Below are positions 1 through 64,000 of a DNA stretch of 64,000 bases, piece by piece. Under the pieces are notes generated by a model. The model was given only the letters and a program-made list of their open reading frames with translations. It had not been told where the DNA came from and did not search any database. The stretch is taken from positions 62,001 to 126,000 of the forward strand of contig JAHFED010000008.1 in the NCBI GenBank assembly GCA_023248635.1. The letters are read 5' to 3'. Source of the stretch: Myxococcales bacterium. Its GTDB lineage: Bacteria > Myxococcota > UBA727 > VGSZ01. The stretch's first letter is position 1. Each line of letters begins with the position of its first letter. The position numbers and the translations under genes were made by a program.

Positions 1-1
1 C

Positions 2-2842
2 ATCTACGGCAACACGGCGGGGACCTGCGGCACCACTCTCGTCGTCGATCCCACCTGCGCCTTCGACGCCCGCTCCCATCCCGCGGTGACCGCCTGCTTG
101 GGCCTCGCGTCGTGCAGCTTCGTCTCGGGCGCCGGGACCTTCGGCGTCGATCCTTGCGGCGGCGTCGTCAAGAACTTCGCCGTGCGCTTCACCTGCGGCG
201 ACGACGTGTCCGACCAATGCACGCTGGACGACGACCGCGACGGAGTGCTCAAGCCCGTCGACGACGACGACGCCAACGCCTGCATCCCCAGCAGCGAGGC
301 GCTCACCTGCGCAGCCGACGCCGACAACGATGGCGTGGCCAACCCTTTCGACGCCGCCGACGGCAACCCCTGCTCACCGAACCCCGCATCGACGGCCTGC
401 ACCGCCGACGATGACAGCGACGGCGTCACCAACGTCTTCGATCCCGTCGACAACAACTCCTGCGTGCCAAACACGACGGCGATCAACTGCGACGCCGACG
501 GCGATCTCGTCTTTCCGCCCGCCGACACCAACAACACCAACCCCTGCGTGCCCGACAACGCCGATCCCCTGTGCACCAGCGACACCGACGGCGATGGCGT
601 CATCAACGCCAACGACGGCAGCCCGGGCGATCCCTGCGTCCCCAGCAGTGAGGCCCTCACCTGCGCAGCCGACGCCGACAACGACGGCGTGGCCAACCCC
701 TTCGACTCCGCCGACGGCAACCCCTGCGTGCCGAATCCGTCAGCGGTCACTTGCAGTGCCGACGACGATTCCGACGGGGTCACCAACGTCTTCGACCCCG
801 CCGACGCCAATCCCTGCATTCCCAACCTGGCCGCGACCAACTGCGACGAAGACGGCGACCTGGTCTTTGGCAACGTGGACCCGCGCAACACCGATGCCTG
901 CCTCCCCGACCCCAACGACCCGCTGTGTGAGGACGACGACGACCACGACGGCGTCACCAATCCCAACGACGGCAACGACGCCAACGGCTGCGTGCCGAAC
1001 CTGCAGTCGGTCAGCTGCGACAACGACGGCGACAGCTTCTTCGCCGCCTTCGACAACGACGACGCCAACGGCTGCGTGCCCAACGCCGCCTCGCTCACCT
1101 GCGTCATCTGCGGGGACGGCTTGAAACGCGGCCCCGAGGCCTGCGACGACGACGACACCGACGCCCTGGATGGCTGCTCGGCCACCTGCACCATCGAAAC
1201 CGGCTTCACCTGCTCGGGTCAGCCTTCAATCTGTGTCGGCATCTGTGGCGATGCATTGGTGCGCGGTGCCGAGGCCTGCGACGACCACGACACCGACGCC
1301 GGCGACGGCTGCTCGGCCACCTGCACCGTCGAAACCGGGTTCAGCTGTCCCGGCGAGCCTTCGGCGTGCTCCAGCATCTGCGGCGACGGCTTGGAACGCG
1401 GCGCCGAGGCTTGCGACGACCATGACGTCGACCCAGGCGACGGCTGCTCGGCCACGTGCACCGTCGAGTCGGGCTTCAGCTGCGCAGGTGAGCCGTCCAC
1501 TTGCGTGCAGAACACCAGCTGCTTGGCGCTGCGCAACGGCGGCCAGACCCTCTCGGGCACCTATCTGATCGACCCAGACGGCGCCGGCCCCATCTCCGCC
1601 TTCAACGTCCACTGCGACATGAACACCGACGGCGGCGGCTACACCTTCCTCAAGGTCAACCAAAGCAGCACGCAGGACGACGCCGTCGAGAGCTTCTGCA
1701 TCGCCAAGGGCATGCGCCTTGTCGTGCCGCGCACCCAGGCCCACCTGCGCGCGGCCGTCGCCATCGCCCGCAACGCGAGCATCGTGACCGTCGGAACAGC
1801 GACGAGCAGCGATCTCTACATGCGCCTGCTGGGGATCTATCCCGGGGTGAAGGGCGCGACCTGCAACGGCTCCATCATGAACACCGCGACGGGGACCCGA
1901 CCCTGCAACTGGGGCCCCAGCGGCCCGACCCCCTTCGCCGCTGCGTCGGGCTTGAACGTCACCGGCGAGCCGCTCAACGTCCCGTATTTCCTGCACAATC
2001 GGACGAACTTCGGCGAGCCCAACGGCGACAACTGCACGACCTGCTCCATGAACTACAACTACGACGGCGCCGGCGACGTCTCGGGCTTCAACGATCTCAA
2101 CGCGCACATCACCACGTCCCAGTTCATTTGCGACGTCGGCGACAAATTGGGCCCCTGCCCCGCCGGTCAAATCCCGGGGGGCTTCGGCTGTGCGGCAATC
2201 CCAGCGGGCCTGGTGCATTGCTGGAACGGCGACCTCAACGGCACCGACGTCGTCGGCGCCAACACGGGGATCGTCGGCACCGACGTCACCTTCACGCCGG
2301 GGCTCAGCGGCAACGCCTTCACCTGCAATGGCCAGAGCGGCGCGGGCAAGGGCGTGCAGTTGGGAACGGTGCGGCCGACGATGTCGTCGACGGGGCCTTG
2401 GACCTTGGAGATGTGGATCGACGTGACGGACCCAAGCGGCGCCGCCGTCTTCGACCGTGTGTTCTCCGGCTTCTCCAGCGGCTCGCCGCTCATCAATCTG
2501 GCCTTCTCGGGCAGTGATGCGGTGTGGAGCCTGCGCAACGACAGCGGCAGCTTCTTCGAGCAACGCTCCTTCGCGCTGGGCCTGAACGCCTACCACCACC
2601 TCGCCGTCGTTCGTGCGGGTGGTTTCTTCAAGATCTACAACGACGGGGTCGAGGTGGCCTCCGTCGTCGACACCGCTGGCGCGCTCACCCCAGATCCGCT
2701 GAAGCTCTGCAGTCACGCCGACGCCGGCGGTCCGTCCATGGTGGGCCAGTTCGACTCGGTGCGCGTGTGGAACCGGGGCCTCAGTGCCACGGAGGTGCTC
2801 CATGTCTCCGACGGCGACGGCAGCTGCACCGCAGTCCCCTGA
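2..2842 (+). CDS. Secreted cysteine-rich multidomain surface protein (5' end outside window)
   Basis: The reading frame is open to the left edge, so the N-terminus and any signal peptide are missing. In order one sees: a long Asp/Asn/Cys-rich stretch of calcium-binding, thrombospondin-3-like units (DADNDGVANPFD, DTDGDGVINANDG); three DUF4215-type repeats at about 1109-1510 (CGDGLxRGxEACDD...DGCSATCT...GF.C.GEPS.C); a fibrinogen-like start (GTYLIDPDG...CDMNTDGGGYT) near 1560-1660; and a C-terminal LamG/concanavalin-like sandwich from about 2200 (GPWTLEMWIDV, FDSVRVWNRGLSATEV). Such mosaics are typical of exported adhesive or carbohydrate-binding proteins of Myxococcota. Function beyond surface binding cannot be read from sequence. 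An Rsm22-type gene follows 29 nt downstream on the same strand and appears to have its own promoter. Confidence 0.85.
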   Translation: MYGNTAGTCGTTLVVDPTCAFDARSHPAVTACLGLASCSFVSGAGTFGVDPCGGVVKNFAVRFTCGDDVSDQCTLDDDRDGVLKPVDDDDANACIPSSEALTCAADADNDGVANPFDAADGNPCSPNPASTACTADDDSDGVTNVFDPVDNNSCVPNTTAINCDADGDLVFPPADTNNTNPCVPDNADPLCTSDTDGDGVINANDGSPGDPCVPSSEALTCAADADNDGVANPFDSADGNPCVPNPSAVTCSADDDSDGVTNVFDPADANPCIPNLAATNCDEDGDLVFGNVDPRNTDACLPDPNDPLCEDDDDHDGVTNPNDGNDANGCVPNLQSVSCDNDGDSFFAAFDNDDANGCVPNAASLTCVICGDGLKRGPEACDDDDTDALDGCSATCTIETGFTCSGQPSICVGICGDALVRGAEACDDHDTDAGDGCSATCTVETGFSCPGEPSACSSICGDGLERGAEACDDHDVDPGDGCSATCTVESGFSCAGEPSTCVQNTSCLALRNGGQTLSGTYLIDPDGAGPISAFNVHCDMNTDGGGYTFLKVNQSSTQDDAVESFCIAKGMRLVVPRTQAHLRAAVAIARNASIVTVGTATSSDLYMRLLGIYPGVKGATCNGSIMNTATGTRPCNWGPSGPTPFAAASGLNVTGEPLNVPYFLHNRTNFGEPNGDNCTTCSMNYNYDGAGDVSGFNDLNAHITTSQFICDVGDKLGPCPAGQIPGGFGCAAIPAGLVHCWNGDLNGTDVVGANTGIVGTDVTFTPGLSGNAFTCNGQSGAGKGVQLGTVRPTMSSTGPWTLEMWIDVTDPSGAAVFDRVFSGFSSGSPLINLAFSGSDAVWSLRNDSGSFFEQRSFALGLNAYHHLAVVRAGGFFKIYNDGVEVASVVDTAGALTPDPLKLCSHADAGGPSMVGQFDSVRVWNRGLSATEVLHVSDGDGSCTAVP
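290..997 (+). repeat. Two tandem copies of a 354-nt (118-codon) unit inside the surface-protein gene
   Basis: The protein segment beginning SSEALTCAADADNDG occurs twice, at nt 290 and nt 644, exactly 354 nt apart. Each is followed by a parallel series of Asp-rich calcium-loop units. The first about 100 nt of each copy are nearly identical at DNA level, with mainly third-position changes, which suggests duplication of a whole 118-residue block. The second copy decays towards its end. Confidence 0.75.
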
Positions 2843-2859
2843 GCGACGCCGCGGACTGC

Positions 2860-2865
2860 TAGACC
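2860..2865 (+). promoter_or_regulatory. -10-like element (TGC-TAGACC) of a possible leaderless mRNA
   Basis: TAGACC preceded by TGC lies with its first T exactly 12 nt before the ATG at 2872, and no purine-rich Shine-Dalgarno sequence precedes that ATG. A -10 hexamer at this distance would start transcription at or next to the A of the ATG. Similar elements precede the genes at 6932, 22816, 44284 (minus) and 60040. Confidence 0.35.
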
Positions 2866-2871
2866 TGCGCC

Positions 2872-3909
2872 ATGGTTCCCGACGTCGACGCCGCGCTGCT
2901 CGTGCTTGAGCGCTTCTTGCTGCGCCAACGGCCCGGCTTCGCCGACGATCACCGCTTGGTCGCGCAGGCTCGTGCTCTGTCGCTGGCCTACACCGAGAGC
3001 AGGGTCATCGACGACGACGCTGCGGCTTCGCTTGCTTACCTCGCGCATTTCGGACCGCGGGCCGTGGTCGCGGTGTCTCGTGCCCTGCGCGCCTTGCCGC
3101 AAAAGAGTCATGTGGTCGTCGACGTCGGCGCTGGATCGGGGGCCTCGGCCCTCGCTTGGCTGTGCGCGGGCGCTCGTCATGTGTCGTTGATCGAGCGCAG
3201 CGGCGCGGCCCTCGACCTCGCCCGCAAGCTCCTCGACGGCCGCTCGTTTTCCACCACCCAGGCCCCGGCGGCGCTCGCTCCCCCCCATCTGCAGGGCACC
3301 CTCTTGTCCTCGGTCTTCACAGTCGGCGAGTGGGCCGACGACGTCGATGTCCGCGCGACCTTGCAGCGCCTGGCCCCCGCCGCCAGCGACGTCGTCGTCG
3401 TCGATGCCGGTGACCGGCCGCGCGCCCGACGCCTGCAATCCCTCAGAGATGAGCTGGTGAAAGACGCCAACGTCGTCGTCTATGGGCCCTGCGGCCACCG
3501 CGATCCCTGCCCCGCCCTGGTGCGGGAACGCGACTGGTGCCACGACCGCGTCGAAAAACGCCTGACGCCTTCCTTGGCGCGCTTCGCCGAGCACGTCGGC
3601 CGCGATGACGAAAGGATGAGCCTCTCGTACCTCGCCTGGGGACACGGTACGCCCTTTGCCGCCAGCGCCGTCGTCGTCATCGGGGAGCCCGGGCGTGAGA
3701 AGGGGCGCGTGCGGGTGCCGGTGTGTGGACCGGCTGGCTTGCGCTTCGCGCAGGCGCTGAAGCGAGATCGAGCCGTCCACGACGTCGTCGCCGGCCTGGT
3801 GCGCGGAGCGCGTTTGCCCGTTCCCGCCGGCAACCGCGGCGACACCTGGCACGTTACCGATGTTTCTGAGATTGTCGAATCGACAAATCCAAGGCCGGAG
3901 TGCCCTTGA
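2872..3909 (+). CDS. Rsm22-family small-subunit ribosomal RNA methyltransferase-like protein
   Basis: This 345-aa protein has a class I SAM-binding motif (VDVGAGSG, residues 83-90) followed by a Rossmann-like pattern. Its C-terminal third carries the Rsm22/METTL17 cysteine signature: C207-x5-C213 in YGPCGHRDPCP, C223 in DWCH, and a later C in VPVCGP near 285, plus the family motif LSYLAWG at 251-257. Family members act on or bind the ribosomal small subunit, and the eukaryotic members hold an Fe-S cluster on such cysteines. The last 10 nt overlap the next gene, a YkgJ-type cysteine-cluster protein, so the two are probably translated together. Substrate is inferred from family only. Confidence 0.8.
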   Translation: MVPDVDAALLVLERFLLRQRPGFADDHRLVAQARALSLAYTESRVIDDDAAASLAYLAHFGPRAVVAVSRALRALPQKSHVVVDVGAGSGASALAWLCAGARHVSLIERSGAALDLARKLLDGRSFSTTQAPAALAPPHLQGTLLSSVFTVGEWADDVDVRATLQRLAPAASDVVVVDAGDRPRARRLQSLRDELVKDANVVVYGPCGHRDPCPALVRERDWCHDRVEKRLTPSLARFAEHVGRDDERMSLSYLAWGHGTPFAASAVVVIGEPGREKGRVRVPVCGPAGLRFAQALKRDRAVHDVVAGLVRGARLPVPAGNRGDTWHVTDVSEIVESTNPRPECP

Positions 3910-4628
3910 CCGGGCTGCCCATCATCGACCAACCGGAGCACGTCGAAGGACCCGTGGAGCGCGCTCTGGACGCTCTCTGGCGCCTCAAACGTCCTCACTT
4001 CTACACATTGAGAAATGTGCCGACGATGCTCCGCCTCCGCCGCCGCTTCTCTTTGACCCTGCTCAGCCTCGACAAGCTGAAGGTGGCGGTGCCACGGGGA
4101 CAGGTGCCTGACTGCGACAACTGCGTCGACCTGTGCTGCACCGGCCCCGACGCCGTCGTCTCCCTGCGCCTGCGGGACATCGCGGTGCTGATGGACCTGG
4201 GCCGCGCGGCGCACATCGCCTGGGATCGTCCGGCGACGACGACGATGAAAGGGGTGGCTCGCCGCGAGGCCGACGACTCCGTCTTTCACCGGGCCTTTCC
4301 CATTCTGCTGCGCGACGCCACGGGCACCTGTTCCTTGCTGACCGAGGATCGCTTGTGCGGCATTTTTCCCTCGTGGCCCTTGTCGTGCGCCCGCTATCCC
4401 TACGCGCTCGACCTGCGCAACGGCGTGATTTTCTACGCAAAGGGCTGCCGCACGACCCGCCTGGCCGATCCAAGTGAGGCGCCCCTTCACGTGCGCCGCC
4501 TGGTCCGGGCCGTCGTCGACGCCTACAACGCGCGCGTCCGCGACGTGGTGCTTTTGGCCATGGCCAAGGACGAGCTTCGGGCCTTGGGGCTCCTGGCCCA
4601 CGTGAAGCTCGATGAGCTCGGACTGTAG
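3900..4628 (+). CDS. YkgJ-family cysteine-cluster (Zn/Fe-chelating) protein
   Basis: This 242-aa protein starts at GTG 3900 inside the end of the Rsm22-like gene. The diagnostic cluster is C72-x2-C75-x3-C79-C80 in VPDCDNCVDLCC, followed by the family pattern of a hydrophobic strand and a helix (LRLRDIAVLMDL). A second pair of cysteines follows in LCGIFPSWPLSC and precedes ARYPY. YkgJ proteins are small metal-binding proteins of unsettled biochemical role. No signal peptide is visible, so it is probably cytoplasmic. The overlap with an Rsm22-type gene whose product may carry a metal or Fe-S centre suggests, but does not prove, that both work on the same metal-dependent step. Confidence 0.8.
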   Translation: MPLTGLPIIDQPEHVEGPVERALDALWRLKRPHFYTLRNVPTMLRLRRRFSLTLLSLDKLKVAVPRGQVPDCDNCVDLCCTGPDAVVSLRLRDIAVLMDLGRAAHIAWDRPATTTMKGVARREADDSVFHRAFPILLRDATGTCSLLTEDRLCGIFPSWPLSCARYPYALDLRNGVIFYAKGCRTTRLADPSEAPLHVRRLVRAVVDAYNARVRDVVLLAMAKDELRALGLLAHVKLDELGL

Positions 4629-4639
4629 CCAAAGCTCGC

Positions 4640-5251
4640 CTACGTCTTGAGATTGAGCTTCTTCAGCGCCGGCCCGAGAGCCGCGAGCACCGCCGTCGCC
4701 ACCGAGCGATCACCGCCGACGCTGGCCTGCACCGAAGTCAACGGCGCCCCGGTCAGCAGCCCGCGCACCTGCGCGCCGTCGAGCCCGATCTTCAGCTCTC
4801 GCGTGGCTTCGTCGACGGGTCCTCGAGCGACGGTGATGATCCCTTCACCCTTGATGTCGAAGGTGACGCTGAGCCCCTCGGCCATGCGCTCGAGAGCCTG
4901 GATGGCGGCGTCGACGTCCGTCGTCGTCGACGTCGCTTTGAATTGATCGGCGCGCGCGCCCAGCTCGGGCGCCTGAACGAAGCCGTCGACGGCGACCTGC
5001 AGCTCGTCGCGCAGCAGCTTCCAGGCGCCCCTGCCCAACTTCGCCGACACCAGCGGCTTTTTGGCGAAGCCTTTCTTCCCGCTGAAGGAGCGGTCAGCAA
5101 AGCGTAGCGTGAAGGTGCCTTCGCCGACGGCTTCGATCTCCACTTCGACGACGACGGAAGCGCGTCGCTCGAGGGCCGGGGCCAGCGCGGTCTCGATGGC
5201 CGACAGCACCTCGGGCTTGAGCGTATCGGCGAGCAGCGCGGGGATGATCAT
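4640..5251 (-). CDS. Hypothetical protein, 203 aa
   Basis: I do not recognise a named family. The sequence alternates predicted beta-strands (VVVEVEIEAVGEGTFTLRF) with helices (VDAAIQALERMAEGL), ends in a basic tail (KKLNLKT), and has no signal peptide, membrane segment or cysteine motif. A repeated A-L-x-P-A-L pattern near both ends hints at amphipathic helices. An SCP2-like or other lipid-binding fold is conceivable but unsupported. It starts at ATG 5251, one nucleotide after the stop of the preceding membrane-protein gene (TGAgATG), so the two form an operon. Its 3' end converges with the YkgJ-type gene 11 nt away. Confidence 0.65.
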   Translation of the reverse strand: MIIPALLADTLKPEVLSAIETALAPALERRASVVVEVEIEAVGEGTFTLRFADRSFSGKKGFAKKPLVSAKLGRGAWKLLRDELQVAVDGFVQAPELGARADQFKATSTTTDVDAAIQALERMAEGLSVTFDIKGEGIITVARGPVDEATRELKIGLDGAQVRGLLTGAPLTSVQASVGGDRSVATAVLAALGPALKKLNLKT

Positions 5252-5252
5252 C

Positions 5253-5570
5253 TCAGCGTTGCTCGAGGAGCTCTTTGCGCACGCGAGCGCGGAACTCCTC
5301 GAACGAGGTCGCGGGCTCCATCGGCGCGTACATGCCGTACCAATATTTGTTGCCGCCGACGTCGGTAAAGCTCAACCGCCACACCTGCCCGGTGGACTTG
5401 TTGAGCACATAGGTCGAGCCCGGTGTATCGACGATCTCGAAGGGCTGCCCGACGACGTCGCCCGCTGGTCCCGGCTGCGGCGTCTTGCCCTGCGCAAGCA
5501 AAGCCCCAGCAGCGGCAAGCGAACCCACGATCACGCCGACGGCCAACATCATGAGGGGCGATCGAGACAC
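5253..5570 (-). CDS. Small membrane-anchored hypothetical protein
   Basis: I chose the GTG at 5570 because GGAGGA (minus strand, 5574-5579) lies just before it; a GTG at 5639 in the same frame would add 23 residues and has no visible ribosome-binding site. The 105-aa product opens with one hydrophobic segment (MMLAVGVIVGSLAAAGALL) that could be a signal anchor. The remaining domain is about 75 residues, rich in aromatic and beta-type residues (STYVLNKSTGQVWRLSF, NKYWYGMYAP). This would place the domain outside the cytoplasmic membrane. No family is recognised. It sits between a DUF2505-like gene (70 nt upstream) and the 203-aa hypothetical gene. Confidence 0.6.
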   Translation of the reverse strand: MSRSPLMMLAVGVIVGSLAAAGALLAQGKTPQPGPAGDVVGQPFEIVDTPGSTYVLNKSTGQVWRLSFTDVGGNKYWYGMYAPMEPATSFEEFRARVRKELLEQR

Positions 5571-5640
5571 GAATCCTCCGACGACGAGCAAGACGGAAGC
5601 AATGCACAATTCAGGTGCGCCAGCACCCGGGCAATCCACA

Positions 5641-6168
5641 CTACCCGGCTTCGGCCGCCATCATCTTTTTGTAGAAGGTGCGCTGAATGTCGGGTTCGAC
5701 GTCGTAGTTCCGCTTCAGCTCGTTGGCCAGGAACTGCTCGACGACCTTGCCCAGCAGGGGAATCTTCACGTTGATCGTTCCCTCGATGATGCGGCGGGTT
5801 CCCCTGCCCGACGGAATGAGCTTCCAGATGCCCTTGCTGGCCAAGATGTCGGCGGCCTTCTGCGCCAGGGGCACGATGGTCCAATAGATGGTGTGCTCGG
5901 CCGGCACGAACTTGGTGTCCTCGTGCCAAGTCAGCATCTCTTCACTCATGACCTTGCGGGCCGACGCGGGGATGTCGCCGCCGGCGACGACCTTGAAGCG
6001 CCAGAGGGTGCTGCCGTCGGCGTTGTCGGTCTTGCTGACGAGGTCGCGCGAGCGAAACGCCGGCATCTTGTCGAGCATCTTGATGAGGTCGGGATGGTTG
6101 AGGTGCTTCTCGAAGACCTCGACGGGAATGTCAGGAAAGCTGTGCTCGAGGGTGAACGTCGTCGCCAT
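5641..6168 (-). CDS. DUF2505 (SRPBCC-fold-like) protein
   Basis: This 175-aa protein starts MATTFTLEHSFPDIPVEVFE. That matches the beginning of DUF2505/START-like proteins, where a beta-strand is followed by a helix carrying the phrase for a substrate's position in a lipid-type cavity. Later features fitting this family are WRFKVVAGGDIP, HTIYWTIVPL and RRIIEGTINVKIPLLGKVVEQFL, the last being the usual strand-helix end of the domain. The start at 6168 has AAGGGG about 7 nt upstream; an ATG at 6213 is in frame but has no such site. Its substrate is unknown. An ArsR-like regulator gene lies 144 nt upstream on the same strand. Confidence 0.7.
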   Translation of the reverse strand: MATTFTLEHSFPDIPVEVFEKHLNHPDLIKMLDKMPAFRSRDLVSKTDNADGSTLWRFKVVAGGDIPASARKVMSEEMLTWHEDTKFVPAEHTIYWTIVPLAQKAADILASKGIWKLIPSGRGTRRIIEGTINVKIPLLGKVVEQFLANELKRNYDVEPDIQRTFYKKMMAAEAG

Positions 6169-6312
6169 GACCGGGCCCCTTTTCTTCGCTGCGCTGAAGG
6201 CGTTGACCATCATCGCCGCTCTTGCACGCCAGGAGAAGAATCGGCGTCGGCAACGGCCGTCTTTCTGGGGGCCCCTGGTCCCTGGGACGTCAAAGGGCGC
6301 GGCGAACGGATC

Positions 6313-6780
6313 TCAACGCTCGCCGCTGATGGTCACATCGAGCTTGAAGCTGAGATCGATCAAGGCCGTCGTCTGCTGCGACGCCAGCCGGTAGTAGATC
6401 TGCTTGCCTGCGTGCCTTGAGGTCACGAGCCCGAGCCCGCGCAGCTGCTTCAACATCGTCGACGTCGCTGACATCGAGAGGGCGAGCACCGCGGCGACGT
6501 CGCCCACGCACAGCTCGGCGGCACCCAGCGCGATCACCGCTTCGAGCCGCGCGCTGCTGCCGAGGCCGGCCAGACGATCGGCGGCGCGAGCCACCTGGTC
6601 TTTGGCAGGCAGCGAGTCGAGCACTTTTTCGACGGCGTCGGGGTCAAAGACCGAGATCTCCTTGGGCTCCCCACGGTCGCCGCCAGCGGGTCGCTTCTTC
6701 GGCTTCAACTTCGGCCGCGATCGCAGCTCGATCGTGGGCCTGTCGTCGGAGCGATTGGTCTTCTTGTCTTTCTTTCCCAT
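6313..6780 (-). CDS. ArsR-like winged-helix transcriptional regulator
   Basis: This is a 155-aa protein. The N-terminal 60 residues are basic and disordered (MGKKDKKTNRSDDRP). The rest is an ArsR/SmtB-type winged helix: SARLEAVIALGAAELCVGDV, then the recognition helix ALSMSATSTMLKQLRGLGLV and the wing SRHAGKQIYYRL. In metal-sensing members the motif is ELCVCD; here it reads ELCVGD, so the second metal-binding cysteine is replaced by Gly and the effector is probably not the classical metal. It is divergent from the giant gene, with a perfect 12-bp palindrome between the two, which makes autoregulation or control of the giant gene possible. Confidence 0.75.
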   Translation of the reverse strand: MGKKDKKTNRSDDRPTIELRSRPKLKPKKRPAGGDRGEPKEISVFDPDAVEKVLDSLPAKDQVARAADRLAGLGSSARLEAVIALGAAELCVGDVAAVLALSMSATSTMLKQLRGLGLVTSRHAGKQIYYRLASQQTTALIDLSFKLDVTISGER

Positions 6781-6867
6781 GCTTTGGACAGTTCCACGAT
6801 CCAGGAAGTGACCTCAAGATTTCGGCCACAAAAACACGACCCAGAAAAAGCGCTCTGCTCCTCAAGC

Positions 6868-6879
6868 GCGCACGTGCGC
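6868..6879. promoter_or_regulatory. Perfect 12-bp palindrome, candidate operator
   Basis: GCGCACGTGCGC is fully self-complementary and lies midway in the 151-bp gap between the ArsR-like gene (start 6780, minus) and the giant gene (start 6932, plus). ArsR-type dimers bind imperfect 12-2-12 palindromes, so this is a plausible site. However, such GC-rich palindromes also arise by chance in DNA of this composition. Confidence 0.35.
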
Positions 6880-6916
6880 CTCTTCCGCCCCGCGAGCGAC
6901 AAAAACGGGCCGGTGC

Positions 6917-6922
6917 TAGCGT
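6917..6922 (+). promoter_or_regulatory. -10-like element (TGC-TAGCGT) before the giant gene
   Basis: TAGCGT (TAnnnT pattern) preceded by TGC begins 15 nt before the ATG at 6932, and no Shine-Dalgarno sequence precedes the ATG. The 5' leader would then be only a few nucleotides or absent. Confidence 0.35.
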
Positions 6923-6931
6923 CCGCCCGTC

Positions 6932-9900
6932 ATGACCGACACGCCCAGCAGCGTCGACAAACCCGGGCTCCCGTCCCTCGTGCGGGAGATTCCGGCACAA
7001 GAGCGCAGCCCGCCCGAAATCGACGCCCCCGACGACGTCGTTCCTTCCTTGGCGCAGCCGGCTGAGCAGCTGGGTTTCCAGATGCGCTTCGAAGGGGGGC
7101 GCGCGTTGCTCTCGCTGGAGAACCGCGAAGGCCAGGCCGGCGTCGTCGTTCGTCGGGCGCTGTTCGAGGTCCCCGATGTTGCCTTTCCCCTCGACGTCAG
7201 CGGTGGCGCGCTGCGTTTTCAGAACAAGCGCCTGACTCTGCGCGCCGTCGAGCTCGTCATCTCCTGGCAGGCCCTTTTCGTCGCCGATGCGCTGGCCCGC
7301 AGCGGCCTCAGCTTGCTGCGCGAACGCTCCCGCGCGGGCGGTCTCGAGCTCCTCGTCGACGTCGCTGGCCCCTCGGGTCCTGTTCCCGTTCGGGCGCGCT
7401 GCGTTTTTGCGCCCGTCGGCGAAGGCGGCGTCGCCCTGGTGCTGCACGAGGTCATTGGCTTTGGCTCCCTGCCCCGACCGCGCCTCGAGCTCGCCCCCGC
7501 GCTGCTCGACGCTCTCGCTTTTCCAGGCGGCTTGGCGGCGCGAGCCATGGTGCGCCGCGCCGAACCCTTCCGTGCGGTGTTTTCGCGGCTGTTGCCTGCC
7601 TACGGGTGGAAAGTGCCGGCTCTCGGCGACGTGCGGGTACACGAGGCCGCGCTGGGCAAAGGCGAGGTCGTGCTGCGGGCGTGGTCGGGCAACGCGCCAG
7701 AGGGCTGGAAAGCGCCCAAAGACGTCAAGCACGGTCCCCTCGAAGAAGCCATCGCCCTGGCCGTTTTCGCCGACAGCCTGGTTGCTGCCGACGAAGCGGC
7801 CCAGGTGAAGCTCATCGATCGCCTCATCGACGACGACGCCCTCGCCCGGGCCGCCATCCCCTTCGCGGCTGAGATCCTGCGCCGGGATCCACGGCGCCGG
7901 GCTGACGGCGACGATCTCGTGGCGCGCGCCCTCGCCCGCGACGACGAGCACCTGGGCTTGTTGGCTGCGTGGGCCGACGCGAGAGATCTCGAAGCGAGCG
8001 AGCGTGCGCGCCGCCTGCTGCGCCTGGGCACCGTGGCCGACGCCGCCGACGAGCCCTGGGTCGCGGCCCGCGCGGCTCTGGCGGCCGCCCGCCTGGCCCA
8101 GGACGCCGGCGATCTGGCCCTCGCGGTGCAAGCCGCCGACGCCGCCGTCGACGCCGACCCTTCTTCGGCCGAGGCCGGGATTCTGCTTTCACGCTTGTTG
8201 GCGGTCACTGGTGACGCCGTGCGCGCCCTCGCCGTCGGGCGGGTGGCCCTCGATCGCACGGGCGCTGGTTCCCTCGTCGAACCCGCGTCTTTCCTTGAGG
8301 CCGCTGACGCCTTCGCCGTCGAGCTCGCTGCCCTGGCCCGATCCGTCGAGGGTCTCGATGCCGCGCGCCTGCTCTTGCGTCGGGCGCTGCGCACACGCGA
8401 GATCCCCGAGGCCCTGGTGCCACTGGTCGAGCTGGAGATCGACGCCGGCCACTTCGAACGCGCCGCCGAAGGCCTCACCCGCTTGCTGCTGGCTGCCCCC
8501 GCCCTGCCTTCCTTGCAACGCGACGTCGAGCTCCTGGCCGCGCGTCTGGCCGCCGCCAAAGGCGACTCCGCAGCAGCCCGCGGTCACCTCGTTCGCGCCC
8601 GTGCGCTCGACCCCCAAAACGCGCGCACTGCGCAGCAGCTGGCGCGCCTCTGCGACGACGACGGCGATCTCGATCAAGCCCTCAACGCCCTGCACGAAGT
8701 CACCAAAGACGGCGCCGACGTCGACGACGCCGACGTCAGAGGATGCCTGCTGCTGGCGGCTGGTTTTCTCGTGCGCCGGGCGCGCGCTGCCCACAGCCGA
8801 GCCGACGCCGAACGGGCGCTCGCTCTGCTCGGGCGCATCGCTGTGCCCTCTGCCGAACGCGCACGTGTCGACGCCGAAGCCCGGGCGCTGCTCGACGACC
8901 CCGCCCCGCTGGCGCGCCTGCTGGTGCTCGACGCCCTCCACGCTGAGCCCCCCGCGGCCTCCCGCGCCCGCCTCGACGCCGCGCGCTTGTTTCTCGCGGC
9001 GCAGCAGCTCGACGACGCTGCGGCTGCTCTCGCTTCGGCCTTCGCCGGCGACAAGATGGCCGCCAGCGATGTGCTCCTCGCCCACGCCGACGTCGGGGGC
9101 CTGGCGGCCCGGGTGGGGCGACGCCTCCACGACAGCGGCGTCGAGCTCAGCGACCTGCACGCCTTGGGACGTCAGCTGGCGTCGTCCGGCCGACCCCGCG
9201 ACGCCCTGGCCCTGCTGAGAGACTTCGACGAACGCAGCACCCGCGAGCTGCGCGCCACCTTCGCCAAAGACGTCGGCGACATCGATGCCGAAATCGCGGA
9301 GCGCAGCGCCCTGATCGATTCCGTCGACGACGCCAGCCAGGTTCCCCAACGGCTCCGGCTGGCGGTGCTCTTCGAGCGCGCGGACCGACCGGGGGACGCC
9401 GCCGACGCCTGGGCCGCCGCCGGCGACGATGCCGACGTCGTTGCCTGGTTGCGCACCGCCACCTCCACCCGCGATGGAGAGCGGCTCGCCAAGGTGCTGG
9501 TCCGAGACGACGTCGACTTGTCCGCCGTCGACAGCGCCCTGCTGCGCCTCGCCCGCGATCACATCGAAGACCCCAGCGCCCAGCGCCGACTGTTGGCCAC
9601 CCTCGCCTCTCGCAACGACGACGTCGCCGACGTTGAACGCTGGCTCGATGCCGCCCGCACGCTGCCCAAAGATGAGTCGGCGCTGGCCTTCGTCGACGCT
9701 GCCCGCCGGAGCAATCGCGTGGACTGGCTGCTCGCGGGCGCAGCTTTGCTCAAGGAGATCGGCGCCCCGCGTCAGGCGCTGGCCTGCTTGAACGAGGTCA
9801 TCGCCGCCGGCGGAGTCCTCGGATGCGACAGGTCCGTCGTCGAGCACGCCCTCGATCTGGCCATTGATGTTGACGACGACAGCGTGATCGAAGCGCGCGT

Positions 9901-12900
9901 CGCGGACCTGCTGAACCGCGACGACGTCAACGCCAGCGCCCGCCGCAGCCTGCACCAGCGACGCAGCGACGCCCACGGCACTTATCGCCTGGCCCCGCAG
10001 CGCGCAGCTGCCGAAGCAGGGGCCATCGCAGCCTGGCTCGAGGCCTTCCCGAACGACATCGAGGCGCTCTCGCGTCTGATCACGCGGGCCACCGATCCCA
10101 CCAGCGACGCTGCAGCGCTCGCGCACGCCGTCGATCGCCTCGATCAGGCCCGCGCCGGCGTCGGCCCCGACGGCCTCGGTGAGGAAGGCAAAGACCTCGT
10201 CGTCGTCGTTGCCGATGCCGCCCAGGACCGCGGCGCACCTTGCGAGCTCCGGGCCCGCGAGCTGCTGCTCGGCTTCGCGTTGCCGGCAGGGGCTCGCGAT
10301 GTCGTGCAGCGTCGGCTGGTCGATCTGTGCGTCCGTGAGGGCAAGGTCGCCAGGGCCATCGATCTCCTGCACGATCTCGCGCAGCGAGCCATCAACCAGG
10401 GCAGCGCCGACGACGACGTCGCCGCCCTGTTGCTGCGGATCGCGGACCTCGAGGAAGAGGAGCGCAAGGACCACCACGCCGCGGCAGCGGCGCTGGCCCA
10501 GGCCCTGGTCTTTGCGCCCCAAGATGCGGAAGCCAGTCGACGCTTGCTGGCCCTGCTGCTGGAGCACCACGACGACGAAGCCCTCGCTCGCGAGTGTCTG
10601 CGGCGGGCGCGCTGGTTGGCGCCTTCGGCCGAGCGCAGCGATCTGCTGCTGCGCGCGGGTCAGGTGGCACGCGCCGACGGTCGGTTCGGTGAAGCACGCT
10701 GCATCTGGCTGCGGGCGCTGTCGTCGCGGCCCTTTTCCAAAGACGCGCTCGATCGCTTGCTTGACCTCGCCAAAGAGACCGGCAGCCGCCGCCTGACCAT
10801 CCGCGCGCGCCTCGCCGCTGCCCGCGTGCTCGAGGCCGAGGCTCCCGCCGATGCCGCGCGCCAGGCCGCCGAAGCGGGTGGGTTGCTGGCCGGCGTGCTG
10901 CGGCGCGTGCGACTGGCCGTGGTCGCCTTCAGCTTCGGCGAACGCATCGCCGTGGAGCGCGGTGTCGACGACGACGGGGCCCAAAGCCGCATGTTGGTCG
11001 AGCTCTTTCGCGCCCTCGGCGAGGGAAAAAGCGCGCGCCTGCGCCTCAACCGCCTCGTCGATCGCGCCAGCGGGCGGGACCGCGCCCGACTGCTCGAGGC
11101 CCGCGCCGACGTCGAAGCCAACCTCTTGGGCGACCTCGACGCGGCCATCGCCGATCACCGCGCCGCGCTCGCCGTCGACCCGGCGTTTTCCTCCAGCGCC
11201 CGAGCACTGGTGCGCCTGCTGCGCAAACAGGGAGACATACGCGGCGCTGTCGACGTCGAGCGCTCCCATGCCGACGCCGCGAGCTCGGGTGAGGCGCGAG
11301 GCCTGACCTACGCCCGCCTGGCCGCCATCGCCGCCGACGAGCTCAAAGACCCAGCCCTCGTCGAGGAGCTGTGCGGCCAAGCGCTGTCCCTGCGCGACGA
11401 CATCGACGTTCGCCGCAGGCTTGTGGTCGCCCGCACGACGCTCGGCAGCGCTGCTGCGCCGTCGGAACGTGCTCTATACGCTTCAAAAACTATGGAAGCG
11501 TTGCAGGGGCTGGTGGTGCGGCCCGGGTTGTCGCCCGCCGAGCTCCTCTCCCTGTCCCTGCGGCTGGCCAACCTGCAGTCCCAGCTCGGCGACCTCCCAG
11601 GTGCAGTGAGCAGCCTCCAGCGAGCCATTTTGAACGATGACGTCGCCGCCCTGCCGGCGACGGACCCCCAGCTCGACCAGCTCTACGCCCATCTGGCAGA
11701 CCTGCTGGCCAACACCGGCCGGCCCCGCGACGCCGCCGCCCTGGTGTTGTGGGTGATGAGCCAGCGCGTCGACGGCACCCCCGCTTTCGGCTCTCGCGTC
11801 AGCGCCCTCGAGCGCGCGGCGGCCTGGCTCGATGCCCCGGTGCCCGATGCCGAGACCTTCGCCCATGTGCACATCCCCGACGGCCGCAGCTCGGCACAGC
11901 TCACCCTCGACACCCTGAACGATGCCGCGGCCCACGGCTCCCTCAGCGACGACGGTGAACGGCGCCGGGCTCGGTTGGCCGAAGAGCTTGGCCGCGACGA
12001 CGTCGCCGTCATGGCCCTCGAATCTCTCGTTTCTCGAAGTATCAAAGTGTTCAGCGATGCTAGCGCCGCCGAAGTGCTGGAAAACACTCGGCGCTTGGCC
12101 GCAGCGGCACTCCGAGCCGGCGACGAGGCCAAGGCCCTGTCGAGCTGGTTGCTGGGCCTCCAGTACGCGCCCGATGACGAGCTGGGTTGGCTGGCCGTGG
12201 AACGCCTCGCATCTTCCGCTGGCCAATCTGTTGCGTTGCACAGGGCCAGCGAACAACTTTTCCAGCGGGGCATCGGCACGGCCCAGGAGCGGGCCGACCG
12301 CGCCATCGTCGTCGCCCACGAAGCGCGCGACCGCGACCCGGCCTCGGCGCTCCAGTGGCTCGAGGCAGCCCGCGCGCTGTCATCGACGCCCCGCCTGCGC
12401 AGCGACTGCTACGGGCTCGCCCTCGAGCTCCACGACGACGGCGTCGCTCTGGCCGTGCTCGACGACATGCACGGGCACGGCGATGCCCTGGCATCGGACG
12501 AACGTCGTCACCGCGCCGCCTTGCACCTGCGCCAAGCCGATGAAGACGACCCCGGGCGCCATGTGCGAGCTGCTCTCGACGACGTCGTGGCCGTGCTCGA
12601 TGCCGGAGTCGAGGGCGTTGACGACATCTTGGCCTCCATCGCAGCGCGGGATCCGGGCCTGTTGCTGCGCGCGGCGCTGGAGCGACCGCTGCACAAGAGC
12701 CTGCGCCTGGCCGTGAGCGATCTGGAGGATGCCCGCCTCGACGACGACGACGTCATCGCCCTCGCCCGCGCTCTTCCTGAGGATCACGCTGCCGTCGGCG
12801 CCGCTGCCCACCGAGAGCAGCGCGCGGGACGCGCCGACGTCGCCGCCGACCGCCTCCTCGCCCTGGCCGCCCACCTGGGCTCCGGTGACGAATCCGACGA

Positions 12901-15900
12901 GCGCAGCGCGCGACAGCTCGTCGACGACGCTGCTGCGATGGCCATGGAAGCCGGTGGCCACGCCGTCGTTTCACGACTCGAGCTTCTGCGACCTGCCCTT
13001 CGCCGCCACCCGAGCTTGCGAGATGGTGCGCTGACGGCGCTGCGCGACGCCGAAGCGTGGGCGGCGGTGGCCACCGTGCTCGAAGACGCCGTCGTCGTCG
13101 AAGACGTACCCGAGCGACGCCGTGCCTTGCGCTTGCAGCTTGTCAGCGTGCTGCGTGACGGCGTCGATTCCCTTCAGGCCGAAGAGCGGGCCGCCGTGCA
13201 TCTGCACCAGCTCGTCGACGAGGACGGCGACGATCGCGAAGCCTGGGGCGAGCTCTTTGAGTGTCTGTCGAGGCTGAACGACGTCGAGGGGCTGCAACGG
13301 GGCCTCGAGCGCCGCGCCGCCCGCGCCGACGGCATCGAACGCCGGGAGCTCGTGCGTCGCCGCGTCGAGCTCTTGCTGAGCCTCAACCGGGGCGCTGACG
13401 GCCTGCTGGCCCTCCGGGCGCTGCGGGACGTCGACGACGACGACGCCCTGAAACAGCTCGAGCGCCGCCTCCGCCTCGCCGTCGACGGAGCCGCACCGGG
13501 CGTCGCCTTCGCCACCTTCCTGGACGCCGAGCTCCGCCGCGCCGCGGGCAGCAGCCGGGCTCTCGACGACGACGCTCGAGCGCTCCTGGCCCTGCCGGCC
13601 GCGGTGGCGCCGCCTGGGGCTCGGGTGCGCGCCCACCTCGTGATCCTGAGCTCCCACCCCGATCCACGCGCCAGCGTTGACTCCATATTGTTTGGTTTGC
13701 AAAACATCGAAGCGAGGATCACCGAGGCCGTTGCCGTCGTCGTCCAGTGCCCCAGCCAACGCGAGGGCCTGGTGCGCGCTCTCGCCGACGCAGCACCCCG
13801 TCTGGGCAGCGAGCGGGCCCTCGCCCTCGGTGATGCACTCTTCGCCGTCGACGATGCCGACGTCGCCGCCTCCGTGGTTGCTGCCTTTGGGGTCCCGGGC
13901 GCTGCGCGGCGCTTCCGCACCCGTGGCCCCCGCGCGGTCGACGTCGATGCCGCGCGCCTGTCGGGTCTCACGCGCGCCGCCGTGCTCTTTCGGCGGGCCG
14001 CCCGCCTCGCGGACCGTCAGGGGTTGGCCGCCGCCGCCCACGAGCTCGACGTCGACATCGCACCCCTCGACGGGGGGCTGGCCGCCCAAGCCCAGCGCAA
14101 GGTCCTGGAGCAGGCCCGCGGCGTCGCCGGCACCTTGGCGCTCCTCCGCCACGGTGATGCGCGCGGCCTCGCGCGCCTGACCTCCTCCGCGGTGCGGCAG
14201 ACCGCCCGGCGCGCCCGCACCACCCCGCTGACAGCCGGGCGCCTGAGCACGCGCCTGCACCTGGCCCAGCACCTCGACGACGCCGAACAGGTGGAGGAAT
14301 TGCGCGCGGCCGTCGACGTCGCTGCCGCCAGCGCTCAGGTGGCTGTGGTGGCCCGGGCCCTCGATGCCCTCTTCGCCTTGCGGGCCCCTTCCCCTGCCGA
14401 GCTGGCGCGGCGCGCCGACGCGGCGTGGACCCTCGACGACCCCCAAGCCGGGGTCTGGTGCGAGCGCGCCGCTGACGCCGCCATCTTTGCCAACGGTACC
14501 CTGGAGGCGGGCGAGAGCGTGCGCCTGCGTCGTCGCTGCATCGAGCTCTTCTTGCGCCAGGGCGACACCGCTGGGCTGCGACGGGCTCTGCTGTCCCTGG
14601 CCCAAAACGCCAGCGCCGGAAGTGAAGGCGAGCAGCTGCGCGCCGAAGCCCTGTCGACGGCGGAAGCAGCGGGCCTCAGCGACGTCGTCGACACCATCAT
14701 GACCGACGCCGCCGAGCAGCTGAGCGACGTCGACGAACGCTGTGCCGCCATCCGCCGACGCGCCGATCTGCGCTTGCGGGCACGCGATGCGCCGCGTGCC
14801 TTTTCCATCCTCAGCGAGGGAGCACGGCGCCTGAGCGGACATCCCGCGGGCCTCAGCTTGCGCAGCGACGCCTACCAGGTCGCCGCCGGCAACGCGCTGG
14901 TCGATGGCATGCTCGAGGTCGCCGACGACGATCTGGCCCGCGCTGGACTGCTCGCCGCCTTGGGAGAACACGCAGCAGCCCGCGCGGTGGCTGCCGGACT
15001 CGACGGACCCGCCGCCCTCTGGCTGCTCGCCGATCTCGCCCACGCCGAAAACGACGTCGACGCCGAAGTCCGAGCGCTCAACCGATTGGCCGACGGCGGC
15101 TTCGCCGACGAAGCGGTGCTGGTGCAACTCGTCGAGGCAGCCCGCAAGGGCGGCGACGTCGACGGTGCCCTGCTGCGATCGATCGCCCTGCTCGGCTCGG
15201 CGCCGGCAGCCCTACGCCTGGTGGTCGAGGGCGTCGCCGACCAGCGGGTCGCAGACACCGTGCGCGCCCGCGCTGTCGAGAGCTTGCTCGGCTTTGACGA
15301 CGTCGCCTTCGCTGCCGCTGCGGTGGAGGGCGCCCGCTTGAGTGCCGATCTCGACCTGAGACGCCGCAGCCGCCACGCCTACGCCCGGCTCCACGGCACC
15401 GACGAAGCCTGGGCCCACGTTTCAGCAGTCGACCTCGACGAAAGCGACCCTGCCGACGTAGCGCTGTCCCTGCGCGGCCTGCTCCACCGGCCCGGCGTCA
15501 TCGCTGCCTTGGTGCCAGCGCTGACGCCCCAACGATCGCGTTGTCTTGCGGAGGCGCTGGGGCAGCTGGTGCGCGGGGGCGAGAGCAGCGTCGTCGTCGA
15601 CAGCCTTCGTCCGGTGCAGGTGCGCCTGCCCTGGCCCGTCAAAGAAAGCTTGGCCGCCGCGTTTGCGCTCGTGGGCCAACATCGCGACGCCGCCGATCTG
15701 CTCTCCCGAGCCCTCGACGACGACAGCGGCAGCGCCGGCTTTCCCGATCTCGCCTTCCGCCTCCAGGCCAGCGCTCTGTACGTCGAGGTCGCAGAGCCCG
15801 CGGCGGCGGCGCGCCTGCTGAGCGGCCTGCAAACCCGCGATCTCGATGAGGCCGTGATTCACCAGGCCCGTGCCGTCGTTGACGCCCTCGCACAAGCGGG

Positions 15901-18900
15901 GCTGATGGCCGAGGCCGCGCGCCTGGCCGCCCACCTCGCGGCGACGTCGACGGGCGCAAACCACCGGCTTTTCGCGTCCCTTGCCTTGCGCTGCGCCGAC
16001 GAAGCCGGCCACGACACGGCCCTTTCCATCGCGGCCTGGCGCTTGCGGGACGGGGACACGCAAGCCCTGCCCTTGCTGGCCCGTCATTGCGTCGTCGGGC
16101 CCGCCAAGGCCTTCTTCGCCGCCTGGGCGGCGCTGCGAAACGGCGAGCGCAGCATCGAGAGGGACGCGCGTCAGGACCATCCCTACTTCAGCCCCGACGC
16201 ACCCGCTGACTTCGCGCGGCTCGCCGACCTGACGCAGCAGCTTCCGCCGCCGCCGTCGTCGTCGTCGCTGCTTCTTCGGGCCCGCACCAATCCAAAGGGG
16301 GCGCGCCAAGCTGCGTGGCGCTTGCTCAGTGCCGAGCTGGTGGGCAAGGACGATGCTGGGGCTGCTCGGCTCCTGGGGCGCGCCGGTGTACCCCTGGCGC
16401 AACGCGGCCTCGAGGCGAGGCTGGCGAGCGATCCCACACTCGCGGATCCGACGGCCCGCGCCGACGCCCTCGCCGCGGGCCTGGGCGATGTGCCGATGGA
16501 GCGCCGCGCCCACGTCGCCGCCCCCTTCGCCCACGATTCCGCGCGCGGCCGCACCAACGCCCGGCAGCGGCGCGCGGTGCTCTCGCTCCTGCCGGAGCCG
16601 CGCCAGCCCCTCGAAGCCGCCATCGACGCTGCCGCCCTCGGCGAAGCCGTCGACGTCACCGCTCTGCTCAACGGGCTCACCCGGCATCCCTCGCCAACAA
16701 CCCGCGCCACCGCCGCGGCCTTGTTGGTGTCCTTGGGGCAGACTGGGCTTGCGGCCTTGCTCCTTCCAGCGATTCAAGCCCGGGCTGCCCCCACCGATGC
16801 CGCCCGCCTGCAGGCGCTGCGCGAGGACGCGACCGACGATCTCGGCGGTCTCGGCCGGCTGCGCCTCTCCCAGCTCGCGGGACCCCGCGTCGACGTCGAA
16901 GAGCGCATCGCCTTCCTCGCCACCCAACTCGGCCGCGCAGATCTCCTCGCCGAGAGCCTGCTGCGCCAAGCCCGCCTGACCAGCTCCCCCAAAGTGCGCG
17001 CGATGCTCCTGGGCCGCCGAGCCGCTGCCTTGCTCGACATCGATCCCAAAGCCGCAAAGCGCAGCGCCGCCGCCGCCTTCGCTGGCGCCAAGACCGAGTC
17101 CCACGCGCGCCTGCTCGTGGCCTGCGAAGAGCGAGGGGGCGATCCCAAAGCCACCGCAGCAGCGCTCGAGATCTGGCAGAGGCTGGCCGTCGACGTCGAT
17201 GACGCCCAAGAGGCCGCCCGCAGGCGGGCCCACCTCCTCGCGCGGCGCATGCTGCGCCCCGAAGACGCCATCGCCGTCCTCGACGACGCCCTGGCTGCCA
17301 AGCTCTCGCCGGCGCTGCTCAGCGAACGAGCCGCGATCGCAAGCGACCTGCTCAGCGATCACGCGGGGGCGGCGATGGCCTTGTTGGCCGCCGTCGACAT
17401 CAGCGCCGGCGACCTGCCCGCCGCGCGCAACGCCCTGCGCCTGCAAGCGGCCGCCCTCTTGGAGCGGGAGGGCTCGCCGTCGTCCATCGAGCTCGCCATC
17501 AACACCCTGTGCGCCGCCTTCGAAGAGGGCCACACCGACGGACTGCGGGCAGCCGACGCCCTCGCAAGCGCCCATCCCGGACCCGGGCGCGCGCGGGTGC
17601 TCGATGTGCGCTTGCGCGAAACCGACGACGTCGGCGCCCGACGGGTGCTGGTGCTCGAACGCGCCCGCTTGCTCGCCGACCTCGACGACAAAACGGGAGC
17701 TGTGACCCTCCTCGAGGCACAGGCCAACGCCGACGACATCGATCTCGGTGCTCGGCTGCAGCTGGCCGACTGGTACCTCGCCGACGGGAGACGCCTCGAC
17801 GCCGCCGTCGCCTTCGAGAGCGCCGCGCGCATCCCGGGCCTGCCGGCCGCTGGTTTTGGTCCCCCGGCGCGTGAAGCCGCGGCGCTCTTTGCCCAGCTGG
17901 GCGATCTCGAAAGGGCCGGACCCCTCGCTCACCGCGCCGTCGCCGCCGGCATCCATGACGTCGATCTCCTGGCCACCGCCGAAGCCTGGCAGCGCAAGCA
18001 GGAAAACTGGGCCGCCGTCGACGAGCTCTTGGGGAGGAGGCTCCAGCGCAGCGATCGCGCGCCGCCAGACCAAGACGGCGACATGGAGGCCAGCCTGCGC
18101 CGCGACGCCGACTTGTGGATCGAGCGGGCCAAGCTTCGCCGCGATCACCTCGACGACCACGCCGGCGCCAAGCAGGCCCTCGCGCGGGTGCTGGAGCTCG
18201 TCGTCGACGACAAACGCGGCCTTCAGATGCTGCGCGAAGACGCCGTGCGCACCGATACTTGGGGCGGGCTGCGCATCGCGCTCCTCCGCGCAGCGACCAG
18301 CACCACCGATCTGGCACAGCAGGTTGCTTGGCTGCACGAAATCGCCGTCCTCGACGCCGACCGCTTGGGCGACAACAAATCCGCCCAGGCCACCATCGAT
18401 CGCGCGTTGGTCATCGACCCCGACGACGCCGACGGCCTGGTGCTGAAGGCCTCGTTGATGGTGCGCGCTGGCGAGGTCGACGGCTTGCCGATCTTGATGG
18501 CGCGCCTCGAGAAACGCGGGATCACCGAGCTGCCAGGTCTGCTTCATCTCACGCGCGGCGATGCCCTGCTGGTGGCGGGCGATCGATCGGGCGCGTCGAC
18601 CTCCTTTCGCCGCGCCACTGAGGATGCAGAGACGTCGTCGCGCGCCTGGGATCGCCTCATCGATATGGCCGATGGCGTCGCGGCTTTGCCCCTCGTCGAC
18701 GACGCGCGGCGAGCGACTCTCGATGCCCGACGGCGCGCGCAGCTCACGCGCAGAGAGCTCCGTGTGCGACTCAAGGCCGGCGACGCCGCCGGCGCCACTG
18801 CCACCGCGGAGATGCTCCTGCAGCTGGAGCCCGGTGACGCCGATGCGCTCAAGACCGTGCGCGACTGGTGGATGAAGCAACGCAGGCCCGAGGTGCTGGC

Positions 18901-21229
18901 CCCTTATCTCTTGAGGGCCGCCCGCGCCGTCGACGCCGTCGAGCAGGCTCCTGAGCGCGCCCGTCAGCTGGCCGAGGTCGCCGCGTTTACGCTCGACGAG
19001 CTCAAGCAAGAGAGCGAAGCGCGTGCTCTCTTTGAGGAGGCGCTGGCGCTGCACGCCGATCAGCCCACCGCCCTCGTGCGACTGGCAGACATCGCCTGGG
19101 CCAGTCGTGACGATGAGCGGGCACTCGATCTGCTGGATCGCATTCCGCCGGACCATTGGACCCACCTCGCCGACGACGCCGGCCTGCCTCGCCGCGCCGA
19201 CGAGCTGCTCTTTCGCCGCGCCCGCTGCGCCTATGCCCTGGGCAATGCCGACGTGCGCGAACGCTTGCGGCAGGTGCTGCGGCAAGATCACCGCCACGTC
19301 GGCGCCCTCGAGATGCTCGCCAAGCTGGCCAGCGAACAGCACGACGACGACGGCGCCGAGATGGCGCTGGAATCCCTGTCGCGGGCCCTGCACCCCGCCG
19401 AAGATCCGGAGCGATTGGCCGCCGTCTTCGTCGAGCTCTCGCAGTTGCGATCGCGCCGCCAGAAGTTCGACGAGGCCGCCGCCACCGCCGAGCGCGCCTT
19501 CGAGGCCTTCGGCGACGAGCCCGTGGTGCTGGAGAACCTGGCTCGGGCCCGAGAAGAAGCCGGCCACTTCGCCGCCGCCGCCGAGGCCTGGCAGCGGATC
19601 GCGGACCCTGCCGGGACCTCGGCCGCTCGTCGACGCCAGGCTCTCGAACAGCGCGCCCGATGTCTGGCGCTGGGCGGCGAGCTCAAAGGGGCCGCCACCG
19701 CCTGGCTGGAGCTCTTCGCACAGTCCAACGATCCCCACGACCAGCTCGAGGGTCACGACCTGGCCCGACGCTCCGGCGACGCCGCCTTCATCCAAGCCCT
19801 GGGCTTGCTGCCGCCCGAAGAAGCCGCCGCCGCCCCGACCATCCGCATCGAGCGCATCAGCACCGACACCGACAGCATGCCCATTGGACCCGGTGGCCCC
19901 AGCGGTGGCGCGCTGGTCATCCAATTGCGCGCGAACCTCGACGACAACGACCCCGCGCAGGCTTTGAAGCTCGCGCTGTCTGCCAAGATGCTCCGCCCCC
20001 TCGACGAGGAGTCCTGTCGCCTCGCCTTGTTGGCAGCAGAGCAAAGCCAACGCAGCGACGCCTACGTCGACATCGCGGAATCCCGGCTGCAAACCGCCAC
20101 CGACGCCCAGGAAGTCCGCCGCCTGGCGCTGGCCGCCGGGCGCATCGCCCGCGATCGGCTCCGCGACGACGACAGGGCTGCAGCCTTGCTCTACCAGGCC
20201 CACCAGGCCGACCCCGAAGACGTTGACGTGCGCTTGGAGCTGACCACGCTCTATGCCCGCATCCCGCGCCTTGCCGGCCACGCCGTCACCGGCATTTTGC
20301 AGCTGCTGCGCCGCACTCCCGACGACCCCCGCATCTTCGCCCTGGCCGCAAGCCTCTCTGACAGCCAGGGACAGTCCGAGCGGGCCTCAGCGATGCGCGC
20401 CATCGAATCGGTCCTCAACGGAGCGGGCGCTGACGACGTCGGCGGCGGCGGCTTGGCTGCAGGCCCGGTGCTCGACAAGGAGGCGATCACGCAGCGCTTG
20501 GCGCCGACGGGCTGGAATGGGCCCTTGCAGCAGCTGATCGCGCTGCTGGGCGTCCAGCTTGAGGTCGCACTCAACGCTGCGCCGACACCGCTGGGAGCAA
20601 AACCCCTGGCCGTGGCGTCGCCGAAGTCGATGGCGCTGGCGGAGCGCGTGGACCGACTGCTGCCAGGACGCCCCGTACAATTCCTGATCGCCGATGTCGA
20701 GCACCCCACCGTCGTCCCCGGCGGCGTCCCCCAGATCGTGCTGCCGCGGGATCTCTTGGCCCACGAGGGTGTGCTCTTGGCCGCCATCGCGCGCGGCATC
20801 GGCGTGGTCCGCCTGGGAGCGCTGACCAGCGAGCTCGTGCAGCCCGGACACGAGCAAGAGCTCCTCGACCTGCTGCGCCTGGGCCTGCTGGCCCAAGGCC
20901 CTCGGGACGCGCGCGCTGAGCTGTTGACGACGCGCCTCGGCGAAGACGAGAAGCACAAGGCCCGCGGGTTGCTGCTGCAGGTGCTCGAAAACCCAGCCGT
21001 CGCCGTCACTCTGCAGATTCTGACCCGGGCCGGGGATCGTTTCGCGCTGGTGGCCTCGGGCTCGGCCCTGGCCGCTCTCGCTGCCTCCGCGCTGCCCACC
21101 CTGCTGAGGGAGCCGCCGGCCCGCGCCATGTCACTGCTGCGCGGCTCGGCGCGCGGTCTCGAGCTCTGCTCCTTCGCGGCCCGGGACAACACCTGGCTGC
21201 TGCGCCGCCAATTGGGTTTGTCGACGTAG
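6932..21229 (+). CDS. Giant (4,765 aa) TPR/alpha-solenoid protein with degenerate M48-peptidase-like C-terminus
   Basis: One uninterrupted frame of 14.3 kb. Residues about 45-240 form a mixed alpha/beta domain (MRFEGGRALLSLENREGQAG, LFEVPDVAFPLDVSGGALRF). From about 260 to 4500 the protein is almost entirely paired amphipathic helices rich in Ala, Leu, Arg and Asp; many units have the TPR pattern (for example DQALNALHEV, DDHAGAKQALARVLELV, QATIDRALVIDPDDADGLVL). The last 200 residues differ: VVPGGVPQIVLPRDLL followed by LLAAIARGIGVVRLGA resembles the M48 peptidase order 'PGG...V..gLL...LAAVLAHEIGHV'. The catalytic HExxH is replaced by R4621-G-I-G-V4625, so it is probably inactive. No signal peptide or membrane segment is seen. 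It stands alone between a divergent regulator and convergent tig. A large cytoplasmic scaffold is the likeliest role. Confidence 0.85.
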   Translation: MTDTPSSVDKPGLPSLVREIPAQERSPPEIDAPDDVVPSLAQPAEQLGFQMRFEGGRALLSLENREGQAGVVVRRALFEVPDVAFPLDVSGGALRFQNKRLTLRAVELVISWQALFVADALARSGLSLLRERSRAGGLELLVDVAGPSGPVPVRARCVFAPVGEGGVALVLHEVIGFGSLPRPRLELAPALLDALAFPGGLAARAMVRRAEPFRAVFSRLLPAYGWKVPALGDVRVHEAALGKGEVVLRAWSGNAPEGWKAPKDVKHGPLEEAIALAVFADSLVAADEAAQVKLIDRLIDDDALARAAIPFAAEILRRDPRRRADGDDLVARALARDDEHLGLLAAWADARDLEASERARRLLRLGTVADAADEPWVAARAALAAARLAQDAGDLALAVQAADAAVDADPSSAEAGILLSRLLAVTGDAVRALAVGRVALDRTGAGSLVEPASFLEAADAFAVELAALARSVEGLDAARLLLRRALRTREIPEALVPLVELEIDAGHFERAAEGLTRLLLAAPALPSLQRDVELLAARLAAAKGDSAAARGHLVRARALDPQNARTAQQLARLCDDDGDLDQALNALHEVTKDGADVDDADVRGCLLLAAGFLVRRARAAHSRADAERALALLGRIAVPSAERARVDAEARALLDDPAPLARLLVLDALHAEPPAASRARLDAARLFLAAQQLDDAAAALASAFAGDKMAASDVLLAHADVGGLAARVGRRLHDSGVELSDLHALGRQLASSGRPRDALALLRDFDERSTRELRATFAKDVGDIDAEIAERSALIDSVDDASQVPQRLRLAVLFERADRPGDAADAWAAAGDDADVVAWLRTATSTRDGERLAKVLVRDDVDLSAVDSALLRLARDHIEDPSAQRRLLATLASRNDDVADVERWLDAARTLPKDESALAFVDAARRSNRVDWLLAGAALLKEIGAPRQALACLNEVIAAGGVLGCDRSVVEHALDLAIDVDDDSVIEARVADLLNRDDVNASARRSLHQRRSDAHGTYRLAPQRAAAEAGAIAAWLEAFPNDIEALSRLITRATDPTSDAAALAHAVDRLDQARAGVGPDGLGEEGKDLVVVVADAAQDRGAPCELRARELLLGFALPAGARDVVQRRLVDLCVREGKVARAIDLLHDLAQRAINQGSADDDVAALLLRIADLEEEERKDHHAAAAALAQALVFAPQDAEASRRLLALLLEHHDDEALARECLRRARWLAPSAERSDLLLRAGQVARADGRFGEARCIWLRALSSRPFSKDALDRLLDLAKETGSRRLTIRARLAAARVLEAEAPADAARQAAEAGGLLAGVLRRVRLAVVAFSFGERIAVERGVDDDGAQSRMLVELFRALGEGKSARLRLNRLVDRASGRDRARLLEARADVEANLLGDLDAAIADHRAALAVDPAFSSSARALVRLLRKQGDIRGAVDVERSHADAASSGEARGLTYARLAAIAADELKDPALVEELCGQALSLRDDIDVRRRLVVARTTLGSAAAPSERALYASKTMEALQGLVVRPGLSPAELLSLSLRLANLQSQLGDLPGAVSSLQRAILNDDVAALPATDPQLDQLYAHLADLLANTGRPRDAAALVLWVMSQRVDGTPAFGSRVSALERAAAWLDAPVPDAETFAHVHIPDGRSSAQLTLDTLNDAAAHGSLSDDGERRRARLAEELGRDDVAVMALESLVSRSIKVFSDASAAEVLENTRRLAAAALRAGDEAKALSSWLLGLQYAPDDELGWLAVERLASSAGQSVALHRASEQLFQRGIGTAQERADRAIVVAHEARDRDPASALQWLEAARALSSTPRLRSDCYGLALELHDDGVALAVLDDMHGHGDALASDERRHRAALHLRQADEDDPGRHVRAALDDVVAVLDAGVEGVDDILASIAARDPGLLLRAALERPLHKSLRLAVSDLEDARLDDDDVIALARALPEDHAAVGAAAHREQRAGRADVAADRLLALAAHLGSGDESDERSARQLVDDAAAMAMEAGGHAVVSRLELLRPALRRHPSLRDGALTALRDAEAWAAVATVLEDAVVVEDVPERRRALRLQLVSVLRDGVDSLQAEERAAVHLHQLVDEDGDDREAWGELFECLSRLNDVEGLQRGLERRAARADGIERRELVRRRVELLLSLNRGADGLLALRALRDVDDDDALKQLERRLRLAVDGAAPGVAFATFLDAELRRAAGSSRALDDDARALLALPAAVAPPGARVRAHLVILSSHPDPRASVDSILFGLQNIEARITEAVAVVVQCPSQREGLVRALADAAPRLGSERALALGDALFAVDDADVAASVVAAFGVPGAARRFRTRGPRAVDVDAARLSGLTRAAVLFRRAARLADRQGLAAAAHELDVDIAPLDGGLAAQAQRKVLEQARGVAGTLALLRHGDARGLARLTSSAVRQTARRARTTPLTAGRLSTRLHLAQHLDDAEQVEELRAAVDVAAASAQVAVVARALDALFALRAPSPAELARRADAAWTLDDPQAGVWCERAADAAIFANGTLEAGESVRLRRRCIELFLRQGDTAGLRRALLSLAQNASAGSEGEQLRAEALSTAEAAGLSDVVDTIMTDAAEQLSDVDERCAAIRRRADLRLRARDAPRAFSILSEGARRLSGHPAGLSLRSDAYQVAAGNALVDGMLEVADDDLARAGLLAALGEHAAARAVAAGLDGPAALWLLADLAHAENDVDAEVRALNRLADGGFADEAVLVQLVEAARKGGDVDGALLRSIALLGSAPAALRLVVEGVADQRVADTVRARAVESLLGFDDVAFAAAAVEGARLSADLDLRRRSRHAYARLHGTDEAWAHVSAVDLDESDPADVALSLRGLLHRPGVIAALVPALTPQRSRCLAEALGQLVRGGESSVVVDSLRPVQVRLPWPVKESLAAAFALVGQHRDAADLLSRALDDDSGSAGFPDLAFRLQASALYVEVAEPAAAARLLSGLQTRDLDEAVIHQARAVVDALAQAGLMAEAARLAAHLAATSTGANHRLFASLALRCADEAGHDTALSIAAWRLRDGDTQALPLLARHCVVGPAKAFFAAWAALRNGERSIERDARQDHPYFSPDAPADFARLADLTQQLPPPPSSSSLLLRARTNPKGARQAAWRLLSAELVGKDDAGAARLLGRAGVPLAQRGLEARLASDPTLADPTARADALAAGLGDVPMERRAHVAAPFAHDSARGRTNARQRRAVLSLLPEPRQPLEAAIDAAALGEAVDVTALLNGLTRHPSPTTRATAAALLVSLGQTGLAALLLPAIQARAAPTDAARLQALREDATDDLGGLGRLRLSQLAGPRVDVEERIAFLATQLGRADLLAESLLRQARLTSSPKVRAMLLGRRAAALLDIDPKAAKRSAAAAFAGAKTESHARLLVACEERGGDPKATAAALEIWQRLAVDVDDAQEAARRRAHLLARRMLRPEDAIAVLDDALAAKLSPALLSERAAIASDLLSDHAGAAMALLAAVDISAGDLPAARNALRLQAAALLEREGSPSSIELAINTLCAAFEEGHTDGLRAADALASAHPGPGRARVLDVRLRETDDVGARRVLVLERARLLADLDDKTGAVTLLEAQANADDIDLGARLQLADWYLADGRRLDAAVAFESAARIPGLPAAGFGPPAREAAALFAQLGDLERAGPLAHRAVAAGIHDVDLLATAEAWQRKQENWAAVDELLGRRLQRSDRAPPDQDGDMEASLRRDADLWIERAKLRRDHLDDHAGAKQALARVLELVVDDKRGLQMLREDAVRTDTWGGLRIALLRAATSTTDLAQQVAWLHEIAVLDADRLGDNKSAQATIDRALVIDPDDADGLVLKASLMVRAGEVDGLPILMARLEKRGITELPGLLHLTRGDALLVAGDRSGASTSFRRATEDAETSSRAWDRLIDMADGVAALPLVDDARRATLDARRRAQLTRRELRVRLKAGDAAGATATAEMLLQLEPGDADALKTVRDWWMKQRRPEVLAPYLLRAARAVDAVEQAPERARQLAEVAAFTLDELKQESEARALFEEALALHADQPTALVRLADIAWASRDDERALDLLDRIPPDHWTHLADDAGLPRRADELLFRRARCAYALGNADVRERLRQVLRQDHRHVGALEMLAKLASEQHDDDGAEMALESLSRALHPAEDPERLAAVFVELSQLRSRRQKFDEAAATAERAFEAFGDEPVVLENLARAREEAGHFAAAAEAWQRIADPAGTSAARRRQALEQRARCLALGGELKGAATAWLELFAQSNDPHDQLEGHDLARRSGDAAFIQALGLLPPEEAAAAPTIRIERISTDTDSMPIGPGGPSGGALVIQLRANLDDNDPAQALKLALSAKMLRPLDEESCRLALLAAEQSQRSDAYVDIAESRLQTATDAQEVRRLALAAGRIARDRLRDDDRAAALLYQAHQADPEDVDVRLELTTLYARIPRLAGHAVTGILQLLRRTPDDPRIFALAASLSDSQGQSERASAMRAIESVLNGAGADDVGGGGLAAGPVLDKEAITQRLAPTGWNGPLQQLIALLGVQLEVALNAAPTPLGAKPLAVASPKSMALAERVDRLLPGRPVQFLIADVEHPTVVPGGVPQIVLPRDLLAHEGVLLAAIARGIGVVRLGALTSELVQPGHEQELLDLLRLGLLAQGPRDARAELLTTRLGEDEKHKARGLLLQVLENPAVAVTLQILTRAGDRFALVASGSALAALAASALPTLLREPPARAMSLLRGSARGLELCSFAARDNTWLLRRQLGLST

Positions 21230-21240
21230 GCAGATCCCTT

Positions 21241-21263
21241 CGCTTCCTGGTGACGCGGAAGCG
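21241..21263. other. Stem-loop between convergent giant gene and tig
   Basis: CGCTTCC and GGAAGCG (7 bp, 9-nt loop) lie in the 67-bp gap between the stop codons of the two convergent genes. No T-tract follows on either strand, so a factor-independent terminator is not established. Confidence 0.35.
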
Positions 21264-21296
21264 GCCACGTACAGCGAAGCGACCCTGCGCGACGGA

Positions 21297-22616
21297 TCAC
21301 GCCGAGAGCGACTTGGTCTCGGTCTCGTAGGCGGCGTCGGCCAGGACCAGATCGAGGGCCTTTTGCGTCGACAGCTGGAATTCGAGCTCGGAGGCGCGGT
21401 TGCCCTTGGCAAAGACGCTCTTCACGGTCTTCAGCGGCGTGTTGAGCTCGGCGGCCATCTTTTCGAAGTGCTCTTCGATCTCGGTCTCGGTGATGGCGAT
21501 GTTCTCGCGCTTCACGATTTCCTCGAGGAGCAAGCTGATGCGCACCTGTCGCACCGCCATCGGCCGCGCGTCTTCTTTCATGCGCTGGCCCTGCGCCTGC
21601 CACAGCATCTCGGCCTGTTGTTGGGGCAGGCGCTGCAGGCGCTCGACCGCAATCTGCTCGGCCTGGCGATCGATGAGGCTGGCGGGGACGTCGAAGGGGT
21701 TCTGGTCGATGAGCGCTGAGATGGCGGCGTCGCGGACCTCGTTCTTGGTCTTTTGCTCGGCGACCTTGGCGATCTCCTCTTTGATCATGACCTTGAGTTG
21801 ATCGAGGGTCTCGACCTTCTCGCTCACATCCTTGGCGAATTCGTCGTCGATGTTGGGCAGCGTCTTGGACTTCAACGTCAGCGGTCGCATGCGAAAGACA
21901 GCGGTCTTGCCACGGTGGGATTCGATGCGGAAATCGTCGGGCAGCTTGACGTCGACGCTGAGGTCCTCGCCGAGCTTCTTGCCGACCAGGTGCTGCTCGG
22001 CGTCCTTGTAGGGGAACGTGCCGCCGCCGATCTCGATGACGTAGGCGACGCCGGAGAGCCCCTTCACGGGTTCGCCGTCGACGGAGCCGGACCAGTTGGT
22101 TTCGACCAAATCGCCCTGCTGGATCAAGTCCCGGCCTTCGACGGGGGCGACCTTGGCCTGCCCCTCGCGCAGGCGCGCCAACTCCTTGTCGACGTCGACG
22201 TCGCTGACCGTGTAGGTCGTCTTCTTGAGCTTCACGCCCTTCATCACCTTGAGCTCGATGACCGGCTTGATCTCGACCTTGGCGGAGTAGGCGAAGTCCA
22301 TGCCGGCGATCAGCTGCGACGGCGCCTCGATGGTGGGGTTCGCCACCGGTGAGATCGAATGCGACTTGATGGCTTCGCGGAAGCTGTTGTTGACGACGCG
22401 CTCGAGCACCTGTTGCTCGGTGTCGTTCTTGTAGAACTGCTCGAGCACTTGGCGCGGGACCTTGCCGGGGCGAAAGCCCTTGATGCGCACCTTGAGGTTG
22501 AGCTCGCGATAGGCCTTGTCGAGCTCCTTCGCGACCTGGTCGCCGGGAACCACGATCGAAAGCTGGCGCTCAACGGAAGACAGCTCTTTGAGCTCGGAGC
22601 GGATCTGCAGGGCCAT
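21297..22616 (-). CDS. tig: Trigger factor (ribosome-associated peptidyl-prolyl isomerase chaperone)
   Basis: This 439-aa protein has all three trigger-factor parts. The N-terminal ribosome-binding domain carries the signature in KGFRPGKVPRQVLEQFY (residues about 45-61); the FKBP-type PPIase middle domain runs from GDLVETNWSGSVDGEPVKG; and the helical C-terminal chaperone region includes VRQVRISLLLEEIVKRENI. Its length is close to the E. coli protein (432 aa). I set the start at MALQIRSELKEL (22616), preceded by GAGGA; the open frame extends upstream but without trigger-factor homology. It binds emerging nascent chains at the ribosome. clpP and clpX, often next to tig, are not adjacent here: its 3' neighbour is the convergent giant gene and its 5' neighbour a divergent TonB-like gene. 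Confidence 0.95.
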   Translation of the reverse strand: MALQIRSELKELSSVERQLSIVVPGDQVAKELDKAYRELNLKVRIKGFRPGKVPRQVLEQFYKNDTEQQVLERVVNNSFREAIKSHSISPVANPTIEAPSQLIAGMDFAYSAKVEIKPVIELKVMKGVKLKKTTYTVSDVDVDKELARLREGQAKVAPVEGRDLIQQGDLVETNWSGSVDGEPVKGLSGVAYVIEIGGGTFPYKDAEQHLVGKKLGEDLSVDVKLPDDFRIESHRGKTAVFRMRPLTLKSKTLPNIDDEFAKDVSEKVETLDQLKVMIKEEIAKVAEQKTKNEVRDAAISALIDQNPFDVPASLIDRQAEQIAVERLQRLPQQQAEMLWQAQGQRMKEDARPMAVRQVRISLLLEEIVKRENIAITETEIEEHFEKMAAELNTPLKTVKSVFAKGNRASELEFQLSTQKALDLVLADAAYETETKSLSA

Positions 22617-22801
22617 GACGTCCTCGTCGCAGTGTTGATGTCCGAGGCGCGCGCGCCCGGGAGTTGGACTCGCGTCTTTGTCGACTCGTCGTCGCCGCGC
22701 AAGACCATGTTTTCTGCCCGTGTGCCGCTGAAGCGTCGATGTGCGCCCATGCCCCACGTCAACCATGGTGATCGCTCGCTGCGTCGTCGTCGGAGCGGCG
22801 C

Positions 22802-22807
22802 TAGAAT
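22802..22807 (+). promoter_or_regulatory. -10-like TAGAAT before the TonB-like gene
   Basis: TAGAAT is the best -10 hexamer in the tig/TonB intergenic region and begins 14 nt before the ATG at 22816. There is no Shine-Dalgarno sequence between them, which fits a leaderless or near-leaderless mRNA. No convincing -35 element is seen. Confidence 0.4.
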
Positions 22808-22815
22808 CACCGTGG

Positions 22816-24087
22816 ATGACCCAAGCGGAGCCGCTGCTGGAGCTGTTGCTGCGGCGCCCAGAACCCAAAGCGGGGCTGGTCGTTGGCGTCGTCGTTGCGA
22901 TCGCCTTCCATCTCGCCGTCATCCCCGGCAGCGCGGTCCTGCCGGTGCGCCCGATCGGGCAACGAGGTGGGGCCCACGGGGTCATGGCGTTGTCGTCGCC
23001 GTCGAAGGCGCAGCGGCGCCTTGAAGTCAGCATCCAATCGACGCCGCGGCTGGAAAAGCCTCTGGTCAAACCCGAGGAGCTCGACCCGGCGGGTCAGGTC
23101 GTGTCGTTGCCGGCGAAAAAGGAGCAGCGTCCGCTGGCGGCGGACTTCCTCGCCGAGAGCGATCAAAGCAGCGAGCGCGAGACCCGCGCGCGCATCACGG
23201 GAGTGACAGAGAACCACACCCGCACACCCTCGGCAGGATCGAGGCAGCAGGCAGCCCTGGCCAGCGAGGCGTCGTCGTCGTCGAAGGCCCTGATCGCCGA
23301 TTCCAAGCAGCAGGGGGGCCCAAACGGCGACGGCGGGTCCACCAGCGGGGACGCGCTGCTGTGGGACAGCCCCGATCCCGGTGGCGGTGCTCCCAAACTG
23401 GCGTTGGAGATCCCCAAGATCCCAAAGACGCGGGCCACGGAGCTGCCCGAGAGCAGCGAGGGACAGATTCCGCGCCAGCGCGAGCAGGCGGGGCTCGACG
23501 GCAACAGCGAGCGCTTGCGCCTCGTGATGGGTCGTGAGCGCGCCGAGCTGCGAGATCGCGGACAAGGCGAAGGCGCTGGCGGCGTCGGACGCATGGGCGG
23601 CAGCGGCGACGAGGGGGCGCCGGGTCGCCTCAGCATTCCGTCCGTGGCCGAGATCGAGCGCATGGCCGGGCTCCCCGCCAACGATCACCTGCTCCTCGAA
23701 GAAGACGACGAGACCAGCCTCAATGCCTTTCAATGGCGACATGCGACCTATTTCAACCGTGTCGCCGACGCGATCCGCCGGGTCTGGGTCGGCGGCGAGG
23801 TGCTGGGGCAAAACGATCCCGATGGACGCGTCTTCGGCTTCGAAGATCGGCTGACCATGGTGCAGGTCACCGTCGACACCTCGGGCAACGTCGTCGACCT
23901 CGTCGTGCAGGAGACGTCGGGGGCGGGTCCCCTCGACGACGAAGCCTTGCGCTCTTTCCGGGTGGCCGGTCCCTTTCCGAACCCGCCCGAGGCCTTGTTC
24001 AAGGGCCGCGATCGCTTCTCCTTCTCCTTCGGTTTTTCGGTCAACTACAACCGCAGCAACCTCGACCTCAACTGGCGTCCTTATTGA
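22816..24087 (+). CDS. TonB-like energy-transducing protein
   Basis: This 423-aa protein starts MTQAEPLLELLLRR. It has one N-terminal membrane segment (AGLVVGVVVAIAFHLAVI, residues 19-36), a long Pro/Ser/Gly/Glu-rich periplasmic linker, and a C-terminal TonB-like domain (YFNRVADAIRRVW, then MVQVTVDTSGNVVDLVV, then DDEALRSFRVAGPFPNPP). TonB proteins couple the proton-motive force through ExbB/ExbD to outer-membrane receptors; neither partner is in the window. TonB-C domains also occur in Myxococcota machines unrelated to iron uptake, so the transported substrate is open. Its last 20 nt overlap the convergent DUF167 gene. Confidence 0.85.
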   Translation: MTQAEPLLELLLRRPEPKAGLVVGVVVAIAFHLAVIPGSAVLPVRPIGQRGGAHGVMALSSPSKAQRRLEVSIQSTPRLEKPLVKPEELDPAGQVVSLPAKKEQRPLAADFLAESDQSSERETRARITGVTENHTRTPSAGSRQQAALASEASSSSKALIADSKQQGGPNGDGGSTSGDALLWDSPDPGGGAPKLALEIPKIPKTRATELPESSEGQIPRQREQAGLDGNSERLRLVMGRERAELRDRGQGEGAGGVGRMGGSGDEGAPGRLSIPSVAEIERMAGLPANDHLLLEEDDETSLNAFQWRHATYFNRVADAIRRVWVGGEVLGQNDPDGRVFGFEDRLTMVQVTVDTSGNVVDLVVQETSGAGPLDDEALRSFRVAGPFPNPPEALFKGRDRFSFSFGFSVNYNRSNLDLNWRPY

Positions 24088-24358
24088 GCGCTTCATGGAC
24101 AAAGGCCGCTGTCACCCCGCGGATGAAGAGCTCTTTGTGGCGGCTGGACGCTCCCCGCACGATCTCCACGCTCGATCGCGGCACCCCGAGGAATTCGGCG
24201 ACGACGACGACGACGCGGGCGTTGGCTTTGCCGTCTTCGGGGGCCGCGGTGACGCGCACGATGATCGCGCCGTCTTTGAGGGTGACGCCCTCTTTGGCGG
24301 ATTTGGGTTTGGCCGCGATCACCAGGCGGACGCCGCCGTCGACGTCTTTGGCGCTCAC
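24068..24358 (-). CDS. DUF167 (YggU-like) protein
   Basis: This 96-aa protein, GTG start at 24358, has the typical DUF167 series: VRLVIAAKPKSAKEGV, then DGAIIVRVTAAPEDGKANA (the A-P-x-x-G-K-A-N signature), then VVVVVAEFLGVPRSSVEIVRG and SRHKELFIRG. Members are about 100-aa alpha/beta proteins of unknown function. Its start codon overlaps the stop of the preceding gene as GTGA, so translation is probably coupled. It is the last gene of the overlapping block that begins with the kelch lipoprotein, and its 3' end overlaps the convergent TonB-like gene by 20 nt. Confidence 0.85.
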   Translation of the reverse strand: MSAKDVDGGVRLVIAAKPKSAKEGVTLKDGAIIVRVTAAPEDGKANARVVVVVAEFLGVPRSSVEIVRGASSRHKELFIRGVTAAFVHEALNKDAS

Positions 24359-24981
24359 CAACCCGCCGGGACCGAGCCGTGCAGGCAGCTGATGGTGTGT
24401 GGTGCCGTCAACGACGACGGCAGCGCGGTGGCTGGATCGTCGGCGCGCTCGTGGTGGCTCGCCGGTACGCCTTCGGTGGTCGACCAGCTGGGTTCGTCGC
24501 CGGCGCGCAGGCTGTGGAGACCAGACTGCAAGGGTCCGATCACAAAGGTGTGGCCGGCGGCGCGGCAGCCGAAAAAGCGCGTGAAGGCGCGGGCGAAGGC
24601 CTGACCGCGCGGGCGTCCAAAGGTGGCGCAGGTGCGAAACCAAAAGAGGGTGTCTTCGCCGCGCACGCGTTGGCGCAGGGCGATGAGATCGTTGAGGCGC
24701 GGGTGCCCGGGATCGAAGGCGCTGACGTCGAGGACGTCGTCGGCGATGAGCACGCGACCGAACAGGCCGTGCCCCCAATACTGCACGCTGTCGATGCGCG
24801 CGCGCGGACGCACCGAGCACAGCCAGGCCAGGGCGTCCTCCCAGGAGGTGGCTCCGAAGACGTCGTCGACCGGGGCGGGGTGCCGGCGGTAGAGCGTGCT
24901 GCCGATCTTCCACGACGCCGTCAGCAGCGGCTGGAGGCGCGCCTTGCCCTGCCCCGTGGCGTCGTAGACCAGCAGGTGCAT
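24355..24981 (-). CDS. Small protein with caspase-like (clan CD) His/Cys dyad
   Basis: This 208-aa protein is of no family I can name with certainty. Two motifs stand out: VQYWGHG with H71 after a hydrophobic strand, and TLFWFRTCATFG with C118 after a hydrophobic strand 47 residues later, followed by a helix and HTFVIGPLQSG. That order (strand-HG, about 45 residues, strand-C) is the catalytic pattern of caspase-fold peptidases such as CHAT or DUF4347-type domains. No signal peptide is present. Start and stop codons overlap its neighbours by 4 nt on each side (ATGA at 24978-24981, GTGA at 24355-24358), so its product is made together with the Lys/Glu-rich membrane protein and DUF167. The peptidase call is inference. 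Confidence 0.7.
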   Translation of the reverse strand: MHLLVYDATGQGKARLQPLLTASWKIGSTLYRRHPAPVDDVFGATSWEDALAWLCSVRPRARIDSVQYWGHGLFGRVLIADDVLDVSAFDPGHPRLNDLIALRQRVRGEDTLFWFRTCATFGRPRGQAFARAFTRFFGCRAAGHTFVIGPLQSGLHSLRAGDEPSWSTTEGVPASHHERADDPATALPSSLTAPHTISCLHGSVPAGW

Positions 24982-25724
24982 CAGTGGGGGGTGATGACGA
25001 CGGTGCCGGTGCCGCCGCCTTGCAGAGCCTGCACGAGGAAGTAGCCGCCGATGCCCGCGCCCGCGAGGACGACGATGGCGCCGCCGATGGCGCTGCCGAC
25101 GATGAGACCGGTGGGGGCTCCTTCAGTCTCGTCGGGCTCTTCGACCTTGGTGTCGATGGACTTGACCTTGATCTTGGCCCCGTCGACGGCGCTGGGAGCA
25201 TCACCAGAGGTGACGTCGTCGATGACTTTGACGGTGGCGGGCAGGTTGGCGCTGCGATCGCTCTTGCTAGGGATGTCGTCGTCGTCGAGGCCGGCCGACG
25301 GCAGGGTGGCGCGGCCCTCTTTCACCGGCTCGCGGGCGCGGGTCGGCGGCTCGTCGTCGTCGAGGGCGGAGTGGTCGACCACGGGCGGCTCTTTCTTGGG
25401 CTCCTTTTTCGGTGCCTCGCGCGGTGAAACGGGCTCACCGGTGAGGATGTCGTCGTCGTCGACAGCAGCCTTCTTGCCCTCTTTCTTCGGCTCTTTCTTC
25501 GGCTCGTCCTGGTTGGGCTCTTCCTTCTTCCCCTCTTCCTTGGGCTCCTCTTTCTTCGTCTCCTTTTTGGGCTCCTTCTTGGGCTCTTTCTTGGGTTCCT
25601 TCTTGGGTTCCTTCTTGGGTTTCTCGGCGAGGTCGGCGTCGCCGTCGGGCATGTCGTCGTCGTCGGCTTGGGCCAGGGGCGCAAAGAGCAGCGCGGCGGC
25701 GATCAGGAGCTGCTTGGCGATCAT
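24981..25724 (-). CDS. Exported Lys/Glu-Pro-rich protein with C-terminal membrane segment
   Basis: This 247-aa protein has a signal peptide (MIAKQLLIAAALLFAPLAQA). A strongly charged low-complexity region follows, with KKEP repeated about ten times near residues 37-90 and a series of DDDD patches. Near the C-terminus is one hydrophobic Gly/Ala-rich segment (GLIVGSAIGGAIVVLAGAGI) with a short tail. It is probably held in the cytoplasmic membrane with the charged part outside. The repeats are encoded by near-identical 12-nt units (about 25560-25630), which can expand or contract. The start overlaps the kelch gene (ATGA, 25721-25724) and the stop overlaps the caspase-like gene. No enzymatic domain is visible. 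Confidence 0.8.
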   Translation of the reverse strand: MIAKQLLIAAALLFAPLAQADDDDMPDGDADLAEKPKKEPKKEPKKEPKKEPKKETKKEEPKEEGKKEEPNQDEPKKEPKKEGKKAAVDDDDILTGEPVSPREAPKKEPKKEPPVVDHSALDDDEPPTRAREPVKEGRATLPSAGLDDDDIPSKSDRSANLPATVKVIDDVTSGDAPSAVDGAKIKVKSIDTKVEEPDETEGAPTGLIVGSAIGGAIVVLAGAGIGGYFLVQALQGGGTGTVVITPH

Positions 25725-27460
25725 GGCGACACCCCGGCGGCCTGGGCGGGCGTCTGGGGATCGGCGAAGACCTCGGCCGTCTCCAGGGCCCCCGCGCTGC
25801 CGGTGCCGCCGACGAGCAGGATGGTGCCGTCGCCGACGTCGGTGGCGCTGAGCCCGGCCCGGGGCTCGCGCAGGGTGCGAGCGACGCCGCCGACGCTGAT
25901 GGGCTGCACCTTCAGCTCGGCCTCGACGTAGAAGTCGATGACGTCGACGGGTGTGAAGTCGATGTCGCCGAAGTCGGCGGGCACCTCGAAGCCGCCGGCG
26001 ATGAGGGCGCGCGCCTCGCCCGGCAACGCCGCCGCCGCGGCCAAAAAGCGGGCACCGCTCAGGTTCATCTTGGGCTCCCCGGGAAAGCCCGAAGTGGTGC
26101 CCGAAGGTCCGCAGTCGTCGGCGTCGGCACCCAAGTCGAAGACGAAGACGGCGCTGCCTTCTTGCTCGGCATCGAGGACGCCTGAGAAGGTGCCGTCGAC
26201 GGCGCGGTTGAGTCCGCCGGCGGCGATCACGCGCACGGGGCTGTATTGGGCTGTGGCGGCGAAGAAGAGGTTGCGGGCCTCGGTGGTGCCGCAGGTGTCG
26301 AGCAAGGCGAATTGGGAGCCCCCCGGCTCGAGGAATTCGAGTTGGAAACCGTTGTTGGTGACGTCGACGGAGCCGCCCCAGAGGAACACGCCCTCCGGAT
26401 CGATGGCGAAGGCTGTGTGCCCAGCGCGGGCTCGGGCCATGGGCGGTCCTGGCTGGCACGACACCGGGTCGCCACCGCACACCGTCGTCGTCGCCAGCGC
26501 GTTTCCGAGGTCGTTGCGCGGATTGCCACGAGCCGGGATGCCGCCGGTGAGCAGCGCCTCGCCCGTGAGCAGGGTCGCCGCCGCCGCAAACACCCGGGCG
26601 CCGTTGGGATCGGTGCCGGCGGGCTGGAACGACTTCTGCGCGGGGTCGTAAACCTCGACGGTGTCGTTGGGCGACGTGGGATCGATGGGGAAGGGGTCAA
26701 GACCCGGGTCGACGGCGTGAAACACCGCCGTGCGGGTGCCGCCCGCGATGACGACGCGGCCGTCTTTGAGCTTGGTGGCGGTGTGGAACATGCGCGGCGT
26801 GATGAGCGGACCCACCGCCGTAAAGACGCCGGTCTGGGGATCGTACAGGGCCGCCGACGTCGACGCCGACGCTTCTTTGCGGAAACAGCCGCCGCACTGG
26901 CTCGAGGCATCGACCAACTCTTGGGCGCCGCCGACGACGAGGACCTTGCCGTCGTCGAGCACGGTGGCGGTGTGGAACACGCGCTTTTCGAGGGAGGTGG
27001 AGCGGGTGCAGGTGACGTCGGCGACCTTGGCCAGCAGGATTTCGACGGGGGTCTCGACGCCCGCCTTCACCACCGTGGGACGGCTGATGCCGCGCCACGC
27101 CGGCGAGCCTCCCACGATGCCGAAGAGGGCGATGATGCGATCGAGGCCGGCGGGGACGTCGACGCTGACCTCCTCCTCTCCGTCGGCGACGATGGGGGTT
27201 TCGATGCCCGGGCCTGTGATCGTGGCCTGCAGTGCCGTGACTTCGGTGGCAAACTCGGCCGTCGCCGGGGTCGTCGGACAAGGCCCTTCGAGAGGGAGCT
27301 GCAGGCTGTGGGCGGTGATGGCGGGCCCCGTGGGGGGAGCACAGGCCGCCAGGGCCAAGGCGAGCCCGAAAGGCAGAGCCCACCGGTCGAATCTCAAGCT
27401 GCGCATTCTGCCGTGGTTCCACACAGAAACGACGTCGACAACGGGCGTCTTGATGAGCAC
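25721..27460 (-). CDS. Kelch-repeat lipoprotein
   Basis: GGGAGG followed by a 5-nt spacer supports the GTG at 27460; an ATG at 27406 would remove 18 residues. The signal ends in a lipobox (FGLALALAAC, acylated Cys at 40, or 22 with the shorter start). The body holds about seven kelch-type units, each ending in a V/L-x-G-G pair: RVFHTATVLDDGKVLVVGG, RMFHTATKLKDGRVVIAGG, VFAAAATLLTGEALLTGG, AGHTAFAIDPEGVFLWGG, LFFAATAQYSPVRVIAAGG, LAAAAALPGEARALIAGG and AGLSATDVGDGTILLVGG. This predicts one seven-bladed propeller on the cell surface or periplasmic face. It opens the second overlapping block, 77 nt after the VWA lipoprotein gene, and could be co-transcribed with it. Confidence 0.85.
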   Translation of the reverse strand: MLIKTPVVDVVSVWNHGRMRSLRFDRWALPFGLALALAACAPPTGPAITAHSLQLPLEGPCPTTPATAEFATEVTALQATITGPGIETPIVADGEEEVSVDVPAGLDRIIALFGIVGGSPAWRGISRPTVVKAGVETPVEILLAKVADVTCTRSTSLEKRVFHTATVLDDGKVLVVGGAQELVDASSQCGGCFRKEASASTSAALYDPQTGVFTAVGPLITPRMFHTATKLKDGRVVIAGGTRTAVFHAVDPGLDPFPIDPTSPNDTVEVYDPAQKSFQPAGTDPNGARVFAAAATLLTGEALLTGGIPARGNPRNDLGNALATTTVCGGDPVSCQPGPPMARARAGHTAFAIDPEGVFLWGGSVDVTNNGFQLEFLEPGGSQFALLDTCGTTEARNLFFAATAQYSPVRVIAAGGLNRAVDGTFSGVLDAEQEGSAVFVFDLGADADDCGPSGTTSGFPGEPKMNLSGARFLAAAAALPGEARALIAGGFEVPADFGDIDFTPVDVIDFYVEAELKVQPISVGGVARTLREPRAGLSATDVGDGTILLVGGTGSAGALETAEVFADPQTPAQAAGVSP

Positions 27461-27537
27461 AGATCCCTCCCCAGTCCGCCAGCAGCCAAGAGAACCTCAA
27501 CGCGGCAGACCAGGCGGAGATCTAACGACCTCGTGGC

Positions 27538-29655
27538 TCAAAAGCCCGACGACGATGCTGCCGCTTTCTGGGATTTCCAGCCCTGGCGCAGCTCGATGCG
27601 CGATTCGCCGCCCGACGACGGCGCCACGAACCACGCGCTCCCCACCCGGCGGGATTGGGCTCCTTTGGCGGGGACGAAGCTCGGCAGCCCAATGCCCCGT
27701 TTGACTTGGCCGTAGCGCACGCCGCGCACCTCGAGGGCTTGGGAGGACAAGCGGGTCATGCGGTAGCGCTCGGCTTCGACGCCATCGACGAAGGCGGTGC
27801 ACCACGCGGGCTGCAGCTTGAAGGCGAGCAAAGCCAGCAGCAGCAAGAGTCCGAGGAGGGCCGCGCCGAGCAAGAGGACCTGGAGCTTTCCATCGTTGTT
27901 GACGACGGCGACGACGGGGAAGCGGGCTTTGACCTCGGCTTCGGTGCGGCTGGTGAAAATGGTCGGCAGCGACGACGCGCCGTAAACGCGCTCGCGCTCG
28001 CCGGGTGGCACCACCAGCGAGGCGCGCACGTCGGTGACCTGGGCGGTCATCGCGCCTTCGACGAGCAGGGCATCGGTGAAGGCGACGTCGGCCATCTGCG
28101 AAAGGCTGGTGGGAGCAACGACGACGGCGGGGAGCAGCAGGCGCACTTGCAGCTTTTGTTCGCCGGCCGGATCGAGGGGACCCAGCTGAAAACGCCCGAC
28201 GTCGTCGACCGCGGCGGTGGCAGCGGTTGCTTTCACTTGTCCGGTGCAGATGGCCCCGGCCCAGGGCAGGCGCTTGGCCTCCTCTTTCTTGTGGGGGAGC
28301 AGGGTCTGCGATGTCAGCGTCAAGAAGGCGGAGTCGATGCGCTCGTGGCGCAAGTGGTTCTTGACGACGAGGGTGGCCACGCAGGGGATGACGTCGCCGA
28401 ATTCGGCGGAGCGTTTGCAGCGCAGAGGCTGAAGCAAGCCCTGTGCACTCTTTTCGAAGGAGACGCTGACAGCGTCGAGGTCCATCGGCTTGAGACGCAG
28501 GGGCACGCCCTGGATGTCGGCCTTGCTCGCACCCGCATGGTCGGCGGTGAGGGCTTTGAGCTGGTCGTTCCACAGCAGGCCGTCGGCTGTGGGAGGTCCA
28601 TCGGAGAGGTGGCCGCCCGACAGGCGGTCGACCTCGTCACCGTCGGCGCGGGCCCTGGAGCTGACTTGCAGCGCGTAGATGAAAAGTGAGGAGCCACAGA
28701 GCCAGGTGCAGGTCTCGGCGTCGTGCACGGGATAGGCGTAGACCAGCTGCAGCCGCGGCTCGCTCTTCAGGTACTCGTAGAAGGCGAGGTTGCGCTGGGC
28801 GTCTTCGGCGGAGACGCCGCCTCCCGATTGGTCCGCGATGTTGTCGGTGACGATCCAGACCAGGCCTTCGTCGTGGGAGGGGTCAGAAAGCAGGGCGTCG
28901 ACGGCGGTGCGCAGAGCCGGCTCGAGGTGGGTCTCGTTGGCGTTGGCGCCCGTGGCCTTGAACGGATCGACCGGGACCTGCTCGAAGAGCTCGCCCAAGG
29001 TCGCCGGCGACGTTGACGACAGCAGCCAAGGGAAGGTCAGCGTCACAGGCGCCGGCTCGGCTTCAAGACGCGCCAGCGTCTTGATCATCGATACTTTGCC
29101 CTGGTCGAAGGTGAACAGCCCCTTGTTGAAGAGCAGAGCGCGCATCTCGATCTGGGCCCCCGGGGGAGCAGCGGCGTCGACGAGGGAGCCGAGAAATCTC
29201 TGAAAAGCGGGGTCGCCGTAGAAGTAGGGCTGGCCGTTTCTGCGGGTGCCGATGGCGCGGCAGGTGGAGGAGCACCCGCTCGCGGCGGGTCGGTCGTAGC
29301 CGCCGAACATCGAGCCGGAGTAGTCGAGCAAGAGCACCGCGCGCAGCGGACGGGCGCCGGTGTGGGCATCCCCGGCCAAGCGACCCCCAGCAGTGGGATC
29401 AGCCGGCTTCGTCGTCGTCGTCACCCGCACCCGGGCGTCGGTTTGCACCTGCTGGGGTCCCTGAGGCTCATCGGGACAGCGCGGCGGCGGCGACTTCGCA
29501 CAGCTGGCCAAGAGCGGGAGCAGGAAAAGCCCGGCCAGTGCCCCGCATCGCGCCAATGGTCCCCAGACCCGGCCGAAACGGCCACCCTCTCCCGAGGACC
29601 AGCGAAGCCGATGAAGCAGGATGCAGGCGCGGCGAGTGGTCATTTCCATAATCAC
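27538..29655 (-). CDS. VWA-domain lipoprotein with C-terminal membrane segment
   Basis: This 705-aa protein has a signal ending in a lipobox (FLLPLLASC, Cys 52). A VWA domain with an intact MIDAS motif follows (LLLDYSGSM, D111-x-S-x-S, then LVWIVTDNIAD further on). A beta-rich region comes next, then one strong hydrophobic helix near residue 600 (VLLLGAALLGLLLLLALLAF) and a short C-terminal beta domain. Having both a lipobox and a late membrane helix is unusual and leaves topology open. GTG 29655 overlaps the stop of the zinc-ribbon/propeller gene, so translation is coupled. As last gene of the Hsp70-like block, it could be the envelope partner or client of that chaperone. Confidence 0.85.
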   Translation of the reverse strand: MIMEMTTRRACILLHRLRWSSGEGGRFGRVWGPLARCGALAGLFLLPLLASCAKSPPPRCPDEPQGPQQVQTDARVRVTTTTKPADPTAGGRLAGDAHTGARPLRAVLLLDYSGSMFGGYDRPAASGCSSTCRAIGTRRNGQPYFYGDPAFQRFLGSLVDAAAPPGAQIEMRALLFNKGLFTFDQGKVSMIKTLARLEAEPAPVTLTFPWLLSSTSPATLGELFEQVPVDPFKATGANANETHLEPALRTAVDALLSDPSHDEGLVWIVTDNIADQSGGGVSAEDAQRNLAFYEYLKSEPRLQLVYAYPVHDAETCTWLCGSSLFIYALQVSSRARADGDEVDRLSGGHLSDGPPTADGLLWNDQLKALTADHAGASKADIQGVPLRLKPMDLDAVSVSFEKSAQGLLQPLRCKRSAEFGDVIPCVATLVVKNHLRHERIDSAFLTLTSQTLLPHKKEEAKRLPWAGAICTGQVKATAATAAVDDVGRFQLGPLDPAGEQKLQVRLLLPAVVVAPTSLSQMADVAFTDALLVEGAMTAQVTDVRASLVVPPGERERVYGASSLPTIFTSRTEAEVKARFPVVAVVNNDGKLQVLLLGAALLGLLLLLALLAFKLQPAWCTAFVDGVEAERYRMTRLSSQALEVRGVRYGQVKRGIGLPSFVPAKGAQSRRVGSAWFVAPSSGGESRIELRQGWKSQKAAASSSGF
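29064..29083. repeat. CAAGACGC-GCCA-GCGTCTTG palindrome, copy 1 (inside VWA gene)
   Basis: An 8-bp inverted repeat with a 4-nt spacer. Essentially the same 20-mer is found at 44416-44435 (one mismatch) and, in reverse orientation, at 61705-61724. Here it lies within coding sequence. Confidence 0.5.
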
Positions 29656-31268
29656 GGAACCATCAAAGTGGCGTTGGTGCGGCGGGGCACCAGCCGCGCT
29701 TTGTGCAGCTGCCCGCCCTGGGCGAAGAAGACGTCGCGGCCGACGACGGCGAAGGTGCGGTCATAGAAGGCGGGTCGGGTTTCTTTGGGGCCAGGATCCA
29801 AGAAGCGCTCGGGGTTGTCGTCGACGAAGGACCAGGGTGGCAATGCGCGCAACCACAAACCTTGGCGGTCTTGCGAGAGGTAGCCGGCGGGGGTCATGAT
29901 CGGGGGCGCGATGGGGGCGCGCGCCAAGACGCTGTCGCTGGCGTTGGACTTGAGCGCCCGAGTGTAGGCCGCCGTGCTGCGCTCGGTGGCGAGCAGGAAG
30001 AGCTGGCCGGCCATGGCTTTGCCCACCGAGGCCACCCGCGTGGCGGCGCCGACGCAGAGGGCCCGCAGGGCGCCGATGTCTTTGGCTTCGAGCAGTGGCT
30101 CCCACGACCATTCCGCACCCGAGAGCACGCGCGTGAGGGGCACGCGCCACACCCTCAAGCCATCGGCGTCGTCGGCGAGCCAGAGCTCGCTCTCTCCTTT
30201 GGCGTCGTGCGCGATGAGCAAGAGCGCCCGTTCCTGCGGGACCAGCCTCAGCATCTCCTGCGGGAGAAACACCTGCGGTGCACCGGGGGCGTCGACGTCG
30301 ACGACGTGGATGTGCCCGAGCCGGCTCACCCACACCACCAGGCGGCGGACGTCGTCGTAGACGGGCGGGCGCGCGATGTCGCCGGCGGGCAGACGCTGCT
30401 GCACCTCACCCGCCTGCAAACCATCGGCACAGACGACGACGACAACGCCGGCGTCCACGCCTTCTGGTCCGACGATGGCCTGCACCAAGAAGGCGCGGGG
30501 GGGGCGGTCGCCGCACAGCAGGGGAGCCCCAATCCACTGCCCGGTTTCTGCGGGGAGCTCGCAAAACAAGCGCCCGGCCGACGTCGCCGCCGCCGACGAG
30601 CGCGGGAAAATCGCCGGGGCCAAATCGCGGATCAACACCGTGCGATCGCTGCCGAGCACCAGCGTCGTTCCCTGCAGCGCGGGAGGCAGGCGCACCGCCC
30701 GGGCATGGTCGTCGTCTTCGAGGTCGACGCCGGGCCAGGAAATGGCGTGGGCCAGCAGGGGGGCGCCGTTGTCGGGATTGAACAAGCCCACGAGACCGCC
30801 AGCGGTGACGACGACGACCACACCTTTCCACACACTCACCGAAGTGACGATTTCGTCGGGGCGGACGCCGTCGTCGTTGCCCAAGCGGGCCTGGCTCCAT
30901 TGCTTCTCGAGGTCCCAGGCGACGTCGCGACCGGGCTCTCCATAGAGCAGGCCCCGGGCATCGCGGACCGAACCCGTGCGTCTTGCGCTGCCGTTTTGCC
31001 CCGCCCAATCCAGGAGCGAGGCCTCCACCAAGCGCTGCCCCGTGGTCGAGCAACACACGAGCTGGGGACGGCGGGCGACGAAGACGGCGCGGGCTCCCTG
31101 TCCCTCGCCGACGTCGACGCGCACGAGCTCGAAGGCCCGGCCGCAGAAGGCGCACAGGCAGGCTTCGCGGTCCTCATCTGGGACGACGGGGGACGGGGCC
31201 TCGCAGTGGGGGCAAAAGAGCGGGCGCGTGAAGCGGTCGTTTTCGGCGTCCCAGCTGCGGGCGTTCAC
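29652..31268 (-). CDS. Zinc-ribbon protein with PQQ-type/beta-propeller repeats
   Basis: This 538-aa protein begins with a zinc ribbon (C19-x2-C22 in LFCPHCEAP, C39-x2-C42 in CLCAFCGRAF). About 490 residues of repeated beta-sheet follow, with WD/PQQ-like phrases (VVVVVTAGGLVGLFNPDNG, ALQGTTLVLGSDRTVLIRDL, VYDDVRRLVVWVSRLGHIHV, ESELWLADDADGLRVWRV). No signal peptide is seen, so it is probably cytoplasmic. The ribbon resembles the one opening the Hsp70-like protein two genes upstream, which suggests that both bind a shared partner. Both ends overlap neighbouring genes by 4 nt (31265-31268 and 29652-29655). A specific enzymatic activity is not evident. Confidence 0.75.
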   Translation of the reverse strand: MNARSWDAENDRFTRPLFCPHCEAPSPVVPDEDREACLCAFCGRAFELVRVDVGEGQGARAVFVARRPQLVCCSTTGQRLVEASLLDWAGQNGSARRTGSVRDARGLLYGEPGRDVAWDLEKQWSQARLGNDDGVRPDEIVTSVSVWKGVVVVVTAGGLVGLFNPDNGAPLLAHAISWPGVDLEDDDHARAVRLPPALQGTTLVLGSDRTVLIRDLAPAIFPRSSAAATSAGRLFCELPAETGQWIGAPLLCGDRPPRAFLVQAIVGPEGVDAGVVVVVCADGLQAGEVQQRLPAGDIARPPVYDDVRRLVVWVSRLGHIHVVDVDAPGAPQVFLPQEMLRLVPQERALLLIAHDAKGESELWLADDADGLRVWRVPLTRVLSGAEWSWEPLLEAKDIGALRALCVGAATRVASVGKAMAGQLFLLATERSTAAYTRALKSNASDSVLARAPIAPPIMTPAGYLSQDRQGLWLRALPPWSFVDDNPERFLDPGPKETRPAFYDRTFAVVGRDVFFAQGGQLHKARLVPRRTNATLMVP

Positions 31269-31888
31269 GTGCCACCTCCGACGACGACCAGGGCTGGCTC
31301 TTTCAGACGACGTCCCTGCTCGACACGGCCAAAGCGCTGCACGTCGACGACGACGTCTTTGGGACCGCTGCCCCTTTCGACCAGCTGGTGACGACGGGGA
31401 TCGAAGAGGGTCACAAAGGGCCGCGGCACCTCAAAGGTGAAGAGGCCCAACGAGAGCAAGGCGGGGCCAAGGTCTTCTTCGACGACGGCAGCGACGGCGT
31501 CTCCGAGGTCTTTCAGGTCATCGTTGTTCGCGTCGGCGTCGGCAAAGCGCGCGCGGGCCGCGGGGCCCAAGAAGCTCGCGAGGACATCGCACAGCGGCAG
31601 CAGATCGGGCTCGATGAAGCGCGACACCAGCAGCGAAACCGTGGGCGCGTCGTCGACGTCGACGAGGTCTTCGAGGCGTCGTCCGGTGGCCCGACACAAG
31701 CGCCGCACGTGATCAAGAGCGGGGTCCACTGACGCCGTCGACGACGACAACACCCGGTGCAGCGCCAACAAGGGCGAGAGCAGCGCCGCGCCGCCAGCCT
31801 GTGCTCCGGTCTGCCGGCGCAAGGCTGGGGGGCCGGACATCAGCAGGGTGTCGCGCTCTTGGCGTGCGGTCTGGAGGCGGGTGCTCAT
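31265..31888 (-). CDS. GrpE-like nucleotide-exchange factor
   Basis: This 207-aa protein lies immediately after, and overlaps by 4 nt, the Hsp70-like gene. Its C-terminal part matches the GrpE beta-domain order: VTLFDPRRHQLVERG (GrpE: FDPnxHEAV), VVVDVQRFGRVEQGRRLKEP (GrpE: VVEVLqkGYxxxdRVLRPA) and ALVVVGGG. The N-terminus has a short helical stretch (RLQTARQERDTLLMSG) instead of the long paired coiled coil of GrpE. The fold call rests on the C-terminal motif and on its position beside an Hsp70-like gene. It would release ADP from that partner rather than from housekeeping DnaK, whose own GrpE is presumably elsewhere. Confidence 0.75.
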   Translation of the reverse strand: MSTRLQTARQERDTLLMSGPPALRRQTGAQAGGAALLSPLLALHRVLSSSTASVDPALDHVRRLCRATGRRLEDLVDVDDAPTVSLLVSRFIEPDLLPLCDVLASFLGPAARARFADADANNDDLKDLGDAVAAVVEEDLGPALLSLGLFTFEVPRPFVTLFDPRRHQLVERGSGPKDVVVDVQRFGRVEQGRRLKEPALVVVGGGT

Positions 31889-34764
31889 CCGATCCTCCTC
31901 GCTTCAACAGTTTCAGAATTGAAAATCGCGAGAATCTTCCCTTCGGAAACGACCTCGACACGGACCTCGGTGGCGCCTTCACGCGGACACACGACCTCGA
32001 AAGCGGGCGCCCCCGTTTGGTAAAGGACGAGGCGCTGCACGGGATCGCCAAACGAGAGCTGGGCAGTGGCCGGAAGGGGGGCACCAGCTTCGAGGCCTTT
32101 GACGTCGACGAGCAAGGGGCCGCGCCGCACCTGCAACGACGCCGACAACGCCGTCTGCGAGCGCCTCTTCACCTTGAGCCAGCCGCCGCCACCGCGCCGG
32201 CTGTCGCCCAAAATCGCGGCACCCTGGGCCACACAGCGCTTGACGTCGAAGGCGGGGACGCGACCGGGCTCGACGACGAAGGGAGGAGGCGTCGCGCCGC
32301 GCGTGCTCAGGATGCGGGCCAGCACGGCCTTGCGCAGCGCCGGAATGCGCGAGGTCTGGCCGGTGAAGAGCACCGTGGTGATGTCGGCCATGACCCAACC
32401 TGCCGAGGCGACAACGGGGTCGACGAGTGCTGCGGCTTTGCCCAAGGGCTCGTGCATCATCTTCTCGAAGGCATCGCGGGTCAGGGTGACCTCGACACGG
32501 CCTTTGGGCGAGCGGCCCGGCCAATCTTCGAGCGAGGCCACCCACAGCGCTTGCGGGTCGTCGGACAGGGTCTTCTTGATGCGCTCGGCGGCGCGCAGCA
32601 CGTCGCTGGCCTTGTGAAAGATGGCGCGGGCGCTGCGGGCCTGCTCTCCGGTGGGAGCCTCGCCGCGCGCCCGACGCCACGCCTCGTAGCTCGGATAATA
32701 CAGTGCCCGCACCAAGGCGTCGACGTCGACGACGGCGCCTTCGGGTCGCTTCTGTAATTCCTTCAGCAGCCAGCTGGCCAGGGTGCGGTCGACGTCGGTG
32801 CCGCCGAAGCGGGGATCGCCTCCATTGGCCAACAGGGTGACCTCGACGTCGCCCTGCCCGGGCTCGAGGCGAAAGCGCTTCAGCCCCCTGACCTGCACGG
32901 CAGCGACATCGCAGGTGCCGCCGCCGGCGTCGAAGCAGAGGATGCGTTCGTCGTCGACCAGGGGCACTTCGCTGGGGGGCAGCGAGGCCGCCAGGTAGAC
33001 CCAGGCCAGGGTCGCTGCCAGGGCTTCGTCGACACATCGTTCAGTTTTAAAATTAGCGAAATGTGGGAAGTCGTCCGCGAGCTGGCAGGCACGGGCGGCG
33101 GTGTGCAGGGCCTTCACCATGGCATCGTCGACGCCGACGGGATGAGAGAAGACCGCGTGGCGGAAGCGCACCCCCGTGTCGACGAGCCCAAGCTCGCCCA
33201 GAAAAGAGAGAGGCAGGGCGCGCAGGCCGTCTTCGGAGCGCCTTTTGATCTCGACGAACAAGCGCGCGAGCAGCTCCGGCGTGCTGCGCTTTTGCACCCG
33301 CACGGGCCCTTGCGAGCCGACGCCGCTTTCGTCGACGAAGTTCCAATCGGTATCGGGGGCCCGGGCCACCACGCTCTTCAGCTGGCGCACGAGGTTGGTG
33401 AAGTTCTGCGGGGCGGCGTTTTCGGCGGCGGCGCCAAAGAGAAAACCATCCACCGACGACGACGACGACGTCCCGGTGAAAAAGAGCAGGGAGGCCAGGG
33501 CTTCGCGCCCGCTCTCGCGATCCAGGGGCAAAGCGTGCAGGGTGCCCGAAGGGCCGTGAAAGACGCTCACCGAGGTGTTGGAGGTGCCGAAGTCGACCCC
33601 CAAAGTCGCTTCGTCGAGGGTGCGGGTGCGGCCCAGCTCGGCGGTGAGGGTGACGTCGATGCGGCGTTGGCCGGGGTCGGGCTGCCAGCCATCGTGCTGC
33701 AGCGTCAGCGTTTTCTCGCCCCAGGGCTGCTCGAGGGCCTTCGTCGACCGCGCTTCGGGCTCGACGAGGAGCTGCAGGCTGTGGGTCGCGCCGGGTGGCA
33801 CGAGCACGCTTTGATCGTCGATCACGCGCACCCAGGGGCCCGTGTCGTCGTCGCTCAAGGTGGCGCGCTCGAGACGCACGGCGCTGTGGCCGGGGTTTTT
33901 CACCGTCAACAGCGCGCGCCGCGGGCGACCACCGGTGTGCACGACGGGCACGTCGACGACGACGAGGGTGGGGCCCCGAGCGACCAGTCCGTCGACCTGC
34001 GCGACCCGGGTGCTGCCGTCGTCGAAGGAGCAACGCAGCTCGGCGCCGAAAGCGCGCGCTCCGTCGAATCCGGCGTCCGCGATGTGAGGGTCTTGCAGAC
34101 GCAGCACGATGTCGTGGCGGCCGCCGGGTGGGAGCTCGATCGGCAAGGACTGGGGCGCGAGGCGGAGCACCGGGGCGTCCCGGGGCGTCAGGACGACGTC
34201 CGTGAGCCGCAACGCGTGGCCACCGTCATTTTCGCAAACGACGACATGTTGCAGGCCGCCACCCTCAAGGCGCTCGATGGGCACGAAGCGGAAGCGTGCA
34301 TGTTGGGGGTGCAAAGCCGCGCGGCCGCCGATGGCCAGCTCGATGGCCAGCACCCGGCGCAGGGCGAGGCTGCGCTCCTCGTCGTAGCGAATGAGGCTGG
34401 TCACCAAAGGAACGACGACGCGCCCGGGGTTTTCGGCGCTGCTCTGGCCTGGCAGCGGCAGGCGCGCGGCGTCGACGGAGAAATGCACCGGCACCGCGCC
34501 GCCTGCGGGGACGGCGACGGCGACGTCGAGCTGAGGCAAGCCCACGAGCCAGGGCGGAACAGACCGAGCATCAATGCGGCGCAGCACGAAGGCGCCGTCG
34601 ACGACGCCGTGGTTCTCCACCGACACCGTGACCGAGGTGGTGTCGAGGCCGACGCGTTGGCGCGCGTCTTTGACGACGAGGCGAGCCAGGGACACACCGC
34701 AAGCACCGCAGGCGTCGTCGAGGGCGCGGCAGAGGGTCGCGCAGGAAGGGCAGGCCACGGTCAT
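31885..34764 (-). CDS. Hsp70-like ATPase with N-terminal zinc ribbon and beta-sandwich region
   Basis: This 959-aa protein starts with a zinc ribbon (C5-x2-C8, C19-x2-C22). About 370 residues of Ig/ASH-like beta-sandwich repeats follow. An Hsp70 ATPase domain starts near 388: phosphate-1 motif LGVDFGTSNTSVSVF, phosphate-2 motif CFDAGGGTCDVAAV near 608, and adenosine motif VLFTGQTSRIPALRKAV near 795. After the ATPase only about 110 beta-rich residues remain; the usual helical lid of the peptide-binding part is absent. ATPase residues look intact, so it is probably active, but client binding may be taken over by the N-terminal region. It overlaps the upstream unknown gene and the downstream GrpE-like gene by 4 nt each. 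No J-protein gene is nearby. Confidence 0.85.
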   Translation of the reverse strand: MTVACPSCATLCRALDDACGACGVSLARLVVKDARQRVGLDTTSVTVSVENHGVVDGAFVLRRIDARSVPPWLVGLPQLDVAVAVPAGGAVPVHFSVDAARLPLPGQSSAENPGRVVVPLVTSLIRYDEERSLALRRVLAIELAIGGRAALHPQHARFRFVPIERLEGGGLQHVVVCENDGGHALRLTDVVLTPRDAPVLRLAPQSLPIELPPGGRHDIVLRLQDPHIADAGFDGARAFGAELRCSFDDGSTRVAQVDGLVARGPTLVVVDVPVVHTGGRPRRALLTVKNPGHSAVRLERATLSDDDTGPWVRVIDDQSVLVPPGATHSLQLLVEPEARSTKALEQPWGEKTLTLQHDGWQPDPGQRRIDVTLTAELGRTRTLDEATLGVDFGTSNTSVSVFHGPSGTLHALPLDRESGREALASLLFFTGTSSSSSVDGFLFGAAAENAAPQNFTNLVRQLKSVVARAPDTDWNFVDESGVGSQGPVRVQKRSTPELLARLFVEIKRRSEDGLRALPLSFLGELGLVDTGVRFRHAVFSHPVGVDDAMVKALHTAARACQLADDFPHFANFKTERCVDEALAATLAWVYLAASLPPSEVPLVDDERILCFDAGGGTCDVAAVQVRGLKRFRLEPGQGDVEVTLLANGGDPRFGGTDVDRTLASWLLKELQKRPEGAVVDVDALVRALYYPSYEAWRRARGEAPTGEQARSARAIFHKASDVLRAAERIKKTLSDDPQALWVASLEDWPGRSPKGRVEVTLTRDAFEKMMHEPLGKAAALVDPVVASAGWVMADITTVLFTGQTSRIPALRKAVLARILSTRGATPPPFVVEPGRVPAFDVKRCVAQGAAILGDSRRGGGGWLKVKRRSQTALSASLQVRRGPLLVDVKGLEAGAPLPATAQLSFGDPVQRLVLYQTGAPAFEVVCPREGATEVRVEVVSEGKILAIFNSETVEARRIG

Positions 34765-36143
34765 GGCAGGACCTCGTCGCCGGGATCGTCCCAGGCGACG
34801 ACGACGACGCTGCCGTGGCGGACCGGACCATCGAGCCGGACCCGCGATCCGCGGGCGCTGAGGAGGAGGGCAGCGACGTCGATGCCATCGCCGTCAACGG
34901 CGATGGACAAATCGCGGAAGCGGGTTGGCAGCTCCACATCTCTCGGTTCTGAAACCATCGATGTGAGGACAACTTGCGGAAGGGGGGCCGGCTCGTCGAC
35001 GTCGGGAAGGGCGACGTCGAAATCGCCGGCGTTGCGCACACCTCCCACCGCGCGGGGTGCCGGGGCCATGTCGGTGGGGGCCAGGCTCAACAGGTCGCTG
35101 CCGTCGTCGACGCGGTGCAGCCATGAGGCCCCCAGGCTTTCGACGGCGACGCCGCGGGCCCGCAGGGCGCCTTGGAGTCCGGCCCGCGCGTGAGACTCGC
35201 CGCCCACGAGCCCGACGACGTCGCCGGCGCCGACGTCGAAGCCTGCGAGCTTCTCGCTCCACCAGGAATCGCGGAGGGCGGGGAGGCGGAGCTCGAGGTT
35301 CACACGCACCAGAGCCTGACGTTGCTTTTCCTGCAGCGCGCGCAGCGTCGTCGCCAACGCGCGTGCCTTGTCGGACACATCGGGGCCGAGCTGGGCCAGC
35401 TTCGACGTCGACGACGACAGGGGCGGCACCAGCTCGCTTCCGCTCAAGCCCACCACCGCTGGAGCCCCAGCCACGCCCCTGGCCCTGCGCAAGGCGCGCT
35501 CGATGCGTTGGACGAACCAGGCCCGGCCGACGTCGTCGAAGCCCTTGGTGAACGCTTCTTGGCCCTCGGGTCCCGCGGCTTCGACGAAGAAGGCGGCGAC
35601 GTCGTGGCACAAACCCGCGGCCAGCATGGCTCGGTGTCCGGCGTCGGCGATGGTCTTCCACGAGGGCGATCCGATGAGGGCGGCGTCGTCGAGCAGCAAC
35701 ACACGGCTGTGGGCGGGGTGCGGTTTGGCCTCGAAGTCGATGATGCGGATGCCCTGGGTCTCGCACGCCGACAGCAAGGCGGCGAAGCGCAGGTGGGTTC
35801 GGACTTGGGGCGTCACCGCCAACGTCGACGTCGTCAGCTGCTGCGCGAAGGCCAGGAGCAGGGCCGGCAGCGGGGCGGTCTCGGGCCGCGTCGCGGTGGC
35901 CGCGATGTCGGGCAAGCGGCGACAGAGGGCCGCGATGCGACGGGCCTGACCCGGGACCTCCACCAAAGAAAGCAGACGAGCGACGTCGACGCCTTCGTTG
36001 CCCTCTGGGCCCGCGATGGGCCGGAGGGTGACGGGGTCGAACAGGCGAGGGGCCTCTTCGAGGCGCACACGCAAGCCCCCAAAGAGAGAGGGCACCTCGC
36101 GGGCGACGAGGACGCGTTCTGGCAGCAGGGCGGTGACGCTCAC
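34761..36143 (-). CDS. Hypothetical protein, first gene of the Hsp70-like block
   Basis: This 460-aa protein, GTG start with GAGG 8 nt upstream, matches no family I know. The central part is helical and rich in Ala and Leu (LPALLLAFAQQLTTSTLAV, ARALATTLRALQEKQRQALV). It contains RVLLLDDAALIGSPSW, reminiscent of a Rossmann-like strand-loop, and DVVGLVGGESHARAGL. The C-terminal 100 residues are beta-rich. No signal peptide, membrane segment or cysteine pair is present. Its stop overlaps the Hsp70-like start (ATGA, 34761-34764). It begins 10 nt after the purA stop, so it may be transcribed from the purA promoter. Because it leads the block, it may be the system-specific adaptor; that is inference. 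Confidence 0.7.
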   Translation of the reverse strand: MSVTALLPERVLVAREVPSLFGGLRVRLEEAPRLFDPVTLRPIAGPEGNEGVDVARLLSLVEVPGQARRIAALCRRLPDIAATATRPETAPLPALLLAFAQQLTTSTLAVTPQVRTHLRFAALLSACETQGIRIIDFEAKPHPAHSRVLLLDDAALIGSPSWKTIADAGHRAMLAAGLCHDVAAFFVEAAGPEGQEAFTKGFDDVGRAWFVQRIERALRRARGVAGAPAVVGLSGSELVPPLSSSTSKLAQLGPDVSDKARALATTLRALQEKQRQALVRVNLELRLPALRDSWWSEKLAGFDVGAGDVVGLVGGESHARAGLQGALRARGVAVESLGASWLHRVDDGSDLLSLAPTDMAPAPRAVGGVRNAGDFDVALPDVDEPAPLPQVVLTSMVSEPRDVELPTRFRDLSIAVDGDGIDVAALLLSARGSRVRLDGPVRHGSVVVVAWDDPGDEVLP

Positions 36144-36153
36144 GACGTCAACC

Positions 36154-37467
36154 TCAGGCCAAGACGTCGTTCAACACGAGCTCCTGGCCGCGCCCGGGCC
36201 CCACGCCAACGATCGAGAGGCGTACGCCGAGGGACTCCTGCACAAAGCCCAGATAGCGCCGCGCCGCGGGCGGCAGGTCGTCGAGAGAGGCGATGCGCTC
36301 GGGCACGCCGTCGAAACCGGGGAAGGTCTGGTAGACCGGCACCACTTTGTTGAGCGTGCGCACGTCGTGGGGGAAGTTCTTCAAGCGCACGCCGTCGACG
36401 TCGTAGGCCGTGGCCACTTTGATGTCACCAAAGCCCGCCAGCACGTCGAGCTTGGTGATGGCGAGGTCCGTGACTCCGTTGATGCGCACCGCGTACTTCA
36501 AGGCCACCAGATCGAGCCAGCCCGTGCGCCGCGGTCGTCCCGTCGTCGCGCCGAACTCGCCGCCTTTCTGGCGCAACGCCTCGCCTTGAGCGTCGGTGAG
36601 CTCGGTGGGAAAGGGTCCTTCGCCGACGCGGGTCGAGTAGGCCTTCAGGACCGCCAGCACGCGACCGAGCAGATTGGGGCCGACGCCGGAGCCGACGGAG
36701 GCATGGGCCGCCAGACAATTCGACGACGTCACGAAGGGGTAGGTGCCGTGATCGAGATCGAGCAGCGCGCCCTGGGCTCCCTCGAAGAGCACGCGTTTGC
36801 CAGCGGCGTGGGCCTCCGCGATGCGCGCGCCGGCGTCGTCGACGCAGGGCTTCAGCTTCTGTCCTTGCTCGCGCAGGCGCGCGATCATGTGCTCGAGCTC
36901 CTCGCCGCGGTAGACCTCGCCGTCGAGGGCTTCGAGCACGCTGTTGGCGTACATGACGCCGTGGCGCACGAATTCCGCGACGCGATCGGGCTCGACCAGA
37001 TCGTGCACCCGCAGCCCGCGCCGCGCCGCCTTGTCCTCATAGGCCGGGCCGATGCCGCGACCCGTCGTGCCGATCTTGCGCGTGCCCTTGGCCGCTTCGC
37101 GGGCTTTGTCGACCCGCTTGTGGAAAGGAAGGATGACGTGGGCCTGGTCGGCAATGACGAGGCGCGGTCCGCCAGCGCCGGCGCCGAGATCGAGGAGGCC
37201 GCGCGCGCTCAGCATCTCCATCTCTTGCAGGAGCACCTCGGGATCGATCACGCACCCGGGTCCGATGACGCAGAGCTTGTCTTTGTGCAGCACGCCCGAA
37301 GGCACCAAATGCAGGATGGTGGTGACGCCGTCGACGACGACGGTGTGTCCGGCGTTGTTGCCGCCGTGGAAGCGGACGACGACGTCGGCCTGTTCTGAGA
37401 GCCGGTCGACGATGCGGCCCTTGCCTTCGTCGCCCCACTGCGCCCCGATGCATACGGCATTGCTCAC
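36154..37467 (-). CDS. purA: Adenylosuccinate synthase
   Basis: This 437-aa protein makes adenylosuccinate from IMP and aspartate with GTP (AMP synthesis, cytoplasm). Diagnostic parts: AVCIGAQWGDEGKGRIVDRL (GTP/IMP site with the catalytic Asp), FHGGNNAGHTVV, GTTGRGIGPAYEDKAARRG, GAQGALLDLDHGTYPFVTSS, and the GTP-base segment ITKLDVLAGF. The start is GTG 37467 with GGGAG 8 nt upstream; the frame extends upstream without homology. Length fits the family (about 430 aa). purB, often linked, is not adjacent. The Hsp70-like block follows 10 nt downstream on the same strand. Confidence 0.95.
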   Translation of the reverse strand: MSNAVCIGAQWGDEGKGRIVDRLSEQADVVVRFHGGNNAGHTVVVDGVTTILHLVPSGVLHKDKLCVIGPGCVIDPEVLLQEMEMLSARGLLDLGAGAGGPRLVIADQAHVILPFHKRVDKAREAAKGTRKIGTTGRGIGPAYEDKAARRGLRVHDLVEPDRVAEFVRHGVMYANSVLEALDGEVYRGEELEHMIARLREQGQKLKPCVDDAGARIAEAHAAGKRVLFEGAQGALLDLDHGTYPFVTSSNCLAAHASVGSGVGPNLLGRVLAVLKAYSTRVGEGPFPTELTDAQGEALRQKGGEFGATTGRPRRTGWLDLVALKYAVRINGVTDLAITKLDVLAGFGDIKVATAYDVDGVRLKNFPHDVRTLNKVVPVYQTFPGFDGVPERIASLDDLPPAARRYLGFVQESLGVRLSIVGVGPGRGQELVLNDVLA

Positions 37468-37557
37468 GTCGTCGACTCCCGGTCCGGTGTGGCCCTGTGC
37501 GCGCAAGGTGTGGCTGTTCTGGGAAACGATGACAAGGCCGCCGGACCAGGGCCGTCG

Positions 37558-38409
37558 TCAGAATTTCCCGTTGTCGTTCTTGCGTTCGCTGCGGGGCGGG
37601 ATGGTCTCGACGACGTCCCAGTGTTCGGCGATCTTGCCGCCAGCGACGCGGAACAGATCGTAGAAGGCCGTCGAGCGCCCGTCGACCTTGCCTTGGCTCA
37701 TGGCCAACACGAAATTGCCCTCGCCGAGCACCTGGTGGATGCCCTGGTAGCGGGGCAGCGTCCGCAGAGCGGCCGTGAGCGACGCCGTGCCGTCGGCGCG
37801 CGTCGGGTTGTGCTCGACCAAACGATCGCCGTCGAAGTAGTGTGAAATATTGTCCAACTTTCCATGAACGAGAACATCGTCGACGTAGCTCTTGATCAGG
37901 ATCTTGTTGGCCTCAGTCTTATCAAGATCTTCCAGGGAGAACGGACCGTCGGTCATGGTGTGGCCGCTCGGCGTATCGCCGGGCACGTCCTGCAGATTGT
38001 CCCAGTGCTCGACGACCTTTCCGGCCTGAAAGCGGAAGACGTCGATGGTCGCCTTGGGCCCAAACAGATAGGCGGAGCTGTGGGTGACGACGGTGTCGCC
38101 GTCCTGAAAAACACGCAGGGGCCTCATCTTGATCAGAGGACCCGGCATCACTTTTAGAATGCTGATGAGGTTCTTCAATCCAGCAGGTCCGCCCTCGGCG
38201 GCGAGGTTGTGCTGGATGTAGTGTTCGGCGTCGTAGGCCTGAAAGGGCGCTTCGTCGCCGGTCTCGAAGGCGGCCAACAGGGCGACGGCGGTGCGTTTTT
38301 CGGGGGTGCACGCCAGCACCGGATCTTGGGCAGTGGCCGTCGGCGCCGTCGTCGCGCACGAGGTGGCGATGACCAGCGCGAGGGAGCAGTGGCGGTGGGC
38401 TTGGGACAT
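37558..38409 (-). CDS. Exported tandem SnoaL/NTF2-like protein
   Basis: This 283-aa protein has an N-terminal signal-like stretch (CSLALVIATSCATTAPTATA), possibly a lipoprotein signal, although the residue order before the cysteine is not ideal. Two SnoaL-like domains follow, at about 35-155 and 160-275. They repeat the same motifs: HYIQHN and RLVEHN, DVFRFQAGKVVEHWDNLQ and DLFRVAGGKIAEHWDVVE. In single-domain relatives these His and Asp residues lie in an open cavity. The internal duplication puts two cavities in one chain. Substrate is unknown. It is divergent from the QueD-like operon, and the purA start lies 91 nt beyond its 3' end. Confidence 0.8.
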   Translation of the reverse strand: MSQAHRHCSLALVIATSCATTAPTATAQDPVLACTPEKRTAVALLAAFETGDEAPFQAYDAEHYIQHNLAAEGGPAGLKNLISILKVMPGPLIKMRPLRVFQDGDTVVTHSSAYLFGPKATIDVFRFQAGKVVEHWDNLQDVPGDTPSGHTMTDGPFSLEDLDKTEANKILIKSYVDDVLVHGKLDNISHYFDGDRLVEHNPTRADGTASLTAALRTLPRYQGIHQVLGEGNFVLAMSQGKVDGRSTAFYDLFRVAGGKIAEHWDVVETIPPRSERKNDNGKF

Positions 38410-38437
38410 GCGGTGGAGATCCCCCGACCCGCCGTCG

Positions 38438-38464
38438 ACGTCAAGACGCAGAGGGGGCTGACGT
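38438..38464. promoter_or_regulatory. ACGTCA/TGACGT inverted repeat in a divergent intergenic region
   Basis: ACGTCA and TGACGT, separated by 15 nt (AAGACGCAGAGGGGG region), lie between the SnoaL-like gene and the QueD-like operon. The spacer sequence AAGACGCAGAG recurs at 44453-44463 in the GltJ leader. A shared regulator is possible but unproven. Confidence 0.25.
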
Positions 38465-38522
38465 TTGTGGACCCCGCAGCCACCCCTTGCGCGCTGGCGC
38501 TGACGACGTCATCTGAGCCCTC

Positions 38523-38885
38523 ATGCGCCGCATCGAGCTTCAAAAGACCTGGCACTTCGAGGCGGCCCGTCGCCTGACGGGGCTCCCTGCCGATCACCGG
38601 TGCGCACGGCTGCACGGATCGAGCTTCACCGTCGAAGTCACCGTCGAAGCCCCCATCGACAACGCCACCGGCTGGGTCATCGACTTCGATGTCATGGAAC
38701 GGGTGTGGCAGCCGGTGCACGATCAGCTCGATCATCGCTTGCTCAACGACGTCGACGGCTTGGCGAATCCCACCACCGAGCACATCGCGCTGTGGCTCCT
38801 GCAGCGGCTGAGCTTTGAGGGCGCCAAGGTGCGACGGGTGTCTGTGGCCGAATTGCCCACGGCCAAGGTCACCGTCTACGCATGA
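38523..38885 (+). CDS. QueD/PTPS-like protein lacking two zinc ligands
   Basis: This 120-aa protein has the shape of a 6-pyruvoyl-tetrahydropterin synthase/QueD subunit: WHFEAARRL (10-18), DHRCARLHGSSFTVEVTV (24-41), WVIDFDVMERVW (51-62), LDHRLLND (69-76), NPTTEHIA (82-89) and a late Glu (VAELPT). The proton-transfer residues C27, D70-H71 and E110 are kept. Of the three zinc-binding histidines only H31 remains: the first is Arg16 (AAH to AAR) and the third is Ser33 (HGH to HGS). The normal pterin reaction is therefore unlikely without a changed metal site. Its stop overlaps the DUF58 start (ATGA, 38882-38885), which ties it to the BatA-type operon rather than to queuosine genes. Confidence 0.75.
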   Translation: MRRIELQKTWHFEAARRLTGLPADHRCARLHGSSFTVEVTVEAPIDNATGWVIDFDVMERVWQPVHDQLDHRLLNDVDGLANPTTEHIALWLLQRLSFEGAKVRRVSVAELPTAKVTVYA

Positions 38886-39798
38886 CACCCGGCAAGAGCT
38901 CCCGCGCACTCGAGGACGAGGAGCTCAAGGCCCTGCTCGCCCGGGTCCGACAAGTGGAGCTGCGGGCCAAGAAGAAGTCGTCGGCGTCGACGACGGGGGC
39001 CTGGCATTCTCGTTACAAGGGTCGGGGCATGGCCTTCTCCGAGAGCCGGGCCTTCGCCGACGGTGACGATCCGCGGCACGTCGATTGGCGCGCCACCGCG
39101 CGCACGGGCGAGCTCTATGTGAAGCAATTCGTCGAAGAGCGGGAGCTCACGCTGCTGCTCGTCGTCGACATCTCGGGCTCGATGACCACCGGTTCGCGCG
39201 CCCGGCTGCGTCGACAGCTCGCCGCCGAAGTGAGCGCCGTGCTCGCCCTCTCGGCGTCGAAGAACCAGGACAAGGTCGGACTCGTGGCCTTCACCGACGT
39301 CCCCGAGCGGCTGGTGCAACCAGGCAAGGGCCGGCCCCACACCTTGAGGGTCATCCGCGACGTGCTCGCGCTGCGCCCGCGATCGTTGAAGACGGCGTTG
39401 GCCCCTGCTCTCGAGGTCGCGGGTCATTTGGTGCGCCAGCGCTCCATCATCGTCGTCGTCAGCGACTTCGTCGGCGTCGCCCTGCCGCTCGATCGCCTGC
39501 GCGCGCTCGCCCTGCGCCACGATGTCGCCGTCGTCGAAATCCGCGATCCCCTCGATCACACCTTGCCCGACGTCGGCCTCCTCAGCGTGCGCGACGCCGA
39601 GAGCGGCCGGCAGACCCTCGTCGACACCTCTGATGCCCGCGTGGTCTCGGCCTTTCGCGATCGGCATCTGCAGACCGTGAAGAGGAGGGAGAGCGAGCTG
39701 CAGCGCGCCGGCGTCGATCACGTCGTCGTGGGAATGGGCGACGACGACGCCTTGTTGCCCCTGCTTCGTTTCCTGCGGCAGCGATCCCGGAGGATGTC

Positions 39799-39802
<4 letters not shown>
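38882..39802 (+). CDS. DUF58-family protein (VWA-like)
   Basis: This 306-aa protein carries the DUF58 hallmark: RGMAFSESRAFADGDDPRHV, then DWRATARTGELYVKQFVEER, then LLLVVDISGSM, a VWA-like MIDAS strand, and IIVVVSDF further on. DUF58 proteins normally form an operon with a MoxR AAA+ ATPase and BatA/BatD-type membrane proteins, in chaperone- or metal-insertase-like systems that act at the cytoplasmic membrane. Here the upstream partner is the QueD-like gene, and the next two genes are BatD- and BatA-like. Every junction is a 4-nt overlap. Confidence 0.85.
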
Positions 39803-40793
<991 letters not shown>

Positions 40794-40797
<4 letters not shown>

Positions 40798-41843
40798 ACG
40801 GGCTCCACTCGGTCTGGATCGCGTTGAACGCCAACGGTGTGCGCAGCATCGAGCTCGAGCACCGCTGGTGGTTGCTGGGCCTGATCCCCATCGCTGCCGT
40901 CGTCGTCGTCGCCTTCTTTCTCGATCGGGCGCGTCCCACGCTGCGTTTTGCCCGCGGCGACGAAGCCCATGCCCTGCCCCGCGGAGCCGGTGCTGCTGCC
41001 CGCACGATCTCGATGGTGCTCGTCGCGGTGGCGGCGCTGCTCGTGACTGTGGCGCTGTCTGGTCCCTTCGTGCGCGGAGAGCCCGATGCGGCGACGTCGG
41101 AAGGCATCGACATCGTCGTCGCCCTCGACGTCTCTGGGTCCATGCGGGCCGCGGATTTCAGGCCCAAGGATCGGATCTCCGTCGCCAAAGAAGTCATTCG
41201 CGATCATGTGCTCTCGCGCCCGCGCGATCGCGTCGGCCTCGTCGTCTTCGCCGGCGAAGCCTTCACCCAGGCGCCCCTGACCCATGACAAAGCGCTGCTC
41301 GCGACCGTGCTCGACGGCGTCCGCAGCGGCGTCATCGCCGACGGAACGGCCATCGGTGACGGCTTGGCTTTGGCCTTGGCCCGCTTGGAGACATCCAAAG
41401 CCAAAACCAAGACCGTGATCCTCTTGAGCGACGGCGACAACAATGCGGGGCAGCTCGCTCCCGAGACCTCGCTCTCGATGGCCAAGGAGCTGTCGATCAA
41501 GGTCTTCACGATCCTGGTCGGCAAGGGCGGGCGCGTCCCCTTCCCCGACGGCGTCGACATCTTTGGGGCGCCTCGTTTTGTCACCGTTGACATGCCGGTG
41601 AATCCAGCGCTGTTGAAGCAGATCGCCCGCGATACTGGCGCCAGCTTTTTTCAAGCAACCGATAAGAAATCGCTAGAAACCAGCTTTCAAAAGATATTGG
41701 AAGCTCTCGACAGGAGCGTGCTCGAGGGCACGCCATCGGTGCGAAAACCGCTGCCGCTGGGCGTGCTGCTGTTCTTCCCTGCGTTCGTTCTGCTCGTTGC
41801 CGCTGCGATTTTGCGACTGACACGGGGCTCCATCGTGCCCTGA
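40794..41843 (+). CDS. BatA-like VWA membrane protein
   Basis: This 349-aa protein has a membrane helix near 26-43 (WWLLGLIPIAAVVVVAFFL), a second near 74-89 (MVLVAVAALLVTVALSG), a VWA domain with intact MIDAS (VVALDVSGSMRAADF; VILLSDGDNNAG), and a C-terminal membrane helix (LGVLLFFPAFVLLVAAAILRL). This is the classic BatA/BatB architecture with the VWA domain between helices. It closes the four-gene operon. The MoxR ATPase that usually drives such systems is absent from this stretch. The short region before the last helix (ASFFQATDKKSLETSFQKI) is less GC-rich than the rest. Confidence 0.85.
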
Positions 41844-42254
41844 GCAATGCTGGAAAATCGACAAACGATGCCCCTGGGCCCTCCCCGAAAAAAACTGTGG
41901 TGAAACGCGCGCCCTCCCCCACGCACGTCCCAACGCGTCAGGGGCATAGCGGCCCTGACGACGTTGACGTCCACCAGAAACGGCCTCCGCAGGCCGTTCC
42001 CCTGCCGGTCCGTGCCTCACGCTCGTGAGTCACCCGGCCTCGCCTTTCCTTGTGCGTCTTCGTCGCGGCCCGGACCGCGGAAACACGCTCTCCCTTGGGT
42101 GGCCAGCCCCCTCACAGCCCTTTGCTCCGCCGGCGGACATCCCAAGCGATGTGCCAGGGCGCCAAGGCGGGAGAGCGCGACAGACGAGCTCGGAGAGATC
42201 GAGATCGTTCCAAACCTCATCTCTCCGACGATGTTGGCATCTCTGCAGATTCGC
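41844..42254. other. Gene-free convergent region with several stem-loops
   Basis: No credible gene lies here; the open frames have non-native composition and no ribosome sites. Inverted repeats are frequent: CGTCAGGG/CCCTGACG (41936-41960), AACGGCCT-CCGC-AGGCCGTT (41979-41998), CTCACG/CGTGAG (42017-42030), TCCGCCGGCGGA near 42125, and TCGGAGAGAT/ATCTCTCCGA (42190-42228). On the minus strand a T7 run (plus-strand A's at 41888-41894) follows. This could be a structured 3' region or an RNA gene, but I could not match a known RNA family. Confidence 0.4.
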
Positions 42255-42536
42255 TCAGCGCAGGGTCAGCACGCACGCGACCAGCACCACGGCCAGTCCA
42301 ATGAAGCCGACGATGACCTGGTCTCGATCAATGCGAACCCGCTCCATCAGCCGATCCACCGCAGCCTTGGCATCCGACGACGAAGCCTTCGCCGCCAGCT
42401 GTCGCACCAAAGAAAAGTTGCCGACGTCGAACGCGGTCTGGATGCGCGCTGCCTCCGCATCGGCCGCAGCGGTCGCAGGGACTGGTTGGTCACCGGCGCT
42501 CGCGGACGACGACCCGGACTTCTTCTTCTTTGCCAT
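42255..42536 (-). CDS. Small C-terminally anchored membrane protein
   Basis: This 93-aa protein starts MAKKKKSGSSSASAG at 42536. It has a basic, Ser/Ala-rich head, a helical middle (AARIQTAFDVGNFSLVRQLAAKA) resembling half of a TPR, and a C-terminal hydrophobic segment (VIVGFIGLAVVLVACVLTL) as in tail-anchored proteins. The head would face the cytoplasm. The start codon follows the amidohydrolase stop by 14 nt, so the two probably share a transcript. I recognise no family. Confidence 0.75.
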   Translation of the reverse strand: MAKKKKSGSSSASAGDQPVPATAAADAEAARIQTAFDVGNFSLVRQLAAKASSSDAKAAVDRLMERVRIDRDQVIVGFIGLAVVLVACVLTLR

Positions 42537-42550
42537 GAGCCTGTCCTGCT

Positions 42551-44284
42551 TCACGGAGCGGGTTGTCGCAAGCGCCCTGAAACCACCGTGCCCAAGGGTC
42601 TGGCCGTCAACCAGATGCGGGGATCGGGATCCGCAGCGGCGTCGACGTCGAACAAGGAGACGTCGAAGAACATGCCTGGGGTCAGCGCGCCGTCGTGTCG
42701 TTCGAGGTTGACCGCCCACGCCGCACCCCGAGCGAAGGCTTGCAGAGCCTGGCCCGTGGTGAGCTTCTGGTCCGGCGCAAAGCCACCGGTCGGGTTTCCC
42801 TGGTGATCCTGGCGTGTGATGGCAGCGTAGATGCCCCAGGCTGGTCGCACGTCTTCGACGGGAGCATCCGATCCGAAGGCCAGATCCGCGCCGCTGTCGA
42901 CGACGCTCTTCCAGGCGTACGCGCCCTTGAGCCGTTCCTTCCCCACGCGGGCTTCGGCCCAGCGCATGTCGCTGGTCGCATGTGTGGGCTGCATCGACGC
43001 GGTGATGCGCGGGACATAAAGGCGCGCGATGTCGTCGACGGCCAGCACCTGGGCATGCTCGAGCCGATCGCGGATGTCGACGACGTGGTGCTTGGTGAGC
43101 AGATCGATCACGGTGCGGTTCGCCCGATCGCCGATGGCATGCACGGCGGCTTGGTACCCCTTGGCGTGCACCCGTTCGATGCGGGCCTCGAGCACAGCGG
43201 GCTCGGTCACCAGCAATCCGCGGTTCTTCGGGTCGTCGGCGTAGTCCTCGAGCAAGGCTGCGCCCCGCGAACCCAGGGCGCCGTCGGCGTACAATTTTAC
43301 GCCCATGAAATACAACATTTCAGAGTTCTTTACGCTACCGAGAAAGTCGTAGGCTGCGTCTTCGGCACCGTCGAGGTACACAAAAACCCGCACCGGTAAC
43401 TGACCATCCTGATCGAGCTTTAACAACATCTTGGCCGAGGCCACGCTCATGCCCATGTCGTGAACAGCCACCAGGCCAGCGTCGGCGCACGCGCGCAGCC
43501 CGGCCACCAGCCAGCGCTCGCGATCGGCGTCGGTGGGGGCGGGTAGATGGGCCGCAACCAGGTCCATCGCGTTGTCGACGAGGACGCCGGTGGGTTCGCC
43601 TTTGTCGTCGCGCAGGATGCGGCCACCGACGGGATCGAGGGTGGCCTTGGTGATGCCTGCTTTGTCGAGCAGCGCCTTGTTCAGCAGTGCCGCGTGGCCG
43701 TCGACGCGCGTCAGGTAGACCGGCACGTTCGCCGCTCCCTCGAGGTCCCTCCACGTCGGAAACAGCTTCCGAGGAAAGCGGGATTGATCCCAACCGCGAC
43801 CCTTGATGAGGGTGAAGGCCGGGTGCTGCTTGGCGAAGGCGGCAACGCCCGCTTTGAGCTGCGCTGGCGACGATGTCGTCGTCAGGTCCAGATCTTCGTG
43901 TCCTTGCCCGATGCCTTCGATGTGCAGATGCGCATCGTGAAGCCCCGCGACGGCCAGGGCGCCGGGCAAGGTTACGGTCTTGTAGGGGTTGGGGTTGGGA
44001 ATGGCGCGCAGCAGGGCCCGCACGCGACCAAATTCGTCCGCCAGCACCATGCGCGCTTCGGGAACGAAGTCTTCGCCCGTCACAAAGCGTGGTCCGATGT
44101 AGGCGGTGAGCTGCTTGCCGATCGGAATGACGGGATGGGGCTCAGGGCGGGTGCGGGCGTCGATGACCTCTGGCGGCCTGACGGCGAGCTCCGAGAACGT
44201 TGCCTCGACGGGACCACTGGGCGCCGGGAGCGAAGGGCCCGGTGCGCAGGCGACAAGGGCGAGGGCGAAGGCAATGCAGCGCAT
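42551..44284 (-). CDS. Amidohydrolase-family (YtcJ-like) lipoprotein
   Basis: This 577-aa protein starts MRCIAFALALVAC, a short signal with lipobox (LVAC, Cys 13). A metal-dependent amidohydrolase follows: AVAGLHDAHLHIEG holds the HxH pair, DPVGGRILRDDKGEPTGVL and AVHAIGDRANRTVIDLL fit the YtcJ-type family, RLEHAQVL carries a ligand His, and FGSDAPVEDVRP carries the catalytic Asp. Substrates of this family are uncharged amides or formamides, and the exact one cannot be read. The GGAGG just before the ATG is too close to act as a normal ribosome site, while a TAGGCG element 11 nt upstream suggests a leaderless mRNA. The frame extends upstream to 44452 without a plausible start. Confidence 0.85.
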   Translation of the reverse strand: MRCIAFALALVACAPGPSLPAPSGPVEATFSELAVRPPEVIDARTRPEPHPVIPIGKQLTAYIGPRFVTGEDFVPEARMVLADEFGRVRALLRAIPNPNPYKTVTLPGALAVAGLHDAHLHIEGIGQGHEDLDLTTTSSPAQLKAGVAAFAKQHPAFTLIKGRGWDQSRFPRKLFPTWRDLEGAANVPVYLTRVDGHAALLNKALLDKAGITKATLDPVGGRILRDDKGEPTGVLVDNAMDLVAAHLPAPTDADRERWLVAGLRACADAGLVAVHDMGMSVASAKMLLKLDQDGQLPVRVFVYLDGAEDAAYDFLGSVKNSEMLYFMGVKLYADGALGSRGAALLEDYADDPKNRGLLVTEPAVLEARIERVHAKGYQAAVHAIGDRANRTVIDLLTKHHVVDIRDRLEHAQVLAVDDIARLYVPRITASMQPTHATSDMRWAEARVGKERLKGAYAWKSVVDSGADLAFGSDAPVEDVRPAWGIYAAITRQDHQGNPTGGFAPDQKLTTGQALQAFARGAAWAVNLERHDGALTPGMFFDVSLFDVDAAADPDPRIWLTARPLGTVVSGRLRQPAP

Positions 44285-44289
44285 CCCTC

Positions 44290-44295
44290 CGCCTA
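44290..44295 (-). promoter_or_regulatory. -10-like TAGGCG before the amidohydrolase
   Basis: TGG-TAGGCG on the minus strand begins 11 nt before the ATG at 44284, at the same distance as in the other candidate leaderless genes. The match to TATAAT is weak. Confidence 0.25.
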
Positions 44296-44372
44296 CCACG
44301 AGCAACGCAAGACGCAGACCCGAACCTGCATGCCAAGCAGGGCAAAGGGCGCGTTCCACGACGAGCAGCAAG

Positions 44373-44402
44373 TTGACCCGCCGTCGGCGCCGCCGGTAGT
44401 TT
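44373..44402 (+). promoter_or_regulatory. Candidate sigma70-type promoter for the GltJ/AgmX-like gene
   Basis: TTGACC (44373-44378) and TAGTTT (44397-44402), separated by 18 nt, point towards the gene starting at 44572. The implied leader of about 160 nt contains two imperfect palindromes (44416-44435 and 44448-44471). Confidence 0.45.
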
Positions 44403-44415
44403 GGCCGTTGGTGTT

Positions 44416-44471
44416 CAAGACGCGCCAGCGTCTGGAACCATCGAAGCTTCAAGACGCAGAGGCGTCCTGAA
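44416..44471. repeat. Two imperfect palindromes in the GltJ leader; first is copy 2 of the 20-mer
   Basis: CAAGACGC-GCCA-GCGTCTGG (44416-44435) differs from the copy at 29064 by one base. TTCAAGACGC...GCGTCCTGAA (44448-44471) is a related second palindrome with one mismatch. Their spacing puts them about 30 nt apart in the presumed 5' leader. Confidence 0.5.
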
Positions 44472-44571
44472 TGGAGATCCTCGGCGCCCCTGGCGCGTTG
44501 GGATCGTCGTGGGCGTCTCGCCGAGGCGCGCGTCCGGTGGTCGGGTTTGGCTGAGGTTTGGGGAGCCGCGC

Positions 44572-47007
44572 ATGAAGTTCGAGTGCGACAGCTGCCACGC
44601 GCAGTACATGATTGCCGACGAGAAGGTCACCAAGAAGGGTGTCAAGGTCAAGTGCAAGCGCTGCAGCCACACCATCATCGTGCGTCCCGCCAAGGTTGAA
44701 GCCGCCGCTGCCGTCGCCCCCAAGGTCGAGGTCCGAGTCGAGCAGGCGGAGCGCAGCAAGGTCGCCGCCACCGACGCCCCACCCAACCTCGATGCGACGT
44801 CACCCGGCGAGCCGGCCCACATCCAGAAGTCGGCTCCAGAGGTCACAGGTCCGTCCCGCCCCGCGCCCGTATCGATGATGGCGACGGAGCTGCAGCTGGG
44901 TGCCGCCGCCGGCGTAGGCCCGGCATCCAGCAACGCCGACCTCACCCTGGCGGGCGCGGTGGTGCCCCCGACGGAGCACGCTCCTCCGGCGGTTCCGAGC
45001 TCCGAGTCTGGTTCCCAAGAGGAAAAAACCGTCGTCCAGGCCGCGCCGCCGCCGCCGCCGCCGGAACCTGCCGTCGCGGTTGCCCCCCCTGCGCCTCCGC
45101 CTGCAGCCAAAGGCGAATCCAGCATCGGCGACGCCCTCGACGACCAACTGGCCGGCGCGTTCAATCAAATGTTCGATGGCAGCGCCCGGCCCGGTCTCGA
45201 CGCGCTCAGCGGCCTCGCCGGCCTGAACGACTCCAGCAGCGAGGGGGAAGAGCAACGAGGTCCCACCCGTGTCCTCGACCTCGACGCCATGAATGCGCTG
45301 CGGCAGGCCACCGCCGCGCCGACGTCGGTGGTGGATCGCGATGCCCTCGATTCCCTGCGCAAAGATCTCTCCCCCCAACGCGACGAAAGCAGCGGCCTGT
45401 GGGACGACAAAAAGGCGCTGAAGGCCAAAGCCGAAGCCGAAGGCGACGACGGCCGCGCCGAAGCCGTCTGGCACGCCGCCATCGACGACGAAGACGTGGG
45501 GCCCTTGACCCTGGCCGAGCTCGGACGCCAGATCGAGGCCGGACGCGTCGACCGCGATGCGCTCGTGTGGAAATCCGGCATGGAAAACTGGCTGCCCGCC
45601 GGCGAAATACACGACGTCAAAGCCCTCTTTGATCGCGTTCCGATGCCAAAGATCGCGGGCGACGACCCCAAGAAAACGAAGAACGGCAAAGCCAATTTCG
45701 ACGTCGGCGCTCCCATTGATGACCTGAAGGGGGGCTCGCCCTTCGACGCCGCGCCCCCCATGGATGAAGGCAGCGATCCGTCGTGGCGGCCCCACGGCCT
45801 CACCGATGTGTACCAGGCAGCCAACCTTGCCGAGGCGGCGGGCGGCGGCATGGGGCTCATCGGCGGCAACGCCGGCATGTCGGCCCGCGGCGGAGGCCCC
45901 TCGGCGCCCCCCGTTCCCTCGGAGCCCGAATGGAGGCCGTCGGCGTCGTCGGCGTTGGCCAGCCTGGTCAACGACGAGATCGACCGCATCAGCAAGGGTC
46001 CCCTGCCCGCCGACGACGACGACCTCAATTCCCCCCGACCTGCCGACGACGCCTCCATCTCTGGCGGGGCGCCCTTTTCGAACCTCGCCGGCGCCGATCT
46101 CGATGCTGGCCCCGAGGTCAGCGATTCAACGCGTGGGCGCTCCCACCAGCACCAAAACGGCTTCGACAATCAATTTGGGCAGCAGCCCTCCTTTGCTCCC
46201 CAAGCGGTCCAACCTGCCCGGCCGGTGTGGTTGAACATCGGTGTGGCGGCCATCGCCGTCGTGTTGCTGGGGATGGGCAGCCTCGTCACCTACAAAGTCG
46301 TTTTTGCGACGCCGCAGCCCCAGCAGGTCCTGATGATCGGGCCCGATGGGCGTCCGATTCAGCCAGGCGCGCAGCTGCCGCCGGTGGCTGTGCCTGTGCC
46401 CGTGGCCGTGCCCCCTCCGGCCAGTCCAGCCGTCGTTGCCATCGCCCCCGCCGCCATCCCGGCGCTGGTGCCGGTCGTCGATCCAGCGGTTGCGCCCGTG
46501 GCGGTAGCCGTCCTTGCCCCAGGCGAAGAGACGGCCGCCAAAGAGCCGCCCAAAGGCCCGAAAATCGCCGCCGTGAAGACGCCACCGCGGCCGCCGAAAG
46601 AGCCGCCGAAGGAGCCTGATCCGCCGGTTGTGGTTCGGGAGCCCCCAAAGGTCACGCCCAAGGGCTGCGATCCGGTGCTCGATTTCGACTGCAAGCCGGG
46701 CGGCAAGGTCGTCGAGCCGCCCAAAGCGAGCAAGGAGACGCTCGAGAAGTCCGACATCCTCCCCATCGTTCGTGACGCTCTGCCCAAGGTGAAGGCCTGT
46801 GGAGCGAAGTTCAAGGCCACGGGCTCCGTCAAGATGAGCTGGAAGATCGACAAGGGCGGCAAGCCCCAAGACGTCGCCGTCGCCGATCCCAAATTCGGTG
46901 GCACCCCCGTCGGCGCCTGCGTCACCGCCGTGGTGAAGGGCATGAAGTTCCCCGCCTACTCCGGCAAATCGCCGCCTCCCGTGAGCATTCCGCTGCCGCT
47001 GCAGTGA
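44572..47007 (+). CDS. GltJ/AgmX-like inner-membrane protein (zinc ribbon, GYF, TonB/AgmX-type tail)
   Basis: This 811-aa protein starts MKFECDSC at 44572, preceded by GGGGAG. Domain order: MJ0042-type zinc ribbon (C5-x2-C8, C28-x2-C31); Pro/Ala-rich linker; GYF-like domain near 300-355 (VWHAAIDDEDVGPLTL, ALVWKSGMENWLPAGEI); another linker; one membrane helix near 552-575 (IGVAAIAVVLLGMGSLVTY); Pro-rich periplasmic region; and an AgmX/PglI-type C-terminal domain (DALPKVKACG, GSVKMSWKIDKGGKPQDV, CVTAVVKGMKFP). This is exactly the layout of Myxococcus GltJ (AgmX), which links cytoplasmic polarity regulators to the gliding machine. A TIGR04552-type gene follows 23 nt downstream, and the other Glt-like genes run on the opposite strand beyond it. 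Confidence 0.85.
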   Translation: MKFECDSCHAQYMIADEKVTKKGVKVKCKRCSHTIIVRPAKVEAAAAVAPKVEVRVEQAERSKVAATDAPPNLDATSPGEPAHIQKSAPEVTGPSRPAPVSMMATELQLGAAAGVGPASSNADLTLAGAVVPPTEHAPPAVPSSESGSQEEKTVVQAAPPPPPPEPAVAVAPPAPPPAAKGESSIGDALDDQLAGAFNQMFDGSARPGLDALSGLAGLNDSSSEGEEQRGPTRVLDLDAMNALRQATAAPTSVVDRDALDSLRKDLSPQRDESSGLWDDKKALKAKAEAEGDDGRAEAVWHAAIDDEDVGPLTLAELGRQIEAGRVDRDALVWKSGMENWLPAGEIHDVKALFDRVPMPKIAGDDPKKTKNGKANFDVGAPIDDLKGGSPFDAAPPMDEGSDPSWRPHGLTDVYQAANLAEAAGGGMGLIGGNAGMSARGGGPSAPPVPSEPEWRPSASSALASLVNDEIDRISKGPLPADDDDLNSPRPADDASISGGAPFSNLAGADLDAGPEVSDSTRGRSHQHQNGFDNQFGQQPSFAPQAVQPARPVWLNIGVAAIAVVLLGMGSLVTYKVVFATPQPQQVLMIGPDGRPIQPGAQLPPVAVPVPVAVPPPASPAVVAIAPAAIPALVPVVDPAVAPVAVAVLAPGEETAAKEPPKGPKIAAVKTPPRPPKEPPKEPDPPVVVREPPKVTPKGCDPVLDFDCKPGGKVVEPPKASKETLEKSDILPIVRDALPKVKACGAKFKATGSVKMSWKIDKGGKPQDVAVADPKFGGTPVGACVTAVVKGMKFPAYSGKSPPPVSIPLPLQ

Positions 47008-47029
47008 TGAGCGCAGAGCGGGGGATCGC

Positions 47030-48076
47030 GTGCGCCCACTGAGCCTGTGGGGCCTCGAGCAGGTTCGCTTGATCCTGCGCGGCGGCTCCGTCGTCGACTG
47101 GTACCGCTTGCGCTTCGAATCCCCCGACGAGGTCCGGGCCTTCCTGGCGCTGCAGGGCGGCGACGTCGACGACCCTGTGGACTTGGCGCGCCTGGACCGA
47201 CTCCGCGCCGCAGCCGCCTGCTATCTGGGTGACGAGCATGGCTACCGCATCCCCGCCGAGCTCTTGACCTGTGGAGCCGTCGATCTCCTTCTCTACGCCT
47301 CGGAAAAGCGCGGACGACGACGGGATCGCTTCTTTGCCTGCTTGCTGCTCAAGGTGATGCACATCGTTCATCACATCGAGGCCCGCGAGCTGCGCTACCG
47401 CCTGCCCCTCTCCCAGGCCGGCATCTTCGATCTCCTCGTCGACAAGGTCGACAGGTTCGCCGACGACCTGCGCGGCGAGGGCTTCCCGCTGGTGCGCTAC
47501 ACGGGTGGCCAGAAGTCGACGACGTCGTTGCTGACCAAGCTCTTGGTGAAAAAAGAGCACCACGCCGCCGCCATTCACGATCGGGTGCGCTTTCGCTTCG
47601 TCGTCGGCGCGCCCATCGACCTCGTGGACCTGCTGGGCCGCATGACCGAGCACCTCTTCCCCTTCAACTATGTCGCTCCCGCGCAGACAGTGAACCAGCT
47701 GATCAATTTCACGGCCTTCGTCGAAAGCCACGCCGCCTACCGCGCCTGCGCCCCTGAGCTGCAACTCGAGCTCGGCCAGGAGGAGCAGTCGCTGCGCCCC
47801 CTCAACGAATTCTCGGGACCCAGCTACGCCGTGATCAACTTCGTCGTCGACATGCCGCTGCGGGTGCCCGAGGAAGTGCTGTTGAAGGTCCCCCACGACG
47901 ACGAAGACCTGGGCCGCGTGGTCTTCGCCCTCGCCGAGTTCCAGTTGGTCGACGAGTTGGCCGACGTGCAAAACGAGCAGGGCGAGAACCGGCACGAGCG
48001 CTACCGCGCGCGCCAGTTGTCCATCGTTCGCGAGCGCCTCGAGCGCGGGAAGCGCTCCGTCAAAGACGATGGCTGA
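47030..48076 (+). CDS. TIGR04552-type protein, possible RelA/SpoT-like nucleotidyltransferase fold
   Basis: This 348-aa protein starts at GTG 47030, 23 nt after the GltJ-like gene. It resembles the Deltaproteobacterial family I recall as TIGR04552. Its central part reads KVMHIVHHIEARELRYRLPL, ..., KVDRFADDL, GGQKSTTSLLTKLLVKKE and HDRVRFRFVVGAPIDLVDLL. The order 'K-S..S...KL..KK....I.D..R.R..V' is like that of RelA/SpoT (p)ppGpp synthetase domains, where these Lys, Ser and Arg residues bind ATP and GTP. A catalytic role is not shown: the second acidic motif is not obvious. No signal peptide or membrane segment. It is probably co-transcribed with the GltJ-like gene. Confidence 0.7.
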   Translation: MRPLSLWGLEQVRLILRGGSVVDWYRLRFESPDEVRAFLALQGGDVDDPVDLARLDRLRAAAACYLGDEHGYRIPAELLTCGAVDLLLYASEKRGRRRDRFFACLLLKVMHIVHHIEARELRYRLPLSQAGIFDLLVDKVDRFADDLRGEGFPLVRYTGGQKSTTSLLTKLLVKKEHHAAAIHDRVRFRFVVGAPIDLVDLLGRMTEHLFPFNYVAPAQTVNQLINFTAFVESHAAYRACAPELQLELGQEEQSLRPLNEFSGPSYAVINFVVDMPLRVPEEVLLKVPHDDEDLGRVVFALAEFQLVDELADVQNEQGENRHERYRARQLSIVRERLERGKRSVKDDG

Positions 48077-48160
48077 GCCGACCCGCCCGGGCCTGATGCC
48101 GCTGCGGCTGGCCTGCGCCGCGCCAACGGCTTAAACCAGGAAGTACGTTGAGCGGTTTGC

Positions 48161-48193
48161 CAAAGAAAAGACCCGCGAGAAAACTCGCGGATC
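48161..48193 (-). terminator. Intrinsic terminator (minus strand)
   Basis: The stem GATCCGCGAG/CTCGCGGGTC (10 pairs with one G-T, loop TTTT) is followed directly by TTTTCTTT on the minus strand. It would end transcripts coming from the GltG-like gene or from the structured region. Confidence 0.75.
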
Positions 48194-48406
48194 TCATCCC
48201 GCGTCCGCTTGATGTTCGACCGCGTTCCGAGATGGGAAAGACGCGGATGATGCGCGTGAAGCGCGCCCGCGGAACGCGGAGTTGGTGGGGCCCCGCGTCC
48301 GGCTCCGCCGGCGCGGGGGGAGGTCTGCACCAGACCTCCCAGAAGAGCATCCCCGACGGCGATGAACGAGACCGCTCCGCGGTCGAAGTTCAGCGAGATC
48401 GGGGAT
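48161..48406 (-). ncRNA. Candidate structured RNA between convergent operons
   Basis: Read on the minus strand, the region contains consecutive stems: ATCCCCGA/TCGGGGAT (48349-48356 with 48399-48406) enclosing GACCGC/GCGGTC (48370-48384); a 10-bp stem GGGAGGTCTG/CAGACCTCCC with a 3-nt loop (48318-48340); a 12-bp stem with one bulge (48291-48318); CCGCG/CGCGG (48267-48279); GCGCG/CGCGC (48252-48266); an 11-bp stem with one bulge (48194-48205 with 48240-48250); and a final 10-bp terminator hairpin. Nearly every base is inside a helix. It may be an independent small RNA or the 3' region of the Glt-like operon. Part of it (48213-48236) looks faintly like 5S rRNA loop C, but the flanking helices do not fit. 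No promoter is identified. Confidence 0.4.
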
Positions 48407-48448
48407 CAGTACACTCATCGCGGAGCTAGCTCACGAATGAGCGGATCG

Positions 48449-50527
48449 TTATCCGCCAGATTGCTTGAACACAAAGGGGTAACTGACGACGACGATGCCG
48501 CCGCCCTTCGGCTTGGGAAAGATCCAGGTCTTGATCTTGGTGGCAAGACAGCTCTCGACGTTGGCGTTGTTCATCTGCGACTCCGTCTTCGCCGACTGCG
48601 TGACTTTGCCTTCGCCGTTGATGATCCACTTCATCATGATTTTCCCATAGATGCCCGGTGTGCGGGTGAGCTCCTTCTCATAGCAGTATTTAATCTGGCT
48701 GGCGTGTTCGCGAACGATGCGTTGAATGATCTCGCGATCGAGCGAGCCAAGAATCACCGGCGTTCCCTGCGTCATCGTCACGTCGCGGTCGGTCTTGTTG
48801 CCGAGTCCGCCTTCGGCGCCGCCGTAGCCTGTCTCGCCGCTGCCGCGGCCGCGCGTGCCGATGCGGCCTGTGCCCAGGGTGCCGATGCCGACGCCGCCGC
48901 CGCCCGGTCCACCCCCGCGCAACCCCAGCCCGCCAGTGCCGTAGCCTGAAGCGACCTTCGCGCCGTCGATGCCTCCCAGGGCTGCTTCGAGGGCGCCGCC
49001 GCTGGCCTCGCCGCCAAAGAGCTGGGCGATGCCTTCGCTGCCTTTGTCGCCGAACAAGGCCGTGAGCTTGCTGGCCACCACCTGCTCGTCGGTGGGTTTG
49101 TCCTTGGCCTTCAGAGCAGCCTTGCCCTGGTCCTTCTTCGGGTCGGCTTTCTTGTCACCCGCCTTGCCCGCGTCTTTGGCCGCAGCGGCCTTCTCCGCCT
49201 TGGGACCTTTGAGGCGCTGCAAAAAAGAGTTGTCCTTCGGCGGCGGCTTCAAGATCAGGGTCTGGAACTTCGTCGGATTGGTGAGGAGGTCGTCGTCGAG
49301 GGAGTCCATGCCGACGGGCATCAGCCCCACCGCCGCCACCATGGCCGACGCCGCAAACAAGGTCACCACCGCGGTGTTGGCCCACAGGATGTCGAAGAAG
49401 GGCAACACGGGCACCAAGCGCGACTTGGGAACGACCCGCACCTGAATGGTGTGGTAGCCGACACCGATCGACACCACGGTGTCGTCGGTGAGAGGCAGGG
49501 CCATGGCGTCGCCGTCGGACTGCGCGCCGGAGGCCGACAGGGGGGCACTGCTGTCGCCGCGGGTCACGTTGCCGCTCATGCCCTCTTGAAAGCGCACCTT
49601 CCATCCGGTGCCCGCTCCCGACGTCAACAGGTTGTAGCTGCTGCCTTCGAGGGGGACGAAGAGCGCGTCCCCCTTCTTCTTGCCGATGGAAAAGGTGCTG
49701 GCGTTCTTGATGCGTTTGACGTCGGTGACGCTCCCGCCCCAACTCAGCGTGACTTCGACATACCGGTTCTCGGGCGTGATCGAGTCCTCGGGAATCGGCG
49801 GCAGCGGGGGCAAGATCGACACCCGTTCCACCGGCGGGCGAGGAGGCGCCGACGTCTTCTTCGCCAGGGCCGCTGCTTTGCGCGCGAGCACTGCCGGAGC
49901 TGAGGGGGGCACCAAGGTGGGCGGCGTCATCGGCGCGGGGCCGGCGACCGGCGGCTGGGGCCCCAGGGAGTTGAGGGCGACGTCGACGCCATCGCTGTTA
50001 AACACGTCGGTGCTGGGGGCAGACGGCGCACCGTTTGGTCCGAGGGTCGCCGACAGCTCTTTGCGCAGGGCGGACACATCGGTCTCGCCCGAGTGAAAGA
50101 CCGCGGCCCCGTTGCTGGCGCCGGGCGGCGGCGGCGGCGGAATGTCGGGGAGTTGGCTGCCGGCGTCGGTGAGCATCGGAGGGGGGGCGACGACGGCGCC
50201 GCCTCCTTTGAGCGCGGCGATTTCGACCTCGTCGAGCACGATCACCAGGCGCGAGTCGCCCAGCCCGATCTCGTCGCCATGCTTGAGGCGAACCCGCGAG
50301 ACCTTCTCGCCATTGACCCGGGTGCCTTCGGCGGATCCCATGTCGATGATGGCTGCTTCTTTGTTGTCGGCGACTTCGATGACGGCGTGGATGCGGCTGA
50401 CCTTTGGATCCTCCAGACGCAGGTGCGCCGAGGCCAGTCGACCTATCTTGATGATGTCGCGCTCGAAGACCTGCGTGTCCACGAGCTCAGTGCCCTTGTG
50501 GATGCGGATTCCGATCGGCCTCGCCAT
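48449..50527 (-). CDS. GltG-like FHA / AgmX-PglI-tail inner-membrane protein
   Basis: This 692-aa protein has an N-terminal FHA domain (RLASAHLRLEDPKVSRIHAV, then AEGTRVNGEKVSRVRLKHGD), which normally binds phosphothreonine peptides. A Pro-rich linker, a second beta-rich stretch (VEVTLSWGGSVTDVKRI) and one membrane helix (NTAVVTLFAASAMVAAVGL, near residues 380-400) follow. After an Ala/Lys-rich coiled region comes a Gly-rich hinge and an AgmX/PglI-type C-terminal domain (IQRIVREHASQIKYCYEKEL, GKIMMKWIINGEGKVTQS, KTWIFPKPKGGG). This architecture is that of Myxococcus GltG/NfsG. The start has GAGGAG 5 nt upstream. It is the last gene of the minus-strand Glt-like set and is followed by the structured region and terminator. 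Confidence 0.85.
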   Translation of the reverse strand: MARPIGIRIHKGTELVDTQVFERDIIKIGRLASAHLRLEDPKVSRIHAVIEVADNKEAAIIDMGSAEGTRVNGEKVSRVRLKHGDEIGLGDSRLVIVLDEVEIAALKGGGAVVAPPPMLTDAGSQLPDIPPPPPPGASNGAAVFHSGETDVSALRKELSATLGPNGAPSAPSTDVFNSDGVDVALNSLGPQPPVAGPAPMTPPTLVPPSAPAVLARKAAALAKKTSAPPRPPVERVSILPPLPPIPEDSITPENRYVEVTLSWGGSVTDVKRIKNASTFSIGKKKGDALFVPLEGSSYNLLTSGAGTGWKVRFQEGMSGNVTRGDSSAPLSASGAQSDGDAMALPLTDDTVVSIGVGYHTIQVRVVPKSRLVPVLPFFDILWANTAVVTLFAASAMVAAVGLMPVGMDSLDDDLLTNPTKFQTLILKPPPKDNSFLQRLKGPKAEKAAAAKDAGKAGDKKADPKKDQGKAALKAKDKPTDEQVVASKLTALFGDKGSEGIAQLFGGEASGGALEAALGGIDGAKVASGYGTGGLGLRGGGPGGGGVGIGTLGTGRIGTRGRGSGETGYGGAEGGLGNKTDRDVTMTQGTPVILGSLDREIIQRIVREHASQIKYCYEKELTRTPGIYGKIMMKWIINGEGKVTQSAKTESQMNNANVESCLATKIKTWIFPKPKGGGIVVVSYPFVFKQSGG

Positions 50528-50546
50528 GGTTGCTCCTCAAACAATC

Positions 50547-50568
50547 GTTCTTCGTCGTGGCGAAGAAC
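50547..50568 (-). promoter_or_regulatory. Intercistronic hairpin before the GltG-like gene
   Basis: GTTCTTCG-TCGTGG-CGAAGAAC is an 8-bp perfect stem ending 20 nt before the start codon at 50527, just upstream of its ribosome site, in the 117-nt gap after the small GltF-like gene. It could adjust the amount of the downstream protein by attenuation or RNA processing. Confidence 0.35.
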
Positions 50569-50644
50569 CACCAGGATGCGGGCGCCAAACGCGCTCCCCT
50601 TCTGCTCCGACCGCGCCGCCGCTCGTCGGGTTCCACGCTCCGGC

Positions 50645-50926
50645 TTAGAGGTCGGCCACCGACGAGAGCACTTCCCGTCGGAAGTCAGTCCGGATGCGGA
50701 TCAAGCTCTTGTGCCGCATCTTTTTGCGCACTTCGAGATATTGGCCATCGGGCGTCTTCAGATCACCTTCGATGGTGTCGTCTTCGAAGTTGATGACCGT
50801 CTTGCGCTGGTAGGACACGCCGCCTTCGGTGGTGGTGCCCTCATCCTTGTCCTGGGCCAGCAAGGGTAAGGCAAGGCCGCTGAGGGCGACGACGACGAAC
50901 AACAGGACGCTGGGGCGTTGGGGCAC
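50645..50926 (-). CDS. GltF-like small exported protein
   Basis: This 93-aa protein, GTG start with AGGAGAG 4 nt upstream, has a signal peptide (VLLFVVVALSGLALPLLAQ). A short Asp/Glu/Thr segment follows, then a compact domain (VINFEDDTIEGDLKTPDGQY, MRHKSLIRIRTDFRREVL). The pattern 'F-x-x-x-x-I-x-G-x-x-x-x-P' with basic residues after it recurs in small proteins of Glt/Nfs clusters. Position between GltE- and GltG-like genes supports the GltF assignment, which would place it in the periplasm or facing it. Sequence-only evidence is modest. Confidence 0.65.
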   Translation of the reverse strand: MPQRPSVLLFVVVALSGLALPLLAQDKDEGTTTEGGVSYQRKTVINFEDDTIEGDLKTPDGQYLEVRKKMRHKSLIRIRTDFRREVLSSVADL

Positions 50927-51023
50927 GGGTCTCTCCTGGGTTGTCGCTGGTCGACACTAGCAGCGGCGCTGGCCTCGGTCGCAAGCGGGGACCGTCGACG
51001 GCTGCCCTGCGCAACGCAGCGCG

Positions 51024-52478
51024 TCAGTCGTCGTAGAACTTGTCGTCGTCGGGCTTGGCGGGCTTGGTGGGCTTCTTGTCGTCGTCGTCGGGTTTCTTTT
51101 TCTTCGGGGGCTTTTTCTTCAGTGCCTTCTTGGCGACCGAATCCGCATCCGCGACGACGGCGGGGGCATCGGCGGGGGGGGCCTCGGGCGTCGCCGTCGC
51201 AGGAGGCGTCGCGTTTGGATCATCGCTCGGCGGCGGCGGCGCGTTCTTGGCCGCCTCTTCGGCGATTTTGGCGTCGGCTGCGGCCTTTTGGGCGGCGGCA
51301 GCTTCTTGCACGGCGGCTTCGGCGAGGAGCCGCTTTTCCTCGGCCTTGGACATCACGAGGGTCTTGGCTTCCTCGAGGAGCCCATCGGCCTCCTTGATCG
51401 GCGCCGACGTTTTGGCGAGATAGCTCTCGAGCGACTTCTGCGCGTCCTCGGGCTTGTCGAGGTGGCGCAGCTCGAGCACGCCCAGGTTCAACGAGGCCTG
51501 TGCGAAGGTGGCGTCGAGAGCGATGGCGTGCTTGTAGGCGGTCCTGGCGTCGTCGAAGCGGCCGAATCCCTTGTAGGCCAACCCCAGGTCGTTTTGGATG
51601 CTCGCGCTTTTGGGCTCGAGCTTCGCCAGGGCTTCGAGCTGCAAGGCGGCGGTTTTCCAGTCCCGGTTGGAGAGCGCCATGTCGGCCAGCGCGACCCGGG
51701 CGTCGACGTGCTCGTTGTCCTTCTCGATCACCCGCGTGAGCAGCGAGCGGGCCAAAGCGACATCTTTTTCGTCGAGGGCGACGATGGCGAGGGCGAAGTT
51801 GAGCTCGGCGTCGTCGGGGCTCAGCTTGGCCCCCCGCAGGGCGATCAAGCGCGCGAGCTGTGGGCGTTTCTCTTCGGCATAGAGCCGGGCCAGCAGCCGG
51901 TAGGCCGCGAGGGATTGGGCGTCGAACTGCAGCGCTTCGCGGGCCAACTTGGACGCGAGCTTGGCGTCGCCCTCGCCGCGGGCGAGGGAGGCCATGCGCA
52001 GCCGTGCGCTGACGGCTTCGGGGTGCTTCTCGATGATCTCGTTGTAGAGCGTTCGTGCGGCGTCGACCTGCCCTGATTTTTCCAGCAACAAACCAAGATT
52101 GTTGGCGGCGAGATCGAGGGTCGGGTCGATGTCAAGAGCCTCGCGGTAGACACGTTTAGCGTCATCGAGTCGACCCTCTTTTTCATATAATACACCCGCG
52201 TTGTAGCGCGCGAGCGCGAATTGGGGATCGGCCTTGGCGGCGCTCTCGAAGGCCCCGCGGGCGGAGCCGACGTCTTTGCCTCCCGACGACTTGTAGGAGT
52301 CGGCGCCGCGGGCGAAGGCGACGCGAGCCTCCTCGTTGGTGACCACTTCTGCCGTCGTGCCATTGGCGTCGACGGCGACGGCGTCGCGCTTCGCCTCGCT
52401 GGTGGTGCCGCAGGCGAACCCCGTGCTCATCAAGGTCGCGAGGCCCAAGTGCTTGGCGCTTCGGAACGCGTGCGGCAT
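51024..52478 (-). CDS. GltE-like TPR protein
   Basis: I chose the ATG at 52478 because GGAGG lies 6 nt upstream, although GTG 52481 is in frame. The resulting 484-aa protein has an N-terminal signal with Cys after GFA (possible but imperfect lipobox). About nine TPR units follow (FALARYNAGVLYEKEGRLDDA, DLAANNLGLLLEKSGQVD, AYRLLARLYAEEKRPQLA, ASIQNDLGLAYKGFGRFDDA). The C-terminus is long, Ala-, Pro- and Lys/Asp-rich. In Myxococcus GltE (AglT) is an envelope TPR lipoprotein of the gliding machinery. The start overlaps the GltD-like stop by one base (TGATG), so translation is coupled. Confidence 0.8.
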   Translation of the reverse strand: MPHAFRSAKHLGLATLMSTGFACGTTSEAKRDAVAVDANGTTAEVVTNEEARVAFARGADSYKSSGGKDVGSARGAFESAAKADPQFALARYNAGVLYEKEGRLDDAKRVYREALDIDPTLDLAANNLGLLLEKSGQVDAARTLYNEIIEKHPEAVSARLRMASLARGEGDAKLASKLAREALQFDAQSLAAYRLLARLYAEEKRPQLARLIALRGAKLSPDDAELNFALAIVALDEKDVALARSLLTRVIEKDNEHVDARVALADMALSNRDWKTAALQLEALAKLEPKSASIQNDLGLAYKGFGRFDDARTAYKHAIALDATFAQASLNLGVLELRHLDKPEDAQKSLESYLAKTSAPIKEADGLLEEAKTLVMSKAEEKRLLAEAAVQEAAAAQKAAADAKIAEEAAKNAPPPPSDDPNATPPATATPEAPPADAPAVVADADSVAKKALKKKPPKKKKPDDDDKKPTKPAKPDDDKFYDD

Positions 52479-55400
52479 CACCCACCTCCGGCAAGATCAC
52501 TGGCGGACAGCTCGACGGTGTCGTCTTTTTTCGCCGGAGCTTCGGTGCGCGGCGGCGGCGGCGGCTCCGATCCCGGTTCGACCTTGGGCTTCTCGCCGGG
52601 CTTGGGCAGCTCGAGCACGAGACCGCGTCCCTGCTCGACCCGCTCGCGCACGACGACGAGAGGGGTGCGCTGGTCCGACGAATTCTTCGGGTATTGGTTG
52701 GGGCGGTTCTCCTCGAGATAGCCGAGGCAACGGCGCGTCCACTCGTTGAAGACCGCGAGCTCGGCGGACTTGTCGAGGCACAAGACCATGGTCTGGGCCG
52801 CCTCTTCTTCGATGGGCAGCGTCATCTCTTCGAGTCGATCCTTGAAAAGTTGGCGCTGCTCTTCGGTGGCCAGGGCCTTGGGCGGAGGCACCTCTTTGAT
52901 GATCTTCACCAGGTTGGCGCCGGCCTCGCCGATGCGAAAGAGCGAGGCCACCGCCCACTCGGGGGACTTGAGCTGCACGACCTCGGTGTAGGCCTTCACG
53001 ACGGCGTTTCTGGCGGCGATCTTCTGGTCCCGCGTCTTCTTGAATTCGGCGGGGTTGTCGGCCTTGGTGATCTTGACCTCCTTGTATTTCTCCAAGACGA
53101 GGTCGGCGTTGCGGAAGGCCACCAAAGCCAAGGGGTCGCCGACGTCGTCGACGGGCTTGCCTGACTTCTGGTAGCTCTTGGCTTGCTCGACGAGATCGCG
53201 GTAGGCCCGATCGAGGTCGTTCTTGGGCGCCTTCGATTTCTCGAGAAGGCGATAAGCTTTGTATTGTGAATTCAAAGCCTTGACGGGATCTTTCTTTCTC
53301 CAGGCTTCGGCGAAGTCGGAGTAGGCCTTGACCGCGTTCTTGAGGTTGCCGCTCTGCTCCCACGCCGTGGCAATGGAGAAATTCACGTCTTCGTAGTCAG
53401 CGGCATTCTTGAAGGTCTTGAGGTAGAGCTCGCGATCTTCGACTGCTTTCTTCGTGTCATTTGTTCCGTGGCGATAGATGGATGCATTATACAGTGCATC
53501 CTTGGCGCGCGCGTCCGTCGGATATTGCTCGACGAAGCGTTCGAGCCAAGTCGCTGCGTCTCGGTAGGACACGATCTGTTCGAACGAAGCCGCGATCGCG
53601 AAGATCTGATCTGGCACCAACGGCGACTCTTTGTAGGTGTTCACCAGCTTCTGTCGCACCTTGATGGCCCGATCGAGCTGGCCCGCGCGGGTGAACATGG
53701 CGGCGGCGTTGGCCAGGCCTTTGTCGGCGAGCAGCGACTTGGGAAATTCCTCGGAGAAGGCGAGGTAGCGCTTGGCGGCTTCTTCCCATTGCCTCTTCTT
53801 TTCAAAGTCCGAGATGAGCTTGAAGGTCGATTCCTCGAGCACCTTGAGCAAGGTCTCGTGAAACTCCTTGGACTTCATGAGGCCCGCGTTGCGCGAGAAG
53901 GTGCGGGCGGCGCCGTTGAGGCCCGACCAGTCCTCTTGGATGTTGAAGGTGTCGAGCACGAGGTTCGCCGCCTGCTCGGCGCGTGGGTGCTCGCTGTGGG
54001 CCTCGGTGAAGTCCATGAAGCGCGGCGTGGACTCCTTGAAGTAGTTGTAGTCGTAGAGCGTGCGCGCGACCTTGTACGCCACCTCGAGACTGAGCTTCCC
54101 TTTTGGGTAATTATTTAGATAGTTATTGCACGCCGCAATATACTTCTTTTTCAGCTCCGGAATTGGCTTCTCTTTCAGGGCGTCGGCGGGGTTGACGGCG
54201 ACCTGTGGTCCCTTCTTGTTGGCGCGATCATAGTCCTTGATGACCTCATCGTAGGAGCGGACCGCTTCTTCGGCAGCGGGCTCGGCCCACTTGCCCTTGG
54301 GGTCTTGCAGGTAGACCTTGACGTATTGTTCGCCGGCGATCTCGTACTTCTCAAGCCTGTAGAGGAGCTCGGCGTAGAAGAAGCGCATTTCATACGATTC
54401 TTTTCGCTCAGGAAAGAGCTCGAGATAGTCGCCATACAGCTCGTAGCTGTATTCGAAGGTCTGCATGTCCAGGGTCTTTTTGGCCTCGGTGTGCCACGTG
54501 GTCGCCAGGTAGCGCAGCGTGTTGTCCGAGATGTCGTCGGCGTTTTGCAGATCGCTGGCGATGACCTCTTTTTTGGGGTCGCCGTCTTTGGTGTTGGCAA
54601 GCACGGCGCGCACGCGCTTGAACTCGTTCACGAGCTTGCGGGCTTGGCCGACGACTTGTTTCTTCTCGCCGATGCGGCTCGCGAGCTTGACGATCTTGCC
54701 CTGGAAGATGGGGTTGCGCGTTGCCTCTGGCGTCATGTCCATGAGGGTCTTGAAGGTGATGATGGCGTCGCGGTCCTTGCCGTCGCCGTAGTAGATATCC
54801 GCGAGGCGCTCGAGCATGCCGCGGTGCTCGGCGCCGTCGGCGATGGCCTTGAACTCCGCCGGGGCGTTGGCGCCGCTGCCGTATTGCGCGTAGGCCAGCA
54901 CGTAGTCTTTGCGGGCTTCTTTGGCCAAGCCAATGCGTCGCTCGCCCAGGATTGAACCATTCACCTGGCTGTAGAGCACCACCTCTTTGAACTTCTCAGC
55001 AGCTCGATCGTGGCGCGCGAGATTGTAATAGCACCAACCCTGCTTGTACGTGGCATAGCCAAAGACGGCGGAGTCCTGGTTGGCGGCGGCTTTGATGTAG
55101 GCGTCGAGGGCCTTCTGCACGTCGCGCTCGTCATCGGGTGCGACCAGGAAGTAGTACTCGCCAAAGGCCAGCCAGGCGTCGGCGATGTATTGGTTCTTGG
55201 GGTGGTCCTTAATTAATTTTCGATAGACCACGAGGGCTTGCTTATAATCCTGTCGGTCCCAATAGGCCTGACCCATCATATATAGAACGTCAGGGAGTCG
55301 CTCGAATTTCTTATATTTCTTGTCAATCTCCTCAAAGAGCTTGATCGCACCGTCGCCCCAGGTCTTTTGCTTGGCGAGCAGCTGCTCCTTCTTTTCGGTC

Positions 55401-55975
55401 ACCGCCATCATCTTGGCGTCGTCACCCTTGGACAACGCTGCCGCCAACTGGTCGTCCATGCGGTTGGCCTCGAAGAACCAGAACTGGGCCTCCTCGAGAA
55501 AGAGCTCGGCCTTTTGGAACAAGAGATCGGGACGTTCGGCTTCGGAGACTTCGCCTTTCAGAATCTCTTCGAGAGTGTCGAGGAGCTCTTTGCGCTTGCC
55601 CTGGACCTTCTGCTCCTGCTGCTGGCGGAAGTCCTCGTAGTCCAGGGTGGGCTCGGCGACGGCCTCGACTTTTTCTCGGGCCGTCTCGGTGACGACGGTG
55701 GGCACGCGAGCTTCACGCTCTTTGCGCGCGCGCTCGGCTTCGGCGGCGGCGGCGGCGTCGCCCTTGCTGCTGCCCTTCTCGACGGGAGCGATGGGCGTGT
55801 CGGGCACGGGGGCGACCGGCGTCGGACGTCGCTCTTCTTCCTGCGCTGACGACGACGAAGGCAAGAGGACGCCGGCGGCGAGCATGCCCAGCGCCAGCGG
55901 CCGGAGCGCCGAGAGGGGGCCGCGGGGCCGAAGCTCAAGCTGGGCCGCCCGGCCTGAGGGCAAAGAATGTTTCAT
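52478..55975 (-). CDS. GltD-like large periplasmic TPR protein
   Basis: This 1,165-aa protein has GAGGA 4 nt upstream of the ATG at 55975. It carries a long basic N-terminus with signal peptide (LGMLAAGVLLPSSSSAQ), a charged linker, then about 950 residues of TPR-type helix pairs (YMMGQAYWDRQDYKQALVVY, WLAFGEYYFLV, SIATAWEQSGNLKNAVKAYS). Pro-rich tail. Length and domain fit GltD/AgmU (NfsD), a large periplasmic TPR scaffold needed for gliding or spore-coat assembly in Myxococcus. It lies 7 nt after the GltC-like gene. No catalytic motifs are seen. Confidence 0.8.
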   Translation of the reverse strand: MKHSLPSGRAAQLELRPRGPLSALRPLALGMLAAGVLLPSSSSAQEEERRPTPVAPVPDTPIAPVEKGSSKGDAAAAAEAERARKEREARVPTVVTETAREKVEAVAEPTLDYEDFRQQQEQKVQGKRKELLDTLEEILKGEVSEAERPDLLFQKAELFLEEAQFWFFEANRMDDQLAAALSKGDDAKMMAVTEKKEQLLAKQKTWGDGAIKLFEEIDKKYKKFERLPDVLYMMGQAYWDRQDYKQALVVYRKLIKDHPKNQYIADAWLAFGEYYFLVAPDDERDVQKALDAYIKAAANQDSAVFGYATYKQGWCYYNLARHDRAAEKFKEVVLYSQVNGSILGERRIGLAKEARKDYVLAYAQYGSGANAPAEFKAIADGAEHRGMLERLADIYYGDGKDRDAIITFKTLMDMTPEATRNPIFQGKIVKLASRIGEKKQVVGQARKLVNEFKRVRAVLANTKDGDPKKEVIASDLQNADDISDNTLRYLATTWHTEAKKTLDMQTFEYSYELYGDYLELFPERKESYEMRFFYAELLYRLEKYEIAGEQYVKVYLQDPKGKWAEPAAEEAVRSYDEVIKDYDRANKKGPQVAVNPADALKEKPIPELKKKYIAACNNYLNNYPKGKLSLEVAYKVARTLYDYNYFKESTPRFMDFTEAHSEHPRAEQAANLVLDTFNIQEDWSGLNGAARTFSRNAGLMKSKEFHETLLKVLEESTFKLISDFEKKRQWEEAAKRYLAFSEEFPKSLLADKGLANAAAMFTRAGQLDRAIKVRQKLVNTYKESPLVPDQIFAIAASFEQIVSYRDAATWLERFVEQYPTDARAKDALYNASIYRHGTNDTKKAVEDRELYLKTFKNAADYEDVNFSIATAWEQSGNLKNAVKAYSDFAEAWRKKDPVKALNSQYKAYRLLEKSKAPKNDLDRAYRDLVEQAKSYQKSGKPVDDVGDPLALVAFRNADLVLEKYKEVKITKADNPAEFKKTRDQKIAARNAVVKAYTEVVQLKSPEWAVASLFRIGEAGANLVKIIKEVPPPKALATEEQRQLFKDRLEEMTLPIEEEAAQTMVLCLDKSAELAVFNEWTRRCLGYLEENRPNQYPKNSSDQRTPLVVVRERVEQGRGLVLELPKPGEKPKVEPGSEPPPPPRTEAPAKKDDTVELSASDLAGGG

Positions 55976-55982
55976 GGAGTCC

Positions 55983-58202
55983 TCAATCGCCCGTAATGGT
56001 GGTCTCGGCAGGGGGTCGGCACCCCTTCGTCAATGTGTATTGGTAGGTCCCGAGCTCATCGCGCCAATACTCGCCTTCGAAGGGCCAATAGAGGCGTTCG
56101 TCGTCGGTGGCCGTGGTGTAGCCGTACCTTTCGATCTCGACGGTCTGGTTTTGGTTCGTCATCGACGCCTCGATGGTCTCTTTCTCCATCTTGGCGATCT
56201 CGAACTGAATGCGGACCAGCTTCGACGAGAGCTCCTTGAGGAAGGTGCGCTCGGCCTCGAGCTTGTCGCGCAAGAGGGTGCCGGCGCTGGTCACCAACTC
56301 GGCCCGGCGTGCATCGAGGGACTTCACCAGCTCGGTGTGAACGGCGCCGCCACCAAAGGGAGCTCCCAGCGCCATGATCTGGGCCTTTTCTTCGTCGACT
56401 TCGGCAATGGCAGCGCGAAAGCCGGCCACGCGCTTGTCCGACAAGGCCAGCCGCAGCAAGCGCGCCGTCAGCGCAATGGAGCGGGCGGCGTCGTCTTTGC
56501 CTTCGGCGACCTTCTTCTCCAAAGCCGTGAGCTCCTCGAAGAGCTGCTCGGCGGTCTTTGACGTCGACGGCGCCCCTTCCTTGCCCTCGGTCGTATCTGC
56601 ACCCACGGCGCCCTCGCCCTTGGCCACCGCCGTCGGCTGTCCCACCAGCGCATCGAGCTCGGCCAGCACGCCGCCGTAATTCTGCTTGAACTCGCCGAGG
56701 AAGGCGCGCGCCTCCGGATAGCGGCAATTTTCGTAGAACGTAATCGCCTTCAGGATCGAGGATTCCGGGTAGTATTCATCCAGAAAAAACGGCGACTGAA
56801 GGGTCACCAGGTTGCCGAGGCCCTTCTCATATTCGCCAAGACGGAAGTGAGCCCACGAGGACTCGAACACCGCTTCGAGCCACTGCTCGGAGTCGCGGCT
56901 GATCCGATCGTAGTAGAAGATAGCATAGCGAAATTGTTCGAATTGATAGTGAATACGAGCCAATGAAAAGAACGCCATCTCGCGCAGCTTGGTGTATTCC
57001 TGGGCCTTCTCGGCGTCGCCGGCGGCGCGAGGGTTGGTCAGGCGCACGACGCCGCGAAAGGCCTTCACGGCGGGATCGAACTCACCGCGCGCGAACTGGA
57101 TGAGGCCTTTGAGGTAGAGGGCCTGGGCGTAGCTCGCGTACTTCTTGTCGTCGACGCGCTTGATTGCTTTGAGGGCGGCTTCGAGGGACTCCTCGGCGTT
57201 TTTGGGGTTCTCGACTTTGTGACCCTTGTTCTTGGCCGGCGCCTTGGGCACCTTCTTGACCTCGACCTTGGGCTCCTCAGTCGCGTCCGTCGTCGACGTC
57301 GTGGCTTCCTTTTGGTCCTTCTTGGCGTCCTTCTTGTCTTTGTCCTTCTTCTTTTTCTCCTTCTTTTCTTTCTTGGCCTTCTCTTTGGGCGTCGGCGGCG
57401 GGTCTTTGTCCGAGAAGTCGAAGCCGAATCCGTCGTCGTCGCCACCACCGAGATCGTCGGCGGAGAAATCGAGTCCGCCTTCATCTTTGGGTGGCTCTTT
57501 CTTCTCGTCTTTGGGCGGGTCTTTCTTGTCGTCCTTGGGCTCTTTGTCGCCGAGATCATCCATGCCGATGTCGAGGGTGCTGTCGTCGGGCTCGGCGGGC
57601 TTGGCTGCTGCGGGCGGCGGCTCCTCGGTCTGCTCGACCTCGACGCCCTTGGCCCCTTGGTTCAGCGCCAACAAGAAGTAGAAGCGCGCCAGCGAATAGG
57701 AGAGCTCGTTTTGCTGCTCGGCCGGAATGTCTTCGGCCTTGGCGTACATCGAGACCATCTGCAGCGCGGCCAGCTCGTCCTTCATTTTTTTAGAGATAAA
57801 AAACAACCAGTTTCGCGCCTGAGAATAGTATTCGTGCTTAGGTCCTGCGTCGAGAATCAGTTGGTATCGATTGAGCGAGGCATGATAGGCGCCCATGCGA
57901 TACAAGGTCTTGGCGAGGTCATATTCGGCCTCGGCGTGAAAGCGCTTTTGCCCCTTGTCGCCGAGGATGCCCTCGAGCTCCGCCAATGCTTCGCCGAAGC
58001 GTTCCTGCGAGAGCAAATCCTTGGCCTTGTCCATGCGCGCGGTGTCGGTGTCCTTGACGCCCTCCTCGACGATGTCGAAGGAGAAGCCGTCGCCCTCCTG
58101 GGCATGCACAGGCAAGGCGAGGCCGGGCCCCAACAAGAGGGTGGCGCTGGCGACGCCGGCGCACAGGCGCGTCAGGGCGGTTAGGACGTGGGATCGCAAC
58201 AT
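55983..58202 (-). CDS. GltC-like periplasmic TPR protein with charged middle
   Basis: This 739-aa protein has a signal peptide (ASATLLLGPGLALPVHAQ). TPR-like helices follow (MDKAKDLLSQERFGEALAEL, EYDLAKTLYRMGAYHASLNR), then a very Lys/Asp/Glu-rich middle (residues about 200-330, with KEKKEKKKKDKDKK), then more TPR-like helices (FSLARIHYQFEQFRYAIFYY, SSWAHFRLGEYEKGLGNL). The C-terminus is helical and ends in an aromatic segment (DDERLYWPFEGEYWRDEL). This fits GltC/NfsC, a periplasmic TPR partner of the GltA/GltB barrels. GAGG 8 nt upstream supports the start. It follows the barrel gene by 10 nt. Confidence 0.75.
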   Translation of the reverse strand: MLRSHVLTALTRLCAGVASATLLLGPGLALPVHAQEGDGFSFDIVEEGVKDTDTARMDKAKDLLSQERFGEALAELEGILGDKGQKRFHAEAEYDLAKTLYRMGAYHASLNRYQLILDAGPKHEYYSQARNWLFFISKKMKDELAALQMVSMYAKAEDIPAEQQNELSYSLARFYFLLALNQGAKGVEVEQTEEPPPAAAKPAEPDDSTLDIGMDDLGDKEPKDDKKDPPKDEKKEPPKDEGGLDFSADDLGGGDDDGFGFDFSDKDPPPTPKEKAKKEKKEKKKKDKDKKDAKKDQKEATTSTTDATEEPKVEVKKVPKAPAKNKGHKVENPKNAEESLEAALKAIKRVDDKKYASYAQALYLKGLIQFARGEFDPAVKAFRGVVRLTNPRAAGDAEKAQEYTKLREMAFFSLARIHYQFEQFRYAIFYYDRISRDSEQWLEAVFESSWAHFRLGEYEKGLGNLVTLQSPFFLDEYYPESSILKAITFYENCRYPEARAFLGEFKQNYGGVLAELDALVGQPTAVAKGEGAVGADTTEGKEGAPSTSKTAEQLFEELTALEKKVAEGKDDAARSIALTARLLRLALSDKRVAGFRAAIAEVDEEKAQIMALGAPFGGGAVHTELVKSLDARRAELVTSAGTLLRDKLEAERTFLKELSSKLVRIQFEIAKMEKETIEASMTNQNQTVEIERYGYTTATDDERLYWPFEGEYWRDELGTYQYTLTKGCRPPAETTITGD

Positions 58203-58212
58203 TTCGTCGGCC

Positions 58213-59031
58213 TCAACCGTTCTTGTTCACGCGGGCGGCTTCGTATTGATAATCGAAATCGAAGGGAAAATAGATTCCAATACCGACGCTGACGAACATT
58301 AGATTCTGCAACGTCGAAATGTCCGCCTTGTCTTGCGGATAAATATAATCGCGGACGTCGCCGCGCAGAACGAGCCAGCGAAAGAGGAAGACGCGAGCGC
58401 CGACGCCGACGTCCATGGTGGGGTGCACCACGTCGGCGCCGTTGTCGAAGGTCGCGCCGACGCCGGCGGACAAGAAGCCGTCAAAATTGATGATCGAATC
58501 GCCCAGCAGGGCCACTTTCCCGTACAGAGGCGAAAACGTGAGGCCGACGTCGGCGAGGGCGAAGGGCTTGTTGTCGGCGTTGATCAGCGCCAGCGATTCG
58601 CGCAGCTGATCGACGGGGTCGAGCTTTTGTACCAAAAAGGGCGGGATGTAGCCGCCGCCGATCTCCAGGGCGAAGGCGTCGTTGAGGTGCCAGGCGAGGC
58701 GCCCGGAGAAGGCGAAGCTGCGAAAGAACGAGTCGTTGACCGTCATCATCACGTTGGGTTGCAGCTCGAAGCGCCCTGACTTCAAGAAGGTCTTCCTTGA
58801 AACGGCCTTGATGCGGTCCTGCAGCGTGAGGTCGATGCCTTCGTCGGTGGCGGTCTTGCCGCTGGCGGGGGCCTCGGCGGGGGCAGCTTCGTCGGCGGGG
58901 GGCGTTGCGGCGGCTGCCGCCGGCTCAGGCTCCTGCAGGCTGAGCTCGGCCGCGTCGTCTTGCGCACGAAGGCCCGACGAAAAGCTGACAAGAGCGGCGA
59001 CGACGACGGCTTGGGGGTACCGGTGCTTCAT
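58213..59031 (-). CDS. GltB-like outer-membrane beta-barrel protein
   Basis: This 272-aa protein starts MKHRYPQAVVVAALVSFSSG, a signal peptide. A short Ala/Pro/Glu linker follows, and a 200-residue barrel of alternating strands (LQPNVMMTVNDSFFRSFAFS, VALLGDSIINFDGFLSAGVG, WLVLRGDVRDYIYPQDKAD, YFPFDFDYQYEA). The end motif and spacing are shared with the next-upstream gene, so the pair are paralogues of the TIGR04565 (OMP_myx_plus) type, like GltA/GltB and NfsA/NfsB. The start follows the previous stop as TGAgATG. Function: outer-membrane part of a gliding or coat-export complex, by analogy. Confidence 0.8.
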   Translation of the reverse strand: MKHRYPQAVVVAALVSFSSGLRAQDDAAELSLQEPEPAAAAATPPADEAAPAEAPASGKTATDEGIDLTLQDRIKAVSRKTFLKSGRFELQPNVMMTVNDSFFRSFAFSGRLAWHLNDAFALEIGGGYIPPFLVQKLDPVDQLRESLALINADNKPFALADVGLTFSPLYGKVALLGDSIINFDGFLSAGVGATFDNGADVVHPTMDVGVGARVFLFRWLVLRGDVRDYIYPQDKADISTLQNLMFVSVGIGIYFPFDFDYQYEAARVNKNG

Positions 59032-59032
59032 C

Positions 59033-59881
59033 TCAGTCCTTCGCCCCAAGGGTCTCGTTGGAGTAGTCGAAGTCGAGCGGAAAATAGAGGCCGACGCCGA
59101 CGTTGAGCATCAGCAGGTTGCCGAAGGCGACGCCGTCGCTGCTGTCGGCCGGGTAGAGATAGTCGCGGACGTCGACGCGAGCGACAATGAACCGGTTCAG
59201 GAACAGGCGCGAGCCAATGCCGACCTCGAGGCCCGGGTGCACCACCGACGGCCCCGAATCGATGACGGCGGCGAGCCCCGCCGACAAGAACGTGTCGAAG
59301 TGACCCACCAGCTCAGAAGCGAGGGCCACCTTGCCGTACAGAGGCGAGAAGGTGACGCCACCGTCGGCGTAGCCGTAGAGGGTCGCCGCCAACTTTCCCT
59401 GGTCCTGCTGATCCTTGAGGCCGGCGGCGACGTCGGCCGGTTCGACGTTCAGGGCGCGAAAAATGTCGAGGGGTTCTTGAAACACCGCTCCAGCGCCGCC
59501 GACGTCGATCGAGAACTCTTCCGAGAGGTGGTAGCTGCCGCGGGCCCCCACGGTCCAGGCGCGAAAGAAAGGGTCGTTGGTCGAGACGCCGGCGAGCGGG
59601 TTCAGCTCGAAGCGCCCTTGTTTCAAAAACGTCCGGCGGCTGACGGCGCGGATGCGCTCCTGCAGGGTCTTGCCCGTGCCAGCGTCGACGTTTTCGGCGT
59701 CGCTTTGGGCCCCTGCCTCGGCGGCAATGTCGGCGTCAACAGCGGGGGCGGCGGCTCCTTTGGCGGCGGACTTGGGGGCCGGTTCCGCAGCGGCCCCAGC
59801 AGGCGGCGGCGCCGCAGCGGCCTGGGCGAGAGCCCCGCTGGGCACACTGCACAGCGCGATCGCTATCACTTGCCAACGCAT
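59033..59881 (-). CDS. GltA-like outer-membrane beta-barrel protein
   Basis: This 282-aa protein starts MRWQVIAIALCSVPSGALAQ at 59881, preceded by GGAG. It has a linker rich in Ala and Pro, then the same barrel arrangement as the next gene (ELNPLAGVSTNDPFFRAWTV, VALASELVGHFDTFLSAGLA, FIVARVDVRDYLYPADSSD, YFPLDFDYSNETLG). As first gene of the minus-strand Glt-like operon it has a candidate promoter 56-84 nt upstream of the ATG. Whether this copy or the next one corresponds to GltA or GltB of Myxococcus cannot be settled from motifs. Confidence 0.8.
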   Translation of the reverse strand: MRWQVIAIALCSVPSGALAQAAAAPPPAGAAAEPAPKSAAKGAAAPAVDADIAAEAGAQSDAENVDAGTGKTLQERIRAVSRRTFLKQGRFELNPLAGVSTNDPFFRAWTVGARGSYHLSEEFSIDVGGAGAVFQEPLDIFRALNVEPADVAAGLKDQQDQGKLAATLYGYADGGVTFSPLYGKVALASELVGHFDTFLSAGLAAVIDSGPSVVHPGLEVGIGSRLFLNRFIVARVDVRDYLYPADSSDGVAFGNLLMLNVGVGLYFPLDFDYSNETLGAKD

Positions 59882-59936
59882 CGATTCTCCGCCTCTCACT
59901 GGAAACCCAACGTGCAACTGCTCGGAGCGGCCTTCG

Positions 59937-59965
59937 GTTTAGCACCTTCGCTCAAAGCCAAACAA
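59937..59965 (-). promoter_or_regulatory. Candidate promoter of the Glt-like operon
   Basis: On the minus strand TTGTTT (59965-59960), a 17-nt spacer and CTAAAC (59942-59937) precede the GltA-like start by about 55 nt. The -10 is weak, but the surrounding GTGCTAAAC resembles other start regions in this window. Confidence 0.35.
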
Positions 59966-60026
59966 GCCGACGTCGTCGACGAAGGGCGACAGAGTGCCCG
60001 CTCTCCACCTGGACCCTCGAGCGTGC

Positions 60027-60032
60027 TAACCA
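60027..60032 (+). promoter_or_regulatory. -10-like TGC-TAACCA before the cysteine-rich lipoprotein
   Basis: The TA of TGCTAACCA starts 13 nt before the ATG at 60040, with no Shine-Dalgarno sequence in between. It belongs to the candidate leaderless set. Confidence 0.3.
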
Positions 60033-60039
60033 TGGCCTC

Positions 60040-60501
60040 ATGCGTGTGGCCCTGTTCGCTCTCTTGGTGGCGGCCGCCGGCTGTGAGCCGGAGATTGGCC
60101 AACCCTGCGACCCCAACGAAGCCGAGGTTCTCGACAAGGTCAAGATCGCCGATGGCTCCGGCAGCGACCTGGTCAGAGACGTCTCTTTCGACACCTGCTC
60201 GACGGCCCTGTGCGCGTCTACCGATGGCAGCCGGCCCTACTGCACCAAGCAGTGCGAGAGCGACATCGAATGCGCCGAAGCCGGCGACGGCTTCAGCTGC
60301 CAGCAGATCGTCCAGTTCGGCATCCTCGCCTGCCAGGACTTCACCCCCGCCGACGAATGCGACGACGACGGCTTCCCCTGCGACTGCCTCGACGCCGACG
60401 GGCAGCCCTCGGACCAACCGCTCAAGTATTGCGCGGCCTCGCCGGCCGTCATTGACGCCCGCGACGTCGAGTTTGGCCGCCCCAAGTTCAAAGCCCCCTG
60501 A
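60040..60501 (+). CDS. Small cysteine-rich lipoprotein
   Basis: This 153-aa protein starts MRVALFALLVAAAGC, with the acylated Cys at 15 in a good lipobox (AAGC). The mature part has about a dozen further cysteines (QPCDPNEAEV, FDTCSTALCASTDGSRPYCT, QCESDIECAEAG, CDDDGFPCDCLD), spaced as in secreted disulfide-rich domains of Myxococcota. Its two halves share 'C-x2-D/E-x-C' knots but no named family. It lies 158 nt from the divergent GltA-like gene and 6 nt before tilS. It probably sits on the outer membrane or in the periplasm. Confidence 0.8.
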   Translation: MRVALFALLVAAAGCEPEIGQPCDPNEAEVLDKVKIADGSGSDLVRDVSFDTCSTALCASTDGSRPYCTKQCESDIECAEAGDGFSCQQIVQFGILACQDFTPADECDDDGFPCDCLDADGQPSDQPLKYCAASPAVIDARDVEFGRPKFKAP

Positions 60502-60507
60502 GCTTGC

Positions 60508-61473
60508 GTGCTGAGCACCCGGGTCCGTCGGGCCTTGCAACCCTTGTGGAACGCCTTCGACGACGTCGCTGCCGTCTTCTTGCCGGGCTGCGTGCTCGCC
60601 GTGTCTGGCGGTCCCGACTCCCGCGCCTTGCTCGAGGCCTTTGCCACCTGGGACCAACGACCACCCACCGTCGTCGTCGCCACGGTCGATCACGGGCGGC
60701 GGCCTGGCTCGAGCGCCGAGGCACACGCCGTGGGCCTTTGTGCCCACCGTCTGGGCCTGGAGCATCGAATCGTCCTCGTCACCCCGGTTGCTGGCGACGA
60801 GCAGAGCCTGCGGCGCGCCCGCTACGCCGCCCTACACGAGGTGGCCCGCGAGCGCGGGATCGCCGCCATCGCCACCGCCCACCACCGCGGCGACGTCGCT
60901 GAAGGCCTGCTGCTGCACCTGGCGGGGCGCGGGGGAGGGCGGGGGGGGCGCGCTCCGCACGTCGTCGAACACCGTCAGGGACGTCGATTGGTGCGGCCGT
61001 TTATCGCCCTGCCCAAATCACACTTGCTCGACGCCCTCGCAGCCCTCGACATCCAAGACGTCGTCGTCGACGAAGACGATGCCGCCGGCCTCAACGCTCG
61101 GGCGCTGGTCCGCCAGCGTTTGCTCGCCCCCCTGCAGGAGCACCGGGCCGACGTCGAAGCCGCCCTGGCCCGCCACGCCCGCCACCGGGCCGAAGACGAC
61201 GACGTCATCGAAGCCCTGATCCCCAAAGACGACGTCGTCGACGCCTCTTTGGCTCCGGCTTTGTTGCGGCGGTGGCTCCTGCGGCAGGTGGGGCGGGTCG
61301 TCACCGATCCCCGCACGGCGCCCGCCGCCATCGACGACGTGCTGAGGCTTTGTGCCCTGGGCCGGGCGGGGCGGGTCGATCTGCGAGGCAGCCGGGCCGA
61401 GATCTGGCACCAGCGGGAACGAGGCCTGGTGGTTGCCGTCGTCGTTGGTGCGGGGCAGTCTGACCGACGCTAG
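60508..61473 (+). CDS. tilS: tRNA(Ile) lysidine synthase, divergent
   Basis: This 321-aa protein has the N-type PP-ATPase loop (LAVSGGPDSRALLEAF, SGGxDS), VVVATVDHGRRPGSS, and ATAHHRGDVAEGLLLHL. TilS turns cytidine 34 of tRNA-Ile(CAU) into lysidine, which is essential for AUA decoding. Canonical TilS reads AHHxDDQxET at the third motif; here it is AHHRGDVAEG, so one Asp, the Gln and the Thr are changed. The C-terminal part is short and lacks a clear TilS-C domain. It is the only lysidine synthase candidate in the window, but ATP-pyrophosphatases of other function share the loop. ftsH follows after 267 nt. Confidence 0.75.
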   Translation: MLSTRVRRALQPLWNAFDDVAAVFLPGCVLAVSGGPDSRALLEAFATWDQRPPTVVVATVDHGRRPGSSAEAHAVGLCAHRLGLEHRIVLVTPVAGDEQSLRRARYAALHEVARERGIAAIATAHHRGDVAEGLLLHLAGRGGGRGGRAPHVVEHRQGRRLVRPFIALPKSHLLDALAALDIQDVVVDEDDAAGLNARALVRQRLLAPLQEHRADVEAALARHARHRAEDDDVIEALIPKDDVVDASLAPALLRRWLLRQVGRVVTDPRTAPAAIDDVLRLCALGRAGRVDLRGSRAEIWHQRERGLVVAVVVGAGQSDRR

Positions 61474-61584
61474 CTTTCCGTCGCAACGTCCATGGTTAGG
61501 CTTCATCTGTTCGTGACTCGCCCCTTTTTTCCGCCAGACTCCCGCTGCCCTCTTTTTTTTCGCCCCTCCTCTTTCCCTGGTGAC

Positions 61585-61666
61585 CTGCGTTCCGAAGCGC
61601 CGCAGCGCGTCGGAACGCAGAGCCTGCAACAGTACTTCCGACGCCAGCGTCGGAGGCGATGAGTAC
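61585..61666 (+). promoter_or_regulatory. Two strong stem-loops in the ftsH leader
   Basis: An 11-bp stem CTGCGTTCCGA/TCGGAACGCAG (61585-61620) has GCGC/GCGC nested in its loop. It is followed by TCCGACGC-CA-GCGTCGGA (61637-61654) with an outer GTACT/AGTAC pair (61632-61666). Both lie between tilS and ftsH, after a polypyrimidine stretch (61551-61578). They could attenuate ftsH or act as an RNA thermometer; a terminator for tilS is less likely, since no T-tract follows them. Confidence 0.45.
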
Positions 61667-61699
61667 GCGTTCTGGCTTCTTGGTCCTGACGACGTGTTG

Positions 61700-61740
61700 A
61701 TGTCCAAGACGCTGGCGCGTCTTGAAACGCAGGTGATTTC

Positions 61741-61744
<4 letters not shown>
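61700..61744 (+). CDS. Possible 14-codon leader peptide coupled to ftsH
   Basis: ATG 61700 opens MSKTLARLETQVIS and ends with a TGA whose T is the second base of the ftsH GTG start (GTGA overlap, 61741-61744). The start has no strong ribosome site. The palindrome copy 61705-61724 lies inside it. It may be chance. Confidence 0.2.
61705..61724. repeat. CAAGACGC-TGGC-GCGTCTTG palindrome, copy 3 (ftsH leader)
   Basis: This is the reverse complement of the 20-mer at 29064-29083. It lies 17 nt before the ftsH start codon and could block or mark its ribosome site. Confidence 0.5.
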
Positions 61745-63708
<1,964 letters not shown>

Positions 63709-63718
63709 TCCCAAGCCC

Positions 63719-63746
63719 CAGCCCGCCTCGGTGGGCGCGGTTTTTT
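63719..63746 (+). terminator. Probable intrinsic terminator of ftsH
   Basis: GCCCGC-CTCG-GTGGGC (63721-63736, one G-T pair) is followed after GCGG by TTTTTT. The 4-nt gap between stem and T-run makes it weaker than a textbook terminator. Confidence 0.5.
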
Positions 63747-63762
63747 CGCGGCTCCGTCGTCG

Positions 63763-64000
63763 TCAACGGGTGCGAACGGGCTCGTCGTGCTGTGCCGCCG
63801 GTGCATCGGCGGCCGCACGATCCCAAAAGGCAAAGACGACGGCGCCGACGAGAAAGAGGCCGGCGACGGCGTGGTTCCACTTCGGCGTCTCCTTCAACCA
63901 CAAGACGGCGAAGACGACAAAGACCGCGAGTGTGATCACCTCCTGCATCAGCTTGAGCTGAAAAGCGCTGAAGGTCCCATGGCCCCATCGATTGGCGGGC
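63763..64000 (-). CDS. DUF486 (DMT-type) small membrane protein, N-terminus outside window
   Basis: Reading continues to the right edge, so only the C-terminal 79 residues are visible. FSAFQLKLMQEVITLAVFVV, LWLKETPKWNHAVAGLFL and VGAVVFAFWD match DUF486, a four-helix inner-membrane protein of about 110-120 aa related to the drug/metabolite transporters. The order FSA-x-QLK-x-x-QE followed by a W-N pair is diagnostic. Substrate unknown. Its 3' end converges with ftsH; the terminator lies between the two. Confidence 0.8.
   Translation of the reverse strand, partial: PANRWGHGTFSAFQLKLMQEVITLAVFVVFAVLWLKETPKWNHAVAGLFLVGAVVFAFWDRAAADAPAAQHDEPVRTR

Follow-up and report, generated by a model that had tools for sequence, protein, structure and literature searches.

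A five-gene operon encoding an Hsp70-type ATPase, a remote GrpE homologue and a putative VWA-type lipoprotein in a Myxococcales bacterium

At positions 27538-36143 of the window (the whole 64,000-nucleotide stretch of Myxococcales DNA analyzed here), five minus-strand genes overlap by 4 nt at 4/4 junctions. The ORFs and all four overlaps were verified at the coordinates that a preliminary description had given, and the overlap run marks a real operon, being the pattern expected of a tight one. A second copy of the block occurs in a congeneric MAG from a lake (CAJBHN01), hereafter the sister MAG. We tentatively propose that the five genes form one operon for a dedicated, membrane-associated, ATP-driven switch, which would sit beneath the inner membrane, lack a J-protein and be coupled to a periplasmic VWA sensor. 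The genes and their junctions are as follows.

34761..36143, minus strand: gene 1, 460 aa, without a known family; homologue in the sister MAG
31885..34764, minus strand: gene 2, 959 aa, ATPase of the Hsp70 superfamily that carries a zinc ribbon at its N terminus and a beta-sandwich array (Pfam HSP70, NCBIfam DnaK)
31265..31888, minus strand: gene 3, 207 aa, GrpE-like protein (hhalign to Myxococcota GrpEs)
29652..31268, minus strand: gene 4, 538 aa, with an N-terminal zinc ribbon and the remainder unassigned; 64% identical in the sister MAG
27538..29655, minus strand: gene 5, 705 aa, VWA-type putative lipoprotein with a C-terminal membrane helix and a cytoplasmic tail of about 90 residues (lipobox, MIDAS, TM)
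34761..34764, minus strand: gene 1/gene 2 overlap, ATGA (GTGA in the sister MAG)
31885..31888, minus strand: gene 2/gene 3 overlap, ATGA (ATGA in the sister MAG)
31265..31268, minus strand: gene 3/gene 4 overlap, GTGA (ATGA in the sister MAG)
29652..29655, minus strand: gene 4/gene 5 overlap, GTGA (GTGA in the sister MAG)

Operon layout and occurrence

Among the other co-directional junctions sampled in the source genome, 17/91 (19%, from our own gene calls) have the same -4 spacing; since such junctions are common, the overlaps of the five genes are ordinary in themselves. The chance of four successive -4 junctions is ~0.001, or ~0.01 when conditioned on close spacing. The stop codon of purA lies 10 nt ahead of the gene 1 start, and purA may be the upstream continuation of the block. 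GC3 ranges from 0.79 to 0.86 across the five genes and is 0.86 in the adjacent purA, a similarity that gives no sign of recent foreign acquisition. Additionally, the neighborhood is made up of housekeeping genes (purA, trigger factor) and does not constitute a defense island.

In the sister MAG, the gene set, the gene order and the four overlaps are identical, with protein identities of 41-64%, and the copy is spread over two contigs with the break inside the Hsp70 gene. Linkage of the five genes is kept in the sole other genome that carries the block; this is a single comparison, because only two genomes are known and one is fragmentary. Profile or sequence searches with each of the five proteins across 195 genomes in total found no comparable block in the 193 other genomes of the phylum, and the Hsp70-free N-terminal part of gene 2, used as the query, found no further member among the same 195. 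Weak extra matches to this N-terminal part (L129-L133) were discarded after the ORFs beneath them were checked and no Hsp70 gene was found. A pattern scan of 84,980 GTDB species genomes recovered the sister MAG alone; few patterns were used, so distant members could be missed. Searches of plasmids and phages by tblastn returned only ordinary Hsp70-like matches, and the two plasmid neighborhoods inspected contained nothing similar.

Furthermore, the divergent Hsp70s elsewhere in the source genome lie in other contexts, with no relatives of genes 1, 3, 4 or 5 nearby; a weak gene 3 match near one of them is a nucleotidyltransferase-like protein and was taken as chance. The divergent GrpE paralogues examined in other Myxococcota mostly lie beside DnaJ and have no block relatives. 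Within the genus, the occurrence is patchy (2/3 species).

The Hsp70-type ATPase and its GrpE-like partner

Gene 2 matches Pfam HSP70 (PF00012) at 62.3 bits (cut-off 20.6, E=3.5e-17) and NCBIfam DnaK at E=4e-19, and its homologue in the sister MAG, which is 57% identical, matches PF00012 at 61.7 bits. Together with the four ribbon cysteines, which are kept in both species, these matches support the earlier label of an Hsp70-like ATPase with a zinc ribbon. The parts of gene 2 and the homologous segment of gene 3 are listed below.

34699..34752, minus strand: zinc ribbon of gene 2 (C5, C8, C19, C22); 4/4 cysteines kept in the sister MAG; Zn_ribbon_3 E=0.056, below the cut-off
33610..34683, minus strand: beta-sandwich (Ig/ASH-like) repeat region, gene 2 residues 28-385 (AlphaFold strands, Foldseek)
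32185..33609, minus strand: Hsp70 nucleotide-binding domain (NBD), gene 2 residues 386-860 (alignment to the genome's own DnaK)
31891..32088, minus strand: short C-terminal beta domain in place of the substrate-binding domain (SBD), gene 2 residues 893-958 (AlphaFold strands, pLDDT about 60)
31271..31654, minus strand: GrpE-homologous segment, gene 3 residues 79-206; the beta region FDPxxH...EPAxVVV at the C-terminal end lies within it (hhalign)

The active-site motifs of the NBD are intact and kept in both species (GVDFGTSN, K463, E580, DAGGGTCD, GGDPRFGG and TGQTSRIP), and the NBD is the best-kept part of the protein, with 67% interspecies identity versus 43% for the sandwich region. Gene 2 is thus a true Hsp70-superfamily ATPase, with catalysis predicted from its motifs. 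The models of genes 1 and 2 were built with AlphaFold from two-sequence alignments and are of low confidence, only the gene 2 sandwiches being interpretable; there, strands are predicted over residues 170-377 at a pLDDT of about 55-78, and Foldseek returns matches of the HYDIN/CEP192-SPD2/RbmA type at low TM. The C-terminal 100 or so residues are unrelated to the DnaK SBD (hhalign probability 0.4%) and too short for a lid. Moreover, in the alignment to the genome's own DnaK, the positions matching E. coli DnaK R151, N170 and T173, which we take to be J-domain/allostery positions, are altered. The HPD motif is absent from all five block proteins; a J-protein from another locus might nevertheless take part.

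For gene 3, comparison with 18 Myxococcota GrpEs by hhalign gave a probability of 86%, an E of 5e-6 and a score of 44.7, versus at most 22.6 in 30 column shuffles and 25.3 for the reversed control. The earlier GrpE-like label is therefore upheld as remote homology across the helical and C-terminal beta regions, the score exceeding every control (<=25.3). When the gene 3 profile was run against the 195 genomes, the top non-self match was the canonical GrpE of one of them. Identity to GrpE is about 26% over 112 columns, the RVLRPA motif of GrpE reads R-L-K/V-E-P-A, and the Pfam GrpE model (PF01025) does not match gene 3. The hhalign score and the top non-self match support gene 3 as a remote GrpE homologue, for which dimerization and exchange activity are putative.

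The VWA-type lipoprotein and the proteins of genes 4 and 1

The following features were located in the proteins of genes 5 and 4.

29500..29511, minus strand: lipobox LASC (C52) of gene 5, closing the hydrophobic segment 34-52; VSSC at the equivalent site in the sister MAG
29311..29325, minus strand: MIDAS motif DYSGS, gene 5 residues 111-115, conserved in the sister MAG
27823..27879, minus strand: transmembrane helix, gene 5 residues 593-611, mean hydropathy 2.96
31143..31214, minus strand: zinc ribbon of gene 4 (C19, C22, C39, C42), conserved in the sister MAG; Zn_Ribbon_TF E=0.056, below the cut-off

The gene 5 features point to a lipoprotein; a MIDAS motif is present, and a membrane helix lies toward the C-terminal end. 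Its N-terminal 219 aa are 59% identical in the sister MAG, and the helix and proximal tail are 69% identical to a fragment from that genome. The DYSGS motif is the site of a weak local match to a BatA-like VWA protein of the same 64-kb stretch; the downstream ETH is kept in both species, and a later D (VTDN) was seen in the source genome only. Pfam VWA gave no match. The name VWA lipoprotein used in the preliminary description agrees with the lipobox and the conserved MIDAS, and its VWA part, taken from the MIDAS, is putative.

Similarly, the description of gene 4 as a zinc-ribbon propeller protein holds for its conserved ribbon cysteines. The propeller found no counterpart in a family match, a solved relative or internal repeats by self-comparison, and a propeller detectable by fold only remains compatible with the data. 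For the idea that the two zinc ribbons of genes 2 and 4 might serve as a shared docking code, the conservation of their cysteines is the one relevant observation. Gene 1 has no match in Pfam, NCBIfam or PADLOC, and its homologue in the sister MAG shows 43% identity across the C-terminal two thirds. In the gene 1 model, helices predominate and a beta segment lies C-terminally; its pLDDT of 34 makes the model unreliable. A PLD-like HxK motif noticed by eye in gene 1 (HSRVLLLD...GS) was set aside, with no profile support and with the sister copy ending there.

Related systems and possible function

The operon was originally regarded as a dedicated chaperone system. That a dedicated Hsp70-like/GrpE-like pair shares its operon with a membrane VWA protein agrees with this proposal, but the folding sense of the proposal is doubtful because no SBD was found by profile comparison and the J-domain/allostery positions are changed. 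With neither a J-protein nor a canonical SBD, gene 2 probably works by clamping its partners through conformational change, not as a general folding chaperone. The linkage is the basis for regarding the gene 5 protein as its possible client or receptor. In the switch that we tentatively propose, gene 5 would sense a periplasmic ligand or partner through its VWA domain and relay its state through the helix and the short conserved cytoplasmic tail. The gene 2 ATPase would use its beta-sandwich and zinc-ribbon modules for docking, along with the gene 4 and gene 1 proteins, and would cycle between ATP and ADP forms, binding or releasing the assembly, while the gene 3 protein would reset it through nucleotide exchange. 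The basis for this model is the operon order and overlaps kept in the second species, the Hsp70/GrpE homology, the lipobox, MIDAS and TM segment, and the ribbon cysteines.

The claim that no system of this composition had been described needs qualification, since two precedents exist; the exact composition and fusions occur in neither, as far as the available portions of the reports go. The GAP1-N2 GTPase-centric conflict systems include a theme built on HSP70 and GrpE, published examples of which are mostly from actinobacteria and firmicutes (Kaur et al. 2020, eLife 9:e52696, PMC7159879). As in the block, HSP70 and GrpE share one neighborhood; some of these systems have an Hsp70 domain that lacks the peptide-binding part, like gene 2, and their components also include zinc ribbons, beta-sandwich repeats of the FNIII type, vWA proteins and membrane proteins. 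In contrast, the block has no DO-GTPase, GAP1 or DnaJ, and it fuses ribbon, sandwiches and Hsp70 into a single protein.

The block could be a derived relative of these anti-invader systems, whose HSP70/GrpE/zinc-ribbon/FNIII/vWA set is viewed as a thresholded membrane-proximal immune module (PMC7159879), with the GTPase and GAP1 lost or replaced. Its parts list is common to their published second theme (PMC7159879), its distribution is patchy, and multicellular bacteria occur in the phylum. However, no TRAFAC GTPase was found among the five block genes, no GAP1-M was found in the source genome or in gene 1 (the C. glutamicum control was positive), PADLOC gave no match for the block, no effector is recognizable and the neighbors are housekeeping genes; we consider this origin unlikely.

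The second precedent is GrpS/SglK (MXAN_6672/MXAN_6671) of Myxococcus xanthus, which the available parts of PMC10313047 and PMC8265645 describe as a GrpE homologue/Hsp70 pair, SglK having a specialized role in the cell surface and social motility. From the same portions, it resembles the block as an extra Hsp70 and an extra GrpE homologue with adjacent locus numbers in a myxobacterium, but SglK is a complete DnaK (PRK00290) able to complement E. coli dnaK, GrpS is a recognizable GrpE, unlike gene 3, and VWA, zinc-ribbon or beta-sandwich partners are not reported there. Likewise, the PilZ-DnaK proteins CsdK1/CsdK2 of M. xanthus combine Hsp70 with an extra sensory domain and a dedicated client; in the available text of PMC10313047, however, the addition is PilZ rather than a zinc ribbon and sandwiches, the client is CdbS, and no GrpE of their own is described. 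Elsewhere in the source genome, the genes of a DUF2760-Hsp70 pair, whose Hsp70 is divergent, likewise overlap by 4 nt, but the partner is DUF2760, not GrpE-like, and no VWA or zinc ribbon was seen adjacent.

Alternatively, in line with the original proposal, the Hsp70/GrpE-like pair might be a dedicated biogenesis chaperone that keeps gene 5, or the gene 1 or gene 4 proteins, competent for export or assembly. A single operon with conserved overlaps and a GrpE-like partner would suit such a role; nevertheless, gene 2 has no recognizable SBD, the block has no J-protein, ribbon and sandwich modules would be superfluous for a holdase, and the zinc-ribbon gene 4 would be left unexplained, which makes this role improbable. 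Finally, it is very unlikely that gene 2 is a cytoskeleton-like or scaffold actin-fold ATPase with gene 3 as a structural dimerizer devoid of exchange activity: the NBD without an SBD, the weak MreB match of a divergent Hsp70 elsewhere in the source genome and the altered GrpE-like motif in gene 3 are in its favor, but gene 2 matches the HSP70 and DnaK models, not MreB, and its single copy beside a GrpE homologue favors an exchange cycle.

It is rather doubtful, though conceivable, that the block represents a new transmembrane signaling or assembly device, in which an SBD-less Hsp70 with its own GrpE-like factor and zinc-ribbon/Ig-like docking would be the motor of a periplasmic VWA receptor. 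The general importance of the block is limited at present because it is rare, genus-level and known from two draft genomes. If the proposed switch is real, the Hsp70-GrpE cycle would act there as a receptor-coupled switch rather than in folding, with neither a J-protein nor a normal SBD, and the limits to which the Hsp70 cycle can be repurposed would become testable.

Operon layout and surroundings

The block lies on contig C120 of the 6.5 Mb draft genome, in the following setting:

6932-21229, plus strand, a single 4765-aa open reading frame whose only Pfam matches are weak, scattered TPRs
21297-22616, minus strand, gene for trigger factor, some 5 kb beyond the downstream end of the block
24981-25724, minus strand, protein that is either secreted or membrane-bound, carrying long repeats of the KKEPKKEP type and a single helix at its C-terminus
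27538-36143, minus strand, the five open reading frames of the block, as read from the window
36154-37506, upstream of gene 1, purA (adenylosuccinate synthetase, Pfam)
38882-41843, plus strand, consecutive DUF58/VWA gene, unknown gene and BatA-like VWA gene

The preliminary description had noted an overlap at every junction, and all four are present, reading ATGA, ATGA, GTGA and GTGA from gene 1 to gene 5; but a spacing of exactly -4 also occurs at 17 of 91 other co-directional junctions in our gene calls for this genome. Such overlaps are commonplace here and mark a tight operon, nothing more exotic. The purA stop lies only 10 nt from the start of gene 1 (36143), and the block may therefore be read from the purA promoter on a shared transcript. 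A Kelch-repeat lipoprotein gene follows 77 nt downstream of the block. MoxR is the usual companion of DUF58/VWA and BatA-like genes; the genes inspected around 38882-41843 included no recognisable MoxR ATPase.

An Hsp70-type ATPase and its block partners

The Hsp70-like label of gene 2 is borne out by a Pfam HSP70 match of 62.3 bits, best NCBIfam matches to DnaK models, and phosphate loops, catalytic lysine, glutamate and adenosine-binding motifs retained in both species on alignment with the genome's own DnaK. Conservation between the two species peaks in the ATPase domain (67% identity, vs 43% for the preceding region). This domain is preceded by a zinc ribbon whose four cysteines are conserved and, in a low-confidence structure model, by a set of beta-sandwich domains, and is followed by a short beta domain that profile comparison did not relate to the substrate-binding domain of DnaK. 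Additionally, V, D and L occupy the equivalents of DnaK R151, N170 and T173, residues involved in interdomain or J-domain coupling, and the HPD motif is absent from all five block proteins. These features suggest that gene 2 encodes a working ATPase but not a classical folding chaperone.

Gene 3 is not recognised by Pfam. In profile-profile alignment, a two-sequence gene 3 profile matched 18 Myxococcota GrpEs with a probability of 86% and a score of 44.7, against a maximum of 22.6 for 30 column-shuffled profiles and 25.3 for the reversed profile; those other block proteins that were compared gave nothing against the GrpE profile. Moreover, its best non-self match across 195 genomes falls on the canonical GrpE of G007, another genome of the phylum. 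Because the score exceeds the controls and the best match is a GrpE, the proposed GrpE label holds as remote homology, with nucleotide exchange as a putative function.

In gene 5, a lipobox and a conserved MIDAS motif (DYSGSM) are joined by a strong membrane helix near the C-terminus, whose following tail is conserved close to the helix. The VWA fold has no Pfam match. For gene 4, described as a zinc-ribbon propeller protein, the ribbon stands, with four conserved cysteines, whereas the propeller could not be demonstrated. Gene 1 matches no Pfam family, and its structure model was uninformative.

Conservation and distribution

A second species of the genus, represented by the uncultured Myxococcales MAG G001 (CAJBHN01), carries the block on two contigs, with the break falling inside gene 2 (residues 1-880 on C181, 883-957 on C597). 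Gene order is identical and all four overlaps are preserved in this comparison of two genomes, one of them in pieces. Over the stretches available for comparison, the proteins of genes 1 to 5 are 43, 57, 41, 64 and 59% identical, respectively. The only trace found in G001 of the VWA protein's C-terminus is a fragment on a third contig, perhaps a decayed copy or the result of an assembly error:

L044 1501-1869, minus strand, frame-broken gene 5 C-terminus (membrane helix and tail), standing alone
L044 1898-2953, plus strand, adjoining divergent metallophosphatase gene

None of the five genes had a detectable copy among the best-scoring candidates per genome in G002 (a third species of the genus), G003 (another family member) or the other 191 phylum genomes; as only a limited number of candidates was scored in each genome, very divergent members could have escaped. 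An extra query, the N-terminal region of gene 2 without its Hsp70 domain, was chosen to escape DnaK competition; it gave a few weak further matches, and the open reading frames beneath them included no Hsp70 gene.

A possible switch and its nearest relatives

The operon, the ATPase family, the GrpE homology, the membrane-anchoring motifs and the conserved ribbons are established at the sequence level. A nucleotide-driven switch might sit below the inner membrane and act on the VWA protein via docking modules, with the GrpE-like factor resetting it; as a class of model, we give such a membrane-proximal switch somewhat less than an even chance.

Of the published systems found, the closest are GAP1-N2 neighbourhoods that contain HSP70 and GrpE and also feature zinc ribbons, FNIII repeats, vWA and membrane proteins (PMC7159879). 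Those systems have a GTPase and GAP1; because both are absent here, the block is not a member, although by analogy it may work in a similar style. Dedicated roles are already well documented for some myxobacterial Hsp70 paralogues, namely SglK and the PilZ-DnaK proteins CsdK1/K2, and GrpS is encoded at the locus number adjoining that of SglK (PMC8265645, PMC10313047). Elsewhere in the same genome (L050 6753-9172, minus strand), a DUF2760 gene shares a 4-nt overlap with a divergent Hsp70 gene that also has a weak MreB match. The novelty of the present block lies in a fusion of ribbon, sandwich and Hsp70 domains, accompanied by a GrpE-like factor of its own and by a VWA lipoprotein.

Follow-up and report, generated by a model that had tools for sequence, protein, structure and literature searches.

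A new MITE family with a widely shared structured core at the end of an operon in a Myxococcales genome

The window analysed here, a stretch of 64,000 nucleotides from a Myxococcales genome (G000, 6.53 Mb), carries on its minus strand an operon that ends with the gene of a 692-aa FHA-domain protein (48449–50527; Pfam PF00498, 2.8e-17), whose TAA stop codon lies at 48449–48451. The ORF list places a convergent gene of 348 aa on the plus strand (47030–48076), which gave no Pfam match at E ≤ 0.001. In the gap between these two genes, an earlier note had described dense hairpins that end in an intrinsic terminator, and had proposed a new structured RNA. The hairpins are indeed present, as the minus strand of 48161–48406 folds at −136.1 kcal/mol compared to −102.6 ± 5.2 for 200 dinucleotide shuffles (z −6.51, with 0/200 as stable). 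This excess over shuffled controls, which the note had named as a check, supports its view that the structure goes far beyond a terminator's needs. Likewise, the final hairpin was correctly read as an intrinsic terminator with a T-tract: the terminator scan places it at 48195–48168, with 12 pairs and a T-rich tail, as the sole good terminator-like site (the second listed site overlaps it).

The stretch 48161–48406 turns out to consist of two things joined, namely a 209-bp repeat and, immediately beyond its end, the terminator that belongs to the operon. The repeat (48197–48405, minus strand) is a copy of a miniature mobile element (MITE) of a family designated A, situated in the convergent gap, after the TAA of the FHA gene and before the terminator. 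It is bordered on the minus strand by a TGA on its left (48406–48408) and a TGA on its right (48194–48196). Its left terminal inverted repeat of about 28 nt (48378–48405) doubles as the outer portion of hairpin hp0 (about 48350–48405), and its imperfect right counterpart of similar length (48197–48224) has TTCGACCGCG in common with it. Interior to these ends lies a core (48279–48350) composed of a pyrimidine-rich lead, two hairpins (hp1, 48318–48340, and hp2, 48292–48317) and a C-rich tail, which scores 81.2 bits with covariance model R1. The native terminator (48165–48195) lies outside the MITE except for the bordering TGA, and an alignment of 12 copies confirms that it is not part of the repeat. 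Two sources account for the hairpins: the inverted-repeat ends, which fold, and the core with its two hairpins between them. Folded alone, the element retains a z of −4.78 (0/200 shuffles), and folded as DNA it gives a z of −6.09.

A similarity search of 58 related genomes with the intergenic stretch gave 12 scored matches in its own genome, one being the query itself and the other 11 being further copies, 95–99% identical over about 217–231 bp; the other genomes gave short, weaker matches in three only. Phage and plasmid collections gave no match. When the left end was searched in G000 as a pattern of 21 bases with up to three mismatches, and the right end with a pattern of its own, 202 left and 176 right ends were found, while reversed controls gave 0. 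The 12 aligned copies have sharp ends, TGATCCCC... and ...GCGGGATGA, with unrelated flanks; the imperfect inverted repeats were recognised by inspection, without a statistic. Counting only copies for which both ends were found with at least 60 bp of flank, the bordering bases are equal in 41 of 48 paired A copies (TGA/TGA in 31, TCA/TCA in 7 and TAA/TAA in 3) and lack an equal TNA in the remaining 7, and in a second subfamily, B, 6 of 6 such copies have equal TNA on both sides. Bordering bases that vary together in this way are a 3-bp TNA target-site duplication. Nested copies, inserted within the central hairpin of another copy, which is split by TGA/TGA, point to the same duplication. Subfamily B is about 70% identical to A (L094/L122, contig C76 of G000, about 11.6–12.4 kb). 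Just right of both A copies L014 and L017 lies a similar hairpin-like sequence, GATTTTGTCGGC...GCGCCGAC, perhaps a further small repeat.

The A element is absent behind the orthologues of the FHA gene in two congeners, G001 and G002 (proteins 72% and 71% identical), and in G001 this place holds a plain terminator-like hairpin with a T-tract. The operon therefore received the structure and did not evolve it. This bears directly on the idea of a structured regulatory RNA conserved at this operon, either as its 3′ regulator or as an independent sRNA. Such an RNA would fit the strong fold and the terminator at the end of the structure, but around 200 copies elsewhere in the genome and the empty orthologous place in both congeners speak against it, as does the sigma-70-type promoter scan, which found no promoter-like site in 48060–48470. 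We consider this explanation very improbable, and it is already largely refuted. Consequently, neither of the two roles suggested in the earlier note, as the operon's 3′ regulatory region or as an independent RNA at this locus, is supported, the structure being a dispersed mobile repeat. Its proposal of a new structured RNA finds support in so far as no Rfam family matches, but not in that the structure is not specific to the locus. Similarly, the conserved covariation that it had suggested seeking in relatives does exist for the core structure (see below), but not for the element at the orthologous place. With high confidence, we conclude that 48197–48405 is one copy of a high-copy MITE that entered the gap at a TGA, after the stop codon and ahead of the native terminator. 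Here, the element would be transcribed passively within the 3′ untranslated region of the operon, and transcription would still end at the old terminator behind it. What seemed to be a new RNA when viewed in one genome is a structure-rich mobile repeat, and copy number decides such cases.

How these copies are moved can be approached from the transposase genes of G000. A search with the DDE_Tnp_1 model returned only two, both directly adjoining ends of an A element. The better match is an open frame that gives 459 aa when read from the chosen start. Its product belongs to the IS4 family (NCBIfam NF033590, 9.8e-68) and carries a Tn5-like domain for DNA binding (Pfam PF14706, 1e-11); this intact gene comes without a recognisable right end. 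A small remnant of the same IS4-family transposase lies between left and right B ends (L094/L122). An IS4-family, Tn5-like transposase may thus act on the shared ends and move the copies, and we infer that it also makes the 3-bp duplication. Tn5 itself duplicates 9 bp of its target. The A family differs from it in its 3-bp TNA duplication and in that no intact, autonomous IS copy was seen in G000, while it resembles IS elements of this kind in having a transposase of the same family next to its ends. Three other types of mobile element, HEARO/IscB with its omega RNA, IS200/IS605 elements and IS110 elements with a bridge RNA, were considered and dropped on account of the matching TNA duplications, the inverted-repeat ends and the lack of an Rfam match.

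Bacterial IS-derived MITEs, such as those of Coxiella (PMC5896051) and MITEAba12 (PMC6382973), are likewise short, non-coding elements with inverted-repeat ends, target duplications, many near-identical copies and, in the case of A putatively, a related IS in the same genome. A stands apart by its approximately 200 copies and by a very structured core that it has in common with MITEs with other ends. The literature searched contained no published description of such MITEs, REPs or repeats in myxobacteria, Myxococcota, Sandaracinaceae or Sorangium. A is a new family of a known kind of element, the MITEs, and its structured core is widely shared and undescribed.

Of the 41 A copies bordered by equal TNA, 39 entered the analysis of insertion preferences; one inside a predicted gene and one at a sequence edge were left out. 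In 19 of these 39, the insertion lies exactly at a stop codon, which the duplication restores; random TNA sites in the same gaps would give 11.2 (P about 2e-4). The excess is real but modest, and at only about 1.7-fold it weakens the notion that the MITE is strongly aimed at stop codons. Convergent gaps hold 23 of the 39 insertions, compared to 6 of 38 gaps in the window's gene map, as expected if the insertions that spare promoters survive. A raw count has 36 of 46 A copies oriented with the upstream gene, mostly from convergent gaps; in co-directional gaps the two orientations occur 6 and 5 times, showing no preference.

The weak matches of the A element in other genomes led to the core as a module in its own right: a pyrimidine-rich lead, hp1 (GGAGGGTCTG NNN CAGACCCTCC), hp2 and a CCCC[A/T]CCC tail. 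In an alignment of 12 sequences from five genomes (A2), 93.9% of cells are paired, and for 11 of the 21 pairs at least one sequence has both partners changed. The covariation score of this alignment, 0.297 compared to 0.099 in shuffles (0/500) and 0.02–0.08 with the partners slid, leans towards the structure that the analyst had named beforehand. In a more varied set from more genomes, folding against 60 shuffles per sequence gave a z below −2 for 42 of 48 core sequences, with a mean of −3.5. De novo RNAalifold on these 48 sequences (A4) returned 7 pairs only, of which 4 have both partners changed; a misalignment of hp2 is the probable reason for so few. The covariation in A2 is almost purely Watson–Crick, which is compatible with action of the core as RNA and as DNA, and does not decide between them. 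Across genomes, it is stronger than a purely passive passenger needs. Intrinsic terminators resemble the core hairpins in being G+C-rich and at gene ends, and a true one lies directly behind the element studied here, but the core hairpins have no T-tract and their primary sequence is conserved.

With only the best first-look candidates scored, model R1 found the core at E ≤ 1e-3 in 8 of the 58 relatives and in 10 of 195 genomes of the phylum. The exact hp1 pattern occurs in at least 90 stretches of public genomes, and among the matches listed all titles but one name Myxococcota, myxobacterial taxa or Deltaproteobacteria, the exception being a Halomonadaceae MAG (L252) without an R1 hit. R1 was searched in 80 of 90 of these loci and gave 96 hits, of which 84 were carried forward, without the lowest-scoring or cut ones. 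No Rfam family reached its gathering score in five core-module loci or anywhere in the window; the only matches seen were weak and below threshold. Elsewhere in the window, R1 has a weak match at 40200–40267 on the plus strand (12.5 bits, E 0.37), probably by chance.

MITEs of at least three types, distinguished by their ends, contain the core. A and B have TCCCCGATC... ends and TNA duplications. Type C of G000 has CAGGGTGCGG... ends and CTAA, CTAG or TTAG duplications, whose two sides agree in 9 of 14 paired copies, and has a core-bearing relative, D, in G001 and G002. The third type, with GTACC... ends, was found in a Sandaracinaceae MAG, SSF7. The order is the same in every type: folded left end, pyrimidine lead, hp1, hp2, tail and right end. 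As a side observation, C is a second abundant MITE family of G000 (L125–L144, on several contigs), with CTAR-type duplications whose left TAG or TAA is often the stop codon of the upstream gene.

Besides its presence in MITEs, the core also occurs without their ends, placed behind the stop codons of genes in the same direction. Leaving aside the copies of G000, G001, G002 and SSF7 and repeats of a locus already counted, such a stop lies −4 to 12 nt before hp1 in 9/12 copies of G003, 6/7 of G005, 7/12 of G032, 3/6 of MED-G138, 3/12 of IP29b, 2/42 of Prado145 and 1/7 of others. Prado145 differs: about 70 nt downstream, a single 17-nt bin takes in the stop codon of an oppositely directed gene for 9 of its 42 copies. 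At L006 (G003, contig C18, about 19.1 kb), the core sits between two genes that we take by eye to be rpsK and rpoA, the latter, recognised by its N-terminus, following in the same direction, so that it apparently can sit inside an essential operon.

This placing suggests that the core could act at gene ends, either as an RNA structure of 3′ ends or as a REP-like repeat of DNA with its termini next to stop codons. In the first case, it would be a 3′-end RNA element of the host (an mRNA stabiliser, or a translation-termination or 3′-end processing signal) that was taken up by MITEs. The spacing from stop to hp1 is exactly 6 nt in 16 copies from G003, G005, MED-G138 and IP29b, and hp1 starts 10–12 nt behind a tRNA gene in three MAGs (tRNA-Ala at L280 and L244, tRNA-Val at L297); together with the covariation and the unchanged order of parts in MITEs whose ends differ, these observations argue for such an element. 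However, there are few core copies per genome relative to genes, their distribution over the phylum is patchy, placing in Prado145 is random, and the A MITEs show no orientation preference in co-directional gaps. Nor is the core a strict terminator, with the next gene at L006 reading in the same direction. We consider a host 3′-end element possible but rather doubtful.

In the second case, the core would be a selfish REP-like DNA repeat of its own, bordering stop codons through the tolerance of gene ends for insertion and only later enclosed by transposon ends. Single genomes hold dozens of similar core copies, in G032 some of them in tandem about 79 bp apart. REPs are said, by Liang et al. 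in 2015, to lie near stop codons. REPs and GTAG-tagged palindromes (PMC3733652, PMC2817692) are high-copy palindromes at gene ends as seen here, and GTAG REPs are reported often to supply flanking ORFs with their TAG stop codon (PMC3733652). A differs by its inverted-repeat ends and TNA duplications, and the core by having two hairpins and a conserved C-rich tail without a GTAG tag, which exceeds the REP length of 20–40 bp (PMC3733652). The Y1/RAYT transposase (PF01797) was absent from G000, G002, G005 and G032, and G001 and G003 gave a single weak hit apiece; its absence from four genomes speaks against a standard REP system. A REP-like origin could nonetheless well apply, if a little short of probable.

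What makes the MITE insertion behind the FHA gene of wider interest is that one covarying core is common to MITEs with different ends and also stands alone at a fixed distance behind stops in several genomes. Its uptake by several MITE types may, less certainly, reflect that it does no harm at gene ends or is of use there. We tentatively raise, as something that we hold possible rather than probable, that Myxococcota have in this core an undescribed structured element with its own function at gene ends (an RNA 3′-end element or protein-bound DNA hairpins), taken up independently by several unrelated kinds of transposon ends. If true, selfish elements would bring along a 3′ end compatible with the host and would come to rest at stop codons. 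A core that acts in this way would make it possible to test whether mobile elements carry gene-end signals. In G032, the tandem core copies (L210, L214 and L202) stand two or three in a row, about 79–81 bp apart.
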